Shown here: positions 1 through 64,000 of the stretch, piece after piece
How positions within the stretch are numbered: position 1 is the first letter of the stretch
Layout of the letters: each line of letters opens with the position of its first letter
Assembly (NCBI GenBank): GCA_021648285.1
Contig: JAKITC010000007.1
Location: 1-64,000 of the forward strand
Source of the DNA: Sulfurimonas sp.
Lineage (GTDB): Bacteria; Campylobacterota; Campylobacteria; Campylobacterales; Sulfurimonadaceae
Direction of reading: 5' to 3'
DNA: 64,000 nucleotides
Made by a program: the position numbers and the translations under genes
Notes under the pieces: model-generated
Told to the model about the DNA's origin: nothing
What the model saw: only the letters and a program-made list of their open reading frames with translations
The model's database searches: none

Positions 1-126
1 CTCATAAGATTGTGAGTTAAATTGAAGAGCCGTATGAGGGAAATCTTCAAGTACGGTTCTGTGAGGGGCATTCTGCATCTCCGAAATAAATTAAATTTAA
101 AGGAGGGGTAGCGATGTCTACTCTAC
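1..126 (+). mobile_element. 3' end of a group II intron (domains V and VI)
   Basis: Positions 27-59 fold as a typical group II intron domain V. Eight base pairs join 27-34 to 52-59, then comes a short bulge and an upper stem capped by a GAAA-type loop near 40-43. The AGC catalytic triad lies at 28-30. Positions 103-126 form a domain VI-like hairpin, with A120 as a candidate branch-point adenosine seven positions from a terminal AC at 125-126. Domains I-IV, and any maturase, lie left of the window. The exact 3' splice site is inferred from the ending, not proven. Confidence 0.8.
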
Positions 127-236
127 AGCCCAAACAAGAGCGAAAATAAATAATACTATAATAAATATGATAAAATATCATATAAAGATTAAAAGAGCTG
201 TTATTAAAGTATTTAAAGGAGCATTGTTATAATATT

Positions 237-1391
237 ATGGAAAAAATACAAATTAATCCAAGTCGTTTACAATGGTGCTGTAACACATTAGATATTGATA
301 TTGACTACCTATCCATACATATTAAAATTGCTAAACAAACACTTGAACAAGCGATGCAGAACCAAGCTGTTTTGAGTGTTAAACAATTAGAAAAAATAGC
401 CAATTTCTTTAAGCGCAATTTATTATTTTTTATAGACCCTTCTGAGATTCAAGAAAATAAAATTTACTCTATTCAATTTCGCACTATCAATAATCAAGAA
501 CCAATACATTCCCCTAAGTTAAGAGCATTTATAGAGCGTATTGAAAAGCAAAGACAAGTTTATCTTGACTTACTAGAAGATATAAATGAGCCTGTTAAAG
601 ATAGTTGGAAAAATAAACTTGAATTTAATACAAATGATATAAAACTAATTAGTGCAAATATTCGTCAATGGCTAAACCTACCTATAAATTATAAATTTGA
701 CGATGTGCGTCAAGCAGTAGAAAGCAAAGGCATTATGGTTTTTATATCTAATGGCTATAACGGTAAGTGGCAAATTGAAAAAAATGAGCATGTGCGTGGG
801 TTTTCCCTTTTCTATGATATATTACCGATTATTGTAATTCGAAAACAAGTAAGTGTTGGAGCACAAGCATTTACATTGATGCATGAACTGGCTCACTTAT
901 TATTACACAAAGAAAGTGCTATAGATAACGAAGAAAATTTTTATAGTTATCAAGGAAAAGAAAAAGAAGCAAATGAATTTGCTGGTAATTTACTAATCCC
1001 TGATAATTTTTTAAATCAAATAGATGTGTGCACTCTCATCAATTTAGATATAACCCAATATGATGAATATCTTAAAAAGTTTAAGCAAAGTTGGTGTGTA
1101 AGTGGTGAGGCGATACTCGTAAGGCTATTAATAAATAATAAAATATCTAATAAATATTATCAAAGTTATAAAAATTATAAAAAAGACCAACTTGAAAAGA
1201 TGAAAAAAGTTCAAACTGGACCTATACCTAGAAGTTATCGATACAGGGAACCTATAAAAATGTTTGGAAAACCTTTTGTATATGCTGTATTTGATGCTTT
1301 CCATAACAAAAATATAACTTTGTCTAAGGCTAGTACATATTTAGATAACTTAAAAATTAGTGATATACGAAAGTTGGAGAAATATGTATAA
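237..1391 (+). CDS. ImmA/IrrE-family metallopeptidase with N-terminal Xre-like helix-turn-helix (probable antitoxin)
   Basis: The first ~70 residues resemble an Xre-type DNA-binding domain. A zinc peptidase motif HELAH (H216, E217, H220) sits in the C-terminal half, the layout of COG2856 ImmA/IrrE proteins. Such proteins cleave repressors or act as antitoxins in two-gene modules. The stop overlaps the start of the downstream DUF4411 gene by 8 nt, so the two are translationally coupled. An AAGGAG at about 217-222 is the only ribosome site and lies rather far from the ATG. At 384 aa it is a usual full-length HTH-ImmA protein. Antitoxin function is inferred from family and pairing. Confidence 0.8.
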   Translation: MEKIQINPSRLQWCCNTLDIDIDYLSIHIKIAKQTLEQAMQNQAVLSVKQLEKIANFFKRNLLFFIDPSEIQENKIYSIQFRTINNQEPIHSPKLRAFIERIEKQRQVYLDLLEDINEPVKDSWKNKLEFNTNDIKLISANIRQWLNLPINYKFDDVRQAVESKGIMVFISNGYNGKWQIEKNEHVRGFSLFYDILPIIVIRKQVSVGAQAFTLMHELAHLLLHKESAIDNEENFYSYQGKEKEANEFAGNLLIPDNFLNQIDVCTLINLDITQYDEYLKKFKQSWCVSGEAILVRLLINNKISNKYYQSYKNYKKDQLEKMKKVQTGPIPRSYRYREPIKMFGKPFVYAVFDAFHNKNITLSKASTYLDNLKISDIRKLEKYV

Positions 1392-1854
1392 TTTTGATGC
1401 ATCTTCAATGATTCACGCATGGGATAATTATCCAATTGACAATCCACATTTCAATTCTTTATGGGACTGGTTTTGCGAACAGATTAAACAAAAAGAATTT
1501 GTATTTTCAGAAATTGCATTTGATGAGATTAGTCATAAAATCCCAGAATGTGGGGAATGGCTTAAAAATAATAAAGTAGAAATTTATCCATTATCAGCAG
1601 ATGCTATACTTCAAGCACAATCTATAAAAATATTACTAGAAATAGAAGAAGAAGTATATACCAAAGGGGTAGGTGAAAACGATTTATTTATAATTTCTAT
1701 TGCAAAAATATATAATTCAATTTTAATTACCGAAGAATCTCGGCAGTTATCGCTACCTGCAAAAAAATCTAATTATAAGATTCCAGCTGTTTGTGAACTA
1801 GATGAAGTTAATGTTAATTGTAAAAGTTTTATTGACCTTTTAAAAGAAATATAA
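1384..1854 (+). CDS. DUF4411 family PIN-like protein (probable toxin)
   Basis: A 156-aa protein beginning MYNFDASSMIHAW, typical of DUF4411 proteins, a PIN-domain relative. PIN ribonucleases use clustered acidic residues; an early Asp (D4) and several later Asp/Glu fit this. The start at 1384 was chosen over an in-frame codon at 1360 because it matches the family N-terminus and gives the tight 8-nt overlap with the ImmA-type gene. DUF4411 next to an HTH-ImmA gene is a recurring predicted toxin-antitoxin arrangement. Nuclease activity is inferred, not visible. Confidence 0.7.
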   Translation: MYNFDASSMIHAWDNYPIDNPHFNSLWDWFCEQIKQKEFVFSEIAFDEISHKIPECGEWLKNNKVEIYPLSADAILQAQSIKILLEIEEEVYTKGVGENDLFIISIAKIYNSILITEESRQLSLPAKKSNYKIPAVCELDEVNVNCKSFIDLLKEI

Positions 1855-1881
1855 TTAATTCCCTTAAACTGGAGAACTGAC

Positions 1882-4197
1882 ATGAATGAAGCAGAAACAA
1901 GAGCTGAACTTATAGACCCTAAACTCCGTGAATGTGGTTGGGGTGTTGTAGAAGATTCTAAGATTCTTCGTGAAAGAGATGTTTGTCGCATAACTGATGG
2001 TCGTATTCAAGTTGGTGGTGGTCGAACTAAAGCTCTTATAGCTGATTATATATTGGTTTATAAGGGTGTAAAACTCGCTGTTGTTGAAGCAAAATCTGAG
2101 AAAATAGATGTTGCAGAGGGAGTAGCACAGGCTAAACTTTACGCACAAAAACTTTCACTTGATACAACTTACTCAACTAACGGTAAAGAGATATATAGCA
2201 TCTGTATGAAAACAGGTAAAGAGGGTTTAGTTTCAAGTTATCTAAGTCCTGATGAACTTTGGAAAAAAACTTATAGTGAGCAAAATGAATGGCGTGATAA
2301 ATTTTCATCTGTACCTTATGAAAGCAAGAGTGGAACATGGCAACCTCGTTACTACCAAGAGATAGCAGTTAAAAATGCTCTGGAGGCAGTTGCACAAAAT
2401 AAAAACCGCATACTTCTTACTCTAGCAACAGGGACAGGTAAAACAGCCATAGCCTTTCAAATAGCATGGAAACTTTTTCACACAAGATGGAATCTAAAAA
2501 GAGACGCTAAAAGAAGACCACGCATACTTTTTTTAGCAGATAGAAATATATTAGCAGACCAAGCCTTTTCATCATTTATGGCATTTCCTGAAGATGCAAT
2601 GGTTCGCATAAAACCTAAAGAGATAAAAAAGAGCGGTAAAATTCCAACAAATGGAAGTATATTTTTTACTATCTTTCAGTCTTTTATGAGTGGCGATAAA
2701 AATGAGCCTTATTTTGGACAATACCCTAAAGACTACTTTGATTTTATCATCATAGATGAGTGTCATAGAGGTGGGGCAAATGATGAGGGAAATTGGCGGT
2801 CAATTTTAGAGTATTTTTCCCCTGCTGTTCAACTTGGACTTACTGCAACACCAAAAAGAAAAAATAATGTAGATACTTATGACTACTTTGGTAAACCTGT
2901 ATATATCTACTCGCTAAAAGATGGCATAAATGATGGTTTTTTAACACCTTTTAAAGTAAAACGAATCAAAACAACTCTTGATGACTACATCTACACTAGT
3001 GATGATAACATTATAGAAGGCGAGATAGAAGAAGGGAAACTCTACAAAGAAGAAGACTTCAACAAAATCATTGAGATAAAAGCAAGAGAAGCAAAGAGAG
3101 TTAAAATCTTTATGGACGCGGCAAATGAAAACGATAAAACTATCATCTTTTGTGCTACGCAAGTCCATGCAGCAGCTGTTCGTGACTTGGTAAACCAGTA
3201 TAAAAAAACTACTAAAGACCCTAACTACTGCGTAAGAGTTACTGCAAATGATGGCGAAATCGGCGAGCAGTTTCTACGAGAGTTTCAAGACAATGAGAAA
3301 CTTATTCCAACTGTTTTAACAACATCTCAAAAACTCTCAACTGGTGTAGATGCTAGAAACATTCGCAATATTGTTCTTATGCGACCAGTAAATCAAATAA
3401 TAGAATTTAAACAAATTGTGGGTCGTGGCACTCGTCTTTTTGATGGCAAAGAGTTTTTTACTATCTATGATTTTGTAGATGCTTATCAAAGATTTTCAGA
3501 TCCTGAATGGGATGGAGAACCATTGGAACCAGAGCCAATTGAAAAACCAAAAGAGCCAAAAGTTCCGAGTGAACCAAAAGAGCCTAGAGAAACAAACCCA
3601 AAACCTAAAAAAATCAAAATAAAACTACGAGATGGAAAAGAACGAGAGATACAACATATGACGTCTACTTCTTTTTGGAATGCTGATGGAAAACCAATAT
3701 CTAGCGAAGAATTTTTACAAAATTTATTTGGTGAATTACCTAAGTTTTTTAAGAGTGAGGAGGAGTTAAGAACTATTTGGAGCCATCCTCTAACTCGAAA
3801 AATACTACTGGGAAAACTTGACGATGCAGGATTTGGAAGAGAAGAACTAAACACTCTAAAAAAACTTATAGATGCAGAACAAAGTGATTTGTTTGATGTT
3901 TTAGAGTATGTCTTTAATAGCGACGTAAAACCAATAACAAGAGAGGCAAGAGTTGAATCAGCCAAAAAAACTATTTTTGCACTGCTAAACGATAAACAAA
4001 AAGAATTTATAGAATTTGTCTTAAGTAAATATATTGAGACAGGAGTAGAAGAACTTGAACAAGAGAAACTTCCACTACTTCTAACAAACAAGTATCAATC
4101 CCTCGAAGACGCCAGAGAAGTACTGGGCGATGTTACAAATATAAGTTCGCTGTTTATAGAATTTCAGAAATATCTGTATCTGCGAAAAGTGGCGTAA
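1882..4197 (+). CDS. hsdR: Type I restriction enzyme R subunit (EcoEI-like HsdR)
   Basis: A 771-aa protein with an N-terminal PD-(D/E)xK nuclease domain (D55, E69, K71 in the IADYILVY...VVEAKS region). It has a superfamily 2 helicase core with Walker A TGTGKTA near residue 185 and DECH near 291-294, then LGLTATPKR and a QIVGRGTR motif VI. A proline/glutamate/lysine-rich linker precedes an EcoEI-type C-terminal domain. It translocates DNA and cuts it when joined to HsdM and HsdS. No hsdM or hsdS lies in the window; they may be left of the intron. The gene looks intact. The next gene begins only 9 nt after its stop. Confidence 0.88.
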   Translation: MNEAETRAELIDPKLRECGWGVVEDSKILRERDVCRITDGRIQVGGGRTKALIADYILVYKGVKLAVVEAKSEKIDVAEGVAQAKLYAQKLSLDTTYSTNGKEIYSICMKTGKEGLVSSYLSPDELWKKTYSEQNEWRDKFSSVPYESKSGTWQPRYYQEIAVKNALEAVAQNKNRILLTLATGTGKTAIAFQIAWKLFHTRWNLKRDAKRRPRILFLADRNILADQAFSSFMAFPEDAMVRIKPKEIKKSGKIPTNGSIFFTIFQSFMSGDKNEPYFGQYPKDYFDFIIIDECHRGGANDEGNWRSILEYFSPAVQLGLTATPKRKNNVDTYDYFGKPVYIYSLKDGINDGFLTPFKVKRIKTTLDDYIYTSDDNIIEGEIEEGKLYKEEDFNKIIEIKAREAKRVKIFMDAANENDKTIIFCATQVHAAAVRDLVNQYKKTTKDPNYCVRVTANDGEIGEQFLREFQDNEKLIPTVLTTSQKLSTGVDARNIRNIVLMRPVNQIIEFKQIVGRGTRLFDGKEFFTIYDFVDAYQRFSDPEWDGEPLEPEPIEKPKEPKVPSEPKEPRETNPKPKKIKIKLRDGKEREIQHMTSTSFWNADGKPISSEEFLQNLFGELPKFFKSEEELRTIWSHPLTRKILLGKLDDAGFGREELNTLKKLIDAEQSDLFDVLEYVFNSDVKPITREARVESAKKTIFALLNDKQKEFIEFVLSKYIETGVEELEQEKLPLLLTNKYQSLEDAREVLGDVTNISSLFIEFQKYLYLRKVA

Positions 4198-4205
4198 ATA
4201 TATAA

Positions 4206-4931
4206 ATGATTGAGTTAAAAAACCTTACATGCAGATATGATGAAAAACCGATTTTACAAGATATAAACATAAAAATCACAGATCATCTGAGTATTCTTGG
4301 AGCAAACGGTTCGGGTAAAAGTACACTGGCAAAAGCAATATGCAATCTCATAGATTTTGATGGTGAGATAGAGATAGAATCAAAAAACATCAAAGAGCTC
4401 TCACTTTTGGATAAAGCAAAAAGCATCTCTTATATTCCTGCAAAGCTGGAAGTTTATGACATCTACATCACAGTAGAAGAGTTTGTTTTACTTGGAAGAT
4501 TTCCATACAAAAAAAGCTTTTTTGAGTACTCGCTAAAAGACAAAAAAATCGCAAAACAGACTTTAGAGTTTTTAAAAATAGAGCATCTAAAAGAGCATAC
4601 CGTCAGCTCACTTAGCTCAGGTGAACAGCAACTGACTCTTATAGCTCAGGCACTAACTCAGCAGAGTAAAATCATCATCTTTGATGAGCCGACTGCAAAT
4701 CTTGACCCACATAACTCTAAAATAATTGCCGAGCATATTAAAGGTCTCAAAGACTACCATCAAATCATACTTATTACTCACGATTTAAATCTTGCTTCTT
4801 ACATCAAAAGCCCGGTAGTCTTTATAAAAGAGGCAGGAGCAAAACTCTACGAGGATGACTTTTTTAACAACAGCACCTTAGAAGAACTTTACGGGGTAAA
4901 ATTTGAGTCATTGGCAGTTAAATATGAGTAA
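4206..4931 (+). CDS. btuD: ABC transporter ATPase, cobalamin/iron-chelate type
   Basis: A 241-aa ABC ATPase with Walker A GANGSGKST at 32-40, signature LSSGEQ at 136-141 and Walker B IIIFDEP at 156-162. It powers inner-membrane import together with the FecCD-type permease that follows, and the two overlap by 8 nt. Sequence alone does not separate BtuD from siderophore ATPases (FecE/FhuC). The B12 operon context favours corrinoid import, but no substrate-binding protein (BtuF) is present here. Its start lies 9 nt after hsdR, so any original leader or riboswitch seems to be missing. Confidence 0.8.
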   Translation: MIELKNLTCRYDEKPILQDINIKITDHLSILGANGSGKSTLAKAICNLIDFDGEIEIESKNIKELSLLDKAKSISYIPAKLEVYDIYITVEEFVLLGRFPYKKSFFEYSLKDKKIAKQTLEFLKIEHLKEHTVSSLSSGEQQLTLIAQALTQQSKIIIFDEPTANLDPHNSKIIAEHIKGLKDYHQIILITHDLNLASYIKSPVVFIKEAGAKLYEDDFFNNSTLEELYGVKFESLAVKYE

Positions 4932-5886
4932 ACTTATCATCTGGGTACTGCTTTTTGCCGTCTTAATACTTTCACCTTTTATGGGTGCAGTCTCTCTACA
5001 TGTAGAAGATATATTTAATCCAAATCATCTAAGTTCAACTATCTTTTTTGACCTGCGCGTGCCAAGAGTCCTGTTTGCATTTTTTGCAGGGATAATCCTC
5101 TCTTTAAGTGGTCTGCTCTTTCAAACTTTGTTTCGTAATGCTCTGATGACTCCTTATACTCTTGGAATATCAAGCGGTGCGGTTTTAGGTGCCGGAATCG
5201 CCATAAAACTCGGTCTTGGAAGTCTACTCTTTGGTATAGCTGCCATAAGTATTTTCGGCTTTTTTGGGGCAATGATAACCGTATTTTTACTTATCTATCT
5301 CTCACAGTTTTTAAGAAATTCTCAACAGGAATCTCTTCTGCTTTTAGGGATTGCGCTTTCACTTTTTTATACCTCGTGTCTGATGATTATCTTCTATCTC
5401 GGCGACACTATGCAAAATGATATGCTTATCCGTTTTACTATGGGTTCACTCTCTATTATAGGCTGGCAAAATCCTATTGCTCTTGGAATTATCGCTTTTT
5501 TACTGCTTATAACCATCTACATGTACAGATTTGAACTTCAGCTTTTAAATATCTCTGATGAGAGCGCATCTCTTAAAGGAGTTAATACAAAAAAGATTAC
5601 ACTGCTGCTTCTGATAGTTTCCTCTTTTGGGATTGGAACACTTGTCAGCATTAGCGGACCCATCGGTTTTATTGGTCTTATAGTGCCTCATATAGTTTCA
5701 AAAATATACCCAAGCACATTAAACAAACGCATTATAAAAACAGCTCTTTTTGGTGGACTTTTTTTAGTACTTTGCGACACTGTAACAAGAGGCTTACAGA
5801 CTCAAAGTGAACTTCCTATCGGTATAGTTACAGCACTTATCGGTGGTCCATTTTTTATATATTTGATTATCAATAGGAGCAAATAA
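4924..5886 (+). CDS. btuC: FecCD/BtuC-family ABC transporter permease
   Basis: A very hydrophobic 320-aa protein with about 9-10 membrane segments. It carries family motifs such as DLRVPRVLFAFFAG near the N-terminus and GPIGFIGLIVPHI in the C-terminal third, the coupling region that contacts the ATPase. It forms the membrane channel of a vitamin B12 or ferric-siderophore importer. ATG 4924 was preferred to an in-frame 4903 start because it overlaps the ATPase stop in the ATGAGTAA pattern used elsewhere in this operon. The next gene starts at its last base. Confidence 0.82.
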   Translation: MSKLIIWVLLFAVLILSPFMGAVSLHVEDIFNPNHLSSTIFFDLRVPRVLFAFFAGIILSLSGLLFQTLFRNALMTPYTLGISSGAVLGAGIAIKLGLGSLLFGIAAISIFGFFGAMITVFLLIYLSQFLRNSQQESLLLLGIALSLFYTSCLMIIFYLGDTMQNDMLIRFTMGSLSIIGWQNPIALGIIAFLLLITIYMYRFELQLLNISDESASLKGVNTKKITLLLLIVSSFGIGTLVSISGPIGFIGLIVPHIVSKIYPSTLNKRIIKTALFGGLFLVLCDTVTRGLQTQSELPIGIVTALIGGPFFIYLIINRSK

Positions 5887-6314
5887 TGAGTTATAAAACC
5901 TGGTTTGGTAACCATGCCGACAAACACAAAAAAATCGTAGACAAACTTGTAGCAAAGAGATATACAAAAGAGCAAATCATCGACTACTTTGATTTTGACA
6001 ATATGGTAAAGATGGAAAACGATTTTTGCCCCCTGTACAAAGAGCCTGTAAAATGCCACGACATGGAATCTCTAAACTGCTACCTCTGTGCATGTCCGCA
6101 TTTTCGCTTTAATGATGAGGGTTTAGGAGCTTACAATGAACTCAAAATTTTAAGTACATGTGACATAAATAACGGTGAAAAAATTTCAAGTAAAGGTGTT
6201 ATACACCACAGTTGCTCAAAATGCACGGCACCCCACCATAAAGCATATATTAAAAAAACTTTCGATTTGGATTGGATAAAAATTATGAAAAAGTGTAGTG
6301 CAGATGAAGTTTAA
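5886..6314 (+). CDS. Cysteine-rich small protein in the B12 operon
   Basis: A 142-aa soluble protein with eight cysteines, including CYLCAC near 65-70 and CSKC near 111-114, and several histidines close by (HHSC, HHKAY), suggesting metal binding. It resembles the zinc-finger-like 'cysteine-rich small domain' proteins (COG2158), which often sit in cobalamin gene clusters; that assignment is from memory of the family. It overlaps bluB by 11 nt. No enzymatic function can be read from it; a metal or corrinoid handling role is only a guess from position. Confidence 0.6.
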   Translation: MSYKTWFGNHADKHKKIVDKLVAKRYTKEQIIDYFDFDNMVKMENDFCPLYKEPVKCHDMESLNCYLCACPHFRFNDEGLGAYNELKILSTCDINNGEKISSKGVIHHSCSKCTAPHHKAYIKKTFDLDWIKIMKKCSADEV

Positions 6315-6936
6315 CCAAGAGCAGATAAAGACTCTGCAAGATATTATATATGCAAGACGAGACGTAAGAGGAAACAATTTTTTAAGTAAAGAGATTCCAG
6401 CAGAGGATATCCAAAAGATTCTGCTTTGCGGTATTAATGCCCCATCCGTCGGTTACTCTCAGCCTTGGAAATTTGTTGTTATTGATGATGAAGATATTAA
6501 AAAAGAGATTCGCCAAAACTTTGATATTGAGAATGAAAAAGCAAAAAATATTTTTAAAGACAAAGAGATTTATAAAAACCTGAAACTCGAAGGCGTAAAA
6601 GAAGCACCAATAAATATAGCAGTGCTATATGAATATCCAAATGAACCGACTATAGGTATGACAAGTATGGAGAAAATGGGTGAGTACAGTGTTGTCTGTG
6701 CTGTGCAAAATATGTGGCTGATGGCAAGAGCTTTAAATATCGGTCTTGGATGGATAAGTATCTTGGATGAGAAAAAAGTGCTTAAAACTTTAAATGCCCC
6801 TAAAAACACTCAACTTATTGCATATCTGGCTCTTGGATATGTTGATAAATTTTACAAAGAACCTGAACTTAAAACTGTAAAATGGAAAGATGAAAAAACA
6901 CTCAAAGAGTGTATGGTTTCAAACAGATGGGAGTAA
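6304..6936 (+). CDS. bluB: 5,6-dimethylbenzimidazole synthase BluB
   Basis: A 210-aa nitroreductase-fold flavoprotein. The N-terminal YARRDVRG, the INAPSVGYSQPWKFV region and the C-terminal half, with GLGWISILDE and LALGYVD, are characteristic of BluB. BluB uses molecular oxygen to break down reduced FMN to 5,6-dimethylbenzimidazole, the lower ligand of B12. Start ATG 6304 was chosen over GTG 6298 for family fit. It overlaps neighbours by 11 and 10 nt. Its presence implies that the cell meets oxygen, as a microaerobe would, although the rest of the set is shared with anaerobic producers. Confidence 0.85.
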   Translation: MKFNQEQIKTLQDIIYARRDVRGNNFLSKEIPAEDIQKILLCGINAPSVGYSQPWKFVVIDDEDIKKEIRQNFDIENEKAKNIFKDKEIYKNLKLEGVKEAPINIAVLYEYPNEPTIGMTSMEKMGEYSVVCAVQNMWLMARALNIGLGWISILDEKKVLKTLNAPKNTQLIAYLALGYVDKFYKEPELKTVKWKDEKTLKECMVSNRWE

Positions 6937-7721
6937 AAACTGTAATCTCTATTGATGAGATAAACAAGATTTTTCCCTCATTTTACTTCATCAAACTCAC
7001 CCCTACAATATCTGGGATTATCGACACTACATATATAGCCCAAACCAAGACCAAAGAGTACATTTTAAAGAAGTATGAGAGAGATATTGGACATAAAATA
7101 CTCCAAGATGTAAGACTCCTAAATGAACTCAAATCAGCCGGACTGAATGTTCCTGTACGTATAGAGGAAAATAACGGCTGGTATATCTATGAAAAACTCC
7201 AAGGCGAACAGCCAAAAAATGTAAAGAGCTACCACATACAAGCCCTTGGTAGATTTTTAGCAAAGATGCACAAACAGACCTCTAAAACGAAATACGACTC
7301 AAACATAATCATAGAGGATGAGGTTACAGAGTCTCTAAAGTATGTAAAAGCCAACTTTTTCGGCTACTACAAAAGGTTTGAATTTCTTAAAAATTTTACT
7401 CTTGAAAATGACGGTCTGATTCACGGAGATATTTTTAAGGACAACACCATTTTTGACGGCAAAAAAATAGGTGTTATCGACTTTATAGACTCATCTTGCG
7501 GAACTTTTGCTTATGACGCAGCGGTTGCTCTTGTCGGCTTTGATGCAAAAATGCGTCACAAGTATTTTATAAATATATTTTTAAACAGTTATAATCAACA
7601 TGCACCTAAAAAACTCAAAAAAACAACTGTTATAAAAAAGATGAAATTTGCAGCCAATTTCTTCGCACTAAAAAGAGTAAATGAGTATAAAAACACTTCA
7701 AGAGCTAAAGAGTTACTATGA
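6927..7721 (+). CDS. APH/ThrB2-fold kinase, probable L-threonine (or serine) kinase for the B12 linker
   Basis: A 264-aa aminoglycoside phosphotransferase/homoserine kinase type II-like protein. The catalytic loop HGD (166-168) is followed by N173, and the metal-binding Asp lies in GVIDF (D185). It overlaps bluB by 10 nt and cobD by 4 nt. CobD needs L-threonine-O-3-phosphate, so a kinase in this place probably phosphorylates threonine (PduX/BluE role) or serine. Substrate is inferred from context; the fold also covers homoserine and choline kinases. Confidence 0.65.
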   Translation: MGVKTVISIDEINKIFPSFYFIKLTPTISGIIDTTYIAQTKTKEYILKKYERDIGHKILQDVRLLNELKSAGLNVPVRIEENNGWYIYEKLQGEQPKNVKSYHIQALGRFLAKMHKQTSKTKYDSNIIIEDEVTESLKYVKANFFGYYKRFEFLKNFTLENDGLIHGDIFKDNTIFDGKKIGVIDFIDSSCGTFAYDAAVALVGFDAKMRHKYFINIFLNSYNQHAPKKLKKTTVIKKMKFAANFFALKRVNEYKNTSRAKELL

Positions 7722-8716
7722 AACACGGTGCAAATATATATAAATATGCAAAAAAATCATCTTGCAAAACAGATGAGATTATAGATTTCTCATCAAACAT
7801 AAACAGCTACCATCCAAAAATCAAACTAACTCCTACAAATAATATGTTGGTCAAATATGCAGATAATAATTATACAAATTTAAAAAAAGCCATCTCAACA
7901 AAGTACCAAATAAAAAAGAGTCAAATCGCTCTTTATAATGGTGCGACCTCTGCAATTTTTGAGCTGTTTAGAACTCTAAAAGAGAAAAGAGTTTATCTCT
8001 ATGCACCTCTTTATGGCGAATATGAAAAAGCTGTGCCAAAAGATAAAAAAATCATTAAAATCAACCGTTTCAAAGATATACATGTAGAACCAAAAAAGAA
8101 CTCTATTGTAGTTTTTGTAAATCCGTCTACACCTGATGGTTCACACTATAATTTAGATAGATTATTTGCAATTTGGAAGAAACAAAACTGTACAATTATC
8201 CTTGACGAATCATTCATAGAGTTCCAAAAGCTAAAATCTTTGAGAAACCAAATTAATCATTATAAAAGATTGTATATTATCCAATCTTTTACCAAGTTTT
8301 ATAGCTGTGGCGGTGTGAGAATCGGTGCTATTTTTTCAAATAAATGCAATATTAAGGAACTAAAAACTCCTATGTGGAACCTTTCATCTTTTGATGTGGA
8401 ATTTTTGACTGAAAGACTTCAAAATAGAGCATTTGATAAGAAGAGTAGAAAGCTACATGTAAAGAATAAAAAAGAACTTCTAAAAATTTTAGAAAACTCC
8501 AAACTTTTTAGCAAAATATATAAGAGCAATTCAAATTTCTTTTTGGTAAAATCAAAAAAATCTGATAAAATTTTCAAACACTTACTAAAACATAAGATTT
8601 TAGTGAGAATTTGCGGAAGTTTTGACTTTTTGAGCAACGATTATCTTCGTTTTGCAGTCAAGGATTCACACTCAAACAAGTTACTACTAACAGCTTTTAA
8701 AGATATTAAATATTAA
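7718..8716 (+). CDS. cobD: Threonine-phosphate decarboxylase CobD (class I aminotransferase fold)
   Basis: A 332-aa PLP enzyme starting MKHGANIYKYAKK and carrying DFSSNINSYHP, hallmarks of CobD. The PLP lysine is K193 in QSFTKFYSCGGVRIG. It decarboxylates L-threonine phosphate to (R)-1-amino-2-propanol phosphate, which CbiB attaches to cobyric acid; some relatives act on serine phosphate to make norcobamides. It overlaps the kinase by 4 nt. Its natural next gene, cobQ, is now 4.5 kb away because of inserted cargo. HisC-like function is less likely given the neighbours. Confidence 0.8.
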   Translation: MKHGANIYKYAKKSSCKTDEIIDFSSNINSYHPKIKLTPTNNMLVKYADNNYTNLKKAISTKYQIKKSQIALYNGATSAIFELFRTLKEKRVYLYAPLYGEYEKAVPKDKKIIKINRFKDIHVEPKKNSIVVFVNPSTPDGSHYNLDRLFAIWKKQNCTIILDESFIEFQKLKSLRNQINHYKRLYIIQSFTKFYSCGGVRIGAIFSNKCNIKELKTPMWNLSSFDVEFLTERLQNRAFDKKSRKLHVKNKKELLKILENSKLFSKIYKSNSNFFLVKSKKSDKIFKHLLKHKILVRICGSFDFLSNDYLRFAVKDSHSNKLLLTAFKDIKY

Positions 8717-8723
8717 AAAATTA

Positions 8724-8773
8724 TTAAAGTATACCTATTATTGTATTTTTTATGAAAAATAGGTATACTTTAA
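8724..8773 (+). promoter_or_regulatory. Promoter embedded in a 15-bp perfect inverted repeat
   Basis: Arms TTAAAGTATACCTAT (8724-8738) and its exact reverse complement (8759-8773) flank a 20-nt centre. A promoter fits inside: -35 TTGTAT at 8741-8746, a 17-nt spacer and -10 TATACT at 8764-8769 in the right arm, 29 nt before the ATG at 8798. The symmetry over the promoter suggests an operator for a dimeric repressor. No T-run follows, so it is a poor terminator for cobD. Confidence 0.6.
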
Positions 8774-8797
8774 GAAATCTTTCAAAAATGAGCAAGC

Positions 8798-9832
8798 ATG
8801 TCTTTTTTATTTCTACAATACAATGATGCACAAATAAAACAACGCACAAATGCAAAGATGCTTTATACAAGTTACATGGATGCGCTAAACAGTTACAACC
8901 TGAGTTTTCGATATAAGATGGTGTGGCAAAAGCATAAAGACGGTTATGAACTGCTTGCAAAACAGCACTTAAAAAGTGGAGCTCGAGAATACTTAGGTAA
9001 AAAAAGCGATGAAACAAAGCAAATAAGAAAAGATTTTGAAAATTCAAAAGCTAAAATCAAAGGACGACTTGCAACTTTAAAAGAAAAGATGAAAAAAGAA
9101 GAAAAACTAAATAAGCTAGAGGGTATAACAAGAGCACCAAAAGAACTCGTTGCAATATTTAGCAAAATCAATGAACTTGGACTTGATAATAAGGTTATAG
9201 CTATTGGTACAAACTCTCTATATGCGTATGAGGTCCGTTCAGGAGTAGTCATAGAGCAAGAGCATTTAGCAACTAGAGATATTGACTTACTTAACAGAAA
9301 AGACAAAGGCATCTCATTTATTTTCAACGAGATGATGACGACAAAAAATGCTATAGAACTGCTAAATATGATAGATAGCAGTTTTACAAAGAGTGATAAA
9401 GTACCATATAGATTTATAAACGATGATGGTATTTGGATAGAACTAATCAACCCTATGTCAGACTCAATAAAACAAGAAAGTTTCAAAGACAATCTATTTG
9501 CTGATGTTATGCCACTTGCTATGAATGGAATGCAGTGGTTGGAAAATTCCAGACTTTTTAAAGAACTCATTATAGGAGAAAATGGAAAATGTGCTTTCAT
9601 AACTACTGTACATCCTCTTGAATATGCCATATACAAAAACTGGCTCTCAGCCCAAGAGGATAGAGACTATCTAAAACACACTCGTGACCTGCAACAGAGT
9701 AAACTTGTGACAAAACTTATAACAGAACACATGCCGGACATAAACATAGAAGAAGAAGTTAAAAATATCAAACACTTTAAAAAAGAGATAATTGATAGTT
9801 ATATGGCTGATGTTTTTAAGGGGAGTAACTAA
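8798..9832 (+). CDS. Nucleotidyltransferase-fold protein (GSU2403/NTP_transf_8-like)
   Basis: A 344-aa soluble protein. The first ~120 residues are helical and charged. A nucleotidyltransferase-like core follows: IGTNSLYAYE near 128-137, then a TRDIDLL motif near 160-166 where acidic residues would bind metal, and a HPLEYAIYKNWLS segment near the C-terminal third. This matches the GSU2403-type nucleotidyltransferase family as I remember it, whose role is unknown. Related folds occur in AbiEii/MenT-type toxins. It has its own palindromic promoter, lies between two B12 genes, and is followed 1 nt later by a gene remnant. No clear Shine-Dalgarno precedes the ATG. Confidence 0.6.
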   Translation: MSFLFLQYNDAQIKQRTNAKMLYTSYMDALNSYNLSFRYKMVWQKHKDGYELLAKQHLKSGAREYLGKKSDETKQIRKDFENSKAKIKGRLATLKEKMKKEEKLNKLEGITRAPKELVAIFSKINELGLDNKVIAIGTNSLYAYEVRSGVVIEQEHLATRDIDLLNRKDKGISFIFNEMMTTKNAIELLNMIDSSFTKSDKVPYRFINDDGIWIELINPMSDSIKQESFKDNLFADVMPLAMNGMQWLENSRLFKELIIGENGKCAFITTVHPLEYAIYKNWLSAQEDRDYLKHTRDLQQSKLVTKLITEHMPDINIEEEVKNIKHFKKEIIDSYMADVFKGSN

Positions 9833-9833
9833 T

Positions 9834-9954
9834 ATGGAACTGGTTTATTTATGGGTTGAGGATTTTGAGTGATGATTATTTTCATTTTGCGATTAAAAAA
9901 CAGCCACTAACACTACAAACTAAAAAAGCATTTAATGACGTATTGTCAGATTAA
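9834..9954 (+). pseudogene. Internally deleted remnant of a probable AAA-family ATPase gene
   Basis: ATG 9834 opens a 12-codon frame reading MELVYLWVEDFE and then stops at 9870-9872. That opening is the stereotyped N-terminus of many accessory AAA-family ATPases. In the +1 frame, just before that stop, a second coherent segment reads LSDDYFHFAIKK and runs to a stop at 9952-9954, like the C-terminal end of a protein. The simplest reading is a large internal deletion joining the two ends out of frame. Family assignment rests on only ~11 residues. Confidence 0.45.
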
Positions 9955-11419
9955 TCATATAAATGTTCTCTTTTGGATAAAATGGTTCAATATAAGTTTT
10001 AGGGGCTTTGATAAATATAATAAAACTCTTACTCTAAAAGGATATAAATTGGAAGACTTAAATAAAGTAAAAGATGAAATTGAGCAATTAGATGATGTTA
10101 GCATGGAAGTCTTGGATGCAATTTTTATTAGAAATAATAACAATGTGCAATCCAATTTAATCAATAACACTGATGAAACTTTTACATATAAACTAAAAAA
10201 TAAAAAATATGATTTTCATTTAAAAGAGCCAATTTTCATTGAAAAAATTCATTTTAAGTCTTCAGCAAATGATTTAAAGAATATGGTTCTAGAGGTAAAT
10301 GATTACTTCACAAATGAGAAAGTTAGAATACCAATAGATAATTACAAAGAATACGAATATATTGCCATTAAAATAAATAGGATTATTACCTCTTTTACTA
10401 TAAAACCACCTATTAGAGTTTTTAAAATCAATTTAAAATCAATAAAAATATTTGGTTATGAACTATCTGGATTACCATATATCACTGAGCTGTTCAAGTC
10501 AGGTCAAAAGATTAAAAAAGAGCTTCAAGGGTTTTATGACAATACAATCGAAGATTTAGGAGCTAGAGAAGATTCTATAACCTTAAAAAAAGAAAAAGCT
10601 GAAGAAAACATAGCAGTTCTAGAAAATGATATTTCTGAAAAAAAATCTATTATCACTGATTTAAATACCGAATTAATAGAGCTTAAATCTTCTATTAAGT
10701 CAGATTCTGAATCTGCTGAAACTTTAAAAGTTACCGTTAATGAATTAGAAACTCAAGAAAATAATTTAAATAAAAACTTAACAGATATAAAAAATAGCAT
10801 TGAACAAAGAGAAGAAGAATCAGCTTCTTTGAATAAAAAAATATCTAATGAAAAAGATACATTAAAAGAGAATCAAGCTAATAATAGTTTATTTGCTTAT
10901 GAATTAGGCGAGTTTTTAGAAGAAGGTAATAAAAATATTAAACTATACACTGTTATTTCAATCGTACCAATGCTATTAATAGTTTTTTTAACATATGTAT
11001 TATTAGGAAGTACAGTTGACCTAAGTACAAAATATACAATAAATACGGACATGGATATTTCAACAGTTTTTTGGAGTAGATTACCATTCGTATTAGTTAT
11101 TACATCTATTATATTTGTATGTTATGAAATTACAAAAATATTTTTTAAAAAAGTTATGGAAATACATCATCAGAAACTAAACTTTTCAAAAATAGGTATT
11201 ATTGCAAAAGATGTTTCTACAACATCTTTTGATGGATTAGACTTAAATGATAACGAAAAATCTGAATTACATACAAAACTAAAAATGCAACTACTAAGAG
11301 AATATTTATCTAGTGAATTTCATATTGAACATGATTGTAATATAAATAAATCATTATGGACTAGATTTATTGAGTGGAGAAAACAAAAAGATAATGAAGG
11401 AGTAGTAATAGAAGAATAA
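9935..11419 (+). CDS. Coiled-coil protein with two membrane helices, unknown function
   Basis: A 494-aa protein I do not recognise. Residues ~50-190 look like a beta-rich globular domain. About 205-325 is a long heptad-rich coiled coil (Glu/Lys/Asn-rich). Hydrophobic helices lie near 337-359 and 383-405, followed by a ~90-residue charged tail. The N-terminus is uncertain: the ATG overlaps the upstream remnant and has no ribosome site, so the gene may be 5'-altered. Its AT-richness is higher than that of the surrounding cob genes, suggesting transfer. A membrane-tethered sensor or defence effector is possible, but nothing in the sequence proves it. Confidence 0.55.
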   Translation: MTYCQINHINVLFWIKWFNISFRGFDKYNKTLTLKGYKLEDLNKVKDEIEQLDDVSMEVLDAIFIRNNNNVQSNLINNTDETFTYKLKNKKYDFHLKEPIFIEKIHFKSSANDLKNMVLEVNDYFTNEKVRIPIDNYKEYEYIAIKINRIITSFTIKPPIRVFKINLKSIKIFGYELSGLPYITELFKSGQKIKKELQGFYDNTIEDLGAREDSITLKKEKAEENIAVLENDISEKKSIITDLNTELIELKSSIKSDSESAETLKVTVNELETQENNLNKNLTDIKNSIEQREEESASLNKKISNEKDTLKENQANNSLFAYELGEFLEEGNKNIKLYTVISIVPMLLIVFLTYVLLGSTVDLSTKYTINTDMDISTVFWSRLPFVLVITSIIFVCYEITKIFFKKVMEIHHQKLNFSKIGIIAKDVSTTSFDGLDLNDNEKSELHTKLKMQLLREYLSSEFHIEHDCNINKSLWTRFIEWRKQKDNEGVVIEE

Positions 11420-11430
11420 TTAGGAAAATA

Positions 11431-11502
11431 ATGAACTCACTTAGCATTTTCGGAACAAGCTCTGACGCTGGAAAGTCAACTCTCTCTTACAATACCCTTT
11501 AA
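11431..11502 (+). pseudogene. Duplicated 5' fragment of cobQ
   Basis: The first 58 bases (11431-11488) are identical to the start of intact cobQ at 13225-13282, including the ATG and the P-loop codons. The copy then diverges and stops at 11500-11502 after 23 codons. The copy keeps a good ribosome site (TTAGGA, about 6-11 nt before ATG), whereas intact cobQ has none as good. This suggests that the left copy sits behind the older leader and the right copy was rebuilt by the insertion. Confidence 0.9.
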
Positions 11503-11528
11503 CTTTATATAAACTTAAAAATGTATGT

Positions 11529-11628
11529 TTCCGTACTTATCCGCACTAAAAATTGACTTAAATCTTTTATTTTGATAATATTATAAAAAACTTAAAGAAG
11601 TATAGTTTCGCACTAAACCGCACCAAAA
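11529..11628 (+). promoter_or_regulatory. Paired, helically phased operator-like repeats flanking the hipA-like promoter
   Basis: Two 23-bp imperfect direct repeats (11529-11551 and 11606-11628) match at 18 of 23 positions. Each holds two CGYAC cores exactly 10 bp apart (11532 and 11542; 11609 and 11619). Between them lies a candidate promoter: TTGACT 11553-11558, 17-nt spacer, TAATAT 11576-11581. Sites before -35 and just after the start of transcription, on one helix face, fit repression by a protein that binds both, perhaps the product's own winged-helix domain. Confidence 0.5.
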
Positions 11629-11638
11629 TGGATATGCA

Positions 11639-13222
11639 ATGACTAAAAGCCAAAAGATTATTGTTGATTTACTTGAGGAAAAAGTAGAACTTACTTTAGG
11701 CGAGATGCAAACACTTACCCAAATACCAAAATCTACGCTTATAGATAATCTAAAAAAACTACTAAAAGATGAAAAAATCAATAAAGTAGGCAAGGGTAAA
11801 GGCTCTTATTATCAGCGTGTATATAAAGATGAATTACCTTTAAAGTCTATTGTTGTATTTAAAAATGGTGAAAAAGTTGGTCATTTGAATTTCGGGGGCG
11901 GTTTATATGAGTTTAAATACTATGACAACTATAAAGGTGGAGAACTTTTAGGTCTTCCTAAAGATGTCATCACTAAAGCTCACGAGTTGTTCACAGTCTT
12001 TGAAAATTTAATACCGGAGTATGCAAGAAGAGAAAAGTTACTTGGTTTTGACAAGGCTATGGATCTAGCAGACACTTTAGTTAAGTTAAAAAACACACAT
12101 GGCTCGTATGACTTTTTGTATAGCTATGACGAGTATAAGTACAAGGGTAACTATTCTCAAAGAAAAAACTGGACAACTGTTAAAAATAAAATACTTGGTG
12201 AACATGAATACCCTAATATACTTGAATTTGATATATTGATTGATGATGAGATTATCGAAGCGGCGAGCAAGGTTGAGCATTCACACTTAAGTGGTAATCA
12301 AAATAAAATAGATATTTCAATAGATTTTGAAAATCATAAAATAGTCGAAAATTTGGAAAATGCTGATTACTTGATGAAACCACATAATCCAGATATCGCA
12401 AATTATTTTAATTCACATAAACAATTTTCTAAGAGCTACTACCCATATATATCTGTAAATGAACATTTGTTCATGTCTTTTGCCAAAAATGAGTTGGGTT
12501 TTAATGTTCCTTACTCTGCTCTTGTTAAAGCTAAAGATGAGTTTCACTATATAGCGAAACGCTATGATCGTCATGATAATTTTAAATATGAACAGTATGA
12601 TTATGCCCAATACTTAGGTATCAAGAGTGAAAATAAATATAAGTCTAGCAGTGAAGAGTTATTTGAAGCTATCAATAAAACGCTCTACACCAAAAAAGAA
12701 AAACTCGAAGCATTAAGGTTTTATTTTTACTCATTTGTTTTAAAACACTCTGACTTGCATTTAAAAAATATGGGTTTTTTAAATATTGGCAGAGACAAAA
12801 TGATTCTTACACCACTTTATGATGTAATATCTGTTGGACTCTATAACAACGAAGCTGATGATATTGGTCTAAGTATTAATGTCCCCTATAAACATCAAAA
12901 AAAGAACTTCAGGGTATCTAGTTTTTACCATTTGGCTGATATAGTGGGTGTCGATAGAGCTGTATTTAAAAATGAAGCTAAAACTATAGTAAAAACATTT
13001 ATAGATATATTTCCAACTTATATAGAGATGACGAAAAAGTTATTAGAGTATGATGATTTAAAAATATATAAAACAAGAAATTCCAAGACGACTATGTTGC
13101 ATAAACTCGCAGGTTTTTACAACAAGAGAGTTGAAAGATTTAAAAAGCTTGGTATCTTGGAAGAACTAGGTTTAAATGAATATGAATCTCTTTTAAAAAA
13201 TGAAAATAGGATTAAAATATAA
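11639..13222 (+). CDS. HipA-like kinase with N-terminal winged-helix domain
   Basis: A 527-aa protein. Residues ~1-70 form a winged-helix DNA-binding domain (TLGEMQTLTQIPKSTLIDNL). A HipA N-terminal-like region follows, and then the HipA-type kinase core with YIAKRYDRH near 305, the catalytic loop HSDLHLKN near 375-382 and a metal-binding PLYDVIS near 397. Classical HipA works with a separate HipB repressor; here DNA binding and kinase appear joined. HipA kinases phosphorylate targets such as glutamyl-tRNA synthetase and slow growth. The gene lies exactly between two copies of the cobQ start and has its own operator-like repeats. Confidence 0.75.
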   Translation: MTKSQKIIVDLLEEKVELTLGEMQTLTQIPKSTLIDNLKKLLKDEKINKVGKGKGSYYQRVYKDELPLKSIVVFKNGEKVGHLNFGGGLYEFKYYDNYKGGELLGLPKDVITKAHELFTVFENLIPEYARREKLLGFDKAMDLADTLVKLKNTHGSYDFLYSYDEYKYKGNYSQRKNWTTVKNKILGEHEYPNILEFDILIDDEIIEAASKVEHSHLSGNQNKIDISIDFENHKIVENLENADYLMKPHNPDIANYFNSHKQFSKSYYPYISVNEHLFMSFAKNELGFNVPYSALVKAKDEFHYIAKRYDRHDNFKYEQYDYAQYLGIKSENKYKSSSEELFEAINKTLYTKKEKLEALRFYFYSFVLKHSDLHLKNMGFLNIGRDKMILTPLYDVISVGLYNNEADDIGLSINVPYKHQKKNFRVSSFYHLADIVGVDRAVFKNEAKTIVKTFIDIFPTYIEMTKKLLEYDDLKIYKTRNSKTTMLHKLAGFYNKRVERFKKLGILEELGLNEYESLLKNENRIKI

Positions 13223-13224
13223 CC

Positions 13225-13282
13225 ATGAACTCACTTAGCATTTTCGGAACAAGCTCTGACGCTGGAAAGTCAACTCTCTCTT
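13225..13282 (+). repeat. Right copy of 58-bp perfect direct repeat (start of intact cobQ)
   Basis: Identical base for base to 11431-11488. The two copies bound a segment of about 1.7 kb containing only the hipA-like gene and its control region. The sequences immediately upstream of the two ATGs differ, so the duplication begins at or very near the start codon. Confidence 0.95.
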
Positions 13283-14610
13283 TTGCCATTACTTACCTAT
13301 TGCACCATCGTGGTATAAAGGTAGCACCGTTTAAAGCTCAAAATGTATCTAACAATTCTCAGGTTACGGATGCAGGCGGGGAGATTGCTATTCCTCAGTA
13401 CTTTGCAGCGGAGGCAATCGGGCTAGACACTACAACAGATATGAATCCCATTCTTTTAAAATCCGGCGGAAAATCAAAGACTCATATTATTATCAACGGT
13501 AAAAGTGCAGGCAACAAAGATGTGCTTGAGTACTACCGTGATATTGACATGTTAAAGCCACATGTAAAAAAAGCGTTTAAAAGACTAGAAAAAGAGTATG
13601 AATGCATAGTTGCAGAGGGAGCTGGGAGTCCAGTTGAGCTTAACCTAATGCATAAAGATCTCTCAAACATCTATGTGGCAGATGAGTTTAACACAAAGAT
13701 TATCATAGTTGCCGACATACAAAGGGGTGGTGTTTTTGCTTCCATTTACGGTGTTTATAAGCTGCTTCCTCAAAAGCTGAGAGACAATGTAATTGGTGTG
13801 ATAGTCAATAAATTTCAAGGTGACATGTCTCTTTTTGATGAGGGTGTACAGATTATAGAGGAGAGATTTGGCATCAAAGTTTTAGGTGTTGTGCCTTTTA
13901 AACCTTTTAACCTTGGTTTTGAAGACAGCCAGTCAATTATGAACTATGTACAAGACACAAGAAAAGCCATTATAAAAGTTGGAGTTATCAAACTTCCCCA
14001 CATTAGTAATTTTACAGACTTTGAGCCTCTTGTTGTTGACAAAGAAGTTGAACTCTCTTTCATCTCAAACGCTGGTGATATTCGTACATGTGACCTAGTA
14101 GTAATCCCAGGAAGCAAAAGAGTTGTTGACGATTTGAAATGGTTGAGAGAGCGAGGTTTTGAAGATAAGCTAAGTTCAAAAGAACAAAAAGTAGTGGCTA
14201 TCTGTGGCGGTTATGAGATGATGTTTGAGCGTATTTCAGACCCTAAAAATATAGAATCAGATTTAAAAGAAGTAGCAGGATTTGGACGGATAAAGGGCGA
14301 TGTGACTTTTCAAAAAGAAAAGATTGTACAAAAGGGAACTTACAATCTTTTTGGCTTTATGGTTGATGGATATGAGATACACAACGGTATCGCTAAAAAA
14401 AGAGCTATTAAGAGAAAAAATCTACATGCAACTTTTGTTCATGGGTTTTTTGACAGCGATGAGATTCGTTATCATTTTTTTTCTGAGATAAATCCAAAAT
14501 ACAAGGGTTATAACTTCAAAAAATACAAAGCAAAAGCGATTAAAAATTTTGCCAAGCATATAGACAAACATATAGATATGGACTTTATAGAAAATGAGCT
14601 TCATGAGTAA
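13225..14610 (+). CDS. cobQ: Cobyric acid synthase (glutamine-hydrolysing)
   Basis: A 461-aa enzyme with an N-terminal dethiobiotin-synthetase-like ATPase domain: P-loop GTSSDAGKS at 8-16, then KAQNVSNNSQVT. A class I glutaminase-like domain follows with Cys327 in AICGGYEMM and a late His in FVHGFF. It amidates side chains b, d, e and g of adenosylcobyrinic acid a,c-diamide. Its first 58 bases also occur at 11431. No strong ribosome site remains; AGGA lies 14 nt before the ATG, so translation may depend on readthrough from the hipA-like gene 2 nt upstream. Confidence 0.9.
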   Translation: MNSLSIFGTSSDAGKSTLSFAITYLLHHRGIKVAPFKAQNVSNNSQVTDAGGEIAIPQYFAAEAIGLDTTTDMNPILLKSGGKSKTHIIINGKSAGNKDVLEYYRDIDMLKPHVKKAFKRLEKEYECIVAEGAGSPVELNLMHKDLSNIYVADEFNTKIIIVADIQRGGVFASIYGVYKLLPQKLRDNVIGVIVNKFQGDMSLFDEGVQIIEERFGIKVLGVVPFKPFNLGFEDSQSIMNYVQDTRKAIIKVGVIKLPHISNFTDFEPLVVDKEVELSFISNAGDIRTCDLVVIPGSKRVVDDLKWLRERGFEDKLSSKEQKVVAICGGYEMMFERISDPKNIESDLKEVAGFGRIKGDVTFQKEKIVQKGTYNLFGFMVDGYEIHNGIAKKRAIKRKNLHATFVHGFFDSDEIRYHFFSEINPKYKGYNFKKYKAKAIKNFAKHIDKHIDMDFIENELHE

Positions 14611-15502
14611 TATTTTAGTTGCTCTTTTGGCTTACCTAATTGACAAATTTTTTGGAGAGTTTAGATTTATCAAACATCCCATCATTTGCATCGGTGAACT
14701 AATCACAATCTTTGAGATTAGATTTTACAAAAACAGTGTTATAAGAGGTTTGTATCTTGTTATGTTTGTTTTACTAACTGTTACTCTCATCTCTCTTGCT
14801 CTCACATCTTTTTTTGGATTGTTTTCAAACACTATAAACATCATATTAACATCTGTTGTCGCGTCTATGTTTTTAGCCCATAAAATGCTTTATGATTCTG
14901 TAAAAAACATTCTTACATGTAGTGATAAGGAAGAGGCTCTCTCAATGCTTGTGAGTCGTGATACACAAGGTATGAGTGACAGCGATATTTACAAAGCTTC
15001 CATCGAGACTTATGCTGAAAACATAAGTGATGGAGTCATTGCACCTCTTTTTTATCTTACCCTCTTTGGACTGCCAGGGATTATCATCTATAAAGCCATA
15101 AATACTATGGATTCTATGGTCGGATACAGAAATACAAAATATGAAAACTACGGAAAAGTAGTCGCGATTTTAGACGATATTGTAAACTTTATTCCCTCTA
15201 GAATTACTGCTGTTTTGATTATGCTTTTAAATGCTAGAAAAGACTTGCTTGCCTTTTACAAAGACGGCAGGAAACATGATTCTCCAAATGCAGGACACCC
15301 AATAACTGCAATGGCTCTCTTTCTACATGTCAAACTCGGCGGTCCTACATGTTACTTCGGGAAGATCAAAAACAAGCCCTACTTTGGAGAGGGTAAAACA
15401 GATATAAAAGCGTATGATTTACAAAGAGCCATATCTATAAAACCAAAAATAGATTTTGCAATTTTAGTCGCATTGACTTTACTTTACGTCATTATTGGAT
15501 AA
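14594..15502 (+). CDS. cbiB: Adenosylcobinamide-phosphate synthase CbiB
   Basis: A 302-aa integral membrane protein starting with LVALLAYLIDKFFGEF and HPI(I)CIGELI, typical of CbiB (CobD in aerobic-pathway naming). It also has the conserved SRDTQGMS and ETYAENISDGVIAPLFY segments. It joins the aminopropanol phosphate arm made by the threonine-phosphate decarboxylase to cobyric acid. Start 14594 overlaps cobQ by 17 nt; ATG 14603, giving the usual ATGAGTAA overlap, is equally plausible. It feeds CobU, which follows. Confidence 0.88.
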   Translation: MSFMSNILVALLAYLIDKFFGEFRFIKHPIICIGELITIFEIRFYKNSVIRGLYLVMFVLLTVTLISLALTSFFGLFSNTINIILTSVVASMFLAHKMLYDSVKNILTCSDKEEALSMLVSRDTQGMSDSDIYKASIETYAENISDGVIAPLFYLTLFGLPGIIIYKAINTMDSMVGYRNTKYENYGKVVAILDDIVNFIPSRITAVLIMLLNARKDLLAFYKDGRKHDSPNAGHPITAMALFLHVKLGGPTCYFGKIKNKPYFGEGKTDIKAYDLQRAISIKPKIDFAILVALTLLYVIIG

Positions 15503-15511
15503 AATTACGTT

Positions 15512-16012
15512 ATGAATAAAAAAACTCTTTTTATCGGCGGTATTAAAAGCGGAAAATCTTTTAATGCCGAAAAATATACTATTGAAAATTCATCTTCTAA
15601 ACCAATATATCTGGCAACTACAGAGTTTATAGATGAGGGTATGCAAGTTCGTATAAATCAGCATAAAGAGCAGAGAGAAGATAATTTTACAACTATTGAA
15701 GAGCCTCTAAAACTTTATGAAGCTATCTCTACATGTCAAAGTCCAGTTTTAGTAGAGTGTCTTAGCATGTGGATAAATAATATGCTCTATCATGAGAAGA
15801 GTTTTGAAGATATGATAAATGAGATAGAAGCAATATTAAAACTTGATAAAACTCTTGTTTTTGTCCTAAATGATGTAGGTTCTGGGATAATTCCAGATAA
15901 TAAACTTGCACGTGATTTTATAGACATCAGCGGGAAACTATCTCAACTAATTGCCTGCGAATGTGATGAAGTCTATCATACAATTGCCGGTATTTCAACG
16001 AGGATAAAATGA
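15512..16012 (+). CDS. cobU: Adenosylcobinamide kinase / guanylyltransferase
   Basis: A 166-aa RecA-like nucleotide-binding protein with P-loop GGIKSGKS (9-16) and a YLATTEF(I)D segment typical of CobU/CobP. It phosphorylates adenosylcobinamide and transfers GMP to give adenosyl-GDP-cobinamide for CobS. VECLSMWINNMLY near residue 83 and NDVGSGIIP near 123 are conserved. It overlaps cobS by 4 nt. Confidence 0.88.
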   Translation: MNKKTLFIGGIKSGKSFNAEKYTIENSSSKPIYLATTEFIDEGMQVRINQHKEQREDNFTTIEEPLKLYEAISTCQSPVLVECLSMWINNMLYHEKSFEDMINEIEAILKLDKTLVFVLNDVGSGIIPDNKLARDFIDISGKLSQLIACECDEVYHTIAGISTRIK

Positions 16013-16737
16013 GTAAGGTTTTTAAAGGTTTCGCGCTCTCAGTCTCAATGTTAACAAGCATTCCTTTTTTCAAAGTTCACGATTTTTATAAGGGCATCAA
16101 CGGCTACGCTGTTATGTTTTACCCTCTTGTCGGATTTATTCTCGGTGTGATTTTATGGGCAATTTATTCATTTTTAGCTCCTTACATCTCATCAGTTCAC
16201 TTGGGAATCCTTATCTTTGGTCTGTTGGTTTTACTTACAGGTGCTCTGCATCTTGATGGTTTTAGTGACACGATAGACGGGCTTTATGTCTCAAAAGAGA
16301 GAGCCTTGGAAGTTATGAAAGATCCACACACAGGTGGGATGGGGATGATTATAACTGTGACCTTTTTAATTTTAAAAGCCTCATCGCTGGCTTACCTTGA
16401 AGCCCTTTATCTTCTGCCGATAATTCTTATGCTCTCAAGATTAAATGCTGCTCTTGCTATATATCTTTACCCATATATCAACCCAAACGGAATGGCCACT
16501 TTAGCCAAGCAGGAGTTTACAAAATCACAACTATTCATAGCACTTATCTACTCTGTTATTTTAATTTTGCTCTCCGGTGCATTTATGCTGCTTGTTAGTT
16601 CTTTGTTAGTTTTGTTTGTTGTAAAACTATTTTTTATGAAAAGATATAGAGGTTTTTCCGGTGATATTTACGGTTTCATGATTGAAGTGACAGAACTGAT
16701 TCTTCTCAATGTCATAATCTTTGGTTTGGTCACATGA
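16009..16737 (+). CDS. cobS: Adenosylcobinamide-GDP ribazoletransferase (cobalamin synthase)
   Basis: A 242-aa membrane protein with about six helices. It has the family's acidic motif HLDGFSDTIDGL near residues 82-93, followed by MKDPHTGGMG. It joins alpha-ribazole (phosphate) to adenosyl-GDP-cobinamide in the inner membrane, the step that closes the nucleotide loop. It overlaps both cobU and cobC by 4 nt, so these three are translated as a block. Confidence 0.9.
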   Translation: MSKVFKGFALSVSMLTSIPFFKVHDFYKGINGYAVMFYPLVGFILGVILWAIYSFLAPYISSVHLGILIFGLLVLLTGALHLDGFSDTIDGLYVSKERALEVMKDPHTGGMGMIITVTFLILKASSLAYLEALYLLPIILMLSRLNAALAIYLYPYINPNGMATLAKQEFTKSQLFIALIYSVILILLSGAFMLLVSSLLVLFVVKLFFMKRYRGFSGDIYGFMIEVTELILLNVIIFGLVT

Positions 16738-17270
16738 GATTAACTCTTGTCCGTCACGCTGAAGTAGATGAAAAATATCAAGGCTGTTATAACGGGCAGA
16801 ACAATATTGGTTTATCAAATGAAGGTCATAGCCAAGCAAAAAAGCTATGTAAAAAACTAGATCTTCTTAAATTTGATGCTATTTTTTGTTCAGATACTTT
16901 TAGAGCAAAAGAGACCATTAAACATTATACATGTAAAGAAAACATAGAGTATACAGAAGCATTACGGGAAAAATCATGGGGCAGACATGAGGGAATGAGT
17001 TTTGATGAGATTACTTCGTCAGAAGATATAAAATACGAAAACTTTTTACAATGGATAGATGCACTTGATGGAGAGAATCATGAATTATTCATACAACGCA
17101 TAGAAAAGTTCTTTTTTGAGTTCTTACCATCACTTCAAAAAGAAAATGTTTTAATACTAACACATGCTGGTGTTATTAGAGTGTTACTAAGTATTATTCA
17201 TAAAATACCTATGCAAGATGCCTTTAGTGTAAAAATCAGTCATGGAGAATTAATAAGTGAAAACATATAA
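16734..17270 (+). CDS. cobC: Alpha-ribazole phosphatase (histidine phosphatase family)
   Basis: A 178-aa phosphoglycerate mutase-like protein with the catalytic LVRHAEVD motif (R7, H8), a central EKSWGRHEG segment and the second active-site histidine in LILTHAGVIR near residue 141. It removes the phosphate from alpha-ribazole-5-phosphate or cobalamin-5-phosphate. Placement between cobS and cobT supports this over a general sugar phosphatase. It overlaps cobT by 14 nt. Confidence 0.82.
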   Translation: MRLTLVRHAEVDEKYQGCYNGQNNIGLSNEGHSQAKKLCKKLDLLKFDAIFCSDTFRAKETIKHYTCKENIEYTEALREKSWGRHEGMSFDEITSSEDIKYENFLQWIDALDGENHELFIQRIEKFFFEFLPSLQKENVLILTHAGVIRVLLSIIHKIPMQDAFSVKISHGELISENI

Positions 17271-18312
17271 CATATTTACAAACGAGCCAGATTCACTTCC
17301 AGAGGGGAAAGCGGATTTTATAATTGCAGAATCAGTGAGTAAGACATGTGAGATTGAGGGTATAACTCAAGCCGGAATTCCGGGTAAAATATATCTCACC
17401 CCGACACTAGATGCAGAGTTTCTTGTAAATGAGAAGATCTACTCTATTGGCAACCTGCCCGAGACTTCAAGCGGCATACCAAGCCCTGCCATCATCAGCA
17501 GAGCTGTACACAATTTAGTTCCATTTAGCACTATAGAAGTTTTTGACTTAGGCTTAGAGCTAATCCCGCAAAATACTATTGTTCACAACTTTGATATCAA
17601 GGCATCCGACTCCATAGCTACAGGAGCAAACATAGATGCAAAAGATGTTTTTGAAAAAGGGATGAAAGCCGGAAAATCTTATGAGTTAAAAGGAAATTAT
17701 CTTATACTCTCAGAGTGTGTTCCAAGCGGCACAACTACCGCGGCAGCTACAGCCTTGGCTCTTGGATATGATTGTGAAAATGATTTCTCTTCAAGCTTTT
17801 TAAATACTCCTGATGATATTAAAAATGAGACAATAAACAGTGCTCTTTCTCTTATAGATGAAGATATGAGCAATTTTGAAAAACTATCTTTAGTTAGTGA
17901 TAACATGCTGATATTTTGTGCCGGTTTTTTACTCGAAGCCTCAAGAAGATTTCATGTAGTTTTAGCAGGCGGAACTCAGATGGCTGCTTGTCTGCTCGTA
18001 GCAGATGCACTTAGAGAAGATGTGCTGATGAGAGTTAAAAGCGACAACATCACACTGGCAACTACATCTTGGGTGGCAAATGATAAAAGCTCAGATATAA
18101 AACATATACTCTCGCTTCTTAGCTACACTCCACATGCTGTACATACAAGTTTCACATTTAAAAATGCAGAAATCCCCATACTTAAAAAGTATGATGATGG
18201 AGAGGCTAAAGAGGGTGTTGGAGCCGGAGCCGCTCTTGCATACGCATATGCTAACAGAAGCAGCAACGAAGAGATATTAGAAGCGATTGAGCTTATTTTG
18301 TACTCGATATAG
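17257..18312 (+). CDS. cobT: Nicotinate-nucleotide-dependent phosphoribosyltransferase, archaeal/cyanobacterial CobT type
   Basis: A 351-aa protein resembling the UPF0284/TIGR00303 group rather than enteric CobT. Supporting segments are GIPGKIYLTPTLDAEF, GLPS/GIPSPAIISRAVH, SECVPSGTTTAAATALALG and a late VGAGAALAYAYA. It should convert the lower-ligand base plus nicotinate mononucleotide to alpha-ribazole phosphate, completing nucleotide-loop assembly with BluB upstream. It is the last gene of the B12 operon; an ArsC-like gene converges on it. No strong terminator hairpin was found in the 104-nt gap. Confidence 0.8.
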   Translation: MKTYNIFTNEPDSLPEGKADFIIAESVSKTCEIEGITQAGIPGKIYLTPTLDAEFLVNEKIYSIGNLPETSSGIPSPAIISRAVHNLVPFSTIEVFDLGLELIPQNTIVHNFDIKASDSIATGANIDAKDVFEKGMKAGKSYELKGNYLILSECVPSGTTTAAATALALGYDCENDFSSSFLNTPDDIKNETINSALSLIDEDMSNFEKLSLVSDNMLIFCAGFLLEASRRFHVVLAGGTQMAACLLVADALREDVLMRVKSDNITLATTSWVANDKSSDIKHILSLLSYTPHAVHTSFTFKNAEIPILKKYDDGEAKEGVGAGAALAYAYANRSSNEEILEAIELILYSI

Positions 18313-18416
18313 AACTATTTTTTATTAAACCTCATCTTTAAATGAAGAGGATGCCCAGTTAAGCCTTATTTGTCATATACAGTATTAAATTACACAATGT
18401 AGTTTAAAAAAAAAGA

Positions 18417-18770
18417 CTAAGAGTTTAAAAACTTTGCAATTTTATCTGTTGGTCTTCCTATTATAGCTTTGTCGTCTTTAAAAATTACAGGTCTCTCAAT
18501 AAGCTTAGGATTTTCAACCATTGCATCTACGAGTTTGTCATAATCATATTCTTCTTTTAAATTTAGCTTTTTATAGATATCTTCTTTAGTTCTCATAAGT
18601 TCTTTAGGGTTCATTCCAAGCATTGTAAGTGCAGTTGTAATCTCATCTTTAGTCGGCGTAGTCTCTAGGTATTTTATAATTTCTGTTTCACAACCGTTTT
18701 TTTCTAAAATACTTACAGCCTCACGAGATTTTGAACATTTTGGATTATGCCAAATAGTAATTTCTTTCAT
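18417..18770 (-). CDS. ArsC/YfgD-family glutaredoxin-like protein
   Basis: A 117-aa thioredoxin-fold protein starting MKEITIWHNPKCSKSR with the single active-site Cys12, and a C-terminal ERPVIFKDDKAIIGRP segment as in ArsC/YfgD. Classical members reduce arsenate with glutathione/glutaredoxin; many housekeeping members have no shown arsenic role. No ars operon partner is nearby, so the YfgD-like reading is at least as likely. It is transcribed toward cobT. Confidence 0.75.
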   Translation of the reverse strand: MKEITIWHNPKCSKSREAVSILEKNGCETEIIKYLETTPTKDEITTALTMLGMNPKELMRTKEDIYKKLNLKEEYDYDKLVDAMVENPKLIERPVIFKDDKAIIGRPTDKIAKFLNS

Positions 18771-18841
18771 ATATGTATACCTTTTTTATTGGCATTTTAC
18801 ACTATAATTCGATAATACAAAAATTTATTGAAGAAGTTTTA

Positions 18842-19297
18842 ATGATAGATGTGGTTTTATATATACATATTTTAGCGGCAACAGCGTGGATTGGCGGGGC
18901 TTTGCTGCTTTTTCTTCTTGGAGTTTTTATAAAAGATATAGAAGCACAGCAACAAACATATGAGCATCTTGGGCCATTTTACGGATATTTTGAGAGCTTT
19001 TGGCTTACAATTTTACTGATAACGGGCGGGACAATGTTTTATCATTTTAATCTTATTGATGTCTTGACACTAGATGTAAATGAATCACGCCTCGGATATA
19101 TGATGAGCCATAAACTTTTTTATGTGGGTACAATAACATTTTTGACTATTATTCATATGAGTATTGCACTTAAAACACATAAAAAAGAGCGTAGTAAACT
19201 TCAGAAGATAATATCACGAGGAAGTTCTTTGATGATTTTTTTCCTTAACCTTGGAATATTGTGGTTTGCGATGCAGTTGAGATATATTCTTTCTTAA
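18842..19297 (+). CDS. Small four-helix membrane protein, CopD-like
   Basis: A 151-aa protein with four hydrophobic helices. The first contains HILAATAWIGGALL, a pattern seen in CopD-like and DUF2269-like membrane proteins, and later helices carry histidines (MSHKLF, IIHMS) that could bind heme or copper. ATG 18842 was chosen; the in-frame ATG at 18773 would add an unlikely 23 residues. It converges on and overlaps the Rrf2 gene by 4 nt. No specific function can be assigned. Confidence 0.6.
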   Translation: MIDVVLYIHILAATAWIGGALLLFLLGVFIKDIEAQQQTYEHLGPFYGYFESFWLTILLITGGTMFYHFNLIDVLTLDVNESRLGYMMSHKLFYVGTITFLTIIHMSIALKTHKKERSKLQKIISRGSSLMIFFLNLGILWFAMQLRYILS

Positions 19298-19698
19298 ATA
19301 GTGTAATTTAAAAATTTATTTTGGTACTGAGCAAGTTTTGTAATATCAATATCAAAGATATTTTTTACACTATCTCTGGCATCTTCAAAAAATAGATTTA
19401 ATAAAGGGTGTTCGACTTTTGTGTCAACGATTTTTAAATCATCTTCGAGAGCTACCAATATATCTAATACTGTAATTTCCTCGGGAGACCGTGCAAGTAT
19501 GTAGCCACCCTTTGCCCCTCTAATACTCTTTATAATCCCTGCTCGCCTTAGTTTTCCAAGTAGCTGTTCAAGATAATTTTGAGGAATTTTGGCATTTAGA
19601 GCTATCTCTTTTGTCTGCATTGGGGATTCCTCTGTGCGTTTCCTCAATTCACATATAGCAGCCAATCCATAGGTACCTTTTGTAGATATAAGTGGCAC
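19294..19698 (-). CDS. Rrf2-family regulator without iron-sulfur cysteines (CymR-like)
   Basis: A 134-aa protein with the Rrf2 winged helix: STKGTYGLAAI, ALNAKIPQNYLEQLLGKLRRAGIIKSIRGAKGGY and a dimerisation helix. GTG 19698 was chosen because AAGGA lies 8 nt before it; an upstream ATG at 19773 would add 25 poorly conserved residues. The three cysteines that hold the cluster in IscR/NsrR are absent; only one Cys occurs, early in the protein. That resembles CymR, the cysteine regulator of Firmicutes that acts with CysK. It is divergent from the operon containing cysK and probably controls it. Confidence 0.75.
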   Translation of the reverse strand: MPLISTKGTYGLAAICELRKRTEESPMQTKEIALNAKIPQNYLEQLLGKLRRAGIIKSIRGAKGGYILARSPEEITVLDILVALEDDLKIVDTKVEHPLLNLFFEDARDSVKNIFDIDITKLAQYQNKFLNYTI

Positions 19699-19869
19699 TT
19701 TGCAATCCTTGTATAAATATTTTATACAGCAAGTATACACTATTAAATAATTAATGTAAAGTAATTTACTCATAATTAAAATATTTTATTTAACCTGTAT
19801 AAATAGCTTAATATAGGGATTTTGTATTAATCAATATTAAATTAGTATAGATTAACTTGACAATTTGAC

Positions 19870-19898
19870 TTGACATTAAAAGAATAATATATTATACT
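19870..19898 (+). promoter_or_regulatory. Sigma-70 promoter of the cys operon
   Basis: TTGACA (19870-19875), a 17-nt spacer and TATACT (19893-19898) make a near-consensus housekeeping promoter about 30 nt before the first gene. AT-rich partly palindromic sequence around 19826-19860 upstream is a plausible binding zone for the divergent Rrf2 regulator. A ribosome site (AGAGGAG) precedes ATG 19929. Confidence 0.7.
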
Positions 19899-19928
19899 GC
19901 TGAACAATTATAAAAAGAGGAGATCGTA

Positions 19929-20372
19929 ATGACACAAATTAAATATAGAACACCAAATGTTGATGAAAATCAAACTCGTATACATGCTGCATTAGTGGTT
20001 TTACTGATGAGTGCTTATCTACTAAGCGGAAATACACTAATTATGTACATATTAATTTATGATTTTTTCGTACGTATTTATGTGACACCTTTACTTAGTC
20101 CCTTGTATTTAATATCTACAAATATAGTGAGTTTAATTGGACTAAAACAAAAACTAATTGATGCCTCTGCAAAAGAGTTTGCATCACATGTTGGATTAAC
20201 AATACTATTTATTGCTATTTGTACAGAGCTTTTAAATTATACGTCTATTGCTTTTACTTTGGTTCTATTTTTAACTGTATGGAAACTGTTTGAAGCAACA
20301 AAAGATGTCTGTTTTGCATGTAAATTTTATGAGCAGTTAAAACGCAAAAATATCGAGGTTATTTCATTATGA
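19929..20372 (+). CDS. DUF4395 family membrane protein
   Basis: A 147-aa protein with four predicted helices starting near residue 20 and a CFACKFYEQL motif near the C-terminus, which fits DUF4395. Function of the family is not established; members often sit with thiosulfate or sulfur-transfer and thioredoxin genes. Here it heads the cysteine operon right after its promoter and overlaps cysK by 4 nt, suggesting a role in sulfur uptake or redox. That role is inferred only from position. Confidence 0.7.
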   Translation: MTQIKYRTPNVDENQTRIHAALVVLLMSAYLLSGNTLIMYILIYDFFVRIYVTPLLSPLYLISTNIVSLIGLKQKLIDASAKEFASHVGLTILFIAICTELLNYTSIAFTLVLFLTVWKLFEATKDVCFACKFYEQLKRKNIEVISL

Positions 20373-21286
20373 ACTATGCAAAAAACGTAACAGAGCTAAT
20401 TGGAAATACGCCATTAGTAAAAATAAATATAGCTAGCAGTAACGCTCTTGTTCTTGGTAAATGTGAATTTATGAACCCAACACATTCAGTTAAAGACAGA
20501 ATCGGAAACAATATGATTCAAGAAGCACTAAAGCAGGGTTATATTATGAAAAATACAACGGTCATTGAACCAACAAGCGGAAATACCGGTATTGCACTGG
20601 CAAGCGTATGCGCAAGTTTGGGGATAAAACTTATCCTTACCATGCCTGACTCTATGAGCCTTGAGAGACGACAGCTTTTAAAAGCATTAGGCGCAAAGTT
20701 AGTTCTGACAGATGCAAAACTAGGGATGCAAGGGGCGGTTTCTAAGGCTGATGAGCTGGGAAATGAGATTGAAAATAGTTTTGTTCCTCAGCAGTTCTCA
20801 AACATGGCAAACCCTGAGATACATAGAAAAACAACAGGACAAGAGATACTTAAAGACACGGATGGAAAAATTGATATTTTAGTTGTGGCTGTTGGAACAG
20901 GTGGATCAATTACTGGAATTGGAGAAGCATTAAAAGTGCACAACCCAGATATTGAAATAATTGCTGTTGAGCCTGAAAAATCACCTGTTTTATCAGGTGG
21001 ACATGCCGGTCCTCATGAGATTCAGGGAATAGGTGCAGGGTTTATTCCTGAGGTATTAAACACTGAAATTTATGGTGAGATAATAAAAGTCAGTAATGAA
21101 GATGCGATTAAATACTCAAGAGAGTTAGCAAAAAAAGAGGGTCTTTTAGTTGGTATATCTTCCGGGGCTAATGCATTTGTATCTGCACAAGTTGCTGATA
21201 GAGAGGTTAACAGAGGTAAAACTATTGTCACAATCTTATGTGATACAGGAGAAAGATATTTAAGCTCCGGATTATATGATGAGTAA
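20369..21286 (+). CDS. cysK: Cysteine synthase A (O-acetylserine sulfhydrylase)
   Basis: A 305-aa PLP enzyme with family motifs ELIGNTPLVKI, the PLP lysine in NPTHSVKDRIG (about K42), TSGNTGIALA and GTGGSITG. It makes cysteine from O-acetylserine and sulfide, the last step of the pathway encoded by this operon. In Firmicutes CysK also binds CymR as a co-repressor; the nearby CymR-like regulator makes that possible here, though untested. Confidence 0.93.
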   Translation: MNYAKNVTELIGNTPLVKINIASSNALVLGKCEFMNPTHSVKDRIGNNMIQEALKQGYIMKNTTVIEPTSGNTGIALASVCASLGIKLILTMPDSMSLERRQLLKALGAKLVLTDAKLGMQGAVSKADELGNEIENSFVPQQFSNMANPEIHRKTTGQEILKDTDGKIDILVVAVGTGGSITGIGEALKVHNPDIEIIAVEPEKSPVLSGGHAGPHEIQGIGAGFIPEVLNTEIYGEIIKVSNEDAIKYSRELAKKEGLLVGISSGANAFVSAQVADREVNRGKTIVTILCDTGERYLSSGLYDE

Positions 21287-21297
21287 GGACAGTTTAA

Positions 21298-21528
21298 ATG
21301 CAAGATAAAGCGTATAGATCAATTGTTAAAACCATCTCTTGGAGAGCAGTGGGAACAATAGATACTATGATCATATCCTATTTTATTACAGGAAGTTTGA
21401 AAATGGCTGCAGCTATAGGTTCGATAGAGCTTGTTACAAAAATGATTTTGTACTATTACCATGAAAGAGCATGGAATAAGATAAGCTTTGGCAAACACAA
21501 GGCTGCAGCGAATGATTATAATATTTAA
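21298..21528 (+). CDS. DUF2061 small membrane protein
   Basis: A 76-aa protein with two hydrophobic helices and the family's SIVKTISWRAVGTIDTMIISYFITG opening. A C-terminal YYYHERAWNKI segment is also typical of DUF2061. Such genes are often found within sulfate-activation operons; function is unknown. It lies 11 nt after cysK and 12 nt before cysH. Confidence 0.75.
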   Translation: MQDKAYRSIVKTISWRAVGTIDTMIISYFITGSLKMAAAIGSIELVTKMILYYYHERAWNKISFGKHKAAANDYNI

Positions 21529-21540
21529 AAGGAGAGAAGT

Positions 21541-22236
21541 GTGAATGTAGCTGATGTAATTAAAAAATTTAAAGATTCAACTGCTGTGGAAATCTTGGAA
21601 TATTTTTTAAAAGAGTATGGAGACAAAGCGGCACTCTCAAGTAGTTTTGGGGTGGAGGATCAAGTATTAACTCATATGATGCTGGGCATTGATAAAAAAG
21701 CAAATATTTTTACACTCGATACTGGTAGATTACACCCTCAGACATACAGCGTTATGGATGCTACGAATTTAAAATACGATGTTAAAGTAAATGTTTTTTT
21801 TCCTAATACTGAGGCGGTTGAAAAGCTTTATAAAGAACAGGGAATCAATGGCTTTTATGAATCTGTTGAAAATAGAAAAGCGTGTTGTTTTACTAGAAAG
21901 ATAGAACCTTTGCAAAGAGCACTGTCTGGACTTGATGTTTGGATAACAGGGCTTCGTGCATCTCAAAGTGTAACAAGAGAGGACCTTAATGTTATTGAAT
22001 ATGATGAGGTTAACAAAGTAATAAAGGTAAACCCTCTGCTCGAGTGGAGTGAAGAGGAAGTTTGGGATTTTGTAAAAGAGTATAAGGTTCCGTACAACAA
22101 GCTTCATGATGAAGGATTTCCAAGTATTGGATGTGCTCCATGTACTAGAGCAGTGAATGAAGGTGAAGATATTAGAAGCGGCAGATGGTGGTGGGAAAAC
22201 CCAGAGAATAAAGAGTGTGGTTTACACATAAAATAA
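21541..22236 (+). CDS. cysH: Assimilatory APS reductase (iron-sulfur CysH type)
   Basis: A 231-aa protein with a GTG start preceded by AAGGAGAG. The paired cysteines C115-C116 and C198-x2-C201 form the CC...CxxC set that binds a [4Fe-4S] cluster in adenylyl-sulfate reductases; the catalytic cysteine is C226 in ECGLH. Enzymes with this cluster prefer APS over PAPS, matching the absence of an APS kinase gene (cysC) here. It makes sulfite with thioredoxin or glutathione as electron donor. The family annotation 'PAPS reductase' is therefore probably less accurate. Confidence 0.88.
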
Positions 22237-22249
22237 AGGAGAATCAATA

Positions 22250-23161
22250 ATGATAAGTAAAGATAGATTGACGCATTTAAAACAGCTTGAAGCAGAGTCC
22301 ATGCATATAATGAGAGAAGTTGTAGCGGAGTTTAGTAACCCGGCTATGCTCTATAGTGTTGGTAAAGATTCTTCTGTGATGTTACACATCCTTCAAAAAG
22401 CATTTTATCCAGCTTTGCCACCGTTACCGTTGGTACATGTTGATACAAAGTGGAAGTTCAAGGAGATGATAGAGTTTCGTGACAAGCGTGCTAAAGAGGT
22501 TGGAATGGAGCTTATAGTTTATACTAACCCTAAAGGTAAGGAGATGGATATATCTCCATTTACTCATGGTTCAGCTTTACATACGGATGTTATGAAGACT
22601 GAAGGTTTGAAGCAGATGCTAAATATTCAAAAATTTGATGCGGTATTTGGCGGGGCTAGACGTGATGAAGAAAAATCTCGTGCTAAAGAGCGTATCTACT
22701 CTTTTCGTGATGAAAACCATAGATGGGATCCAAAAAACCAAAGACCGGAGCTTTGGAATATTTATAACGGAAAACATAAAAAAGGTGAATCAATTAGAGT
22801 TTTCCCACTTTCAAATTGGACAGAGCTTGATATTTGGCAATATATTTACCTAGAAGGTATCCCTATCCCAGATTTGTACTTTGCTAAAAAAAGACCGGTA
22901 GTTGAATATATGGGAACCAAGATACTTGTGGATGATGAGAGAATGCCTAAAGAGTTGCGTGACACAGCTAAAGAAGAGATGGTAAGGTTCCGCACACTTG
23001 GATGTTATCCGCTAACTGGCGCAGTTGAGTCAACTGCTACTACACTGCCTGAGATTATTCAAGAGATGCTTACATGTACTACGAGCGAAAGACAAGGAAG
23101 ACTTATCGATAGTGATGGCGATGCTTCTATGGAAAAAAAGAAACAAGAAGGATATTTTTAA
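22250..23161 (+). CDS. cysD: Sulfate adenylyltransferase subunit 2
   Basis: A 303-aa PP-loop protein: [14 protein letters not shown] (ATP-binding SxGKDS) near residue 40, [15 protein letters not shown] and the C-terminal [11 protein letters not shown]-like [13 protein letters not shown]. With CysN it makes APS from sulfate and ATP. A ribosome site AAAGGAG precedes the ATG, and cysN begins 1 nt after its stop. Confidence 0.93.
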
Positions 23162-23162
23162 T

Positions 23163-24617
23163 ATGGCACATCAATCAGATTTAATAGCAGAAAATATAGA
23201 GCAGTATTTACACGAACATGAGAACAAAGAGATACTAAGATTTATCACATGTGGTAGTGTTGATGACGGCAAGAGTACGCTTATTGGTAGACTTCTTTAT
23301 GATTCTAAAATGATTTTTGAAGATCAGTTGGCTGCCATAGAAAAAGACTCTAAAAAGAGTGGAACTACCGGTGATAAAATAGATCTTGCACTTTTAGTAG
23401 ATGGACTGGCTTCAGAGAGAGAGCAGGGTATTACTATTGATGTTGCTTACAGATTTTTCTCAACCGAGAAAAGAAAGTTCATCATAGCTGATACTCCGGG
23501 TCATGAGCAGTATACTAGAAATATGGCGACAGGAGCTTCTACAGCTGATGTTGCAATTATATTGATTGATTCAAGGACTGGTGTTTTAACTCAAACTAAG
23601 AGACACTCATATATAGCTACACTGCTTGGTATTAAAAACATTATAGTAGCTATTAACAAGATGGATTTAGTAGATTTTTCACAAGAGAGATTTGAGGAGA
23701 TTAAAAAGGATTATGAGAGCATAATTCCTAATCTGGCAGGACATGATGAGATAGAGTTTAACTATATACCAATCTCTGCATTGGATGGGGATAATATTTT
23801 AACTAATTCTCCTAAGTCTACTTGGTACAAGGGTAAACCGCTTATGGAGTTACTTGATACAGTAGATATTTCAAAAGCGATAAATGAGACTTTTAGACTG
23901 CCTGTGCAGTATGTAAGCAGACCTCACCTGAATTTTAGAGGTTTTTGTGGAACTATAGCTGGTGGAAGTATAAGCGTTGGTGACGAAATTACAGTACTGC
24001 CTTCGAGAAAGACAAGCAGAGTAAAGTCAATAGTTTCCAACGATATTAAAGATCTTCGTCCTAGAGGCAAAGATGAAGAAGTTGAGAGTATGGAGAGAGC
24101 ATTTGCTCCAATGGCTACAACTATTACTTTAGAAGATGAGATAGATATAAGCCGTGGAGATATGATAGTCAAATCTGACTCTATCCCAGATGTCTCGAGT
24201 AAGTTTTCTGTTATGACTGTTTGGATGGATGAAAAACCACTAGAGCTAAACCAGAACTATATAATTAAAAGAGCTACGTCTGTAATAAACGGTTCATTTA
24301 AGTCAATTCAATTCAAAAAAGATGCGAATACATTTGAAGAGATTCAAACTGATAAGCTAGAGTTAAATGATATTGCAAAATGTACACTCTCTTTAGATAG
24401 AGAAATAGCAGTTGATCCATATGATCATAATAGATATACAGGAAGTTTTATTATCATTGATAAATATACAAACACTACTGTAGGGGCAGGGATGATTATT
24501 GAAAAATCTGATGACTCTTCACAAGATAGAGCTCACGAATATTCAGAGTTTGAAATTGAGATGAATGCATTAGTAAGAAAACACTTTCCACATTGGGAAG
24601 CTAAAGAGATTTTTTAG
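23163..24617 (+). CDS. cysN: Sulfate adenylyltransferase subunit 1 (GTPase)
   Basis: A 484-aa elongation-factor-like GTPase. Motifs are GSVDDGKST near residue 30, DTPGHEQYTRNMATGAS near 110 and NKMD near 168, followed by two beta-barrel domains. It couples GTP hydrolysis to sulfate activation by CysD. ATG 23163 directly follows the cysD stop; a longer in-frame extension from 23025 lies inside cysD and is rejected. There is no fused CysC kinase domain. Confidence 0.93.
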   Translation: MAHQSDLIAENIEQYLHEHENKEILRFITCGSVDDGKSTLIGRLLYDSKMIFEDQLAAIEKDSKKSGTTGDKIDLALLVDGLASEREQGITIDVAYRFFSTEKRKFIIADTPGHEQYTRNMATGASTADVAIILIDSRTGVLTQTKRHSYIATLLGIKNIIVAINKMDLVDFSQERFEEIKKDYESIIPNLAGHDEIEFNYIPISALDGDNILTNSPKSTWYKGKPLMELLDTVDISKAINETFRLPVQYVSRPHLNFRGFCGTIAGGSISVGDEITVLPSRKTSRVKSIVSNDIKDLRPRGKDEEVESMERAFAPMATTITLEDEIDISRGDMIVKSDSIPDVSSKFSVMTVWMDEKPLELNQNYIIKRATSVINGSFKSIQFKKDANTFEEIQTDKLELNDIAKCTLSLDREIAVDPYDHNRYTGSFIIIDKYTNTTVGAGMIIEKSDDSSQDRAHEYSEFEIEMNALVRKHFPHWEAKEIF

Positions 24618-24626
24618 GAAATACAG

Positions 24627-26189
24627 ATGTCAAAAGAGACAAAAGCACAAAGAATTGAGCGAATTAAAAAAGAGAAAAGTGGTTTAGATGTACTGGAGAG
24701 TATTCATGAATATGCTATTTATGGAACTGAAGTTGACCCTGAAGATGTAGACAGATTTAAGTGGTATGGTCTTTATTCTCAAAACAGAAACTTACAAGAT
24801 GCGGATGATGAAACTCAATACTTTATGTTAAGAGTTAAGTTAGTGCAGGGCTCTATGAATTTAGAACAGATTAGAGTTGTGGCTAGCATCTCTAAAGAGT
24901 TCGCTAGGGGTACTGCTAGTTTTACAACAAGACAAGATGTACAGTTTCACTTTATAAGAGTTCGTGACTTACCTGAGATATTTCACAGACTAAAAACTGT
25001 GGGACTTACTAGCGTTTTTGCAGCAGGTGATGTTCCAAGAAATATTGCTACATGTCCTGTAGCTGGAGTCGATCACAGTGAGATTTATGACGTAAGAGAG
25101 CTGGTATCTGAAGTAGATAAGTATTTCGATGGAAACAGAACTCTAGATAATCTGCCAAGAAAGTATAAAGTTGGAATAAGCGGATGTTCTAAGCACTGTA
25201 TGGGTCATGAGATTCAAGATTTATCGTTTACGGCTGTAAAAAGAAAGCATGGACAAATACTTTTTGATGTAAGCGTTGGTGGTGGTTTAGCTTCAAACAA
25301 ACAGTTTGCAATGCACATCGGTTATGTTATGCCTGAGCAAATATTGGAAGTTGTAAGAGCTGTTTCAGAAATTTATAGAGATCATGGTTTAAGAGAGAAC
25401 AGAATAAAAGCCAGACTTGGTCATTTGATAAATATATGGGGAATCGCAGATTTTAAAAAAGTTATTGAAGGAAAGATGGGCTTTGAGCTTGCAGAAGAAC
25501 TAATCCAAGAGTATACGCCATATAGTAAAAGAGAACACTTTGGAATCTATGAGTCAAAAGATGAAGGCAAATCATATGTTGGCTGTGCTGTAAATGGTGG
25601 ATTTATGGGTGCAAAAGGCTTAGAAGATTTAGCAAATATTTTAGAAAAAAATGGTGCAACTGCTATAAAAGCAACACCTGCACAAAACTTTGTAGTACTT
25701 GACGTGCCTACTCAAAACAGTGAGGATTTAGTAGAAGATTTAAGTGTTATAGATATAGATGCTAATCCAAACCCATTTAAGGCTAGAACTCTTTCATGTA
25801 CCGGTTTAAACTACTGTAAATTTGCTATTAGCGAGACAAAAGACACTGCTATAGCTTTAGCAAAGAACCTGCATGAGAAATTTCCTGACTTTAATGAGAC
25901 TGTCTCTATCTCACTAAATGGATGTCCAAATTCATGCGCACACTCGAATATAGTGGATATTGGTCTGCTGGGAACAAAGTTTAAAAATGACAATGGTGAA
26001 ACAGTTTCAGGATTTGAGCTTAGTTTAGGTGGTCAGTTAGAGGGAGCTAAAAGTAGCTTCGGTAAGAAAACAGGTCTGAAATTTATCTCAGATGATGCTT
26101 ATGGAGTTGTGGAAAATTTAATAGAGAGTTATGTTAAGAGTGACTATAAAAGTTTTCATGACTATGCTGTAGGGCAAGTGAATGACTAA
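24627..26189 (+). CDS. Nitrite/sulfite reductase hemoprotein (assimilatory sulfite reductase)
   Basis: A 520-aa siroheme/[4Fe-4S] enzyme with two symmetric halves. The cluster ligands are in CTGLNYC (near 391-397) and CPNSC (near 433-437); an additional CSKHC lies in the first half. It reduces sulfite to sulfide, probably with ferredoxin as donor since no CysJ-like flavoprotein is present. The family includes nitrite reductases, but its place between cysN and cysteine-related genes points to sulfite. It overlaps the following gene by 8 nt. Confidence 0.85.
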   Translation: MSKETKAQRIERIKKEKSGLDVLESIHEYAIYGTEVDPEDVDRFKWYGLYSQNRNLQDADDETQYFMLRVKLVQGSMNLEQIRVVASISKEFARGTASFTTRQDVQFHFIRVRDLPEIFHRLKTVGLTSVFAAGDVPRNIATCPVAGVDHSEIYDVRELVSEVDKYFDGNRTLDNLPRKYKVGISGCSKHCMGHEIQDLSFTAVKRKHGQILFDVSVGGGLASNKQFAMHIGYVMPEQILEVVRAVSEIYRDHGLRENRIKARLGHLINIWGIADFKKVIEGKMGFELAEELIQEYTPYSKREHFGIYESKDEGKSYVGCAVNGGFMGAKGLEDLANILEKNGATAIKATPAQNFVVLDVPTQNSEDLVEDLSVIDIDANPNPFKARTLSCTGLNYCKFAISETKDTAIALAKNLHEKFPDFNETVSISLNGCPNSCAHSNIVDIGLLGTKFKNDNGETVSGFELSLGGQLEGAKSSFGKKTGLKFISDDAYGVVENLIESYVKSDYKSFHDYAVGQVND

Positions 26190-27498
26190 AGATATATTTC
26201 GCCCACTTCTTAAAAATCAAGAGCAGATTCAAGATGAACTTTCTCATCATACAATCGGCTTGTATAAGAAATATTATTTTGATTATACAGCCTCTGGTTT
26301 AGCATACGATATTATTGAAGATCGTATACAAGAAGTGTTGCAGACTTACGCGAATACTCACTCTAAAGAGGCTACTATGGCCGCAACTACGAGTGAGTAT
26401 TATCTGCAAGCGAGAAAAAATCTTTATGAGAGTTTGGAGCTAAATGAAGATTTTATAATTATTCCCGGTGGTTGTGGTGCAACAGCGGCGATTAAACGTT
26501 TTCAAGAGTTAGCTGGGGTTTATATTCCACCCGCAACTATAAAAAGATATAACATAAATGTAGATAAAGAAGAGATGCCTTTAGTTGTTGTCGGACCGTA
26601 CGAGCATCACTCAAATGAGATTAGCTATAGAGAAGCATTTTGTGATGTTATAAGAATTGGGCTTGATGAAGATGGACTGATTGATTTTAAGCAGTTTGAG
26701 GAAGTTTTAAAACAAAACAGACATAGAGAAATTATAGGATCTTTTTGCATTGCTTCTAATGTAACAGGTATCATTACCCCTTACAAGAAGATATCAAAAC
26801 TTTTAAAAAAATATAACGCTATAGTATGTTTTGATGCGGCATCATCATCTCCATATATGAATGTTGACTGCAATCTATATGATGCACTGTTTTTATCTCC
26901 GCATAAACTTTTAGGGGGTCCGGGCTCATGCGGACTTTTAGTTATAAATAAAAATATTATTGACTCAACACTGCCTCCGACATTTGCAGGAGGAGGAACA
27001 GTCTCTTATGTAAGTAAGACAAACCATACTTACGAGAGTGATTTGCAAGTAAGAGAAGATGCTGGAACACCAGGCATTTTACAACTTATTCGTGCTTCTT
27101 TGGCTTATCAGTTGAGAAATGAAATAGGTTTTGATTTTATAAAAAAACAGAAAACAAAACTTTTAAAACTTTTTGTCAAAGAACTTCAAATGATACCAAA
27201 TTGTGAAATATATGGTAATATAAATGAAGAAAATATAGGTATCGTCTCCTTTAATATCGGAGAGCTTAATCCATATGACATGTGTACAGCTTTATCTAAA
27301 ATATTTTCAATTCAGACAAGAGCAGGCTGCTCCTGTGCCGGACCTTATGGTCATGATCTGTTGGGTCTCAAAGATCAAATTATTTTAGCAGATAAGCCAG
27401 GATGGGTTAGAATCAGTATGCACTTTTCACAAAAAGAAGAAGATATCTTTAATCTACTAAGTGCAATTAAAAAAGGTATAGAAATTTTAAAAAATTAA
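26182..27498 (+). CDS. Class V aminotransferase / cysteine desulfurase-like enzyme
   Basis: A 438-aa PLP enzyme. The PLP lysine is K242 in LSPHKLLGGPGS and the candidate persulfide cysteine is C383 in TRAGCSCAGPYG. It resembles SufS/CsdA-type desulfurases, with an unusually long N-terminus and a CxC in the catalytic loop. It overlaps the sulfite reductase gene by 8 nt and ends the sulfur operon. It might move sulfur from cysteine to a carrier; a different substrate cannot be excluded. Confidence 0.7.
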   Translation: MTKDIFRPLLKNQEQIQDELSHHTIGLYKKYYFDYTASGLAYDIIEDRIQEVLQTYANTHSKEATMAATTSEYYLQARKNLYESLELNEDFIIIPGGCGATAAIKRFQELAGVYIPPATIKRYNINVDKEEMPLVVVGPYEHHSNEISYREAFCDVIRIGLDEDGLIDFKQFEEVLKQNRHREIIGSFCIASNVTGIITPYKKISKLLKKYNAIVCFDAASSSPYMNVDCNLYDALFLSPHKLLGGPGSCGLLVINKNIIDSTLPPTFAGGGTVSYVSKTNHTYESDLQVREDAGTPGILQLIRASLAYQLRNEIGFDFIKKQKTKLLKLFVKELQMIPNCEIYGNINEENIGIVSFNIGELNPYDMCTALSKIFSIQTRAGCSCAGPYGHDLLGLKDQIILADKPGWVRISMHFSQKEEDIFNLLSAIKKGIEILKN

Positions 27499-27568
27499 GA
27501 GCGATTGAATATTTACAACAGTACAATCTATCTGAAGGTTATTCACTTAGATAAAGGCAAGTAATATA

Positions 27569-28192
27569 ATGATTCATGAACTAACTAACCCAGTTACCAA
27601 AACTTTAGTTACACATTTAAGAGATCAGAGAAGAGATGCAATCCGTTTTAGACATACAGTTGCAGAACTTACAAAACAGCTTGTTTATGAAGCATTAAAA
27701 GATTTTCCTTTAGTTGAGAAAGAGATAGTTCCCTGGCAGGGAAATGATATATTTAGTAGCATTAATGAAGAGAGTATAGTTGTTGTGACAGTTTTAAGAG
27801 CTGGTATGCCAATGCTTGACAGCGTAATGGAACTTTTGCCAAATGCAGTGGCCGGTTTTTTAGCAATGAAGAGAGATGAGACAACTCATGAGAGTAAACT
27901 GTACTATGACAGGCTTCCGAATTGCAAAGACAAAAATATTCTTTTAGTTGACCCAATGGTGGCAACAGGCGGTTCGATGATGGATGCTTTAGAGCTGATT
28001 AAAACAAGGAAGCCTAAGAGGATCATAACACTAAACATTATAGGCTCCCCAGAGGGTTTAGAGAGAGTTAGTAATGCTCACTCTGATGTAGATATATATA
28101 TAGCGCAAATAGATGAAAGACTGGATGAGAATAAATATATAATCCCAGGCTTAGGTGATGCAGGTGACCGCGCGTACAATACCCCAGAGTAG
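27569..28192 (+). CDS. upp: Uracil phosphoribosyltransferase
   Basis: A 207-aa protein with the PRPP-binding loop DPMVATGGSMMDAL near residues 130-143 and the uracil-site IPGLGDAGDRAYN near the C-terminus, both as in Upp. It salvages uracil to UMP. A 70-nt gap separates it from the sulfur operon, so it may have its own promoter. The methyltransferase gene starts 3 nt after its stop. Confidence 0.93.
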   Translation: MIHELTNPVTKTLVTHLRDQRRDAIRFRHTVAELTKQLVYEALKDFPLVEKEIVPWQGNDIFSSINEESIVVVTVLRAGMPMLDSVMELLPNAVAGFLAMKRDETTHESKLYYDRLPNCKDKNILLVDPMVATGGSMMDALELIKTRKPKRIITLNIIGSPEGLERVSNAHSDVDIYIAQIDERLDENKYIIPGLGDAGDRAYNTPE

Positions 28193-28195
28193 TAA

Positions 28196-29110
28196 ATGAC
28201 TATAGATTTAAAAGAAAAAACTTCTTCAGAGATACTTGAGTGTTTTGAGATTCTACATGTAGAAGCTGGAGAGAGAGTTGAGGTAGAAGTTTTAGAATCT
28301 GACATAGAGAGTATTGGTTATAAAGCTTTTGTAGATTTAGCACAAATTTTTTTTATGAAAATGCTAACACCTATAACAAAAGAAAAACGTATTATTTTAA
28401 GATTCATAAAACTAAATGAAAATAGCTCTTTTCATAAAGCAGAAAAAAGTAGTGAAAAATATGGTGTTGAAAGTGAGTTTTTCACTGTTGATAAATCAAA
28501 GCAGTTTAGTTTTTTATACCACTATCAAAAAGCACTAGAGTTTATAAAAATAGGGGATAAAAAGAGAATTTTAAACCTTGGAGTAAATAAAGGTGATGAG
28601 TTCAAAGTTATAAAAAATATGTTGACATGTGCCGTGAGCGATAGCGAGGAAGTACTCTTGGGGCGTCAAGAGTTTGAGAGTAAAGAGTTTGTTGGAATCG
28701 ACTACTCGACTACTGCAATAGAATATGCAAAAAAAGATTTTCCGCATAGTAATGTAGAGTTTACATGTCATGATATAAATAGACTTAGCGAACTTGACTT
28801 AGGCAGATTTGACTTGATTATATCAATAGGGACACTGCAAAGCTCAAACATAGATTTTAATGCCACTTTTATGTCGATATATCAAAACCATCTCGAACGT
28901 GGTGGTGCTGTGATACTTGGTTTTCCAAACTGCAGATGGATTGACGGTGAGATGGTTTACGGTGCAAAAGCACCAAACTATAGCTTTAATGAGATGAGTT
29001 TAGTTTTAAAAGATATACATTTTTGTAAGAAATATCTGCAACAAAAGAAGTATAGAGTAACTATAACAGGTAAAGATTATCTGTTTTTAACAGCTAGAAA
29101 AATTGCTTAA
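28196..29110 (+). CDS. Class I SAM-dependent methyltransferase
   Basis: A 304-aa protein. The C-terminal two thirds hold a Rossmann methyltransferase core: RILNLGVNKGDEF near residue 122 (a variant motif I), GIDYSTTAIEYAKKDF near 163 and FDLIISIGTLQ near 202. The N-terminal ~90 residues look like a separate alpha/beta domain. Substrate is unknown. It is probably cotranscribed with upp, which lies 3 nt upstream. Confidence 0.7.
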   Translation: MTIDLKEKTSSEILECFEILHVEAGERVEVEVLESDIESIGYKAFVDLAQIFFMKMLTPITKEKRIILRFIKLNENSSFHKAEKSSEKYGVESEFFTVDKSKQFSFLYHYQKALEFIKIGDKKRILNLGVNKGDEFKVIKNMLTCAVSDSEEVLLGRQEFESKEFVGIDYSTTAIEYAKKDFPHSNVEFTCHDINRLSELDLGRFDLIISIGTLQSSNIDFNATFMSIYQNHLERGGAVILGFPNCRWIDGEMVYGAKAPNYSFNEMSLVLKDIHFCKKYLQQKKYRVTITGKDYLFLTARKIA

Positions 29111-29190
29111 ATCATAGGCAATTGTATTGAGATACTGTTCTTTTATTTTAGATATACTATCTTATAAATAAAACCTGTGAGGGGGTAGAT

Positions 29191-29853
29191 GTGAACAGCT
29201 GTGGCTTGATCTCCGGTAATGAACTTTTTAAAAAAAGTTATTTTAAAGCTCATGAAAAAGAGTTTTTAGAGTTAGCCGAAAAAGGTCAAACGCCAAAAGC
29301 TTTGTATATAGGCTGTTCAGACTCCAGAGTTGTACCGGATTTAATGACAAGCAGTGCCCCTGGTGACCTGTTTGTCATTAGAAATATTGGTAATTTTGTA
29401 GCTCCATATAAACCTGATGAAGATTTTCACTCAACTGCATCAGCCATAGAGTATGCAGTAAGTATTTTAAAAGTAAAAAATATAATTGTATGCGGACATA
29501 CACATTGCGGGGCGATAGAATCAATTCACAATAAAAACTGTTCAGATGATCCTGAACTCGTGCATACTAAGACTTGGTTAACTCTTGGTGAGAGTGCAAA
29601 AACAGAAGCCATTTCAGTTTTGGGTGCTGATGCTGATAAAATAGCTCTTCTTCGTCTTACAGAAAAACTTTCCGTAATTTCTCAGTTAGAGAACCTTTTA
29701 ACATATCCATCGGTTAAAACAAGAGTTGATAGTAATGAAATATCGATTCATGGTTGGGTATATGATATAAAGAGTGGTGAGATAGAGTATTACGACCCTG
29801 AGAGTTCACAGTTTCTTCCAATTAGCTCGCTTAAAGAGCAAAAGTCAGAGTAG
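29191..29853 (+). CDS. Beta-class carbonic anhydrase
   Basis: A 220-aa protein with GTG start and ribosome site GAGGGGG. The zinc ligands and catalytic dyad are all present: C42-S-D44-S-R46 and H103-x2-C106 in GHTHCGAIE. It interconverts CO2 and bicarbonate, useful in an autotroph supplying carbon fixation. No signal peptide is seen, so it is cytoplasmic. Its 3' end overlaps that of asnB on the other strand by 9 nt. Confidence 0.93.
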   Translation: MNSCGLISGNELFKKSYFKAHEKEFLELAEKGQTPKALYIGCSDSRVVPDLMTSSAPGDLFVIRNIGNFVAPYKPDEDFHSTASAIEYAVSILKVKNIIVCGHTHCGAIESIHNKNCSDDPELVHTKTWLTLGESAKTEAISVLGADADKIALLRLTEKLSVISQLENLLTYPSVKTRVDSNEISIHGWVYDIKSGEIEYYDPESSQFLPISSLKEQKSE

Positions 29854-31650
29854 ATACTTTTTAACCCAGACACTTAACACATAGAGTCCCCAAACATGCT
29901 GTTTAAAAGCTCCACTTGAAGCACCTGCTATATACTCATCAAGTTTATCTTTTTTAAATATCCTGGTTTGCTTATTTACTTCTTGAATCAACTCTATTTT
30001 TTTAGAATTTATTAGATACTCCATATAAGGATTAGAAAATCCCTTTTTCTTTCTGGATAATGTCTGTTCATTTAAATGAGGCTTCACAATTTTCTTAAGG
30101 AGAGATTTTGTTACGCCGTCCTCATAGCGAAGTTTAGGGTCGATACTAAAAACTGCAGAAGCTAATTTATGGTCTAAAAAAGGTGTTCTTGACTCGATAG
30201 AGTGAGCCATAGAAACGCGGTCGAGTTTACTCAGAAAATGCTCCGCTTGAAATAGGTTTAAGTCAATATAACTGTACCAAGTGCTCTCATCTGTGTGTAG
30301 AGAATTCTCAAATCTGTCTCTATAGCTTTTAAGATATTTTAGAGATTGATTATCTTTTATATTTTTCTTCATCAAAGCATTTTTTTGAAGGTCGGTAAAG
30401 TTTTCACCAGATGTTCGAAAGAGCAGGGTATCATCAAAGATTCGTTTGTAGTATTCCCACTCTCTATTGGCTGAGAAGTTTGCACGGAAGTACTTTTTTA
30501 ACCAGTTTTTGTTGGCTAATTTAGAAACACTTTGTATATCCAGATATTCAAAATATTGTCTATAACCTAAAAACAGCTCATCACTTCCTTCCCCGCTTAT
30601 AACCACTTTATAGCCATCTTTTTTAATCTGTTCAAAGAGTAGATATAGTGGAACTGATGCAGGATCATTTAATGGTTCATCCAAGCTATCTAAAACTTTG
30701 TCACTGGCATTTATAAAGTCATCTTGAGTGATTTCAATCTCTTTGTTGCGCAGACCCAAAAACTCGGCACTTTCCTTTGCATTTTGTCTTTCGTCATATT
30801 TTGCGTAATTTTTGTAGCCCAAAGTATATGTTTGTAAGTTCACGCCGTTTTTAAGAGCATAAGCATTTATAGTCGCACTGTCAATGCCGCCTGAGAGCAG
30901 AGATGCCATTGGAACATCAGAGTTAAGCCGTATATTTATAGACTCTTCAAGTAGTTTCTCTAACGTACTAACAGCCTCATCTTTGTTAGTTATAACACTT
31001 GGTTTGTTATCAAGCAGATCAAAATACCTTTTTACTTCTACATGTGAATCTTTAAATGTTAGATACTCTCCGGCTGCTAGTTTCTTGATGCCCTTAAAAA
31101 ATGTAAACGGTGGTGTTGGAGCTAAGAACGACATGTAGCTTAAAAGTGCGTCTTCATCCATCTCTGTTTTATGTAAAAATGGCACAAGAGCCTTTATCTC
31201 AGAAGCAAAGATGAAACTTTTACCATCTAGATAAAAGAGAGGCTTTTTTCCAAGTCTATCACGAAAGAGATACAATGTCTCACCATCAAGTAGAGAGATT
31301 GCGAACATTCCTCTGAGATGAGATACAAAATCTACTCCCCACTTCAGATATGCTGCTATTATAACTTCGCTATCACTGTTTGTTTGAAATTTAAAGCTAC
31401 ATGTTAACTCTTCTTTCAACTCTTTGAAATTATAAATTTCTCCATTAAACGATAGCAAAACATTGTCTACATGTAGAGGTTGATGTGAGCGAGAGTGAGC
31501 GTCGAGTATACTTAGTCTTTGATGTGCAAAAAAAAGATTTGTTTTTTGAGTGATTCCACAAAAGTCAGGACCTCTATGAGTTAGCAGTGAGAGAGCTTTT
31601 TTAGCTTTTGATTCTTCGTATTCGCCAATGATTCCAAAAATTCCACACAC
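29845..31650 (-). CDS. asnB: Asparagine synthase (glutamine-hydrolysing)
   Basis: A 601-aa protein. The N-terminal glutaminase domain begins MCGIFGIIG with Cys2 as nucleophile, followed by RGPD. The synthetase domain has the PP-loop SLLSGGIDSATI near residue 255 and SGEGSDELFLGY near 350. It makes asparagine from aspartate, glutamine and ATP; AsnB-like proteins also amidate other carboxylates, including sugars. It starts at the last base of the upstream methyltransferase, so both form one minus-strand operon. Confidence 0.9.
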   Translation of the reverse strand: MCGIFGIIGEYEESKAKKALSLLTHRGPDFCGITQKTNLFFAHQRLSILDAHSRSHQPLHVDNVLLSFNGEIYNFKELKEELTCSFKFQTNSDSEVIIAAYLKWGVDFVSHLRGMFAISLLDGETLYLFRDRLGKKPLFYLDGKSFIFASEIKALVPFLHKTEMDEDALLSYMSFLAPTPPFTFFKGIKKLAAGEYLTFKDSHVEVKRYFDLLDNKPSVITNKDEAVSTLEKLLEESINIRLNSDVPMASLLSGGIDSATINAYALKNGVNLQTYTLGYKNYAKYDERQNAKESAEFLGLRNKEIEITQDDFINASDKVLDSLDEPLNDPASVPLYLLFEQIKKDGYKVVISGEGSDELFLGYRQYFEYLDIQSVSKLANKNWLKKYFRANFSANREWEYYKRIFDDTLLFRTSGENFTDLQKNALMKKNIKDNQSLKYLKSYRDRFENSLHTDESTWYSYIDLNLFQAEHFLSKLDRVSMAHSIESRTPFLDHKLASAVFSIDPKLRYEDGVTKSLLKKIVKPHLNEQTLSRKKKGFSNPYMEYLINSKKIELIQEVNKQTRIFKKDKLDEYIAGASSGAFKQHVWGLYVLSVWVKKYLL

Positions 31651-32252
31651 TATAGAATTTCCTTATCAGCTTTATAAAAAATAACGGTTATATCATCTTC
31701 TAGATAATCATCTTTTAGTTCAATATGACTCACTCCTAAGTCTTTTGCAATCTGCTCAATCTCCTCAGTGGTCATATAGTTGTAAGTTTCACTTTTTTTG
31801 TTTCCATGAAGTACATTAAAAATAAAACCTTTTGTACATGTTAAAAAACAGTTTCGTATAAACAGATGTGTCTCAAAACTCTCGAGTACATTCATTGCAC
31901 CGCTACAGATATAATAATCAGCAGATGGTAAAGTATCTTTACATATATCAGCGATTATGATTTCACAACCTGTTTTATCTGAAGCAATAGAGTACATGTC
32001 AATTAGAGAATCTATGCCGATATATTTGTTGGGGGGGGCTTTTTTCTTCTTTAACATGTAGGTGTATAAGTCACCAAATCCACATCCGGCATCAGCAATA
32101 GTAAAAGGGCAAAGGTCATCTGGCAACATATCTAAGATGATGGCAAATCTAATCTTTTGAGACTCTTGCGAATGCCAGTTTACTCCTTTGGCTGTTGTAC
32201 CGTGTTTCTCTATTGCAGAAGAGTAAAAATTTTCATTATTTATGCGTGGCAT
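31650..32252 (-). CDS. Class I methyltransferase containing a poly-C/G tract (possibly phase-variable)
   Basis: A 200-aa protein with methyltransferase motif I IADAGCGFGDLYTY near 52-65, a binding-pocket acid in YIGIDS and SADYYICSGAMNV as motif IV. Codons for A72-P73-P74 form a run of eight C on the coding strand (eight G on the plus strand at 32031-32038), just after motif I, where slippage would truncate the protein and remove most of the fold. In the window it is in frame. The substrate is unknown; asnB follows immediately. Confidence 0.72.
   Translation of the reverse strand: MPRINNENFYSSAIEKHGTTAKGVNWHSQESQKIRFAIILDMLPDDLCPFTIADAGCGFGDLYTYMLKKKKAPPNKYIGIDSLIDMYSIASDKTGCEIIIADICKDTLPSADYYICSGAMNVLESFETHLFIRNCFLTCTKGFIFNVLHGNKKSETYNYMTTEEIEQIAKDLGVSHIELKDDYLEDDITVIFYKADKEIL
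32031..32038 (+). repeat. Homopolymeric G8 tract inside a coding region
   Basis: Eight consecutive G on the plus strand, next to a run of A/T bases; the longest G run I noticed in this AT-rich window (others are five or fewer). G/C tracts of this length are the usual substrate of slipped-strand phase variation in Campylobacter and Helicobacter. Confidence 0.85.
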
Positions 32253-32356
32253 AATACCTCTGATTCAAAAGTTGCTGAAGAAGTTAAATTTATATCTCTA
32301 AGGGCAAACTATAGTTTAGAAATTATAGTATAAATAATCTTTATTATAAAAAATGT

Positions 32357-32384
32357 TTGTAAAGTTTATATATTGTGTTAAAAT
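32357..32384 (+). promoter_or_regulatory. Candidate sigma-70 promoter for the flavoprotein gene
   Basis: TTGTAA (32357-32362), a 16-nt spacer and TAAAAT (32379-32384) lie 28 nt before ATG 32412, followed by an AAGGA ribosome site. The 159-nt divergent gap is very AT-rich, so chance matches are likely. Confidence 0.4.
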
Positions 32385-32411
32385 ATCTCTAATATATAAC
32401 AAGGAATTATA

Positions 32412-33371
32412 ATGAGCCATATGTACAACTTAGCTATTATTGGAGCTGGTCCAGCTGGAATCGCAACTGCTGTAGAGAGCTATATGCAGGGGATTAGAGA
32501 TATAGTCATACTTGAAAAAGACCAAAATCACAATTCAACTATCCGAAAATATTATAAAGACAATAAGCGTGTAGATAAAGACTGGAAAGGTCAAAAAGTT
32601 GAGTTAGACGGAAGAATATATTTTGTGGATGGTACAAAAGAGACGACTTTGGATTTTTTTGATGAAATACTTGAAAATCATTCCGTTGAACTTCAAACAC
32701 ATGTAGAAGTACAAAGTATTGAAAAACAAGAAGATTATTTTGAAGTGTTTATGGCGGGTAGAAGTATAAAAGCTAAACATGTCGTTGTGACAATTGGAAG
32801 AATGGGTAAACCAAATAAACCAAGCTATAAGATACCCTCTGGTATTAAAAATAAGATAAGTTATACGCTAGATGGATGCAGTGATGGTGAAAAGATTTTA
32901 GTTGTTGGTGGCGGAGACAGTGCAATTGAGTATGCAGTTGATTTAGGTGAGAGAAATGAAGTCTCAATCTGCTATAGAAGAGAGACTTTTAGACGCGCAA
33001 ATCCTACTAACCAAACAGATATTGCAAATGCAATAATGCATAAGGAAGTAGAACCTATTTTAGGTATTAATATTGATGCCTTAGAAGATGTAAATGGCAG
33101 AGTAAAAGTAGTGTTTAATGAAGTAGATGCACAGATATTTGATAGAGTTATTTATGCAATCGGCGGAACTACTCCAAGTTCATTTCTTGCAAGTTCAGGC
33201 ATAGAAGAAGCTGATGGCAAACCGGTACATGATGATAACTATGAGACAAATATAAAGGGTATGTTTGTAGCTGGAGATATTACTCAAGAATCAGGCGGAA
33301 GCATAGCTCTTGGATTAAATCACGGGTATGCGATAGCCTGTTTTATTCAGGATCACCAAAAGGTTGATTAG
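32412..33371 (+). CDS. Thioredoxin reductase-fold flavoprotein lacking the CxxC pair (ferredoxin/flavodoxin-NADP reductase- or YpdA-like)
   Basis: A 319-aa protein with an FAD site GAGPAGIA near residue 11, an NAD(P) site VVGGGDSAIEYA near 167 and a C-terminal AGDITQESGGSIALGLNHG flavin segment. The redox CxxC of thioredoxin reductase is absent, which fits type 2 ferredoxin-NADP reductases or YpdA-like bacillithiol-disulfide reductases. It could supply electrons for biosynthesis, e.g. via ferredoxin. ATG 32412 or the Met three codons later are both possible. Its end overlaps the AMMECR1-like gene tail-to-tail by 29 bp. Confidence 0.72.
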   Translation: MSHMYNLAIIGAGPAGIATAVESYMQGIRDIVILEKDQNHNSTIRKYYKDNKRVDKDWKGQKVELDGRIYFVDGTKETTLDFFDEILENHSVELQTHVEVQSIEKQEDYFEVFMAGRSIKAKHVVVTIGRMGKPNKPSYKIPSGIKNKISYTLDGCSDGEKILVVGGGDSAIEYAVDLGERNEVSICYRRETFRRANPTNQTDIANAIMHKEVEPILGINIDALEDVNGRVKVVFNEVDAQIFDRVIYAIGGTTPSSFLASSGIEEADGKPVHDDNYETNIKGMFVAGDITQESGGSIALGLNHGYAIACFIQDHQKVD

Positions 33372-33726
33372 TAGTTGCTTTAAGTATTGCAGAATCTTTT
33401 TCGCTTATTATTCCATCTGGAGTAGTAAGCAGAAGCTCTATCTCACAGTTTAGATATTCAGAAGTTGAGATGGGTGTGAAGTTTTTATCCTCAAAGGCTG
33501 ATATTTTAGCATTTCTTATTATATCTTCAAGCAGAGAGCAGGATGGTATTTTAGTTGTTGATGAGCCTCTTAGTTTTGAGTCCAGGTAGATATTAACTGT
33601 TGTTGCTATCGTTTCATTTAAAATAGGATGTTCGTTTACAAGAGCTTGTTTATTTATACTTCTGCTTGCTTCTAAAACCTCTTGTATTGAGTCTCTGGCA
33701 AGTTGCAATAAAACAGAACGAGACAT
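33343..33726 (-). CDS. Short AMMECR1-like protein
   Basis: A 127-aa protein. The pattern LARDSIQEVLEA, then LRG, then IIRNAKISAFEDKNFTPIS and YLNCEIELL follows the AMMECR1 domain, but the hallmark LRGCIG is changed to LRGSST and the protein is shorter than usual members (~180 aa). AMMECR1 proteins are conserved in all domains and their bacterial role is unknown; some sit with MEMO1 and radical SAM genes, not seen here. It shares a base with the antiporter stop and is probably cotranscribed. Confidence 0.55.
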   Translation of the reverse strand: MSRSVLLQLARDSIQEVLEASRSINKQALVNEHPILNETIATTVNIYLDSKLRGSSTTKIPSCSLLEDIIRNAKISAFEDKNFTPISTSEYLNCEIELLLTTPDGIISEKDSAILKATTNQPFGDPE

Positions 33727-34883
33727 TATAGCTCCTTTTTAAGTTTATAGTTATTGAGAAGTTTAATAAAAATCATAACAAAAATAACTTGAAAAAGTGA
33801 AGCTAGGATAAAAGAGTAGTAGTGAAGTTCATCTATACTATTCGCATTATATGCAAGTGTTGCCATAGCGATTAGAAGCGTAAGAGGCATAGAATGAGAC
33901 AAGCCCATAAGTATGGAGTCAATAATCCCAAGTCTTTTTATAAATACCAGTGATGCTATAACTCGCATAGAAATCATAGCTAATGTAATAAGAGTAGCTT
34001 TAGTTATCAGACCCTCTATTGTAGTCAAGGCATCTAGGTGAAATGAACTTCCAATATGTATGAAAAATATAGGGATTAAAAATCCAAAACCGTAGGAGGC
34101 TAATTTTTCTGGCAATTCATGTTTATGCTCAAAAAATGTAGGGATAAAAATCCCTGCTAAAAATGCTCCAAAGGCAAGTTCAAGTTCTAGATATAGCATT
34201 GCTCCGACAAGAAGGAAGAATATTCCCATAGAGAGTCTTATATCTTGCTCTTTGTTGTCATCATGAGGCATAAGGGAGGTTGAAATATTAGGGAACCACC
34301 AAAATATAAGCTGCATCGCGCGAAATATTAAAAACATAAAAATTAAAAACAGTACCAGTGCAAAGATTGTTTTAAAAAGTCCCAGTCCAAAGCCAGATTG
34401 CAGTACTGCTGAAGTAAGAGTCAAGAGCCCGATACTTACAACTTCACCTATTCCACCGGCTATCATAGAGAGAGTAAGCCAAGGAGTTTTTCCGTACTCT
34501 TTTGAGAGAGTTGCAACCAGTCCTACTGATATTAGCGGTAATAGAACCATAAATATTTTACCAAGCTCTAAATAGAGCGAGATAGCTATAGAAAAAGTGT
34601 ATAAGATTATAAGATATAGAATTACTTTTTTTATTGTACTGCGTGGTGTTTTTAGGGTATTTTTTAGGTTAATCTCTGTACCTGCAATAAACATCAGATA
34701 TAAAAATCCAAGTTCAGCCACTATTTCAAACAGATGTTCATTGTGCAAAAATCCAATATACCCAAAAATAGAACCAAGAATAATCTCGATAGGTGTAGTT
34801 GGAAGCTTTAGAAGTTTTGCAAAAAATGGAGAAAATATAATAATAAGTGAAATTGTTATGATTAGTACAACATTATCAGACAA
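33726..34883 (-). CDS. Monovalent cation:proton antiporter (CPA/Kef-type membrane domain)
   Basis: A 385-aa protein with about 12 hydrophobic helices. FAKLLKLPTTPIEIILGSIFGYIG near the N-terminus and LFEIVAELGFLYLMFIAGTEINL near residue 60 are typical of the Na+/H+ exchanger family (PF00999). It lacks the RCK domain of full KefB/C. It exchanges Na+ or K+ for protons in the inner membrane; ion preference is not readable. It precedes the AMMECR1-like gene with no gap. Confidence 0.82.
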   Translation of the reverse strand: MSDNVVLIITISLIIIFSPFFAKLLKLPTTPIEIILGSIFGYIGFLHNEHLFEIVAELGFLYLMFIAGTEINLKNTLKTPRSTIKKVILYLIILYTFSIAISLYLELGKIFMVLLPLISVGLVATLSKEYGKTPWLTLSMIAGGIGEVVSIGLLTLTSAVLQSGFGLGLFKTIFALVLFLIFMFLIFRAMQLIFWWFPNISTSLMPHDDNKEQDIRLSMGIFFLLVGAMLYLELELAFGAFLAGIFIPTFFEHKHELPEKLASYGFGFLIPIFFIHIGSSFHLDALTTIEGLITKATLITLAMISMRVIASLVFIKRLGIIDSILMGLSHSMPLTLLIAMATLAYNANSIDELHYYSFILASLFQVIFVMIFIKLLNNYKLKKEL

Positions 34884-34989
34884 TTAATATTCCTTACGGT
34901 ATCGGAAGTAATTCCGCTAACCTACGCTATCGCTTGGATTCCTTCGGCAGGAAGCCCAAGTCACTAGTGCCTTTTTTAGTTTTTATTAT
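34884..34989 (-). other. Structured spacer with two hairpins between bioB and the antiporter gene
   Basis: On the minus strand the spacer forms a stem of about ten pairs (CTTGG-GCTTCC against GGAATCCAAG, around 34931-34965) and a second small hairpin CGGAA/TTCCG near 34908-34915. Neither is followed by a clear T-run in the direction of transcription. It may be a dispersed intergenic repeat, an RNA processing element or the antiporter leader. Confidence 0.4.
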
Positions 34990-35835
34990 TTACTTTACTT
35001 TTTTTGCCACTTCTAGATTTAGGTATTTTAGCATATCTAAATCTTTACTCATAATTCTCCCGCTTGTTGTAAGATAATTTCCTATCACAATAGAGTTTGC
35101 ACCGTAGTCAAAGATCTCATTTTGTCTATTGCCAAACATAAGTTCTCTGCCACCTGCAACCATTATACGCTCGGCATTTGGAATAGTTTCACGAGTAAGT
35201 TTTACAAGACTTAGTGCTTCATCAGTCGATAAAGAGTTTGGTTGTAATTCTAGTGCTTCGTTATGATGATAAAAGTTTATAGGTACTGATGTTGGATTTA
35301 AAGATTTTAGAGACTCTAACATTGATATTCTATCTTGCTGAGTCTCCCCAAGTCCAAAAATTCCTCCTGTTATTAGAACTAGACCAGACTTATTAACATT
35401 TTGACATGTTTCGTAACGCTCTTCCCAAGAATGGGTTGTACATATTTGTGGATAGAAGTCTCTAGAAGTCTCTAGATTATGATTATATGCTTTAATTCCA
35501 GCCTCTTTAAGTGTTAAAAGTTGTTCAATACTAGCTGTACCATTACACGCTATAAGTCTAAGCTCTGGCACTTCTTTTGTTAAAACTCTTGCCGTATTAC
35601 AGACAAAGTCAAGAGTTTTATCATTTAGTCCCTTATCGGCTGTAACTAGGCAGAAGCCTAAAGCACCATTGTCCCTGGCAGTTTTAGCTTCTTCTATAAT
35701 TTTGTCAATATCTTTTTGTTTGTATCTGTCAATATCTGCTTTATATCTTACACTTTGAGAACAAAATTTACAATCTTCTTTACATGTACCACTGTTAATA
35801 TTACAGATTGAGCACAGAAATATCTCTTTATTCAT
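34990..35835 (-). CDS. bioB: Biotin synthase
   Basis: A 281-aa radical SAM enzyme with the cluster motif C-x3-C-x2-C in GTCKEDCKFCSQS near residues 17-26, the YNHNLETS(R) segment near 118 and the [2Fe-2S]-linked RIMVAGGRELMFG near 218. It inserts sulfur into dethiobiotin. The length matches the short BioB of Campylobacterota. It overlaps the phosphoesterase gene by 8 nt. No other bio genes are nearby. Confidence 0.9.
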   Translation of the reverse strand: MNKEIFLCSICNINSGTCKEDCKFCSQSVRYKADIDRYKQKDIDKIIEEAKTARDNGALGFCLVTADKGLNDKTLDFVCNTARVLTKEVPELRLIACNGTASIEQLLTLKEAGIKAYNHNLETSRDFYPQICTTHSWEERYETCQNVNKSGLVLITGGIFGLGETQQDRISMLESLKSLNPTSVPINFYHHNEALELQPNSLSTDEALSLVKLTRETIPNAERIMVAGGRELMFGNRQNEIFDYGANSIVIGNYLTTSGRIMSKDLDMLKYLNLEVAKKVK

Positions 35836-36352
35836 GGTGTTCTCTTATATATTTAAAGTGTTTCTCTTTGATAACATCACTTTTATTAGCTCTTGTGTAG
35901 TGAGTTACTTTAAATTCACTTTTCTCGACTTCAAGCATAGCCCATTCTGAGACTGGTTTACTTCTGGCACACACCTCTCCAGAGTTTAAAAACAGAGTAT
36001 TGCCTTTGAAGTCACTATCAAATGTATGTGTATGGCCAAATATTACAACATCAGCGTCAGGCGACATGTAAAAAGGCAGATGCATGAGTTTAAATTTTGT
36101 ATCTGCTATTTTAAAAAAGTATGGCTCTTGTACAAGATTGAAATCAGCGTGATATGTGGCTAAATGAGCATCGTTATTGCCATAAACTGCAACATATTTT
36201 AGTCCACAGTTTTTGAGAAGTTCAAGAGTTTCAACTTCTACTATATCACCGGCATGAATTATAAATTCAGCACCATCCTTTATTAACACATCAAGAGCTC
36301 GTTGAGCTTTTTTAACCTTAGAGTGAGTGTCTGAAATGACGCCTATTCGCAA
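35828..36352 (-). CDS. YfcE-type metallophosphoesterase
   Basis: A 174-aa protein with the metal-binding motifs of the family: GVISDTHS near residue 4, HAGDIV near 33, GNND near 57 and FGHTHTFD near 105. It hydrolyses phosphodiesters; the physiological substrate is unknown. Start TTG 36352 was chosen since AAGGAG lies 6 nt before it and the first residues then match the family; an upstream TTG at 36373 is less likely. The bioB start lies inside its end. Confidence 0.8.
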   Translation of the reverse strand: MRIGVISDTHSKVKKAQRALDVLIKDGAEFIIHAGDIVEVETLELLKNCGLKYVAVYGNNDAHLATYHADFNLVQEPYFFKIADTKFKLMHLPFYMSPDADVVIFGHTHTFDSDFKGNTLFLNSGEVCARSKPVSEWAMLEVEKSEFKVTHYTRANKSDVIKEKHFKYIREHHE

Positions 36353-36393
36353 TTTTGTCTCCTTAAATCGCAACTATGTCCCGCTTTAATTCC

Positions 36394-36445
36394 TCTCACA
36401 AAATAAGCTTGCGTTTTCTTTAGAAAAGCTACACCTTCGGTGAGA
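36394..36445 (-). other. Nested hairpin between topA and the phosphoesterase gene
   Basis: TCTCAC (36394-36399) pairs with GTGAGA (36440-36445), enclosing a second stem around TTTTCTTTAGAAAA (near 36413-36426). A related core TTTCTTTAGAAAA recurs after the flagellin gene at 40703-40716. It may be a processing site or weak terminator of topA; no U-tract follows on the minus strand. Confidence 0.4.
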
Positions 36446-36459
36446 AAATAATATTTAGT

Positions 36460-38685
36460 TTATTTGCTGTTGGTTTCTCGGTCAGTTCTAGCTTTGCACT
36501 TGACACACTCATAAACTTCTTTTTTTCTATATGTTCGCTCAGCTAGAAGACCGTTACAGCCTTTTTCTTTACACTTGATTTTTGTAGGTTCAAATTTACT
36601 TATGAATTTACAATCCGGATAGTTTTCACATCCCCAAAATGGTCCGCGTCTTGAGTTTTTGAGGCTTATTTTCCCACCACAATCAGGGCAAGGTGTTTCA
36701 GAAGTTTTTTCCTCTACATTGATGCTTTTAGTATTTTTACAATCAGGATAATCGATACATGCTAAAAATTGACCATTTCTACCATTTTTAATTATCATAT
36801 CTTTTCCACACTTGTCACACTTAACATCGCTTGTCTCAACTACAACTTCTACCTTATTGCCGTCCGCATCTACTTGTTCAGTATATTTACATTTAGGAAA
36901 ACCGCTACACGCTACAAAGTTTCCAAATCTACCTGAACGAAGAAGTAGTTCCTCTCCACATTTAGGGCAGTTTCTTCCAAGTGGTTTTGCAAGTTTAAGT
37001 GAAACTATCTTTTCTTTTCCTCGTGCGATTTGATCCATAAAAGGAAAATAAAACTCACTTAAAAGCTCTTGCCAATCTACATTTCCTTGGGATACTTTAT
37101 CAAGCTTCTCTTCCATGTTTGCAGTAAAAGAGATGTCAACAATATTTGCAAAGTTCTTCTCCAACATGTCTGTTACAGTAAATGCTATCTCGGTAGGGAT
37201 AATCTGTTTTTTCTCAATTGTCACATAAGTACGACCGCTTAGGGTTGCAATTGTCGGAGCATAGGTAGATGGACGACCAACTCCCTCAGACTCTAGTTTT
37301 TTAATAAGTGCTGCTTCAGAGTATCTAGCCGGTGGTTCAGTAAAATGTTGCTCAGGTTTAACACTCTGGATGTCTACTTTTTCACCCTCTTTTAGAGTTG
37401 GAAGAAGTTTATCTTTATCTTCTGCTCCAGTTAGTGCATAAAAACCGTCAAAAATAAGTTTTCTACCGCTTGCTCTATACTCGTTTTCTTTTCCACTAAA
37501 GATGATACTCTGTTGTTCAAAAACAGCATCTTCCATTTGACAAGACATAAATCTTTCATAGATTAGACGGTAAAGTTTTATCTCATCTGCTTTTAAAAAG
37601 CTCCCAGCCACTTCTGGAGTAAATGCAAGTGTAGTAGGACGAATAGCCTCGTGAGCCTCTTGTGCACCTTTTGATTTTTTAGTATAAACTTTTGGTTCTT
37701 TTGGCAGGTATTTCTCACCAAATCTACTCTCAATTACGCCACGAACAGCAGTTACAGCCTCATGAGCTAAGTTAAGTGAATCTGTTCTCATATATGTAAT
37801 AACACCAGAAGTACCACTTGGAGTTTTTACGCCTTCATAAAGAGCCTGTGCCACCATCATAGTTTTTTTAGGAGTAAACCCTAGTTTACTTGAAGCAGTT
37901 TGCTGTAGAGTTGAAGTCATAAATGGTGGAGGAGTTTTAGAACTTCTTTTTTTAGTCTCTATTTTAGAGATTATAAAATTATCTGCTTTTACGCTTTTCG
38001 TTATAGCTTGGGCATCATTTTTATTCTCTATAGACATTTTTGAGAGTTTATTGCCAATATGAGTTGTTAGAGTAGCTTCAATATCTTTTTTAAATAGTGT
38101 ATCTATTGTCCAATACTCTACAGGGATAAATGCTTTTATCTCTCTCTCACGGTCAACTACAAGTTTTAGAGTTGAAGATTGAACGCGACCGCCTGAAAGA
38201 CCTTTTTGAATCTTAGAGGCAAGTAGAGGTGAAAGTTTATAACCAACTACACGGTCAAGCATACGACGAGCCTGTTGAGCGTTTACCATATCCATATCTA
38301 TTTTACGAGCAGATTCTAGTGCGTGTTTTATTGCAGTTTCTGTAATCTCATGAAAAACAATTCTTGGAAGTTCTTCTGGGTCTTTTTTAATAGCATGTGC
38401 TATGTGCCATCCAATTGCTTCACCCTCACGGTCCTCATCGGTCGCGATATATATAGTATCAGCTTTCTTCGCTAAGTCTTTAATTTCTTTAACGATTGCT
38501 GCGTTCTCTTTTGCAACACTGTAAGCAGGCACAAGGTGATTGCTCTCTCCATCTATTGTAATTCCAAAGCGAGACTTGGGCAGATCTCGTATATGTCCTT
38601 TAGAAGCAATAACCTCATAATCCTTGCCTAAGAAGTTTTTAATAGTCTTGGCTTTGGCTGGTGATTCGACGATAATTAAGTTCAA
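36460..38685 (-). CDS. topA: DNA topoisomerase I
   Basis: A 741-aa type IA topoisomerase. The toprim domain starts MNLIIVESPAKAKTI with the acidic IATDEDREGEAIGWH near 75-90. The active-site tyrosine lies in GVITYMRTDSLN. Four cysteine-rich zinc ribbons follow in the C-terminal ~150 residues (CPKC..., CDKC..., CPDC..., CKEKGC...), a usual number for the class. It relaxes negative supercoils. The gene is divergent from flagellin, with a 211-nt gap. Confidence 0.95.
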   Translation of the reverse strand: MNLIIVESPAKAKTIKNFLGKDYEVIASKGHIRDLPKSRFGITIDGESNHLVPAYSVAKENAAIVKEIKDLAKKADTIYIATDEDREGEAIGWHIAHAIKKDPEELPRIVFHEITETAIKHALESARKIDMDMVNAQQARRMLDRVVGYKLSPLLASKIQKGLSGGRVQSSTLKLVVDREREIKAFIPVEYWTIDTLFKKDIEATLTTHIGNKLSKMSIENKNDAQAITKSVKADNFIISKIETKKRSSKTPPPFMTSTLQQTASSKLGFTPKKTMMVAQALYEGVKTPSGTSGVITYMRTDSLNLAHEAVTAVRGVIESRFGEKYLPKEPKVYTKKSKGAQEAHEAIRPTTLAFTPEVAGSFLKADEIKLYRLIYERFMSCQMEDAVFEQQSIIFSGKENEYRASGRKLIFDGFYALTGAEDKDKLLPTLKEGEKVDIQSVKPEQHFTEPPARYSEAALIKKLESEGVGRPSTYAPTIATLSGRTYVTIEKKQIIPTEIAFTVTDMLEKNFANIVDISFTANMEEKLDKVSQGNVDWQELLSEFYFPFMDQIARGKEKIVSLKLAKPLGRNCPKCGEELLLRSGRFGNFVACSGFPKCKYTEQVDADGNKVEVVVETSDVKCDKCGKDMIIKNGRNGQFLACIDYPDCKNTKSINVEEKTSETPCPDCGGKISLKNSRRGPFWGCENYPDCKFISKFEPTKIKCKEKGCNGLLAERTYRKKEVYECVKCKARTDRETNSK

Positions 38686-38795
38686 ATAGTTTTCCTATAA
38701 TATAGTATAGTAATTGTTTTAGTTTTGGAAGTGTATCAAAAAAATCATAAATAATGAAAATTAGAAAAGCATTTAAAATAATTTTATGAAAATAT

Positions 38796-38822
38796 TAAAG
38801 TTATTTTCTTTATAGACGATAG
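38796..38822 (+). promoter_or_regulatory. Sigma-28 (FliA) promoter of the flagellin gene
   Basis: TAAA (38796-38799), exactly 15 nt, then GACGATAG (38815-38822) match the FliA consensus TAAA-N15-GCCGATAA at six of eight -10 bases. It lies about 70 nt before the flagellin ATG, as usual for class 3 flagellar genes. Confidence 0.8.
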
Positions 38823-38833
38823 TACTATTTAAT

Positions 38834-38877
38834 CAGCAAGGAAGCTGACAACAAAATTAACTAGAGCGAAAGGCTCT
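38834..38877 (+). promoter_or_regulatory. Two hairpins in the flagellin mRNA leader
   Basis: CAGC (38834-38837)/GCTG (38844-38847) and AGAGC/GGCTCT (38863-38877) with a GAAA loop lie between the sigma-28 promoter and the ribosome site AAAAGGA (about 38883-38889). Stable leaders of this kind can prolong flagellin mRNA life or take part in translational control; function here is inferred. Confidence 0.5.
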
Positions 38878-38896
38878 GACCCTAAAAGGATTTATT

Positions 38897-40675
38897 ATGG
38901 GATTTAGAATTAACACAAATATTGCTGCGATGAACTCGCACAGAAACGCGGTGAACACAAACTTAGGACTAGATAAAAGTCTTAACTCTTTAAGTTCAGG
39001 TCTTCGTATTAACAAGGCTGCCGATGATGCTTCAGGAATGACGATTGCAGATAGTCTTCGTTCACAAGCTCAAGGTCTCGGTCAAGCTATTAATAATGCA
39101 AATGATGGTGTTGCAGTTATTCAAACAGCGGATGGTGCTCTTGATGAATATATCAATATCATTAACACTGTAAGAACTAAAGCGATCCAAGCAGCGTCAG
39201 ATGGTCAAAATGCTGATTCTCGTAAAGCGATTCAAGCGGATATTGATCGTCTTTTAGAGGCGGCAAATGGTATTGCTACTACAACTCAGTTTAATGGTCA
39301 ACAACTTCTTGACGGTACTTACACTAACAAAGCTTTCCATATTGGTGCTTATGCCAATGAAACGCTTAATCTTTCTGTAGCAAATACTCAGGTAGATGCA
39401 GTTGGTGCAGTTAATAAAGCTACGGATAACGGTACTTTTCAAAATAGTATCCTTGCAGCGGCGACGGCATCTCAAGTAAGTGATACTGGTGCTCATCAGC
39501 TAACTAGCCTTTTAACGATCAATGGATCAGATGTAACCGCGACATTAAACAGTACTTATGCAAATAAACTTTTAGATGCAAGTAGTGTTGCGGCGGCTAT
39601 TTCTGATGCTACTAATGTTCATGCAATTGCAACTAACACGATGGTTGGTTCTGGAGCAATGAGTGCTGGAACAATTTCTGGTGGTGCAACTGACTTCTTA
39701 AAAATCAACGGTGTAAATCTTGGTGCTGTTACGCTTACAGCTCTTGATAGTACTAAATCTTTAAAAACAGCTATCAATAGTATTTCTGATCTTACAGGTG
39801 TTTCGGCAGATGTAGATAAAACAGGTGTTCTTACATTGACATCAAAAGATGGTTCTAATATTAGTATCGATGCTGGAGGATTAGGTGCTACTTTAACTGG
39901 TTTGGCTGATAATCAAACGCAAGTAACAGCAGCAGCTAATACAGCTCTTAGTGCAACAAGTGTTACTTCTGTAACATTAACGGCAGGTGAGTTAGTTATT
40001 AATGGTATTGATATGGCCGGTACATATGGTTCTGGTGGTGCAGGAAGTGCTGCTGATGAATTAAAAGTGGCAATCAGAAAAATAGACGGTTTAGAGACTT
40101 CTACAGTGTCTGGTGGTCAAGTTGTTTTAAATGAAAACACTGGTATTGATATCAATGTGGCTGGCAGCAGTACTGCAGCAAATGGTGATAATGTACAATT
40201 TGTTGCCGCTCAACAGGGAATATTCAATAGTTCTGATAAAGGTGAAATCATTCTTTATTCAAATGATACTATTTCTATAGTAACTACTGATAAAAATGAT
40301 AACAAAATGGACAATGTAATTGGTTTCAAGGAGGAAGCTCTTAGAGTTGCAGCAGGGGCTGATCGTTTAAGTACTATAGATGTAACAGATCGTAGATCTG
40401 CGGAACTTGCGATTCTAATTACTGATTCTGCATTAAAACAAGTTGATGGTAGTCGTGCAGATCTTGGTTCTGTTCAAAATCAACTTGAATCAACTATCCG
40501 TAATATATCTGTTACACAGGTAAATGTTACAGCAGCTGAATCACAAATTCGTGATGTTGACTTCGCTCAAGAGTCTGCAAACTTTGCAAAACTTAATATT
40601 CTTGCTCAGTCTGGTTCTTATGCAATGTCTCAAGCTAACGCTGTTCAACAAAACGTGATGCGTCTACTACAATAG
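38897..40675 (+). CDS. Flagellin
   Basis: A 592-aa flagellin with conserved ends: N-terminal MGFRINTNIAAMNSHRNA and LNSLSSGLRINKAADDASGM, C-terminal RDVDFAQESANFAKLNILAQ ending NVMRLLQ. These form the D0/D1 filament core. The middle (~170-480) is Ala/Thr/Ser/Gly-rich and variable, the surface part that is usually O-glycosylated in Campylobacterota, with many Ser/Thr acceptors. It has a sigma-28 promoter and lies beside a Maf glycosyltransferase gene and a sugar cluster. A second flagellin gene may exist elsewhere. Confidence 0.95.
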   Translation: MGFRINTNIAAMNSHRNAVNTNLGLDKSLNSLSSGLRINKAADDASGMTIADSLRSQAQGLGQAINNANDGVAVIQTADGALDEYINIINTVRTKAIQAASDGQNADSRKAIQADIDRLLEAANGIATTTQFNGQQLLDGTYTNKAFHIGAYANETLNLSVANTQVDAVGAVNKATDNGTFQNSILAAATASQVSDTGAHQLTSLLTINGSDVTATLNSTYANKLLDASSVAAAISDATNVHAIATNTMVGSGAMSAGTISGGATDFLKINGVNLGAVTLTALDSTKSLKTAINSISDLTGVSADVDKTGVLTLTSKDGSNISIDAGGLGATLTGLADNQTQVTAAANTALSATSVTSVTLTAGELVINGIDMAGTYGSGGAGSAADELKVAIRKIDGLETSTVSGGQVVLNENTGIDINVAGSSTAANGDNVQFVAAQQGIFNSSDKGEIILYSNDTISIVTTDKNDNKMDNVIGFKEEALRVAAGADRLSTIDVTDRRSAELAILITDSALKQVDGSRADLGSVQNQLESTIRNISVTQVNVTAAESQIRDVDFAQESANFAKLNILAQSGSYAMSQANAVQQNVMRLLQ

Positions 40676-40756
40676 ATGCGTTAAGAGCGTAAGCTCTTTC
40701 ACGTTTCTTTAGAAAACGTAATGAGATTATTACAGTAGTAATTCTTTCATTATTTG

Positions 40757-40785
40757 AACCAAAGCTTATTTAGCTTTGGTTTTTA
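40757..40785 (+). terminator. Rho-independent terminator after flagellin
   Basis: Ten perfect pairs join AACCAAAGCT (40757-40766) and AGCTTTGGTT (40772-40781) around a 5-nt loop, followed by TTTT and more T-rich sequence. Two smaller hairpins precede it at 40685-40696 and 40701-40719. It sits between the flagellin and maf 3' ends and could also slow transcription from the minus strand. Confidence 0.85.
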
Positions 40786-40793
40786 TTCTTCTC

Positions 40794-42815
40794 TTATAAA
40801 CTTTTTTCTGCAAATAATTTGTAAACATGCATCGTTTTTATATAAATATTTAATATTTTTTCAATCTGTGATACTAAAATCGTGTTTATCTTTTTTATAT
40901 GTTTTTTGTTATTACTTAGCTCTTTTGTATTAAAAAAATCAAAGATATAAGGGGTTATGTATAAAAAATAAGAGTACATAATATAATTTATATCTAAAGC
41001 TTTTTCTTTTTCTTTTCCTATTAAAGTATTGATAAGTTGAGATAGTGTTAGCATATATAAATCTAGATTTGGATAAGATTTTTTAAGGTTGTAATCTTTT
41101 AGAGTATCAAAAAGATAAATCCCTTCGTTTAAAGCTTCGCTAATGTAATCAGTATCGTCTTGATTTACGTGATTTTGCGAGAAGGATTGAAAGAAATTTT
41201 CTAACTCATTTCTTAATGGCTTAGAAAATATATCCATATTTGTTAGGTTAAAATCTTCTATTTTCAGAGGTATAGTGCCCTTTAAAAATGCACCGTCACT
41301 CAGGTTATATACAGTTTGGTCTGGTTTTTGATACATGTCATGCAACATACCAAAATCATGTATAGAGGTTTTAAAAATAGGTATAGTAGGAACTTTGTCT
41401 AAAAAATTACCTTTGACATAAGCTACAGTGTGTTCAAGTTGATGATTATAAACATCTTCCATTTCATTGTTCAGTTTACCACCTCTTTCATGCTCCTCAT
41501 TTGCATACATTCGTTTTGTTTCTGCATCAAGTGCTAAGTCAAGACCAAGCATATATAGAGTTTTTATTCCAAAGATTAATAATAGTCCATATGATAGTTC
41601 TCCGACACTAGGACTGGTTATAGAGCCAAAATTTTGTTTACAGTGTGAATTGCTTTCAAAGATATAGATGTTTTTCTTTGGTACCATATTTGATACTTTT
41701 TTACTAACCATGGAGGAAAAAACAAATATTGTGTCAGAGAGAAAGCTTTCTACTTTAATACCTTTGAAAAATTTTAATAGTATTTCATCTGGATCAAGAT
41801 TTACTACAATGTCTGGTTTAATATTATGCTTATACAGAGTTTGTAATGAAGCTAGTACACAAATAATAATAAATTTATTCTGGTTTGCTTTAACCCAATC
41901 AATTTGTTTCAATAGTGATGGACCGGCTGCAAGCAGTAAAACAGATTTTTTTACAAAAAAATTATTATTTACATGTTCAGAGATATTAAGATAGTTATAA
42001 TTTTCTACAAGATACTCAGGTGTTTTTAATATATTTTTTAATTGTGTAGCGTATGGATATGCAATGTAATTTTGTGTAATAATTATGTCTTGAATCTTTT
42101 TTATTTTTGAAATATAGTTTTCCGAAAAAATTGTGTATTTTAGGTAATGATTATGATTGTACCCAGAAATTAAATAGTTTTCAAATGTAGATTTAAATTC
42201 AGAATTATTCTCTGCAATAGAATAAAAAATTTTTATATTTTCAAATACTTTGTTATAATCAATAGTAAATAGTGAAAGTCTAAAGAGTTCTAAATCATCT
42301 TCTATTATTAGAACTTTTGATGATTTTATTTTATTTTGAATCAATTCAAGATGCTTTCCATTTCCAACACCAAAAAAAATATATTTTTCTAAGCGTTTGA
42401 GCGTTGTTGTCGCTTTAGGTGCATTTTTTGTTGTGTAAAAAATTAAATTAGATGTTGCATATAATGGAGAATAGGAAATTTCAATTATATCATGGAATTG
42501 TTGAGCGTAATTTTCACTTAAATTTTGATTATAAAATGTTTCAATTACGTTTTCTGTTTTAGTGTGATTTACTTTTTTGGCTACTTTTTTTGATATTTCA
42601 TTGCTATTCTCACCGTATAAGAATTGCTGACTCTCAAGTTCTTGAATATCGAAATAATTATTTTTATATTCAAGAGAATACTTTTCTTTGTATTGTCCGG
42701 TTTCTATCGCAATGTTTAGAAGATTAAGCTTTTTATATACTTCAGGATGTTGTGTAGAAAAATAATCCATGTTATTTTGGTATGTTTGGAGAGCCTGATC
42801 TTCTATGGAGTTCAT
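40794..42815 (-). CDS. Motility-associated Maf glycosyltransferase (DUF115)
   Basis: A 673-aa protein. The central domain has the DUF115/MptE-like signature VLLLAAGPSLLKQIDWV near residue 295, DIVVNLDPDE near 335 and LYMLGLDLALDAETKRMY near 428. Maf proteins transfer nonulosonic acids (pseudaminic or legionaminic acid) onto flagellin in Campylobacter and Aeromonas. Its 3' end faces flagellin, separated by a terminator. It is consistent with flagellin as substrate; the exact sugar is unknown. Confidence 0.85.
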   Translation of the reverse strand: MNSIEDQALQTYQNNMDYFSTQHPEVYKKLNLLNIAIETGQYKEKYSLEYKNNYFDIQELESQQFLYGENSNEISKKVAKKVNHTKTENVIETFYNQNLSENYAQQFHDIIEISYSPLYATSNLIFYTTKNAPKATTTLKRLEKYIFFGVGNGKHLELIQNKIKSSKVLIIEDDLELFRLSLFTIDYNKVFENIKIFYSIAENNSEFKSTFENYLISGYNHNHYLKYTIFSENYISKIKKIQDIIITQNYIAYPYATQLKNILKTPEYLVENYNYLNISEHVNNNFFVKKSVLLLAAGPSLLKQIDWVKANQNKFIIICVLASLQTLYKHNIKPDIVVNLDPDEILLKFFKGIKVESFLSDTIFVFSSMVSKKVSNMVPKKNIYIFESNSHCKQNFGSITSPSVGELSYGLLLIFGIKTLYMLGLDLALDAETKRMYANEEHERGGKLNNEMEDVYNHQLEHTVAYVKGNFLDKVPTIPIFKTSIHDFGMLHDMYQKPDQTVYNLSDGAFLKGTIPLKIEDFNLTNMDIFSKPLRNELENFFQSFSQNHVNQDDTDYISEALNEGIYLFDTLKDYNLKKSYPNLDLYMLTLSQLINTLIGKEKEKALDINYIMYSYFLYITPYIFDFFNTKELSNNKKHIKKINTILVSQIEKILNIYIKTMHVYKLFAEKSL

Positions 42816-42869
42816 TGAATGCCTTATTTGTTATGTGTTTAATGGATTAAGCAATAGTTATTCCTGAGA

Positions 42870-43430
42870 CTATTGCTTAGCTTGTTCAATATAGTAAGAG
42901 TATATTATATGATTTAAAATCATATGCATATCTTCAACTACTCCATACTGTTCTTTTTGTGTTTGAACATGAAAATTTATATCTGATTGTTCTTTTAGTT
43001 TTCCACCGTCAAAGCCGGTGATGCCCATGATTTTAGCTTTTTTTTCTTTTGCATATTCAACTGCTTTAATTATATTTTCTGAATTTCCACTACATGAAAT
43101 GGCTATTAGCAGGTCATCTTTGTTAAGCCTGTCTTTTAGTTGCATATAAAATATATTTTCATATCCTATATCGTTTGCAATTGCGGTACAAACAGGTGTA
43201 TTGTCGCTTAAACTTTCAACATCAAAACTTTTTATACCTCTTCTTCTAAGCCCTGCACCTAAATCATTTACCATATGAGAAGCAGTGGCGGCACTTCCTC
43301 CATTACCTATTATGTAAATTCTGCCCTTTGTTTTATTAAGTATATTTATAATATCGGATATAGAGTCAAGATCACTGTTTTTTAGTATGGAAATTAGATT
43401 ATTTATGTAGCTGGTTGAAAATTCTTTCAT
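42870..43430 (-). CDS. SIS-domain sugar isomerase, GmhA-like
   Basis: A 186-aa SIS-domain protein. IYIIGNGGSAATASHMVNDLGAGLR near residues 34-58 and ISCSGNSENIIKAVEYA near 109 are typical of phosphoheptose isomerase GmhA and its relatives. It would convert sedoheptulose-7-phosphate to heptose-7-phosphate or isomerise a similar ketose phosphate. It lies between maf and the divergent sugar cluster, which holds other heptose-like functions, so it probably supplies that pathway. Confidence 0.72.
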   Translation of the reverse strand: MKEFSTSYINNLISILKNSDLDSISDIINILNKTKGRIYIIGNGGSAATASHMVNDLGAGLRRRGIKSFDVESLSDNTPVCTAIANDIGYENIFYMQLKDRLNKDDLLIAISCSGNSENIIKAVEYAKEKKAKIMGITGFDGGKLKEQSDINFHVQTQKEQYGVVEDMHMILNHIIYSYYIEQAKQ

Positions 43431-43498
43431 TTTAAAAGCCTTGTAAGTAAATATATTGTATTTTATCGATATAAATTAAATATAAAGATTAAACACCC

Positions 43499-44932
43499 AT
43501 GTATGAAGATACTTATTTTTTGAACCCGAAAGTAGCTCTAATTGTTGCCAATCAAGAGAATAGATATGGTCCAAATAATAATACTTTTTTACAAATATGC
43601 TACTATCACGGTGAAAAAATAGAGAGTGATTTAGTAAACCTGGTGCATCTGCCAATGGAAAACATGCTTGAGAACTTAAGCAATGGAATGCTCAGAATAC
43701 CAGAAAAAATTGATTTTACTGGTATTGATGTTCCAGATAATGCAAAAATACAAATTGAAGATAATATAAATAAAATTTTATCTAAATCCAGAGATTTACA
43801 ATATCGTAATGCCATGAAAAATTATGAAACGGCTAAAACAAACAAATTAAATTTCAATGAAATAATGAAGTTTTATTTACCGGCTAGCGCAAATACTAGA
43901 GTTATGCAATATATTTCTAAAGATATATATGATATTCTCAAAACACGGGAATATAAAGTTATGTACGATTTAACGTATGGAATAGAAAAGTATTCAACTA
44001 TAAGGAAGGTCAGTGAATATAATCCTCATGCTATTATAACAATAAATAATTTTCATAATATGTTTTTAAATGATGAAATATTTAATTTCGTTTGGTTCCA
44101 AGATGTAATGCCTATTATGGTTGATAATGAAGAAATATTACTAAGGGAAAGGGATTATTTTTTTTCATATACAACTACATTTACAGATTTGTTGATTAAA
44201 AAAGGTGTTGATAAAAATAAGATTTTCCAGCAACAGGTTATACCGGTAAATACTAATCAGTTTTATCTTGATGAAAATGTTAACAAAGAGAATAAGATAG
44301 TTTTTGTCGGAAGTTATTATTGTGATGATTATAGTGATTATATAAGCAAAGATATAGACTATGAATTAAATATTTTATTGAAAAAAGGAATTTCTTTATC
44401 AGTTGAAAATATACATGAAGTCTATAAAAAATATAATTTAGTATGCCTGGATAATGCAAACTTTATAACATATATACAGCAACACTATATCAGAAATGCA
44501 TGTGTTGACTGGTTATGTGAAAATCAAACTGTTGATGTTGAAATATATGGGTATGACTGGGATAAAAGTGACAAAGAACATATACTACAAAAGTTTAAAG
44601 GCAAAGCTGAGAAACATGAGTTAAATTATATATACAACAGTACCAAATATGCATTAGCTGCTTCAGGACAAGTTATAAATACACAAAGGCTTGGTGAAAT
44701 TGTACATAGTGGTGCTATTCCTCTAATATACGATTCTAGAGAGATAACTGATGAGTCTGAAACCTGGGATGACGAGTGTCTATATTTTAAAACAAAAGAA
44801 GAGCTAGATTATATTTTAGAAAATAATTTAGAACCAAAGAAATATAGATCTGAGGAAATGCTAAAATATTTTACATATGACAGTTTTTTAGACACTATAT
44901 TGCAAGTAATCGATAAAGATGTAAACAAGTGA
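43499..44932 (+). CDS. Glycosyltransferase (CgeB/GT1-like)
   Basis: A 477-aa protein. The C-terminal third, with KFKGKAEKHELNYIYNSTKYALAASGQVINTQRLGEIVHSGAIPLIY cut short here for space, resembles the 'glycosyl transferases group 1, 2' domain of CgeB-like enzymes: a conserved E(I)VHSG acceptor/donor region near residue 405. The N-terminal ~190 residues are poorly conserved. It opens the plus-strand sugar cluster and overlaps the next gene by 4 nt. It could modify the flagellin glycan. Confidence 0.6.
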   Translation: MYEDTYFLNPKVALIVANQENRYGPNNNTFLQICYYHGEKIESDLVNLVHLPMENMLENLSNGMLRIPEKIDFTGIDVPDNAKIQIEDNINKILSKSRDLQYRNAMKNYETAKTNKLNFNEIMKFYLPASANTRVMQYISKDIYDILKTREYKVMYDLTYGIEKYSTIRKVSEYNPHAIITINNFHNMFLNDEIFNFVWFQDVMPIMVDNEEILLRERDYFFSYTTTFTDLLIKKGVDKNKIFQQQVIPVNTNQFYLDENVNKENKIVFVGSYYCDDYSDYISKDIDYELNILLKKGISLSVENIHEVYKKYNLVCLDNANFITYIQQHYIRNACVDWLCENQTVDVEIYGYDWDKSDKEHILQKFKGKAEKHELNYIYNSTKYALAASGQVINTQRLGEIVHSGAIPLIYDSREITDESETWDDECLYFKTKEELDYILENNLEPKKYRSEEMLKYFTYDSFLDTILQVIDKDVNK

Positions 44933-45924
44933 AAGCTATAGTGACAGGCGGAGCTGGTTTTATAGGCTCTCACATGGTTGACTTGTTGGTTTTAAATGAT
45001 TATGAGGTAATAGTTGTTGATAATCTTGCTAATGGACGTTTAGACAATATTGAGCATCATAAAGGTAAAGTAAAATTTATACAGGCTGATATAGGCAACT
45101 ATGAAGTTGAGCTTGATAGGTACTTTGAAGATGTCGATTACGTGTTTCATTATGCTGCACTTGCTGATATAGTACCATCTATAAATAACCCAATAAAATA
45201 TCATAAAGCAAATGTAGATGGGACTATCAGAGTTTTGGAAGCTAGTAAAAAATCTAAAAATCTAAAAAAGTTTGTATATGCTGCATCTAGCTCATGCTAC
45301 GGTATACCGAATATCTATCCAACCCCTGAGATAAGCCCAATAAAGCCAGAGTACCCTTATGCACACACAAAAACAGTAGGTGAGCAGTATGTTATGCACT
45401 GGGGGCAGGTTTATGATATGCCTGTAATCTCTATGAGATTTTTTAATGTTTATGGTGTTAGGCATCGCACAAGCGGAACTTATGGTGCAGTTTTTGGAGT
45501 GTTTTTAGCACAGCTGTTAAACAATAAGCCTCTTACGATAGTTGGAGATGGAACACAGACTAGAGATTTTACTTATGTCACAGATATAGTAGATGCTTGC
45601 TATAAAGCCAGCCAAAGCGATATTACACAAGAGATTTTTAATGTTGGCAGTGATAATACTTACACTATTAACTATTTGGTCGATTTACTAGGCGGAAACA
45701 AATTATACATACCAAAAAGACCTGGTGAACCAGAGTGTACTTATGCAGATATAAATAAGATAAAAAAAATGCTCGGATGGAAACCAAAAGTTGCTTTTGA
45801 AGATGGGGTTAGGATTATGTTAGAAAATATAGAACAATGGCGAGAAGCACCTGTTTGGGATGAAAGCAGCATAGAAGAAGCTACGAAAGATTGGTTTGAG
45901 TGTTTGGGAGACAAGAGTGAGTAG
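44929..45924 (+). CDS. NAD-dependent nucleotide-sugar epimerase/dehydratase
   Basis: A 331-aa extended short-chain dehydrogenase with GTG start. GGAGFIGSH near residue 7 binds NAD, YAASSSCYG near 124 gives the catalytic serine/threonine region and YAHTK near 145-149 the YxxxK pair. It resembles UDP-glucose/UDP-GlcNAc 4-epimerases. It overlaps the glycosyltransferase stop (GTGA) and the radical SAM gene by 8 nt. Substrate is unknown but clearly a nucleotide sugar by family. Confidence 0.8.
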   Translation: MKAIVTGGAGFIGSHMVDLLVLNDYEVIVVDNLANGRLDNIEHHKGKVKFIQADIGNYEVELDRYFEDVDYVFHYAALADIVPSINNPIKYHKANVDGTIRVLEASKKSKNLKKFVYAASSSCYGIPNIYPTPEISPIKPEYPYAHTKTVGEQYVMHWGQVYDMPVISMRFFNVYGVRHRTSGTYGAVFGVFLAQLLNNKPLTIVGDGTQTRDFTYVTDIVDACYKASQSDITQEIFNVGSDNTYTINYLVDLLGGNKLYIPKRPGEPECTYADINKIKKMLGWKPKVAFEDGVRIMLENIEQWREAPVWDESSIEEATKDWFECLGDKSE

Positions 45925-46972
45925 TTTACTTGATGGACACAAAATAAACTATCATCCACAAGAGATAGCTGACATGTTTAATGGAGAGCTTGAATCGCCG
46001 ATATATGTTGAAATTTCACCGACCGGCATATGTAATCATAAGTGTCTTTTTTGTCATTATAATTATTTAGGACATGAAGGCAGGTTTAAAAAAGGCAAAA
46101 TACTTGAACTTGTAAAAGAGTTTGCTGATATGGGCGTCAAATCTTTAGTGTTCGCCGGTAATGGTGAACCTACTCTACATGTTGATACAATTGAAGCGAT
46201 AGCGTTGTCAAAAAGTTTAGGTATAGATGTCGCTCTAAGCACAAATGGAGCACTATTAAAAGATGAACACTTTGAGATATTGGCTAATTGTTTGACTTGG
46301 ATAAGGTTTTCATTTAATGCTGGAAGTGAAGAAAATTATGCCTTAGTGCATCAAACAAAAAGTGATGATTTTCAAAAAGTTATAGAAAATATCAAAAAAT
46401 TAAAAGAGACTAAAGTTAGACTGAATAGTAATATTACTATTGGAACACAATTTGTACTTATTCCGGAAAATAAAGATTTTGCACTAGAACATGGAAAAAG
46501 ATTAAAATCTCTAGGAGCTGATTACTTTAGTGTAAAGCATTTTTATGACCATTCTCATAACGAATTTAAAGTAACAGAAAATATTTCCGATGAATTTATA
46601 GACGATTTATTAACTCAAGCAAAGAAACTTAGTGATGATGATTTTACTTTTTTAGTGCGAAGTACAAAGAATTTAACTTCTGAGAGAATGTATGATACAT
46701 GTTATGGTCTAGAGTTTATAGTCTTTATAGATGAGAATGGTGATGTCTATAGCTGTTTTTCTCACCAATATGATAAAAAAACGATTATGGGAAATGTTTT
46801 TGAAAATAGTTTTAAAGATATTTGGCAATCTGCACAAAAAGACAAGAGTATAGATCATATTAATAAGTGTATTGATAAAAATAGTTGTCAGCCAAATTGC
46901 AGGCATCACCAAATAAATAATTATTTATGGGAAATAAAAAATCCATCAGTAGAGCACGTTAATTTCATATAA
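45917..46972 (+). CDS. Radical SAM/SPASM protein of the sugar cluster (first)
   Basis: A 351-aa protein with the radical SAM motif C39-x3-C43-x2-C46 (GICNHKCLFC). C-terminal cysteines (around CYGLEF, YSCFS, CIDKNSCQPNC) fit a SPASM region for extra clusters. GTG 45917 was chosen since it overlaps the epimerase stop by 8 nt; an in-frame GTG at 45896 is less likely. Radical SAM/SPASM enzymes modify peptides or sugars; here a sugar is more likely. Substrate unknown; a second homologue lies at 49304. Confidence 0.7.
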   Translation: MSSLLDGHKINYHPQEIADMFNGELESPIYVEISPTGICNHKCLFCHYNYLGHEGRFKKGKILELVKEFADMGVKSLVFAGNGEPTLHVDTIEAIALSKSLGIDVALSTNGALLKDEHFEILANCLTWIRFSFNAGSEENYALVHQTKSDDFQKVIENIKKLKETKVRLNSNITIGTQFVLIPENKDFALEHGKRLKSLGADYFSVKHFYDHSHNEFKVTENISDEFIDDLLTQAKKLSDDDFTFLVRSTKNLTSERMYDTCYGLEFIVFIDENGDVYSCFSHQYDKKTIMGNVFENSFKDIWQSAQKDKSIDHINKCIDKNSCQPNCRHHQINNYLWEIKNPSVEHVNFI

Positions 46973-46980
46973 GGATTACA

Positions 46981-47772
46981 GTGAAACAAATAGCTACAAA
47001 TATTAGAAAAAATATTTTACATATAGCAAATCTTGCAGGCTCTCCCCATGTTGGTTCTGCATTAAGTTGTACTGATATTTTAACCACTTGTTATTTTGAT
47101 ATTTTAAATTTACAAGATTATGAGAATCGAGATTATTTTATACTTTCAAAAGCACACTCAGCTATGGCTCTATACTCTACTTTGCATGAAAAGGGATTAC
47201 TCTCAAAAGATGAGCTAGAAGGGTACTACCAAAACGGGGGAACTTTACCGGCACACACAGATAGATTGACAAACCCTTACATAGAGATCAGTGCAGGAAG
47301 TTTGGGGCATGGATTACCAATTGCTACTGGAATGGCACATGCCTTGAAATTAAAAGAGAGCAACAGACAAGTCTATGTTTTAATGGGTGATGGGGAGTCT
47401 CAAGAGGGAAGTATTTGGGAAGCCGCAATGTTGGCTCCACAACTTGAACTAAATAATCTGACAGTCTTTATAGATAGAAATAATCTACAAGGTTACGGTA
47501 GAGCTGATGAAATACTCTCATATGAGCCAATTGATGACAAATTTAGAGCATTTAATTGGGAAGTTTTACGAATAGATGGACACAACCATCAAGCCATCAA
47601 AGAAGCAGTCGATTTTAAAACTGATAAGCCAAAGATGATAATTTGCGATACGCTAAAAGGCAAAGGCGTAAGTTTTATGGAAGATGAGCTTATTTGGCAC
47701 TATTATGTAGTTACTGATGAGGTAAAAAACAAGGCTATACGTGAGCTAGAGGAATCTTTATATGAGAAATAG
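46981..47772 (+). CDS. Transketolase N-terminal subunit
   Basis: A 263-aa protein with GTG start. HVGSALSCTDIL and FILSKAHSAMALYS near 20-55, SLGHGLPIATGMA near 101 and the TPP motif GDGESQEGS...N near 135-160 belong to the N-terminal half of transketolase. The C-terminal half is the next gene, overlapping by 11 nt. Split transketolases in surface-sugar clusters move a two-carbon ketol unit, so the pair may lengthen or branch a sugar rather than serve central metabolism. Confidence 0.82.
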   Translation: MKQIATNIRKNILHIANLAGSPHVGSALSCTDILTTCYFDILNLQDYENRDYFILSKAHSAMALYSTLHEKGLLSKDELEGYYQNGGTLPAHTDRLTNPYIEISAGSLGHGLPIATGMAHALKLKESNRQVYVLMGDGESQEGSIWEAAMLAPQLELNNLTVFIDRNNLQGYGRADEILSYEPIDDKFRAFNWEVLRIDGHNHQAIKEAVDFKTDKPKMIICDTLKGKGVSFMEDELIWHYYVVTDEVKNKAIRELEESLYEK

Positions 47773-48637
47773 TGTAGCAGATAAGATTAAAAAAATAGCA
47801 AAAATTGACGAGACACTTTTTGTAATAGCCGGAGATGCCGGACTTGGTGTTTGGGATGATTTCAAAAATTCTAAGCAGTTTATAAATCCTGGCGTTAATG
47901 AGCAGCTTGACATTGGTTTTGGTGCAGGAATGTCTTTAATGGGACATAAGGTTATATATTATAATATCGCTCCGTTTGTGATAATGAGACCTTATGAATT
48001 TGTGCGAAATGACATCTGTTATCAAGAGCTGCCAATGATTCTAATAGGGACAGGAAGTGGTATTACCTATGCCCCGGCCGGTGTTACACACTATGTGGTT
48101 GAGGATATTACTTTGGCCTCAACAATGCCAAATCTTGATATATTTTCTCCGGCTGATCCTGTTGAAGCAGTTGAATGTTTTAATTATGCCTATAAAAGTA
48201 AAAGACCTAGTTATATACGAATTGCCAAAAACGGTGAAGATGTAATCCATACAGAAAAAATAGATATAACAAAACCGATTTTTATAAATAAGAATGACTC
48301 CAAAAATATTTTAATTCTGCATGGATCAATCGTCGATGAAGTTTCAAAAATTTTGGGTATTGTCGACATCAATATTGTAAGTGTTCCTATGTTAACAAGT
48401 GACTTTAATTGGGAAGAGTTTTTGAGTGGTTATGATAAGGTCTTTACGTTGGAAGAACATTTTATCAATGGTGGATTTGGGACAATGTTAAGAGACAAAA
48501 TTGATAAAAAGATACATAAGTTTGGTCTAAAAAATGAGTACATTCACAAAATAGGCGACAGAGACTACTTAAGAGAATATTATGAGATTGACGGAAAGAG
48601 TGTCGGAAATAAAGTTAAGGACATAATTAATGGGTAA
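47762..48637 (+). CDS. Transketolase C-terminal subunit
   Basis: A 291-aa protein carrying the pyrimidine-binding part, e.g. GVNEQLDIGFGAGMSLMG near 43-60 and APAGVTHYVVEDI near 100-112, where the histidine acts in catalysis, and a C-terminal EEHFINGGFGTML near 230. It pairs with the preceding N-terminal subunit. It overlaps the following methyltransferase by 8 nt. As in other LPS-type clusters, the donor and acceptor sugars are not known. Confidence 0.82.
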   Translation: MRNSVADKIKKIAKIDETLFVIAGDAGLGVWDDFKNSKQFINPGVNEQLDIGFGAGMSLMGHKVIYYNIAPFVIMRPYEFVRNDICYQELPMILIGTGSGITYAPAGVTHYVVEDITLASTMPNLDIFSPADPVEAVECFNYAYKSKRPSYIRIAKNGEDVIHTEKIDITKPIFINKNDSKNILILHGSIVDEVSKILGIVDINIVSVPMLTSDFNWEEFLSGYDKVFTLEEHFINGGFGTMLRDKIDKKIHKFGLKNEYIHKIGDRDYLREYYEIDGKSVGNKVKDIING

Positions 48638-49292
48638 GCTTTTAGATATAGTAACAAAACTTCATACAAGAACCTCAAGAGATTATGTTTCAAGAATGGT
48701 TGATGACAAGATTAACTGTATGATTAAGTCAAAAGAGTATGGATATGATTATTGGGACGGTGATAGAAAATATGGCTATGGCGGTTATAAATATGATGGA
48801 CGATGGAAAGTTGTTGCACAAGACTTAATTAATGAGTATGGTTTAGTAGACGGATGCAAAATACTTGATGTTGGTTGCGGTAAAGCATTTTTACTATATG
48901 AACTAAAACAACTGCTTCCAAATAGTGAAGTTGTTGGTATAGATAGCAGTAAATATGCAATAGAAAATGCAAAAGAGGAAGTAAGAGATACTTTGCGGGT
49001 ACTAGGAGCAGAAGAAACTTACCCTTTTGGAGAAAATGAATTTGATTTAGTCATCTCTCTAACAACACTTCACAACTTAAAAATATATGATTTGAAAAAA
49101 GCTATACAAGAGTGTCAAAGAGTCGGTAAAAATAAATACATTATGCTCGAAGCTTATAGAGATGAAGCAGAACTCTTTAACCTTGAGTGTTGGGCTTTGA
49201 CATGTGAGAGTTTTTTTAGACCGGATGAGTGGATATGGATGTATGATGAATGGGGATATAATGGTGATTATGAATTTATATATTTTGAGTAG
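48630..49292 (+). CDS. SAM-dependent methyltransferase of the sugar cluster
   Basis: A 220-aa protein with motif I ILDVGCGKAFLLYE near residue 75, GIDSSKYAIENAK near 103 and FDLVISLTTLHNL near 137, a Methyltransf_11-like fold. The N-terminal ~65 residues are Tyr/Gly-rich (YGYGGYKYDG). It probably methylates an intermediate of the flagellar sugar. It overlaps the transketolase subunit by 8 nt. Confidence 0.72.
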   Translation: MGKLLDIVTKLHTRTSRDYVSRMVDDKINCMIKSKEYGYDYWDGDRKYGYGGYKYDGRWKVVAQDLINEYGLVDGCKILDVGCGKAFLLYELKQLLPNSEVVGIDSSKYAIENAKEEVRDTLRVLGAEETYPFGENEFDLVISLTTLHNLKIYDLKKAIQECQRVGKNKYIMLEAYRDEAELFNLECWALTCESFFRPDEWIWMYDEWGYNGDYEFIYFE

Positions 49293-49303
49293 GAAATTTT
49301 TTT

Positions 49304-50371
49304 ATGGCAAATAAGTATTCAAATTTAAAAATATTCCACTATCAAGATAAGCTAGAGAGTCTGCCAAAAAATATTAGTGATATTAAAGCACCTATACATA
49401 TTAGAATAAAACCTACAAATGTATGTAATCACGATTGCTGGTATTGTGCATATAAAGTAGATCATCTACAACTTGGACAAGACATGGTTGAGAGGGACTA
49501 CATCCCATATGATAAGATGATGGAAATTGTAGATGATTGTAAAGATATGGGTGTAAAGGCCCTAACGTTTAGCGGTGGCGGTGAGCCTTTTGTCTATAGA
49601 TACTTTACAGATACCATTAAAAAAGTTATAGACTCCAAGATATCATTCGCATCGCTTACAAACGGAAGCAGACTAAGTGGAGAAATAGCTGAACTGTTTG
49701 CATATAATGGAACTTGGCTAAGAGTATCCATCGATGGTTATGATGATGAAAGTTATGCGGAATATAGAGGTGTAAAAGTTGGAGAATTTAGTAATATTGT
49801 AGAAAATATGAAAAATTTTGCAAATCTTCCAAATAGAACATGTAACCTTGGTGTCAGTTTTATTGTTGATGACAAAAACTATACTAAGCTATGTGAATTC
49901 TCACAACTTATGAAAGATATAGGCGTGGATAGTATTAAAATATCACCATGTATAGTTGATAATGACGGTAATAAAAACAATGAGTACCATAAACCATTTT
50001 ATGACGAAGCAAAAGAGTTGTCATGCAAGGTGAAACTTGAACTTGAAGATGAAAGCTTTGAAGTGTTTGATAGCTACCATCTGCTTGAAGATAAGTTTGA
50101 GAAAGATTATGATTGGTGCCCTTATTCACAGATAAATCCTGTTATTGGTGCAGATATGAATATATACCCTTGTCATGATAAAGCTTATAATTTAGAAAAT
50201 GGGCTGCTTGGGAGTATAAAAGATATAAGTTTTAAAGATTTTTGGTTTAATGATAAAAATACATTTTTTAAAATAAATCCATCAGTACATTGTAATAATC
50301 ACTGTGTTGTAAATGATAAAAATAAAATGATACTTGATTACTTAGATGTAGAGCATTTGGGGTTTGTGTAA
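49304..50371 (+). CDS. Radical SAM/SPASM protein of the sugar cluster (second)
   Basis: A 355-aa protein with C41-x3-C45-x2-C48 (NVCNHDCWYC), ALTFSGGGEPFVY near 88 (a SAM-binding GGEP motif) and C-terminal cysteines (YDWCPYSQIN, IYPCHDKA, CNNHC) of a SPASM-like domain. It is related in layout to the gene at 45917, but not closely. Such enzymes may dehydrate, epimerise or form C-C bonds on sugars. It shares one base with the next gene. Confidence 0.72.
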   Translation: MANKYSNLKIFHYQDKLESLPKNISDIKAPIHIRIKPTNVCNHDCWYCAYKVDHLQLGQDMVERDYIPYDKMMEIVDDCKDMGVKALTFSGGGEPFVYRYFTDTIKKVIDSKISFASLTNGSRLSGEIAELFAYNGTWLRVSIDGYDDESYAEYRGVKVGEFSNIVENMKNFANLPNRTCNLGVSFIVDDKNYTKLCEFSQLMKDIGVDSIKISPCIVDNDGNKNNEYHKPFYDEAKELSCKVKLELEDESFEVFDSYHLLEDKFEKDYDWCPYSQINPVIGADMNIYPCHDKAYNLENGLLGSIKDISFKDFWFNDKNTFFKINPSVHCNNHCVVNDKNKMILDYLDVEHLGFV

Positions 50372-51072
50372 TGGAAAATAATTTAAATGTTGGAAAGTAT
50401 CATAAAAGTGTTGATGAGTACTCTGATTTAATAAATGAAGTCTACAAAAATTATCCGGATGGGGTGACATTACCTCCAATGTATGCACAGTTTGTTGACA
50501 AGAGTATGTCAAATATACTTATTAGACTTAGTAGGTATAAGTTTGTAGTAAAGATGTTGAAAAAGAGTGATGAAGTGCTTGAAGTTGGTTGCGGATCTGG
50601 GCTTGGTTCAATATATTTATCACAAGAGTGTCAAAATGTTTATGGTATTGATGTGCAAAAACAGGAGATTGCTGAAGCACAAGAGCTTAATAGAAGAGAA
50701 AATGTTATTTTTGAGGTAAAAGATCTGTTTTTACTAGATGAGAATAAAAAGTATGATGCAATTGTTTGCTTGGATGTTTTAGAACACTTAAGCGTAGAAG
50801 ACGGCAGAAAATTTATTGAAAAAATCTCTAAACTGTTGAAGCCAAATGGTTTTTTTGCCTGCGGAGTACCCAGTATCTACTCATATGAGTTTCAAAGTTC
50901 ATTAAGTCAAGCCTCTCATATAAACTGTCCAGACAGAGATGATTTAGAGAGAGAACTATCTACCTCGTTTAATAGAATTTTTCCTTTTTCTATGAATGAT
51001 GAACTAGTGCATACCGGGTTTCAAAAGCTCGCCTGGTATTATCTTATGTTGTGCACAAATCCAAAGGTATAG
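50371..51072 (+). CDS. Class I methyltransferase of the sugar cluster
   Basis: A 233-aa protein with EVLEVGCGSGLGSIYLSQ near residue 70 (motif I), YGIDVQKQEIAEA and YDAIVCLDVLEHL near 127, typical of the Methyltransf_23/UbiG-like group. It starts at the last base of the preceding radical SAM gene. An O- or C-methyl transfer on the glycan is likely by context; the substrate cannot be read. Confidence 0.72.
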   Translation: MENNLNVGKYHKSVDEYSDLINEVYKNYPDGVTLPPMYAQFVDKSMSNILIRLSRYKFVVKMLKKSDEVLEVGCGSGLGSIYLSQECQNVYGIDVQKQEIAEAQELNRRENVIFEVKDLFLLDENKKYDAIVCLDVLEHLSVEDGRKFIEKISKLLKPNGFFACGVPSIYSYEFQSSLSQASHINCPDRDDLERELSTSFNRIFPFSMNDELVHTGFQKLAWYYLMLCTNPKV

Positions 51073-51074
51073 AT

Positions 51075-51812
51075 ATGAGTAAAATAGTTTTTGTGACAGC
51101 TTCAAGTGGTGGATTTGGTTTTCAAATTGCTTTGGACATGTCAGAAAAAGGTTATATTATAGTACTTAATGGCAGAAATATAGATAGTTTAAACAAGGCA
51201 AAATCAAAACTTTATAATAAAGAGGCGCACCACATATTTTGCTGTGATCTTACTAAAGATGATATGCCTGCAAAATTGGATGATTTTTTTACAAAAAACA
51301 ATATTTTACCAAATATACTTATTCACTCTCTAGGTGGGAAAGTTGCTCAGGATAAGCACCCAATCAAGCTACACACATTGAGCGAAACTATGAATTTGAA
51401 TTTAAACAGTTCCATATTGATTAATAATTATTTTATTCCCAGATTCCAAAACACTAAAGAGATTCAAAAGATTATACACATCAGCTCTTCTGCCTCTATT
51501 ACCGGTAATGCAGCACCCTCTTACTCAATTAGCAAGGCAGCTCTCAATATGTATATAAAAAATAGTGCAAGATATTATGCCTTGGATAATATTATGTTCT
51601 GTGGTATTGTCCCTAATATAATAATGCATGAAAATAGCGATTGGAAAGAAAAACAAGAAAATGACCCTAAGTATTATCAAAAGAGAGTTGATAATATGCC
51701 ATTAAAAGAGTTTGCAAAACCTGAACAGTTAACACCTTATATATGTTCGGTATGTGAAATAGAGAGTATGTATGCTACGGGTTCATTAATTGAACTGCAG
51801 GGTGGTGCATGA
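51075..51812 (+). CDS. Short-chain dehydrogenase/reductase of the sugar cluster
   Basis: A 245-aa protein. ATG 51075 directly follows the previous stop; an in-frame ATG at 51051 is rejected. TASSGGFGFQIA near the start is the cofactor loop (TGxxxGxG variant), IIHISSSASITGNAAPSYSISKAAL contains the catalytic Ser and YxxxK. C-terminal LIELQGGA is typical of FabG-like SDRs. It probably reduces or oxidises a keto-sugar. It overlaps the next gene by 4 nt. Confidence 0.78.
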   Translation: MSKIVFVTASSGGFGFQIALDMSEKGYIIVLNGRNIDSLNKAKSKLYNKEAHHIFCCDLTKDDMPAKLDDFFTKNNILPNILIHSLGGKVAQDKHPIKLHTLSETMNLNLNSSILINNYFIPRFQNTKEIQKIIHISSSASITGNAAPSYSISKAALNMYIKNSARYYALDNIMFCGIVPNIIMHENSDWKEKQENDPKYYQKRVDNMPLKEFAKPEQLTPYICSVCEIESMYATGSLIELQGGA

Positions 51813-52936
51813 TGAATGAGTATTTGAGTTTTTATGAAAAATATAAGATTTCGCCTGTTGTTCAAAATATAGATGATTTTAAACAACATGTAAGAAGACG
51901 TACTAATCTATATAGACAATTAGGGGTATCTCCGATTACTTTTAAAGATAAAGATGTTTTAGAGATAGGTCCGGGTGGTGGATATAATGCTTTAGTAACA
52001 TATACGTATGAGCTAAAAACATATACATTAGTAGAGCCAAATACAACAGGTTATAATGAACTAAAGAATAATTTTAAAGATATAAATAATAATAATATTT
52101 TTATATTTAATGACATGTTAGAAGATTTTAAAGTAACAAAGCAGTATGATATTATCATATGTGAAGGACTTATACCTGGACTTAGTTCAAAGGATAGTTT
52201 TATTAATGTGATTAAGTCTTTACTAAAACCAAATGGAATCTTTATTATGACAACTTCAGACCAAGTATCTGTCTTTTTTGAAATAGTCAGAAAATATATG
52301 GCAAATATCTTAATAGAAAATATTGAAGAAATCGATAAAAAAGTTGAAATATTGGTTGACTCATTTTCCTCACATCTTAAGACTTTAAAAGGTATGACAA
52401 GAAGTCATTCCGACTGGTGTTTAGATAACCTGATAGGAGATGCAATACTTGAACATACTCTCACTATAAACCATGCAATAGAGTTACTTAAAAGTGATTG
52501 TTATGTTTTAGGGAGCTCTCCTGATCTGTTTACTAACTACTCTTGGTATAAAGAGTTGCCTACTGACACAGTAGAGTATAATAAAATATTTCAAGAGCAG
52601 TTCCTTAAAAAATGGCATAGTTTTATTGATTATCGATTTATACAAAAAGATAGAGAGAGTTCTAAAAATACAGAGCTCGCAGAATATTGTTTGGCATTAA
52701 TTAGCGCAATAAAAAATTCAGATAAGAAAAAGAATATACTTGATATTTTAGAAAAGATACAAACAAACTTGAAAGCAGATATTGAAGAAGGAACTATCTT
52801 GAGCATGGATGAAATAATTGAAGTCATTAGTAGCGGTATAACACCAGAAAAAATAAAAAACATGAAGTTTTTCAGTTCAGCCTTTGGCAGAGGTCAATCC
52901 TATATTAGTTTTGCAAAAGAGAATAGTGCATTATGA
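51809..52936 (+). CDS. Methyltransferase with C-terminal extension
   Basis: A 375-aa protein. The N-terminal part carries VLEIGPGGGYNAL near residue 50 (motif I) and YDIIICEGLIPGL near 112; the last ~180 residues are helical with no recognised motif. There is ATG-ATG choice at 51809/51812. It overlaps neighbours by 4 nt on both sides. A role in sugar methylation follows only from position. Confidence 0.62.
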   Translation: MMNEYLSFYEKYKISPVVQNIDDFKQHVRRRTNLYRQLGVSPITFKDKDVLEIGPGGGYNALVTYTYELKTYTLVEPNTTGYNELKNNFKDINNNNIFIFNDMLEDFKVTKQYDIIICEGLIPGLSSKDSFINVIKSLLKPNGIFIMTTSDQVSVFFEIVRKYMANILIENIEEIDKKVEILVDSFSSHLKTLKGMTRSHSDWCLDNLIGDAILEHTLTINHAIELLKSDCYVLGSSPDLFTNYSWYKELPTDTVEYNKIFQEQFLKKWHSFIDYRFIQKDRESSKNTELAEYCLALISAIKNSDKKKNILDILEKIQTNLKADIEEGTILSMDEIIEVISSGITPEKIKNMKFFSSAFGRGQSYISFAKENSAL

Positions 52937-54036
52937 ATAGAACTTGCATAATCTGTAATCACAATGATTTCAACATATTACTTAATTATAATAATGAAAA
53001 AGTCGTAACCTCAGATAATAAAATAGCTAATCAAAATTTTCAGCTATTAGAGTGCAAGAGATGTTCACATGTACAAAAGAAAATAGATTCAAATTTATTG
53101 AAAATAATTGATAAGATTTATGCTGAGTATGAAGCGTATTACCTTACTGGCGGGGAAGAAGAAGCTAAAATAGATTCAAACAATACAAATACTAACAGAT
53201 CTAAGACAATAGTGAATAATATCGCTGATATTGTTAAACAAGATGGAAATATCTTAGATATTGGAACAGGCTCAGGTGTTTTTTTAGAGGAGTTTTTAAA
53301 AGTTTTTAATTGGGATCTATTTGCTCAAGATGTAAAAATCAGTAAAAATAATAATTTGCACAAATTGAAGAATTTCAAAATTTTTTTTATACAAAACAAA
53401 GAGCCGTTGGACTCTGATTTCTTTGATATTATATCTGCCATACATGTGTTTGAGCATATTATTGATTTAGAAGAGTTTTTACTTTCAATAAAAAAATCTT
53501 TAAAAGCTGATGGTGTTTTAGTTTTACAGGTTCCAAATATATATGAAAATTTATTTGATATTTTTATTATAGACCATATATCACATTTTCATAGAAGTAC
53601 AATTTTTTATATATTAAAAAAGTATTTTAAATTTGTATATTTTCCCAAAAATCAGATTTATAGAGAGATTACAGCTATTGCTACAGATAAAGAGATAGAG
53701 TTTAGTCATGATACATCAATGGAACAAAAAGAGATAAATAAAGAAAAAATCAATGGTTTAATAGTCTCTTTAGTAGATATGGATAATACGATAGCAATAT
53801 TTGGAACCTCACCGCCTGCACTTTTTTGCGCAACTTTACTGAATTTTAAAATAGACTATTTTGTAGATGAAAACTTAAAAAAAACAGATAAAAAATTGTT
53901 TGACAAAAATATTATCCATCCAAGTGATGTAGATTCAGATATTCAGGTACTATTTCCTTATTCAAAAGAGGTGTTGATGGATATAAAAAAAAGATATCCA
54001 TCTTTAAACCTGATTTATATAGAGAGCACAATATGA
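52933..54036 (+). CDS. Sugar C-methyltransferase-like protein with N-terminal zinc site
   Basis: A 367-aa protein in three parts. Four cysteines C5-x2-C8 and C41-x2-C44 match the zinc-binding N-terminus of NovU/TylC3-type C-methyltransferases. The core has ILDIGTGSGVFLEEF near residue 110 and ISAIHVFEHI near 168. The last ~100 residues (IAIFGTSPPALFC) fit the C-methyltransferase C-terminal domain. Such enzymes add a branching methyl to a nucleotide-linked keto-sugar. It overlaps the HldE-like gene by 4 nt. Confidence 0.75.
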   Translation: MNRTCIICNHNDFNILLNYNNEKVVTSDNKIANQNFQLLECKRCSHVQKKIDSNLLKIIDKIYAEYEAYYLTGGEEEAKIDSNNTNTNRSKTIVNNIADIVKQDGNILDIGTGSGVFLEEFLKVFNWDLFAQDVKISKNNNLHKLKNFKIFFIQNKEPLDSDFFDIISAIHVFEHIIDLEEFLLSIKKSLKADGVLVLQVPNIYENLFDIFIIDHISHFHRSTIFYILKKYFKFVYFPKNQIYREITAIATDKEIEFSHDTSMEQKEINKEKINGLIVSLVDMDNTIAIFGTSPPALFCATLLNFKIDYFVDENLKKTDKKLFDKNIIHPSDVDSDIQVLFPYSKEVLMDIKKRYPSLNLIYIESTI

Positions 54037-55448
54037 TTAAAGTATTTGTAAGCGGTGATTTTAATATACTTCATCCAGGTCATTTGAGACTTTTGAAATT
54101 TGCAAAAGAGAGTGGAGATTATTTGATTGTTGGTGTAAACGGCGATAATTTGAACCAGAAGGGGATAGGACAAGATATTCGTTTAGAATCTATAGAAGCT
54201 ACTAGTTATGTTGATGAAGCCTTTATTCTTGCTGTACCGGCTGTTGAGTATATAAAAGAGAATAAACCTAATATAATTGTAAAAGGTAAAGAACATGAAA
54301 ACAGAGAGAACCCAGAATTAGATATTATAAGTAAATACGGTGGAAAACTTCTGTTTAGCTCTGGTGAAATAGGTTTTTCATCAATGGACCTTCTAAGACA
54401 AGAATTTCTTTCAGTAAACTACAATGTTCAACACAGCTCCAACTATTTAAAAAGACATGATTTTAATTTTGATAATTTAAAAAGTATTATAGAAAAATTT
54501 TCAAATATTAATGTTTTAGTTATAGGCGATACTATAGTTGATGAGTATATTACATGTGAGCCTCTCGGAATGAGTCAAGAAGATCCAACTATAGTAGTTA
54601 GTCCACTAGCCTCCAATAAGTTTATAGGAGGAGCGGCTATAGTGGCTAGTCATGCAAAAACACTTGGTGCCAATGTAAAATTTATCTCTGTTGTTGGAGA
54701 TGATGAGAATAAGAATTATGTAGAAAGCGGACTCAAAGAGTTAGGTATTGATGTATCACTGTACACAGACACAACAAGACCTACGACACTTAAGCAAAGG
54801 TTTCGGGCAAAAGATAAAACTCTTCTTAGGGTAAATCATTTAAAACAGCATGGTATAAGCAAGGATATTGAAAATAGCATTTTGAATAATATACAAAAGT
54901 CGATGATTGAGATAGATTTGATAATATTTTCTGATTTCAGTTATGGAGTTTTAACAAAAACACTTATAAATAGTATATCGGCATTTGGAGTTGAAAATAC
55001 TATTCAAATGGCCGCCGATTCACAAAGTTCATCACAAGTTGGAGATATATCAAAATTTAAAAATATGACACTGCTTACTCCAACTGAGAGAGAGATTAGA
55101 CTATCTTTAAATGATTTTGAATCAGGTCTGGTCGTCTTGTCGGATAAATTATTAGAAAGTACTAATGCTAAATATATATTTACAACTTTAGGTGCAGAAG
55201 GGGTGATGATATATAATAATTCCGTCGATACGCCCTTGCTGACAGATAATATAAATGCTTTAGGAAGCGTAGTTAAAGATGTTAGTGGCGCAGGCGATTC
55301 GCTACTTACATGTAGCTCTATGGCGATATGTGTTGGGGCGGATATTTGGCAGAGTGCATATCTTGGTTCTTTAGCCTCTGCTATACAGGTTAGTCGCATA
55401 GGTAATGTGCCTATAAAAAAAGAAGAAGTCTTGAGAGAGTTAGAGTAG
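54033..55448 (+). CDS. HldE-like fusion with reversed domain order: cytidylyltransferase then PfkB kinase
   Basis: A 471-aa protein. The N-terminal ~130 residues are a cytidylyltransferase-like domain with H14-P-G-H17 (HxGH); the C-terminal ~310 residues are a PfkB/ribokinase-type sugar kinase with GGAAIVASHAKTLGA near 200 and the anion-hole DVSGAGDSLL near 416-425. Standard HldE has the kinase first. It may phosphorylate a sugar-phosphate and then activate it with a nucleotide. With the GmhA-like isomerase it fits a heptose-like pathway. Substrate unproven. Confidence 0.78.
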   Translation: MIKVFVSGDFNILHPGHLRLLKFAKESGDYLIVGVNGDNLNQKGIGQDIRLESIEATSYVDEAFILAVPAVEYIKENKPNIIVKGKEHENRENPELDIISKYGGKLLFSSGEIGFSSMDLLRQEFLSVNYNVQHSSNYLKRHDFNFDNLKSIIEKFSNINVLVIGDTIVDEYITCEPLGMSQEDPTIVVSPLASNKFIGGAAIVASHAKTLGANVKFISVVGDDENKNYVESGLKELGIDVSLYTDTTRPTTLKQRFRAKDKTLLRVNHLKQHGISKDIENSILNNIQKSMIEIDLIIFSDFSYGVLTKTLINSISAFGVENTIQMAADSQSSSQVGDISKFKNMTLLTPTEREIRLSLNDFESGLVVLSDKLLESTNAKYIFTTLGAEGVMIYNNSVDTPLLTDNINALGSVVKDVSGAGDSLLTCSSMAICVGADIWQSAYLGSLASAIQVSRIGNVPIKKEEVLRELE

Positions 55449-55451
55449 TAG

Positions 55452-56159
55452 ATGAAAGCATTACTGTTAGCTGCTGGACATGGAACAAGACTTCGACCAG
55501 TCACAGATGTGACTCCAAAGTGCTTAGTCCCAATAGATGGAAAACCTTTACTAGAGTATTGGCTTGAAAACTTAAGCAGGAGCGGGATTGAAGAGTTCTT
55601 AATAAACACATCATATCTCTCTGAGCAGGTTGAGGAGTTTGTGAAAAGTAGTCAATACAGAGATAAAGTGACTTTAGCTCACGAAAACAAACTTTTAAAT
55701 ACTGGTGGCACACTTTTAGCAAATGAAAAGTTTTTTGACGATAAAGCATTCATGTTAGTTCATGCAGATAATTTATCATTTTGTGATTTTAAAGATTTTA
55801 TAGAGTCCCATAAAAATAGACCTCTTGGATGCGAGATGACAATGATGCTGTTTGAAAGTGATACACCTAGCAGTTGCGGTGTTGTAAAGCTTGATGAAAA
55901 TTATATTGTTCAAGAGTTCTATGAGAAAGTTGAGAATCCACCATCAAATCTGGCAAATGGTGCTGTATATATCTGTGAACCGGCTATTTTTGAATTTTTA
56001 CACTCATTAGGCAGAGACGAGATTGATTTTAGCAATGATATATTGCCAAATTATATTGGTAAAATAAATACTTTCCTAAACGATGTTTATCACAGAGATA
56101 TAGGAACTCGAGAAAGTTATGTTTTAGCACAACAAGAAATTATTGATTTTAAAAAATAA
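55452..56159 (+). CDS. Sugar-1-phosphate nucleotidyltransferase (HddC-like)
   Basis: A 235-aa protein with ALLLAAGHGTRLRPVTDVTPKCLVP, the nucleotide-binding signature, and HADNLSF near residue 101 as the metal-binding segment. It activates a sugar phosphate as an NDP-sugar, as in HddC or mannose guanylyltransferases. It lies 3 nt after the HldE-like gene and closes the plus-strand cluster. Nucleotide and sugar choice cannot be read. Confidence 0.8.
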   Translation: MKALLLAAGHGTRLRPVTDVTPKCLVPIDGKPLLEYWLENLSRSGIEEFLINTSYLSEQVEEFVKSSQYRDKVTLAHENKLLNTGGTLLANEKFFDDKAFMLVHADNLSFCDFKDFIESHKNRPLGCEMTMMLFESDTPSSCGVVKLDENYIVQEFYEKVENPPSNLANGAVYICEPAIFEFLHSLGRDEIDFSNDILPNYIGKINTFLNDVYHRDIGTRESYVLAQQEIIDFKK

Positions 56160-56230
56160 TTTGAACTATTTGAAAATCTAATTTAGTATTAATATCAATA
56201 GAACTTTTCTCTCAATATTGTGCAAATATG

Positions 56231-57448
56231 TTATCTACCTTCTTTCCAAATTGGCTGCTTTAATTCCCACTTGCCATTTACTTTATCCCAAAGATGAGGT
56301 GATCTGAATTTTTCTATAGCATCATGATATTGTTGCATACTGATATCCATATAATTGCAACAGTCTTTTATGTATTGTTCTGGAAATTCACCATCAAATC
56401 TTTTAATCAATGCGACGCCTTCTTCCCTGGTAATGTCTCCATTTCTAACTTCCTGAGCCGAATCATAAGTGGCTCTTCCAATCCCAAATTTAATACTGGT
56501 CGTATGATAGTGTAGCCAATCAATTTTATCATCAAGGGAGCTGTATTTGCTAAAACTGCCCTCTGTTCTATGATCATTTGGCATAAAATTACTATTCTCG
56601 ACAGAATAATAGTAAACATCTTGAGGATGCCATTTAACGTAATAGCCAAGATAGTGAACTTCAGTACCTGTTTTTTCAATCTCATATGGATTAACTGGAA
56701 AATAAGCTTCTAAGTCTGATAATTTAAATCCAAAATCATCTATTAAATCTTTTGCCGGAACACCACCCAATACCAAATCTTTTATACTTACTTCAGCACT
56801 ATAGTATTTTGGATCTCTGGTAGGTTTCTCATTGTCTTCGATAGCGTTTCCATATTCAGCTTCATTTTCTCCAAAAACAACTAGTGGTATATCAAGTAGT
56901 ACAGATAATCTTGGTGCCAAATTTTTCTGACCTAAGATAAAAGGTTGAAATGGATGTCCTAAATTCAGAAAAGCACTTTTTGTCAAAAATTTATGTAATT
57001 TTTTATTTTGATTATAAGTATAATTTGCAAAACCGGCATCTAGCCAGGAATCAAAATTTCTTCTTCCTATATCTGTATAAAGTGCCGGAGGCCAAGTAAT
57101 TAGAATTGGATTCATATTATATTTATATTTTAATATATGCGCAGCTTGAACACTGTCTTTTCCACCACTCCCGGGAACAACAACATCATATCTGCCATCA
57201 TTGCGTCTAAACTTGTTGCAAAGTTCTTCTAACTCTTTATGCCTGTCATCCCAATTTATAGATTTCTTTCTCTCTGCATATCTACACGCTTCGCAAATCC
57301 CATCTTCACCAAAAACCAGTGTCCTTTTTTGATCACCCTCTTTTTGTTTAAATTCAACAGCAGAAGATGGTCTCTGATTGTTCATCGTGCATTTTTTACA
57401 AAATTTAACTTCTAGAGGTAGTCCGTATTTGCCAAATTGTTTATTCAT
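56231..57448 (-). CDS. N-acetyl sugar amidotransferase (WbpG/PseA family)
   Basis: A 405-aa protein. Four cysteines (C17, C20, C52, C55) form a zinc site; the PP-loop ATP motif SGGKDS is at 94-99. Members (WbpG of Pseudomonas, PseA of Campylobacter) turn an N-acetyl into an acetamidino group using ammonia from HisH/HisF-type partners, which are the next two genes upstream. It therefore probably makes an amidinated nonulosonic acid or di-N-acetyl sugar for flagellin. End of a four-gene minus-strand run beginning with fliD. Confidence 0.85.
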   Translation of the reverse strand: MNKQFGKYGLPLEVKFCKKCTMNNQRPSSAVEFKQKEGDQKRTLVFGEDGICEACRYAERKKSINWDDRHKELEELCNKFRRNDGRYDVVVPGSGGKDSVQAAHILKYKYNMNPILITWPPALYTDIGRRNFDSWLDAGFANYTYNQNKKLHKFLTKSAFLNLGHPFQPFILGQKNLAPRLSVLLDIPLVVFGENEAEYGNAIEDNEKPTRDPKYYSAEVSIKDLVLGGVPAKDLIDDFGFKLSDLEAYFPVNPYEIEKTGTEVHYLGYYVKWHPQDVYYYSVENSNFMPNDHRTEGSFSKYSSLDDKIDWLHYHTTSIKFGIGRATYDSAQEVRNGDITREEGVALIKRFDGEFPEQYIKDCCNYMDISMQQYHDAIEKFRSPHLWDKVNGKWELKQPIWKEGR

Positions 57449-57456
57449 GTTCTATC

Positions 57457-58059
57457 CTAGAGTTCTATGAAATTTTTAAATAGTTGTATTCCAGCTTCAC
57501 GACTTTTTTCGGGATGAAATTGTACTCCATAAATATTTTCTTTATGTATAGAAGAAACAAATTTATGACCGGCATAATCGGTAAGAGAACTAATATCTGT
57601 ATAATTAACCACTTCATATGAATGCATAAAATAAAATTCCTCATTTTCTAAACCGTTCAATACTTTATTAGATTTAAGAACTTCGATATTATTAAAACCC
57701 ATGTGAGGAACTTTTGCATCTACCAAAATCGGCTTTACTTCTGCATTTATTACACATAAACCTTTAGTCTCTCCATATTCAAAACCAAGTGATGAAAGTA
57801 TCTGCATGCCAAGACATATACCTAAGGTTGGTTTATCTTTGATTACTTCTTTCAAGACAACTAATAAATCATCATTGTCAAGCTCTTTTATAGCATCCCT
57901 AAAACTTCCAACACCGGGAATGACTATCTTATCTACAGTAGCTAATTTTTCTTTTTTACTTATAACTTTTACTATACCGCCAGCTTTTTCAATTGCTTTT
58001 TTTATACTATGAATATTTCCAGCAATTCCATAGTTTATCACACCTATTATATTACTCAT
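57457..58059 (-). CDS. hisH: HisH-type glutaminase subunit (sugar amidotransferase partner)
   Basis: A 200-aa class I glutaminase with Cys82 in LGICLGMQ and the H182-x-E184 pair in QFHPEKS. It releases ammonia from glutamine and passes it to the HisF-type subunit; overlap with that gene is 4 nt. Because the locus lacks other his genes and includes the amidotransferase, it is probably a second, sugar-specific copy rather than the histidine enzyme. Confidence 0.85.
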   Translation of the reverse strand: MSNIIGVINYGIAGNIHSIKKAIEKAGGIVKVISKKEKLATVDKIVIPGVGSFRDAIKELDNDDLLVVLKEVIKDKPTLGICLGMQILSSLGFEYGETKGLCVINAEVKPILVDAKVPHMGFNNIEVLKSNKVLNGLENEEFYFMHSYEVVNYTDISSLTDYAGHKFVSSIHKENIYGVQFHPEKSREAGIQLFKNFIEL

Positions 58060-58811
58060 TTTGACACCTCGATATCATTTTCACTTAAATACTCTTTGAT
58101 GTCATTTATAGTAAATTTGTCATAATGAAGTAAACTAGCTATTGCAACTCCACTGGGTTTAGCATATTTGATTAGATCTTTTATATCTTCAAGTTTTCCT
58201 GCTCCACTTGTTACTATAACTGGAATGCTCACGCCCTCAACAACTTTTTTTGAAAGTTCTAAATCAAATCCTCGTTGTCTTCCATCTTTATCAACAACTT
58301 GAAGTAGTATCTCTCCTGCCCCTCGTTGTTCAACTTCCTTTATCCATTCGAGAACATTCTTACCACTTTGTATTCTTCCACAGTCAGTATAACATTCATA
58401 CCAATTATCCCATTTTTTTGCTTCAATATTTACTACAACTGCCTGATTGCCAAAAATTTCTGCAGCTTGATTGATAATTTCTGGATTTTTTTGTACAGCA
58501 TAAGTATTTATAACTACTTTATCTGCTCCCATATGAAATAATTTGGAAAAATCTTCTATTGTTTTTACTCCACCACCAACAGCAAAAGGAATAAATAATT
58601 CATTAGCAGTTTTTTCGATATCATTATATAATATCTCTCTTTGATACAGTGATGATACTATATCAATATACATTAATTCGTCTGCACCCTGTTCATAATA
58701 CTTTTTAGCAAGATCAGCAGGTAAACCAATTTTTCTTAAGCCTTCGAAATGTACAGGTTTAACTACATATGGAGGTTTAACATCTAGTTTTGCAATTATT
58801 CTTGTTTTCAA
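58056..58811 (-). CDS. hisF: HisF-type subunit with changed catalytic residue (sugar amidotransferase partner)
   Basis: A 251-aa TIM barrel. The first catalytic Asp of HisF is present (D10 in IIAKLDVK), but the second one, normally in an IDAK motif, seems to be Glu in VVVNIEAKK (near 142). That would suit an ammonia-conducting role for an amidotransferase more than full cyclase activity. Neighbours HisH and the WbpG/PseA-like enzyme support this. Assigning the second residue depends on my reading of the alignment. Confidence 0.8.
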   Translation of the reverse strand: MKTRIIAKLDVKPPYVVKPVHFEGLRKIGLPADLAKKYYEQGADELMYIDIVSSLYQREILYNDIEKTANELFIPFAVGGGVKTIEDFSKLFHMGADKVVINTYAVQKNPEIINQAAEIFGNQAVVVNIEAKKWDNWYECYTDCGRIQSGKNVLEWIKEVEQRGAGEILLQVVDKDGRQRGFDLELSKKVVEGVSIPVIVTSGAGKLEDIKDLIKYAKPSGVAIASLLHYDKFTINDIKEYLSENDIEVSK

Positions 58812-58890
58812 TAACTCTTCCCTTGGCCTTTTGCGATAAGACGACTTTTTGTCTATCTTTAGTATTTATTATTCCTGATTATATTCGCAA

Positions 58891-60564
58891 TTAGTTATTT
58901 TTATTAGCTTCCGCATCAATCATCATCTGCAGGGATGAAAATTGAAAATTTATTCTACTAATCATTGCATCATAAGCAATAAAGCGCTTTGTCATGATTT
59001 CATAACGAGAATCAAGTGAGGCTTTAAGTTTGTCATATTGGCTGACTAAAGCATCTTTTCTATCATCTAGCTGGTCAGAAAAGTTTGATAGGAGTTTTTT
59101 GTATCCGGTATACTCATTCATTTTATCATTTAGTTTGGTAAACACCCCATCTGTAGTGGCATTACCACTAAAAAACAGTTCCATTGCTTCTGGTTCTGTT
59201 ACAAATTTATTTGCAAATACATCAACATCTAAACTCATAATACCATATCTGTCTACATCGATTCCATAATCTACAAGGGATTTTCCAGAATCATCTACCT
59301 GAAATATTAGAGCTGACAACTCTCTGGATATTGATTTTACAAAACTTTCCCCTTGGAATATTCCGACAGCTCCTGTCTCTCTGCTCGATTTAGTCATATC
59401 TTGTAGATTTGTTATTAAGTTATTGTAGCTATTAACAAAAATAGACATTTCAGAGCTTATCGAAGTATCATTTTGAGCAATTTTAATATTTGCAGAGTCG
59501 CCAACTGCTTGATTTTGATTTAGTGTCAGTGTGACACCATTGATTAAATCACTTATCTCATTTGTAGAACGAGTAATAGATATGCCATTGTAGTCAAAAG
59601 TAGCAGCTTCTGCCACTTGGATATTATTTAGATTTAGTGCTTGGTAAAGATTAGCTGTTGTATGTACTGAACTCATCGTTGCACTAGCACTAGGATCATT
59701 AACTACTGTTGCAGAACTTGTAAAAGATGTACCTGCAGTTTGTGCCGTAATTGTCTGAACACTACCTACACTCGCACTAATAGTGAAATCGTTTCCAGCA
59801 CCAGAACCAAAATCATGTGCATCCATAAGAGCTTTTAGTGCGTCATTTACGGTATTAATATCATCTCCGCCTGTAACACTAGCTACATAATTTGCTGTAA
59901 AACCATTTATTGTGAGGCTAAATTCATCACCATCTGCAAGTGCTGTATCAGCTAAAGTAACAGTATCTACTTGTTGGACAGCCGCATTTGAATCATTGAA
60001 TGTAATGAATTCATTAACATTATCTGCTGTTATTACAAGCTCAAACTGGTTTGCACCAACTTCTAGTATGGATGCTGTCACTTTTGCACCAGCAGTATTA
60101 TTAATTGAGTCTCTTATCTCATCAAGTGTACTAGCAACTGTATAGTTTATAGTAAATGTGTCTATGCCAATGCCAATATCAAGTGTCCCTGCTGCTGTTT
60201 GGAATGCCACAGTAGTATCAGAAATTACACCGCTGTTCCAAACATCTTTTTCAGCTTTGTCAATATTAGTGATATTAAAAGATTGAACATCTGCTCCTGC
60301 TTCTGCAGTAACTGTCAATGCGTCTGTATTTCCAGTGACAGAACGAGCCAGATAAAGATTATCACCATCAAGGGTGTAAGCACTGGTCTTAAATGTAGTC
60401 ATAAGTGACGAAAGAAGCTTATAAGCATCCTCTTTTTGATTAGCTAAAGTAATCTTGTTCTCTAATGGTTTAATAATATTTGACTCATCTACTGCACGAA
60501 GTTGATCAATTATGTCTGATGTAAGTACGCCAGAGCCAATTCCTAATGAGTTAATAGCAGCCAT
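58891..60564 (-). CDS. fliD: Flagellar hook-associated protein 2 (filament cap)
   Basis: A 557-aa protein. The N-terminus SLGIGSGVLTSDIIDQLRAVDES and the C-terminal coiled-coil QYDKLKASLDSRYEIMTKRFIAYDAMISRINFQF-like region (shown in part) are typical of FliD. The middle is Ala/Thr-rich with imperfect repeats (D2/D3 regions). It caps the growing filament and helps flagellin fold. It is driven by its own sigma-28 promoter and followed after 79 nt by hisF, so glycan amidination genes may be co-expressed with it. Confidence 0.9.
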   Translation of the reverse strand: MAAINSLGIGSGVLTSDIIDQLRAVDESNIIKPLENKITLANQKEDAYKLLSSLMTTFKTSAYTLDGDNLYLARSVTGNTDALTVTAEAGADVQSFNITNIDKAEKDVWNSGVISDTTVAFQTAAGTLDIGIGIDTFTINYTVASTLDEIRDSINNTAGAKVTASILEVGANQFELVITADNVNEFITFNDSNAAVQQVDTVTLADTALADGDEFSLTINGFTANYVASVTGGDDINTVNDALKALMDAHDFGSGAGNDFTISASVGSVQTITAQTAGTSFTSSATVVNDPSASATMSSVHTTANLYQALNLNNIQVAEAATFDYNGISITRSTNEISDLINGVTLTLNQNQAVGDSANIKIAQNDTSISSEMSIFVNSYNNLITNLQDMTKSSRETGAVGIFQGESFVKSISRELSALIFQVDDSGKSLVDYGIDVDRYGIMSLDVDVFANKFVTEPEAMELFFSGNATTDGVFTKLNDKMNEYTGYKKLLSNFSDQLDDRKDALVSQYDKLKASLDSRYEIMTKRFIAYDAMISRINFQFSSLQMMIDAEANKNN

Positions 60565-60618
60565 AATAAATCCTTTTTTATATATTTGTACAATTATTTA
60601 CAATTTTAGTTAGTAGTA

Positions 60619-60645
60619 GTATCGACAAAAATCTCAAATTATTTA
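60619..60645 (-). promoter_or_regulatory. Sigma-28 promoter of fliD
   Basis: On the minus strand TAAA (60645-60642), exactly 15 nt and GTCGATAC (60626-60619) match the FliA consensus, about 55 nt before the fliD ATG. The ribosome site is AAAGGA shortly before the start. Confidence 0.75.
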
Positions 60646-60683
60646 ATCAATAAAAGCAAATAAAGTACCACTAACATTTGCAT

Positions 60684-60710
60684 TAAAGAAATTATTTTTC
60701 TTACCGATTT
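60684..60710 (+). promoter_or_regulatory. Sigma-28 promoter of fliS
   Basis: TAAA (60684-60687), exactly 15 nt and ACCGATTT (60703-60710) fit the FliA consensus. It is divergent from the fliD promoter, the two -35 elements being 38 bp apart. Confidence 0.72.
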
Positions 60711-60759
60711 ATATGGCATGAACAATTTAGATAGTGATGATAAAAAAAAGGATTCCAAT

Positions 60760-61134
60760 ATGTATGGTAATACAGCTCATAACATTTATGCCCAAAATAA
60801 TATTGGTGTTGAATCACCAACAAAGCTTATAGAGATGCTCTATGAAGGTGTTCTTCGTTTTAATGCTCAAGCAAAAAAAGCTATAAAAGATAATAACACA
60901 GAGAAAAAGGTTTATTGGACAAACCGTTCAGTTGCTATTATTACAGAACTGGTAAATACTTTAGATATGACTCAGGGTCAGGTTTCAGAGTATTTACAAG
61001 GACTTTATAGTTATGAAATTCAACTTCTAGGTTCTGCAAGTCTTGATAATAGTAGTGATAAAATTGATGAAGTAAGTAATGTTTTTAAAGGCCTTTTAGA
61101 AGCTTGGAGAGAAAGTACTAATGTGGCTCAATAA
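60760..61134 (+). CDS. fliS: Flagellin export chaperone FliS
   Basis: A 124-aa helical protein beginning MYGNTAHNIYAQNNIGVESPTKLIEMLYEG, the FliS hallmark (shown in part: AQNNIGVESPTKLIEMLYEG). It binds the flagellin C-terminus before export. ATG 60760 was chosen: AAGGA lies about 8 nt upstream, and the extra 14 residues from ATG 60718 do not match the family. It overlaps the next gene by 14 nt. Confidence 0.9.
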   Translation: MYGNTAHNIYAQNNIGVESPTKLIEMLYEGVLRFNAQAKKAIKDNNTEKKVYWTNRSVAIITELVNTLDMTQGQVSEYLQGLYSYEIQLLGSASLDNSSDKIDEVSNVFKGLLEAWRESTNVAQ

Positions 61135-61375
61135 GCTAAAAATAGCTATTGTTGAAAAAAATACAGATGCTTTAGACAGACTTTTGAACGAAGTTCCAGA
61201 GTTTAGTGATATTTCAGATGCCAAAGAAGCCATGCACCTTTTGAGAGAGGCTTTGATTTTAATGCATACTCTAAAAGATGAGACCTTGGGTACAATAAAA
61301 CAGATTAAGAAAAATATGGATTTTTTACACTCAGCAGAAGCTCCAAAAATATCCAAACTTGATATCAAATCATAG
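61121..61375 (+). CDS. FliT-like small flagellar chaperone
   Basis: An 84-aa helical protein with heptad-like pattern, overlapping fliS by 14 nt. Its position behind fliS and size fit FliT, the FliD chaperone, but sequence similarity is weak. It also overlaps the end of the convergent SDR gene by 6 nt. Unproven beyond context. Confidence 0.5.
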   Translation: MWLNKLKIAIVEKNTDALDRLLNEVPEFSDISDAKEAMHLLREALILMHTLKDETLGTIKQIKKNMDFLHSAEAPKISKLDIKS

Positions 61376-62062
61376 TTTTTTAGAAATTCCAAATTTTAAA
61401 CTTCTTATTGTGTATTCACTCACAACCGCACCTTTTCTCATACTCAGTATATGTTCAACTGCGTCCGCAATATCAGTGCATAAAAGTTTTTCATCCTCTT
61501 TAGTGCTAACATCAAACCTAAGCTCATCATAAAAACAACTCTCAGTCATATCTGGATTTATATTTGTAATGCTAAGTCCGCTTTTTCTTGTCTCCTCAAA
61601 AAGAGAATCTCCAAAAGCTTTAAGTCCAGCTTTTGTTGCACTGTAAACCCCTGCAAACTTACTTGTTTTTAGAGCTTCAATGGAGTTTATATTTATGAGA
61701 TATCCATTATTTTGTTTCAAGTTGCGCAGCAAGACATTTGTAAGCAACATAGGTGCTGTGAGATTTAGATAAACCATCTCTGTAATTATTTTGGTGCTCA
61801 ACTCTTCATGTGGCTCAAATCTGCCAAATCCAGCAGAGTTAATCAACATATAGATATCTTCTTTGGCTATAGTTTTACATGTGGCAAGTGTAGATTTTTC
61901 ATTTGATAAATCTGCTTGAAGAGGAGTAAAATTATCATTATGGAAGTCTTCATATTTAATATTTCTGCTAATACCAATCACAGCGTAGCCTAGCCTTAAA
62001 AGTCTGATAGTTATCTCTTTACCTATTCCGCTGCTAGCACCGGTAACAATAACTTTTTTCAT
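61370..62062 (-). CDS. Short-chain dehydrogenase/reductase
   Basis: A 230-aa classical SDR. VTGASSGIGKEI near the start is the NAD(P) loop, INSAGFG near 86 the second motif, and INSIEALKTSKFAGVYSATKAG carries Ser and YxxxK. Substrate is unknown; this is the common YciK/YqjQ-like housekeeping type. It overlaps the nucleosidase-like gene by 4 nt. Confidence 0.8.
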   Translation of the reverse strand: MKKVIVTGASSGIGKEITIRLLRLGYAVIGISRNIKYEDFHNDNFTPLQADLSNEKSTLATCKTIAKEDIYMLINSAGFGRFEPHEELSTKIITEMVYLNLTAPMLLTNVLLRNLKQNNGYLININSIEALKTSKFAGVYSATKAGLKAFGDSLFEETRKSGLSITNINPDMTESCFYDELRFDVSTKEDEKLLCTDIADAVEHILSMRKGAVVSEYTIRSLKFGISKKL

Positions 62063-62592
62063 ATATTAACCTTTCCCATAACATCTTCTATTACATTGAA
62101 TATTAGTGATTTTGTTTTATCTTTTGTGACTTTACTTGGTTCAAAATGATCACTTACAACTTTATACATGTAGCGATTTTTTATTTCTTTAGTTGCATCA
62201 TAAAAACCAAAAGACTCCATATCTACAATTGTATAACCCTCTTTGCTTACTTCACTATCTCTACATGTAAGTATATTTGAAGATGTACTGTTTATGGTAA
62301 ATTTTTCATTTTTATAAATGATTGATCCAATCTCTAAAAGTTCACCGATTTTATACTCTTTACTTGCCCCGCAGATGCCAATATTCAAAAAAATATCATC
62401 AATTTTAGGTTTAAATTTATTAATAATAGTAGTAATGGCAAGTTTTGCATTATAAACTCCAAGACCACAAAGTACAACTTTGATATTGTTGCCTGTAAAA
62501 ACAGTAAAATTTCTACACTCTGATTTAGTCAGTTTATATTTGTCAACAAATGCTTGCGCCTCAGGCTTTAAAGCGGTTAGAATATATAACAT
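62059..62592 (-). CDS. Nucleosidase/phosphorylase-superfamily protein (MTAN-like)
   Basis: A 177-aa protein. VVLCGLGVYNAKLA near residue 36, FLNIGICGAS near 68 and IVDMESFGFYDA near 123 match the nucleoside phosphorylase/MTA-SAH nucleosidase fold, where the Met-Glu pair contacts ribose. It is shorter than MTAN (~230 aa), and the catalytic Asp after it (SDHFEPSK) may be D147. Futalosine hydrolase-type or another purine role is possible. Coupled with the SDR gene. Confidence 0.65.
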   Translation of the reverse strand: MLYILTALKPEAQAFVDKYKLTKSECRNFTVFTGNNIKVVLCGLGVYNAKLAITTIINKFKPKIDDIFLNIGICGASKEYKIGELLEIGSIIYKNEKFTINSTSSNILTCRDSEVSKEGYTIVDMESFGFYDATKEIKNRYMYKVVSDHFEPSKVTKDKTKSLIFNVIEDVMGKVNI

Positions 62593-62655
62593 GTACTATT
62601 GTACCAAAAATGTTATTTTTATGGTAAAATTTAAAAAAACAAGTGGGAAGTTATA

Positions 62656-62994
62656 ATGCCAATTTTAAATGCAGACTATTCAAATATAAATCAAGACGAG
62701 ATGGCAGTATCTATAGGATTAAAGGCCAAACATATTCCAATGTTAGTAGCTAGTTTTGTAGAAGAATCAGTCTCTATCTTAGATGCTTTGCAGGAAGCTA
62801 TATCTACTAAAGATTATGCTAATATTAAATCAAATGCACATGCAATAAAGGGAAGTGCTGGAAATTTAAGATTTAATGAGGTTTATGAAATGGCAAAAGA
62901 GATGGAATTTGCAGGTACCCAAGCAAAATCTGATTTTGATTATGACGGATATTTAAAAGCTATTAAAAATGCAATAGGAACAATTCCAAAATAA
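62656..62994 (+). CDS. Hpt-domain phosphotransfer protein
   Basis: A 112-aa single-domain histidine phosphotransfer protein. H62 in NAHAIKGSAGNLRF is the site that would carry the phosphate. It would relay between a hybrid kinase and a response regulator; neither is in the window. A ribosome site (GTGGGAAG) precedes ATG 62656. Monocistronic by position. Confidence 0.85.
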   Translation: MPILNADYSNINQDEMAVSIGLKAKHIPMLVASFVEESVSILDALQEAISTKDYANIKSNAHAIKGSAGNLRFNEVYEMAKEMEFAGTQAKSDFDYDGYLKAIKNAIGTIPK

Positions 62995-62998
62995 CTCT

Positions 62999-63026
62999 TT
63001 GCTATTTTAGCTTTTTTGGCTATAAT
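62999..63026 (+). promoter_or_regulatory. Promoter of the SRP RNA gene
   Basis: TTGCTA (62999-63004), a 16-nt spacer and a perfect TATAAT (63021-63026) place a transcription start near 63033, just before the RNA gene. It begins right after the Hpt stop. Confidence 0.65.
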
Positions 63027-63032
63027 TCCATC

Positions 63033-63128
63033 GCTCTTCTTTAGACCTGTGCAATGGTGTTTTAGGATACTGTGTCAGGGTAGGAATACAGCAGCACACC
63101 TTAAAGTGTTATGTGCCGCAGGTATCTG
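63033..63128 (+). ncRNA. ffs: Signal recognition particle RNA (4.5S-like)
   Basis: The core of the Ffh-binding hairpin is visible: CAGG (about 63076-63079), a 10-nt GGAA-bearing loop, and AGCAGC, flanked by pairing TGT(G)/CACA and by GGTGT (63056-63060) with ACACC. An outer stem pairs CCTGTG near 63046 with CGCAGG near 63117. The length fits the small bacterial SRP RNA. With Ffh it targets membrane proteins to the translocon. The 5' and 3' ends are estimated from promoter and terminator. Confidence 0.82.
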
Positions 63129-63156
63129 GAGAGGGGCACCTCTCAGAATTAATTCT
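63129..63156 (+). terminator. Hairpin at the end of SRP RNA
   Basis: GAGAGG (63129-63134) pairs with CCTCTC (63139-63144) around GGCA, then AT-rich sequence with T-rich stretches follows at 63145-63166. The U-tract is imperfect. Confidence 0.5.
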
Positions 63157-63242
63157 TTTATTTAACTTTTTCGTTAAATTTTCGTCATTTACTATTGTAA
63201 ACTCCTTGAATTTGAACAAAATAATTAATCCTGCTACAAATG

Positions 63243-63470
63243 TTAGTCCGTTCTGTACTTAGATATCCCACAAGCCTGATTTGGTTTTGGTGGATTATTT
63301 TTCAGATAAGTCAAATCTTCTAAAGTCTGAGTTAAAACTTTTTTTTGTTGTAATATTGGAAGCATTAAATTATCTTTCTCATTAAGAGGAATCCCCCAAT
63401 CTAAAAGTATTTTTTGTACTTCGCCATCTAGCTCTTTTAAAGCATTTTTTATATGTTTAATTGAATTCAT
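63243..63470 (-). CDS. Small helical protein of unknown function
   Basis: A 75-aa soluble protein (MNSIKHIKNALKELDGEVQ...), predicted mostly helical, with one Cys near the C-terminus. I do not recognise a family. It lies alone between SRP RNA and rpmI and its reading frame has coding-like composition and a plausible start. It is divergent from rpmI. Confidence 0.5.
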   Translation of the reverse strand: MNSIKHIKNALKELDGEVQKILLDWGIPLNEKDNLMLPILQQKKVLTQTLEDLTYLKNNPPKPNQACGISKYRTD

Positions 63471-63504
63471 AGAGTGAGTATAACAAAATTTCAGAATATT
63501 TAGG

Positions 63505-63591
63505 TATAATCCTACTTCAAAAACAGAATAACTTCTGTTTTCTGCCTTGAGAGGGGCTAGCTTTAGTGCCTGAGCGGCTAGCGATTTTTGA
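63505..63591 (+). promoter_or_regulatory. Promoter -10 and structured leader of rpmI
   Basis: TATAAT (63505-63510) with a weak -35 starts a long leader. TCAAAAA (63517-63523) can pair with TTTTTGA (63585-63591), enclosing hairpin AACAGAA/TTCTGTT (63522-63539, partly competing with the outer stem) and a GGCTAGC/GCTAGC stem (63555-63582). This looks like a cis-regulatory leader, possibly bound by ribosomal protein L20 as in other bacteria. The usual upstream infC is absent. Confidence 0.5.
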
Positions 63592-63647
63592 CGGACTTGT
63601 TTGTTAAAAAAAGTAAATAAAGTAAAATTTTACAAAAGGAGTTATCG

Positions 63648-63839
63648 ATGCCCAAAATGAAATCGGTTAAAGGCGCTGTAAAGCGTTTTAAAGTTAAGAA
63701 AAATGGTTCTGTTAAACGCGGTACAGCTTATAGAAGCCATATTTTAACTAAACAAGATTCTGATACTCGCAGTAAGCAAAACAGCCCAAAAGTTGTTTCT
63801 AAAGCTGATGAGAAAAATGTTAAGGCTATGATTAACTAA
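63648..63839 (+). CDS. rpmI: 50S ribosomal protein L35
   Basis: A 63-aa very basic protein, [20 protein letters not shown], then [13 protein letters not shown], matching L35. Ribosome site AAAAGGAG precedes the ATG. It is followed by rplT, the usual partner. infC, normally before rpmI, is not here. Confidence 0.95.
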
Positions 63840-63952
63840 TATTAGTTAATTATTAAATCTCCAGCAAAATAGAAATATAGTAGCTGGGCAAGACCACCAA
63901 ACGAGTGGCACCTTATCGCAAAAAGTGATTGGGTAAAGAAAAAAGGAAAAAA
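63840..63952 (+). other. Structured rpmI-rplT spacer
   Basis: Of 113 nt, CCAGC (63861-63865) pairs with GCTGG (63883-63887) and CCAC (63894-63897) with GTGG (63905-63908). A ribosome site AAAAGGA lies before rplT. The spacer is unusually long and could hold an L20 control site or a processing site. Confidence 0.4.
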
Positions 63953-64000
63953 ATGCCAAGAGTAAAAACAGGTACTGTTCGTAGAAAAAGACACAAGAAG
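63953..64000 (+). CDS. rplT: 50S ribosomal protein L20 (5' end only)
   Basis: Sixteen codons reading MPRVKTGTVRRKRHKK, the typical L20 N-terminus, cut by the window edge. L20 is needed early in 50S assembly and represses its own operon in several bacteria. Confidence 0.93.
   Translation, partial: MPRVKTGTVRRKRHKK

Follow-up and report, generated by a model that had tools for sequence, protein, structure and literature searches.

How does a single gene come to stand between two exact copies of the start of its neighbor? The question is raised by a locus in a stretch of 64,000 nucleotides of Sulfurimonas DNA (hereafter, the window), in which the first 58 bp of cobQ are found on both sides of a hipA-like gene. 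The features needed to answer it are the following:

7718..8716, plus strand: cobD-like threonine-phosphate decarboxylase gene, the usual upstream neighbor of cobQ in the genus (TIGR01140, E 2e-63, under the family cut-off)
8798..9832, plus strand: accessory nucleotidyltransferase gene between cobD and cobQ (NTP_transf_8, PF12281; Pfam E 2e-34)
9863..9954, plus strand: possible leftover of another cobD 3' end, next to the nucleotidyltransferase gene (tentative and weak; 28-bp local match, 79%)
9935..11419, plus strand: accessory gene for a coiled-coil/membrane protein (ORF; sporadic)
11431..11488, plus strand: left 58-bp copy, cobQ codons 1-19, preceded by AGGA and truncated to MNSLSIFGTSSDAGKSTLSYNTL-stop
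11489..11638, plus strand: hipA control region, with two operator-like repeats flanking TTGACT and TAATAT
11639..13222, plus strand: monocistronic hipA-like gene, 527 aa, of HipH/YjjJ-type layout (HipA_C, E 9e-32; invariant kinase residues; fold matches)
13225..13282, plus strand: right 58-bp copy, the first 19 codons of the intact cobQ (by repeat comparison)
13225..14610, plus strand: intact cobQ gene for cobyric acid synthase, 461 aa (NF001989 equivalog, above cut-off)

The first-pass annotation had reported an exact 58-bp duplication, and the comparison of the two copies bears it out. Positions 11431-11488 and 13225-13282 form a direct repeat identical over 58/58 nt (100%), with starts 1794 bp apart, and self-BLAST of the window returns it as the sole direct repeat with E<=1e-3 (E 5e-23). 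A search for cobQ across the whole 1.97-Mb genome gave matches at the two repeat sites and nowhere else. The first base of the repeat is exactly the A of the cobQ ATG. The right copy makes up codons 1-19 of a 461-aa cobQ, so that the duplication does keep this gene intact, as had been proposed. The left copy begins 11 bp past the stop of the preceding gene; it has a good Shine-Dalgarno motif (AGGA, 5 nt upstream of the ATG) and opens a truncated ORF of 23 codons. The right copy begins 2 bp past the hipA stop. Since the left copy has an AGGA site and no comparable one is seen at the right copy, the natural reading is that the left copy marks the old cobQ start. Elsewhere in the window, a near-perfect palindrome of 36 bp (42640-42675) lies at the start of a minus-strand gene of 673 aa.

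Between the copies are found a control region of about 150 bp and one hipA-like gene, and nothing else. In the control region, two imperfect operator-like repeats of 41 nt (11511-11551 and 11588-11628) surround a TTGACT box (11553-11558) and a TAATAT box (11576-11581). The same arrangement is found upstream of three relatives (L077, L078, and L086), which indicates that this region belongs to the hipA gene. At the sequence level, the product resembles solved HipA/HipT kinases only weakly. Its predicted structure, of moderate confidence (mean pLDDT 69), matches HipA structures in Foldseek (E 4e-11) and also winged-helix DNA-binding proteins over about 60 residues; on this model, the latter match is read as the N-terminus of the protein. 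The catalytic-loop residues H370, D372, K376, N377, and D395 are invariant across 12 relatives, and the product is predicted to have kinase activity and to be toxic. The annotation had described the segment as lacking a transposase, an integrase, and inverted ends, and each point held. Among the ORFs at the locus there is neither a transposase nor a partner gene for hipA, which forms a single-gene operon; no transposase or integrase domain occurs in the ORFs between cobD and cobQ; a profile built from the integrases of the collected loci finds no recombinase near the locus; and the insert termini, when read out, present no evident inverted repeats.

The surroundings of cobQ in the genus suggest that hipA is an arrival. 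Three accessory genes separate cobD from cobQ here, namely the nucleotidyltransferase gene (in 10/135 same-genus genomes), the coiled-coil protein gene (5/135), and hipA, relatives of which are found at any similarity in 43/135, the best in the genus being 48-51% identical. No hipA locus examined besides this one lies near cobQ. In nine same-genus relatives, cobD directly abuts cobQ, and the other 29 cobQ loci each carry the start of the gene once; thus, the gene order supports an insertion. Relatives devoid of hipA and still carrying both copies, which the annotation had named as the refuting case, are not encountered among these about 30 loci. It had suggested looking for relatives with one copy and cobQ right after the upstream gene; a single cobQ start and the cobD-cobQ adjacency are seen in relatives, but the nearest cobQ in the collections is only 81% identical in protein and no close relative there has the exact empty site, which is therefore seen by gene order only. 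Variation upstream of cobQ occurs elsewhere too, as in two further genomes (G025 and G015) accessory genes lie directly against the start of cobQ. In the window, the putative cobD remnant at 9863-9954 gives a protein match of LSNDYLRFAVKD/LSDDYFHFAIKK (E 0.06, from a search of 2.7 kb), with a stop codon at the matching place; judging from these letters, it is possible that the nucleotidyltransferase gene, too, sits as if inserted with a duplicated gene end. One cobQ that had been considered a similar insertion (L026, in G024) was rejected, as it carries an internal deletion near the cobQ start instead; this genome has a second cobQ fragment on another contig.

Does the arrangement recur? Related one-gene hipA loci were gathered from the genus and from GTDB contigs, where a search with a hipA alignment returned 44 loci and an earlier single-protein query none. 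Other hipA-like genes bounded by duplicated host sequence, which the annotation had suggested looking for, are indeed found. At the fliD 5' end (L083), a solo hipA lies between copies of 80 bp that include the ribosome site and are 84% identical, the left one frameshifted. A second lies between convergent gdh and chemotaxis (MCP) genes, within an intergenic repeat of 94 bp (94%; L106), and a third at an Aliarcobacter intergenic site, within a repeat of 78 bp (96%; L110); L116 and L098 are weaker cases of a solo hipA between direct repeats. The fliD copies, 84% identical to each other, reach at most 74-79% identity with any sister fliD, which favors duplication of the host's own sequence. The boundaries are also alike: the right repeat begins 2 (window), 26 (L106), and 1 bp (L110) past the hipA stop, and a control region of 132-143 bp adjoins the repeat in L110 and L106. 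Near-identical hipA genes at differing sites have only promoter and gene in common (1.70-1.85 kb). Two such promoter-hipA units, one from Aliarcobacter (L078) and one from Arcobacter (L086), share 94% identity over 1850 bp at unrelated locations, and the extent of this match delimits the transferred unit. In L080/L035 (G093), the hipA promoter and first codons are themselves duplicated downstream of hipA.

Other genes are found in comparable positions. In L072 (G153), a nucleotidyltransferase gene precedes an FAD oxidoreductase gene and has, on the side away from it, a degenerate copy of the start of that gene, of about 70 bp (1420-1490 / 2733-2794); another, in L257 (G269), is bounded by the duplicated 3' end of its neighbor, of about 165 bp (892-1056 / 2548-2714); and a Fic gene in L246 (G140) has on both sides the 3' coding end of its neighbor, duplicated over 108 bp (1019-1126 / 2183-2290). 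Under one scoring rule, flanking repeats were counted at 7/42 solo hipA loci against 0/110 core-gene loci (p 8e-5) and at 0/11 canonical HipA loci, and the strictest count keeps 4/42 solo hipA loci against 0/110 core genes (p 0.005); these statistics ignore shared ancestry, the loci being not fully independent. Flanking repeats also occur at 3-4/16 NTP_transf_8 and 1/29 Fic loci, and the counts do not establish an excess peculiar to hipA. Several candidates were set aside: L087 and L102, whose repeats resemble interspersed repeats; L085, which lies at a contig end and has further sequence besides hipA between its copies; three loci with a tRNA att (L039/L041/L082) and L114, which is tRNA-like; and L249, an ORF-call artefact. 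Porin-ybgC, radical-SAM-fliD, and gdh-MCP adjacencies were looked for in the relatives and none was found, so that the left neighbors at the ybgC, fliD, and gdh sites have also been rearranged.

The reading that we consider the most likely, and hold with moderate confidence, is that the hipA unit was inserted with duplication of its target, as the annotation had proposed under the heading of insertion with long target duplication. The anatomy of the locus with its left-copy ribosome site, the sporadic occurrence of hipA, the cobD-cobQ pairs devoid of hipA in relatives, and the recurrence at fliD and two intergenic sites all argue for it; against it weigh the integrase islands that carry related hipA genes, the onset of the repeat exactly at ATG, and the distance of the nearest cobQ. 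The course of events could be as follows. A slot before cobQ that had taken up other accessory genes earlier would have read cc494-TTAGGAAAATA-ATG-cobQ, with a single 58-bp copy and no hipA. A self-regulated unit of about 1.74 kb (a promoter with operators and a winged-helix/HipA kinase gene) would then have entered in or near the cobQ start, so that the opening 58 bp of this gene came to lie on either side. The left copy would have retained the old ribosome-binding site, now serving a dead ORF of 23 codons, and the right copy would start the intact cobQ. The 58-bp repeats would permit a precise excision restoring cobQ. We infer that the duplication arose during the insertion itself rather than through a since-lost integrase, and that the enzymatic route was one of two, a staggered break that captured the end of the incoming DNA or a joining of this DNA with the help of homology. 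The repeat starting exactly at the ATG favors a step limited by coding-sequence homology. It counts against a simple staggered-end fill-in, which does not predict such an onset and would leave it to coincidence; a start-codon onset is expected if homology is confined to the coding sequence, as in att-type or homology-assisted recombination.

The absence of an integrase at cobQ is no proof of a transposase-less mechanism, because related hipA genes ride on tyrosine-integrase islands. Indeed, close relatives of this hipA are cargo of such islands at tRNA-Leu, at tRNA-Ser, and at the 5' end of ybgC. The 58-bp repeats could accordingly be the attachment sites (attL and attR) left by a tyrosine-integrase island at the cobQ 5' end, from which the integrase and the other cargo were deleted and hipA was left; we regard this as unlikely, though a real alternative. 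Islands of this kind bring a replacement gene start, so that the host gene stays intact, and the repeat begins at the start codon, much as dusA 5'-end islands replace the 5' sequence of their gene (PMC4482086). The ybgC 5' end looks like a widely used site of this sort in the genus, as integrase genes abut the ybgC start in at least 8/30 loci. Among the loci of this acyl-CoA thioesterase gene (L121-L150), the integrase C-terminus abuts or overlaps the ybgC start in, for example, L134, L135, L139, L146, L123, L130, and L150. In three genomes, a ybgC-start fragment of 20-23 bp precedes hipA (L043, L044, and L045, in G136, G140, and G005, respectively), and in G136 and G140 ybgC is not adjacent. 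In G005, the fragment before hipA is of 23 bp, and on the other side of hipA, ahead of ybgC, an integrase tail of 37 aa remains. A clean empty site for this case had been sought in a sister species (G087) and was not obtained, since similarity is lost at codon 3 of ybgC and another gene lies upstream; this failed comparison led to the integrase finding. The G005 case, which among the solo cases at gene starts is the most hipA-like, turned out to be a decayed, integrase-deleted island that mimics a hipA gene with a duplicated gene start, and a lost integrase must thus be weighed at cobQ as well. In G140, the order is integrase, abutting ybgC-start fragment, and hipA, which suggests tandem accretion of islands. 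Moreover, hipA adjoins integrases at tRNA-Leu in G009 (with a 56-bp repeat) and G142, and a hipA-integrase pair in G065 (L211, about 8740-8765) keeps a tRNA-Leu 3'-end fragment where there is no tRNA gene.

Several observations speak against such a decayed island at cobQ. Next to cobQ, fliD, and gdh, no integrase was found in about 30 relatives' loci each, and the hipA stop lies 2 bp from the right repeat, which leaves no space there for an integrase remnant. The fliD-site unit and its integrase-borne twin in G065 have only promoter and gene in common, and the former starts between the att and the promoter of the latter, so that it was not cut at att. Finally, the repeats vary from site to site in sequence and length.

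A second alternative, which we hold to be slightly more doubtful, is homology-assisted recombination after DNA uptake. A donor carrying hipA-cobQ would have recombined through cobQ on the right, and an illegitimate joining inside the recipient cobQ on the left would have left a partial second copy. Homology-assisted illegitimate recombination is discussed in PMC2884548 and is a process known in competent bacteria; it would explain the onset of the repeat exactly at ATG as well as the hypervariable upstream side of cobQ seen in G025 and G015. On the contrary, it requires a donor that already had hipA next to cobQ, and none is found among the other hipA loci examined. With 58/58 identity, the donor would have to belong to the same species, as same-genus cobQ starts reach at most about 93% over shorter stretches, and the recurrence at fliD and gdh is left without an account by this process alone.

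An assembly artefact, in which a chimeric path through the 58-bp repeat joins the strain variants cc494-cobQ and hipA-cobQ, is very improbable. The annotation had named an assembly error as a refutation, and the draft state of the genome (55 contigs, about 90% complete) gives it some weight; however, the repeat lies in the middle of a 79.9-kb contig, the left junction between the cobQ fragment and the hipA control region requires its own reads on any path, and the comparable loci of other genomes have diverged repeats, with mismatches that are impossible as assembly overlaps. Three further readings were rejected: a transposon with inverted ends, as neither a transposase nor evident inverted termini are present and the duplication length varies (58 bp here and 78-94 bp in others); a phage-borne unit, as a scan of IMG/VR found no relative; and a plasmid source, as only relatives of about 32% occur, on Arcobacter-type plasmids.

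If insertion with target duplication is retained, a broader proposal can be made, for which we claim no more than a tentative standing. Monocistronic, self-repressing Hip-type kinase genes, together with some single nucleotidyltransferase genes, might be mobility units in Campylobacterota, consisting of promoter and gene with no recombinase of their own; they would enter gene ends with a duplication of 40-165 bp that rebuilds the host gene, and the repeat would enable their exit. The recurrence in relatives at the ends of other genes points to repeated transposase-free movement of single genes. Since 2000, insertion with long target duplication has posed a puzzle, known mainly from the restriction-modification genes of Helicobacter, and its extension to single-gene toxin-like kinases at several sites and in several genera provides a set of cases for testing the responsible mechanism. 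As a decayed integrase island such as that at ybgC can mimic the pattern, future catalogues must rule such islands out.

It remains to place this locus among known systems. Insertion with long target duplication was described for restriction-modification genes of Helicobacter pylori (Nobusato, Uchiyama, Ohashi, Kobayashi 2000), with duplications that, in the passages of PMC1643837 and PMC3874152 that treat them, are of variable length and "in the order of 100 bp". The cobQ-hipA case resembles it in that no known mobile element accompanies the gene unit, host sequence forms the direct repeats, and the host gene is left intact. It differs in its cargo, a monocistronic HipA-type kinase gene and not a restriction-modification unit, and is therefore a variant of this class rather than a member. 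It also differs from the Helicobacter cases by its Sulfurimonas and Aliarcobacter hosts, by the nucleotidyltransferase genes that take this place in relatives, and by an empty site seen through gene order and not through a comparison of two strains. With the dusA islands, integrase islands that replace the 5' end of their gene and have a semiconserved repeat of 21 bp (PMC4482086), the locus shares a duplicated host gene start and a gene rebuilt from 5' sequence supplied by the element; at cobQ, however, there is neither an integrase nor a conserved att core, and the repeat is of 58 bp. The product is likened, by layout and predicted fold, to the HipH/YjjJ kinases, encoded by a single gene and composed of an N-terminal HTH and a HipA kinase in 443 aa (PMC8262856); it is likewise monocistronic, with an N-terminal HTH predicted to be fused to the kinase, and unlike them it is longer (527 aa), weakly similar to the solved HipA proteins, sporadic, and mobile. 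Lastly, in HipAB-carrying genomic islands such as CGI48 of Shewanella (PMC8978831), a Hip toxin gene is likewise transported, by a site-specific island, but there a two-gene hipAB travels in 48 kb, whereas the unit described here is one gene in 1.7 kb.

Follow-up and report, generated by a model that had tools for sequence, protein, structure and literature searches.

What does a bacterium make with a gene set that adjoins flagellin and joins sugar-activating enzymes to a split transketolase, radical SAM proteins and methyltransferases? The set lies in the window—the whole 64,000-nucleotide stretch of a Sulfurimonas sp. contig analysed here—and, judging from its sequence, it probably builds a rare two-carbon-branched sugar for the flagellum. 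The initial annotation knew of no flagellar glycan made with this enzyme combination, and we likewise found none in the open-access literature.

38897-40675: flagellin (assigned by eye)
40794-42815, minus strand: Maf/MptE-like protein, a Maf-type flagellin glycosyltransferase and likely user of the sugar (Pfam MptE-like, Maf_flag10_N)
42870-43430, minus strand: SIS-domain phosphosugar isomerase, GmhA-like (Pfam SIS_2/SIS)
43499-44932, plus strand: glycosyltransferase-like protein (Pfam Glyco_trans_1_2)
44929-45924, plus strand: NAD-dependent epimerase, GalE kind (Pfam; no model above equivalog cut-off)
45896-46972, plus strand: RS1, radical SAM protein with SPASM/twitch-like C-terminus, the cassette marker (Pfam Radical_SAM and SPASM)
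46981-47772, plus strand: TKN, N-terminal (ThDP-binding) subunit of the split transketolase (Transketolase_N)
47762-48637, plus strand: TKC, its C-terminal (pyrimidine-binding) subunit (Transket_pyr)
48630-49292, plus strand: MT1, SAM methyltransferase recurring beside RS2 (Pfam)
49304-50371, plus strand: RS2, radical SAM protein (Pfam Radical_SAM)
50371-51072, plus strand: MT2, UbiG-like SAM methyltransferase (Pfam, NCBIfam)
51051-51812, plus strand: short-chain dehydrogenase/reductase, SDR (Pfam)
51809-52936, plus strand: MT3, SAM methyltransferase (Pfam)
52933-54036, plus strand: MT4, SAM methyltransferase with N-terminal CxxC pairs (Pfam)
54033-55448, plus strand: reversed HldE, a cytidylyltransferase-like domain followed by a PfkB kinase (Pfam CTP_transf_like, PfkB)
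55452-56159, plus strand: sugar-1-phosphate nucleotidyltransferase (Pfam NTP_transferase)
56231-58811, minus strand: WbuX, HisH, HisF-like amidotransferase set (WbuX 323.6 bits, above the cut-off of 203.2)
58891-60564: FliD (assigned by eye)
60718-61134: FliS (assigned by eye)

A packed gene set at a flagellin locus

The cassette comprises thirteen plus-strand genes (43499-56159) with the divergent SIS isomerase gene beside them, all open frames at the places listed, and it lies between flagellin/Maf on one side and FliD on the other. The gaps between the thirteen genes are -4, -29, 8, -11, -8, 11, -1, -22, -4, -4, -4 and 3 bases; the overlaps of 29 and 22 bases are probably smaller, because the chosen TTG/GTG starts may be too far upstream (RS1 probably begins a few codons downstream of its listed start). 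The initial annotation's dense plus-strand set between flagellin and the cap gene is thus confirmed, with gaps of -29 to +11 bases, and Pfam recovers its split transketolase, four methyltransferases and reversed HldE; of its two radical SAM/SPASM proteins, both are radical SAM, but RS1 alone matches the SPASM model. Its reading of one dense operon-like set for an unusual activated sugar is supported. One relative (L026) repeats all 14 genes in the same order beside its flagellin and Maf, and portions of the set are widespread, which argues for more than chance. A search for the set near other flagellins, suggested at the outset, finds it with flagellin and Maf in L026 and L032; FliD adjoins the cassette in L027, L035, L039, L040 and L041. 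Foreign origin by composition was rejected—the cassette has a GC content of 0.317 against 0.332 for the window, too close to mark it as foreign.

By adjoining flagellin and Maf/FliD, the window presents itself as a flagellin glycosylation locus. Such loci in Campylobacter serve legionaminic or pseudaminic acid; the present one resembles them in adjoining flagellin together with Maf and amidination genes, but nonulosonic acid genes are missing from the cassette operon and sit on a different contig (C3). A simple legionaminic or pseudaminic acid operon was rejected, the cassette having no NeuB-type gene. In the genome, NeuB was found solely on contig C3, where it accompanies a LegC aminotransferase (559.6 bits, cut-off 420); NeuC and NeuB there also exceed their cut-offs and the PseF model falls below its own, so the ordinary flagellar acid is more likely legionaminic than pseudaminic, and legionaminic acid is our prediction. 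The PseD model scores 79.5 bits on the Maf-type protein, below its cut-off. The WbuX/HisH/HisF set would place an acetamidino group on the nonulosonic acid, as a separate pathway.

RS1 and its interchangeable two-gene partners

Both radical SAM proteins exceed the PF04055 cut-off of 29.5 bits (RS1 85.3, RS2 73.2), and the CxxxCxxC motif is present in 55 of 55 RS1 rows. RS1 scores 40.2 bits with the SPASM model PF13186 (cut-off 21.5); the same model gave no match on RS2, which does have four C-terminal cysteines. In AF2 models (pLDDT 89.9 for RS1, 77.6 for RS2), the solved folds nearest to RS1 are SuiB (Z 25.8) and DesII (Z 25.2 over 349 residues), followed by SkfB (Z 24.9) and BlsE (Z 23.9 over 298 residues); RS2 is near SkfB, DesII and BlsE. 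BtrN, a candidate for the closest fold of RS1, is listed at Z 16.6, well below DesII and SuiB. DesII is a radical SAM enzyme that acts on an NDP-sugar. RS1 is equally near DesII and the peptide maturases SuiB and SkfB, and fold alone does not give the reaction. In the favoured reading, RS1 would be the probable oxidiser of an NDP-heptose or another keto-sugar.

RS1 marks a modular cassette that is not confined to flagella: there are 54 further loci in about 13 phyla, with sugar enzymes as neighbours in most (away from the relatives, most loci come from metagenome bins, and some phylum labels may therefore be incorrect). These counts leave out L052 and L055, the same records as L029 and L030, and 11 weak loci that served as a control; L075 is not in the RS1 cluster, its RS1 frame having been displaced by a longer overlapping one, and L085, with two RS1 copies, is counted once. 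Assigned by similarity, a two-gene ThDP enzyme accompanies RS1 in 41 of the 54 loci—a split transketolase in 24 and a pyruvate-dehydrogenase-E1 pair in 17—and in none of the 11 other radical SAM loci in the same scan. No RS1 locus has both kinds, against 7.6 expected if they were independent (P 3e-6, kinship uncorrected). On the RS1 tree, which used earlier labels differing for L051 and L074 (25 transketolase, 15 E1, 40/54), placing the E1 label takes 10 changes, of which supported branches force 8 or more, and an E1 locus (L046) pairs with a transketolase locus (L060) at support 98/78. This swap points to two-carbon carboligation rather than sedoheptulose phosphate supply; sedoheptulose phosphate is not an expected product of an E1 pair, whereas two-carbon addition to a ketone is open to either ThDP kind. 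The two-carbon transfer proposed in the initial annotation gains from this interchange, which also fits its 'branched' sugar.

The pair is absent from 13 of the 54 loci, some of them with long flanks (L054, L073, L085, L089, L092), so RS1 may have another job. L049 has a single AHAS-like ThDP enzyme and is not among the 41. Ordinary pyruvate dehydrogenase was rejected for the E1 pairs: E2 (PF00198) occurs in 9 of 15 of the genomes with E1 pairs, on contigs other than those of the E1 loci, provided that contig numbers match the accession numbering of the loci. Among plasmid records, one from Solidesulfovibrio has a split transketolase, PfkB and SIS, and one from Azospirillum has E1 alpha, a transketolase C-terminal protein, PfkB and SIS; for Streptomyces plasmid matches (28-29% identity), no split transketolase is annotated nearby in the one annotated record.

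The window's own pair has the marks of a split-chain transketolase—separate N and C subunits, the GDG..N motif and the catalytic Glu, which is kept in 23/23 TKC cluster members and 12/12 E1 beta—and the best solved relative of TKN is the N-terminal component of such an enzyme (6yak, E 5e-58). As donor, the window's pair would be expected to take a ketose phosphate or hydroxypyruvate rather than pyruvate. Elsewhere the genome holds two full-length transketolases and a separate heptose pathway (GmhA-like, GmhB, HldE and HldD genes), so the extra set looks dedicated.

Several known systems are close. In sections 2.2 and 2.3 of the review PMC12247030, E1-type enzymes serve C3/C4-branched antibiotic sugars, and C2 transfer to a keto-sugar is likewise proposed for split-gene transketolases, with ketone use not shown in vitro. 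The miharamycin/amipurimycin systems of Streptomyces share a two-gene transketolase and a proposed hydroxyacetyl transfer onto a keto-sugar; there, only Streptomycetes are reported (13 putative sequences) and the ketone is proposed to come from an oxidoreductase, whereas the present pairs span many phyla and stand in surface-glycan clusters that include radical SAM proteins. Alpha-keto acid dehydrogenase 2 (E1 alpha/beta; aldgamycin, kibdelomycin, avilamycin) is described in section 2.2 as a two-gene ThDP enzyme that puts C2 onto C3 or C4 of a keto-sugar; E1 pairs stand in for the split transketolase in our 17 loci, but the window itself has the transketolase kind. A third relative, from the same review, is YerE, which adds the C2 branch of yersiniose A to CDP-3,6-dideoxy-4-keto-glucose. 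In L116, L117 and L122, all without RS1, split transketolases adjoin Rfb genes belonging to that route (L116 has RfbF, RfbG and RfbH, each over its NCBIfam cut-off; among the genes tested, L117, L122 and L119, the last also without RS1, have RfbG+RfbH, RfbH or RfbF), and they bear on branching because the RfbF/RfbG/RfbH set leads to the YerE acceptor. YerE differs in being a decarboxylase-type ThDP enzyme of another family, and the window has no CDP-dideoxy genes.

The scaffold and competing readings

The SIS protein scores 110 bits against TIGR00441 (gmhA), below the cut-off of 209.45; it is GmhA-like rather than filed as GmhA, and its gene is a second copy, apart from the GmhA on contig C3. 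The reversed HldE carries CTP_transf_like at residues 6-87 and PfkB at 160-457, and falls short as an HldE on both TIGR02198 (204.5 bits, cut-off 345) and TIGR02199 (57 bits, cut-off 181.5); the genome's other HldE (contig C3) has the canonical domain order and passes both. The nucleotidyltransferase reaches 85.7 bits with the HddC model NF049965 (cut-off 300), and other nucleotidyltransferase models score higher. Hence the cassette resembles ADP/GDP-heptose pathways (GmhA, HldE, GmhB, HddC) in its isomerase, kinase and nucleotidyltransferase families, but its HldE is reversed, all scores are below equivalog cut-offs and the operon has no GmhB. A nucleotidyltransferase gene accompanies 15/15 reversed HldE of the window's subfamily (13 of its family and 2 of a related one) versus 0/14 of the other, and the G..RP motif is found in 0/15 versus 13/14. 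Of the 54 RS1 loci, 25 have SIS and 27 have reversed HldE; GT9, the heptosyltransferase family, appears in 7/19 loci without SIS/HldE versus 0/35 with them, a comparison chosen after the fact. Reversed HldE of the window's kind was not found in genomes G037, G133 and G136, despite RS1 and split transketolase, so a heptose from the cassette is not required.

The NAD epimerase is 80-88% identical in many Campylobacterota cassettes and 50-62% in other phyla, and the glycosyltransferase-like protein has relatives in 9 other comparison loci. The sugar C-methyltransferase family has solved members; MT4, the only one of the four that looks like a member, is at most a candidate: it matches no solved structure at E 0.01 and only generic methyltransferase models in Pfam, and the assignment was set aside. 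The C-methylation of the initial annotation therefore loses ground; as MT1 alone is a recurring partner (of RS2), the methylation may instead decorate the sugar through O- or N-linkages.

It is unlikely that the split transketolase does no more than feed sedoheptulose 7-phosphate into the SIS/HldE route, with radical SAM proteins that epimerise or deoxygenate and a product that is a methylated, epimerised heptose without a branch. Campylobacter capsules contain comparable modified heptoses; SIS, kinase and nucleotidyltransferase are all inside the cluster, and L123, which has no RS1, combines SIS, HAD, nucleotidyltransferase and split transketolase. The E1 pairs in the same place, the two full transketolases and the three genomes in which no window-type HldE was found all speak against it. 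We consider it improbable that there are two separate sugars, a heptose (SIS, HldE, nucleotidyltransferase, epimerase) and an RS/transketolase/MT product on a different scaffold: the window has two nucleotidyltransferase domains, and an RS1-transketolase-MT1-RS2 block stands without SIS, HldE, epimerase or nucleotidyltransferase in L027 and L031, in whose genomes no reversed HldE was found; yet in the window and L026 the two blocks interleave within a single operon, and their co-occurrence extends to many phyla, and loss of G..RP exactly where the extra nucleotidyltransferase is always present fits one activation route. Somewhat less probable again is ordinary ketol transfer at an aldehyde, giving an 8- or 9-carbon linear sugar with no branch. 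Transketolases normally use aldehydes, and the epimerase and SDR could act afterwards; against this, split transketolases also adjoin CDP-4-keto-3,6-dideoxyglucose genes, and branching at ketones is what E1-type partners in sugar clusters are known to do (PMC12247030, section 2.2). That RS1 and RS2 modify a peptide, like SPASM maturases, in an operon only loosely about sugars is very improbable: SuiB and SkfB are among the closest folds, but DesII and BlsE are about equally close, sugar enzymes neighbour most loci and, among frames of 90 aa or more, the tight operon shows no precursor gene.

A proposed pathway and what it would mean

We give roughly even chances to the reading in which the cassette makes an activated two-carbon-branched sugar that flagellin bears as a second glycan alongside acetamidino-legionaminic acid. 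The SIS isomerase and the reversed HldE, the latter through its kinase half, would convert sedoheptulose 7-phosphate to a heptose bisphosphate, and its terminal phosphate would be removed by a phosphatase—the genome's GmhB, or the HAD gene in some sister cassettes. The dedicated nucleotidyltransferase would then make the NDP-heptose, the epimerase and RS1 would set stereochemistry and a ring ketone, and the split transketolase would add a hydroxyacetyl unit to that ketone, yielding a nine-carbon branched sugar. RS2, the SDR and the methyltransferases may finish it, and the local glycosyltransferase and Maf may attach it to flagellin. The scheme draws on gene content, order, conservation, kept catalytic motifs and the interchange of ThDP types, from which we infer every reaction, the heptose scaffold, the ketone made by RS1 and attachment to flagellin.

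More tentatively, the cassette may represent a widespread new class of surface sugar, in which a radical SAM enzyme would form a ketone on an activated heptose and one of two interchangeable two-gene ThDP enzymes would couple a two-carbon unit to it, giving nine-carbon branched sugars on Campylobacterota flagella and on other surface glycans in some 12 phyla; the transketolase type would leave a hydroxyacetyl branch and the E1 type an acetyl branch. Branching of keto-sugars by split-gene transketolases is an open question in section 2.3 of PMC12247030, where the sequences are Streptomycete only. The cassette makes that question directly testable, since it offers many pairs from other phyla, an RS1 partner and, in the E1 pairs, a natural control. 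If the reading is true, it would extend flagellar glycans by a new kind and give radical SAM chemistry a part in surface sugars.

A sugar cluster beside flagellin

The window comes from a draft genome of 1.97 Mb (contig C18) whose gene content suggests a Sulfurimonas-like member of the Campylobacterota; the window's sugar cluster is bordered by flagellin and a Maf protein on one side and by WbuX/HisH/HisF and FliD on the other:

42870-43430, oriented away from the thirteen plus-strand genes: gene for a GmhA-like isomerase (SIS)
43499-56159, plus strand: thirteen genes, spaced -29 to +11 bases apart

Pfam and NCBIfam return the same set of enzymes that the initial annotation had listed here, and its observation as a whole is confirmed. 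The cluster's HldE-like protein begins with its nucleotidyltransferase half and ends with its kinase half; a second HldE, encoded on contig C3, shows the normal domain order and lies above both half-model cut-offs. Contig C3 also holds the rest of a standard heptose route (GmhA-like by sequence similarity; GmhB and HldD, like HldE, by models) and a nonulosonic acid set (LegC aminotransferase, NeuC, and NeuB, each over cut-off), and two full-length transketolases are found elsewhere in the genome—the window's own SIS, reversed HldE, and split transketolase therefore appear to be dedicated copies. Judging by the WbuX set, the ordinary flagellar sugar is probably an acetamidino-legionaminic acid.

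Radical SAM proteins and their distribution

The first radical SAM protein, RS1, marks the cassette. With a threshold of 220 bits it is found in 14 of 149 genomes, its own included; the relative L026 keeps the whole set of 14 genes, in the same order and at 50-90% identity, next to flagellin and Maf. A one-genome-per-species scan gave at least 55 loci, at least 44 of them strong (E 2e-43 or better). Our comparison set has 54 loci besides the window: 41 strong scan loci (duplicates L052 and L055, and also L075, were left out) and 13 from relatives. By record title these span about 13 phyla, chiefly as metagenome bins.

The RS1 model (pLDDT 89.9) has nearly tied fold matches: SuiB (Z 25.8, 293 residues), DesII (25.2, 349), SkfB (24.9, 294), and BlsE (23.9, 298). 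The substrates of DesII and BlsE are sugar nucleotides or nucleoside sugars. A CxxxCxxC motif and a C-terminal four-cysteine pattern are present in 55/55 RS1 rows; this pattern fits one putative auxiliary cluster, a feature of dehydrogenases such as BtrN. The second protein, RS2, is modelled less well (pLDDT 77.6). The SAM methyltransferase MT1 is present in all nine loci with RS2 near RS1, and in other cassettes RS2's place is taken by another radical SAM family, RS1b. The cassette's methyl groups could sit on oxygen, nitrogen, or carbon. Several sister cassettes carry B12-binding radical SAM genes (L029 5230-7104; L030 5495-7294; L038 5357-6787), which might supply C-methyl groups in these cassettes. 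Separately, a podovirus (MW202801.1; L114 5980-7044) encodes an RS1-like protein (27% identity, E 2e-24) two genes past the major capsid gene; genes for a glycosyltransferase and a methyltransferase come next.

Interchangeable thiamine-dependent enzymes

A split transketolase lies in 24/54 RS1 loci and a pyruvate-dehydrogenase-E1-type alpha/beta pair in 17/54 (by similarity); no locus has both, against 7.6 expected (P 3e-6, kinship ignored). One or the other is found in 41/54, versus 0/11 control loci that the scan gave for other radical SAM proteins; full-length transketolases are present in two of these controls. Of the 13 RS1 loci lacking either pair, L033, L036, and L069 are contig ends, yet L054, L073, L085, L089, and L092 have long flanks; L049 has an AHAS-like enzyme using the thiamine cofactor (ThDP) instead. 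On the RS1 maximum-likelihood tree the E1 label requires 10 changes, at least eight of them forced by supported branches, so split transketolase and E1 replaced each other repeatedly. Their common ground is a two-carbon unit held on ThDP and passed to a carbonyl, and the catalytic glutamate is kept in 23/23 transketolase C-subunits and 12/12 E1 beta subunits. Thirteen of these 23 C-subunits (L028, L030, L032, L035, L038-L041, L057, L060, L072, L078, L079) are only 162-187 aa, below the size needed for the usual C-terminal domain, and still have the glutamate. Additional genes also occur: in L053 (Arcobacteraceae), where a search for the transketolase pair found none, two AAA-type ATPase genes (4751-5890 and 8066-9187) lie amid the cassette, and in L038 (1685-5345) HMGL/DmpG-like aldolase and acetaldehyde dehydrogenase genes follow it, with an AHAS-like ThDP enzyme.

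The review PMC12247030 describes E1-type enzymes that use pyruvate to put branches on keto-sugars at C3 or C4; split-gene transketolases, described there in Streptomycetes only, are proposed to add a hydroxyacetyl unit, without an in vitro test.

A search of the 149 genomes with the transketolase N-subunit found split copies without RS1 nearby, and nine such loci were retrieved. L116 has RfbF, RfbG, and RfbH above cut-offs; among the models applied to the other loci, RfbG and RfbH pass in L117, RfbH in L122, and RfbF in L119. The product of the RfbF/RfbG/RfbH route, CDP-4-keto-3,6-dideoxyglucose, serves YerE as acceptor. Because L117, L119, and L122 also hold AHAS-like ThDP genes (by similarity; L117 also by Pfam), L116 is the only clean case of a split transketolase alone in the YerE place. 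No such Rfb set was found in L115, L118, L120, L121, or L123; L115 combines transketolase, MT1, and SIS with a different radical SAM protein, and L123 a split transketolase with SIS, HAD, and nucleotidyltransferase. The Campylobacterota surface-sugar clusters joining split transketolase to CDP-glucose/RfbH genes (L116 4616-12198; L117 214-6401; L122 3107-10210) could give yersiniose-like sugars that bear a hydroxyacetyl branch.

Sugar scaffold and reaction order

SIS occurs in 25/54 and reversed HldE in 27/54 RS1 loci. The G..RP motif, presumably involved in nucleotidyl transfer, is missing from the window's HldE subfamily (15 members) and present in 13/14 of the other; a nucleotidyltransferase gene accompanies 15/15 loci of the former (13 of the window's family, two of another) versus 0/14 of the latter. 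Since the motif is missing just where that gene is always present, we read this HldE half as having probably lost nucleotidyl transfer to the separate enzyme. GmhB-sized HAD hydrolases occur in five loci. GT9-family genes, in a test picked after the data were seen, occur in 7/19 RS1 loci without SIS/HldE versus 0/35 with them, which hints at ADP-heptose as substrate in the former. Against a heptose scaffold made by reversed HldE count three genomes (G037, G133, G136) with RS1 and split transketolase whose HldE match is of canonical type only.

The reaction order of the cassette is a proposal; its weakest links are the maker of the ketone—RS1, the NAD-dependent epimerase, or the short-chain dehydrogenase/reductase—and heptose as scaffold. 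Searches of open-access papers gave no account of a single pathway in which radical SAM and transketolase enzymes are linked to glycans of flagellin or of heptose. The earlier reading of an unusual-sugar pathway holds in outline and can be narrowed to a ThDP carboligation cassette: the branched-sugar pathway is already known in kind and its setting is new, and the cassette is modular, present in many phyla, and not confined to flagella.
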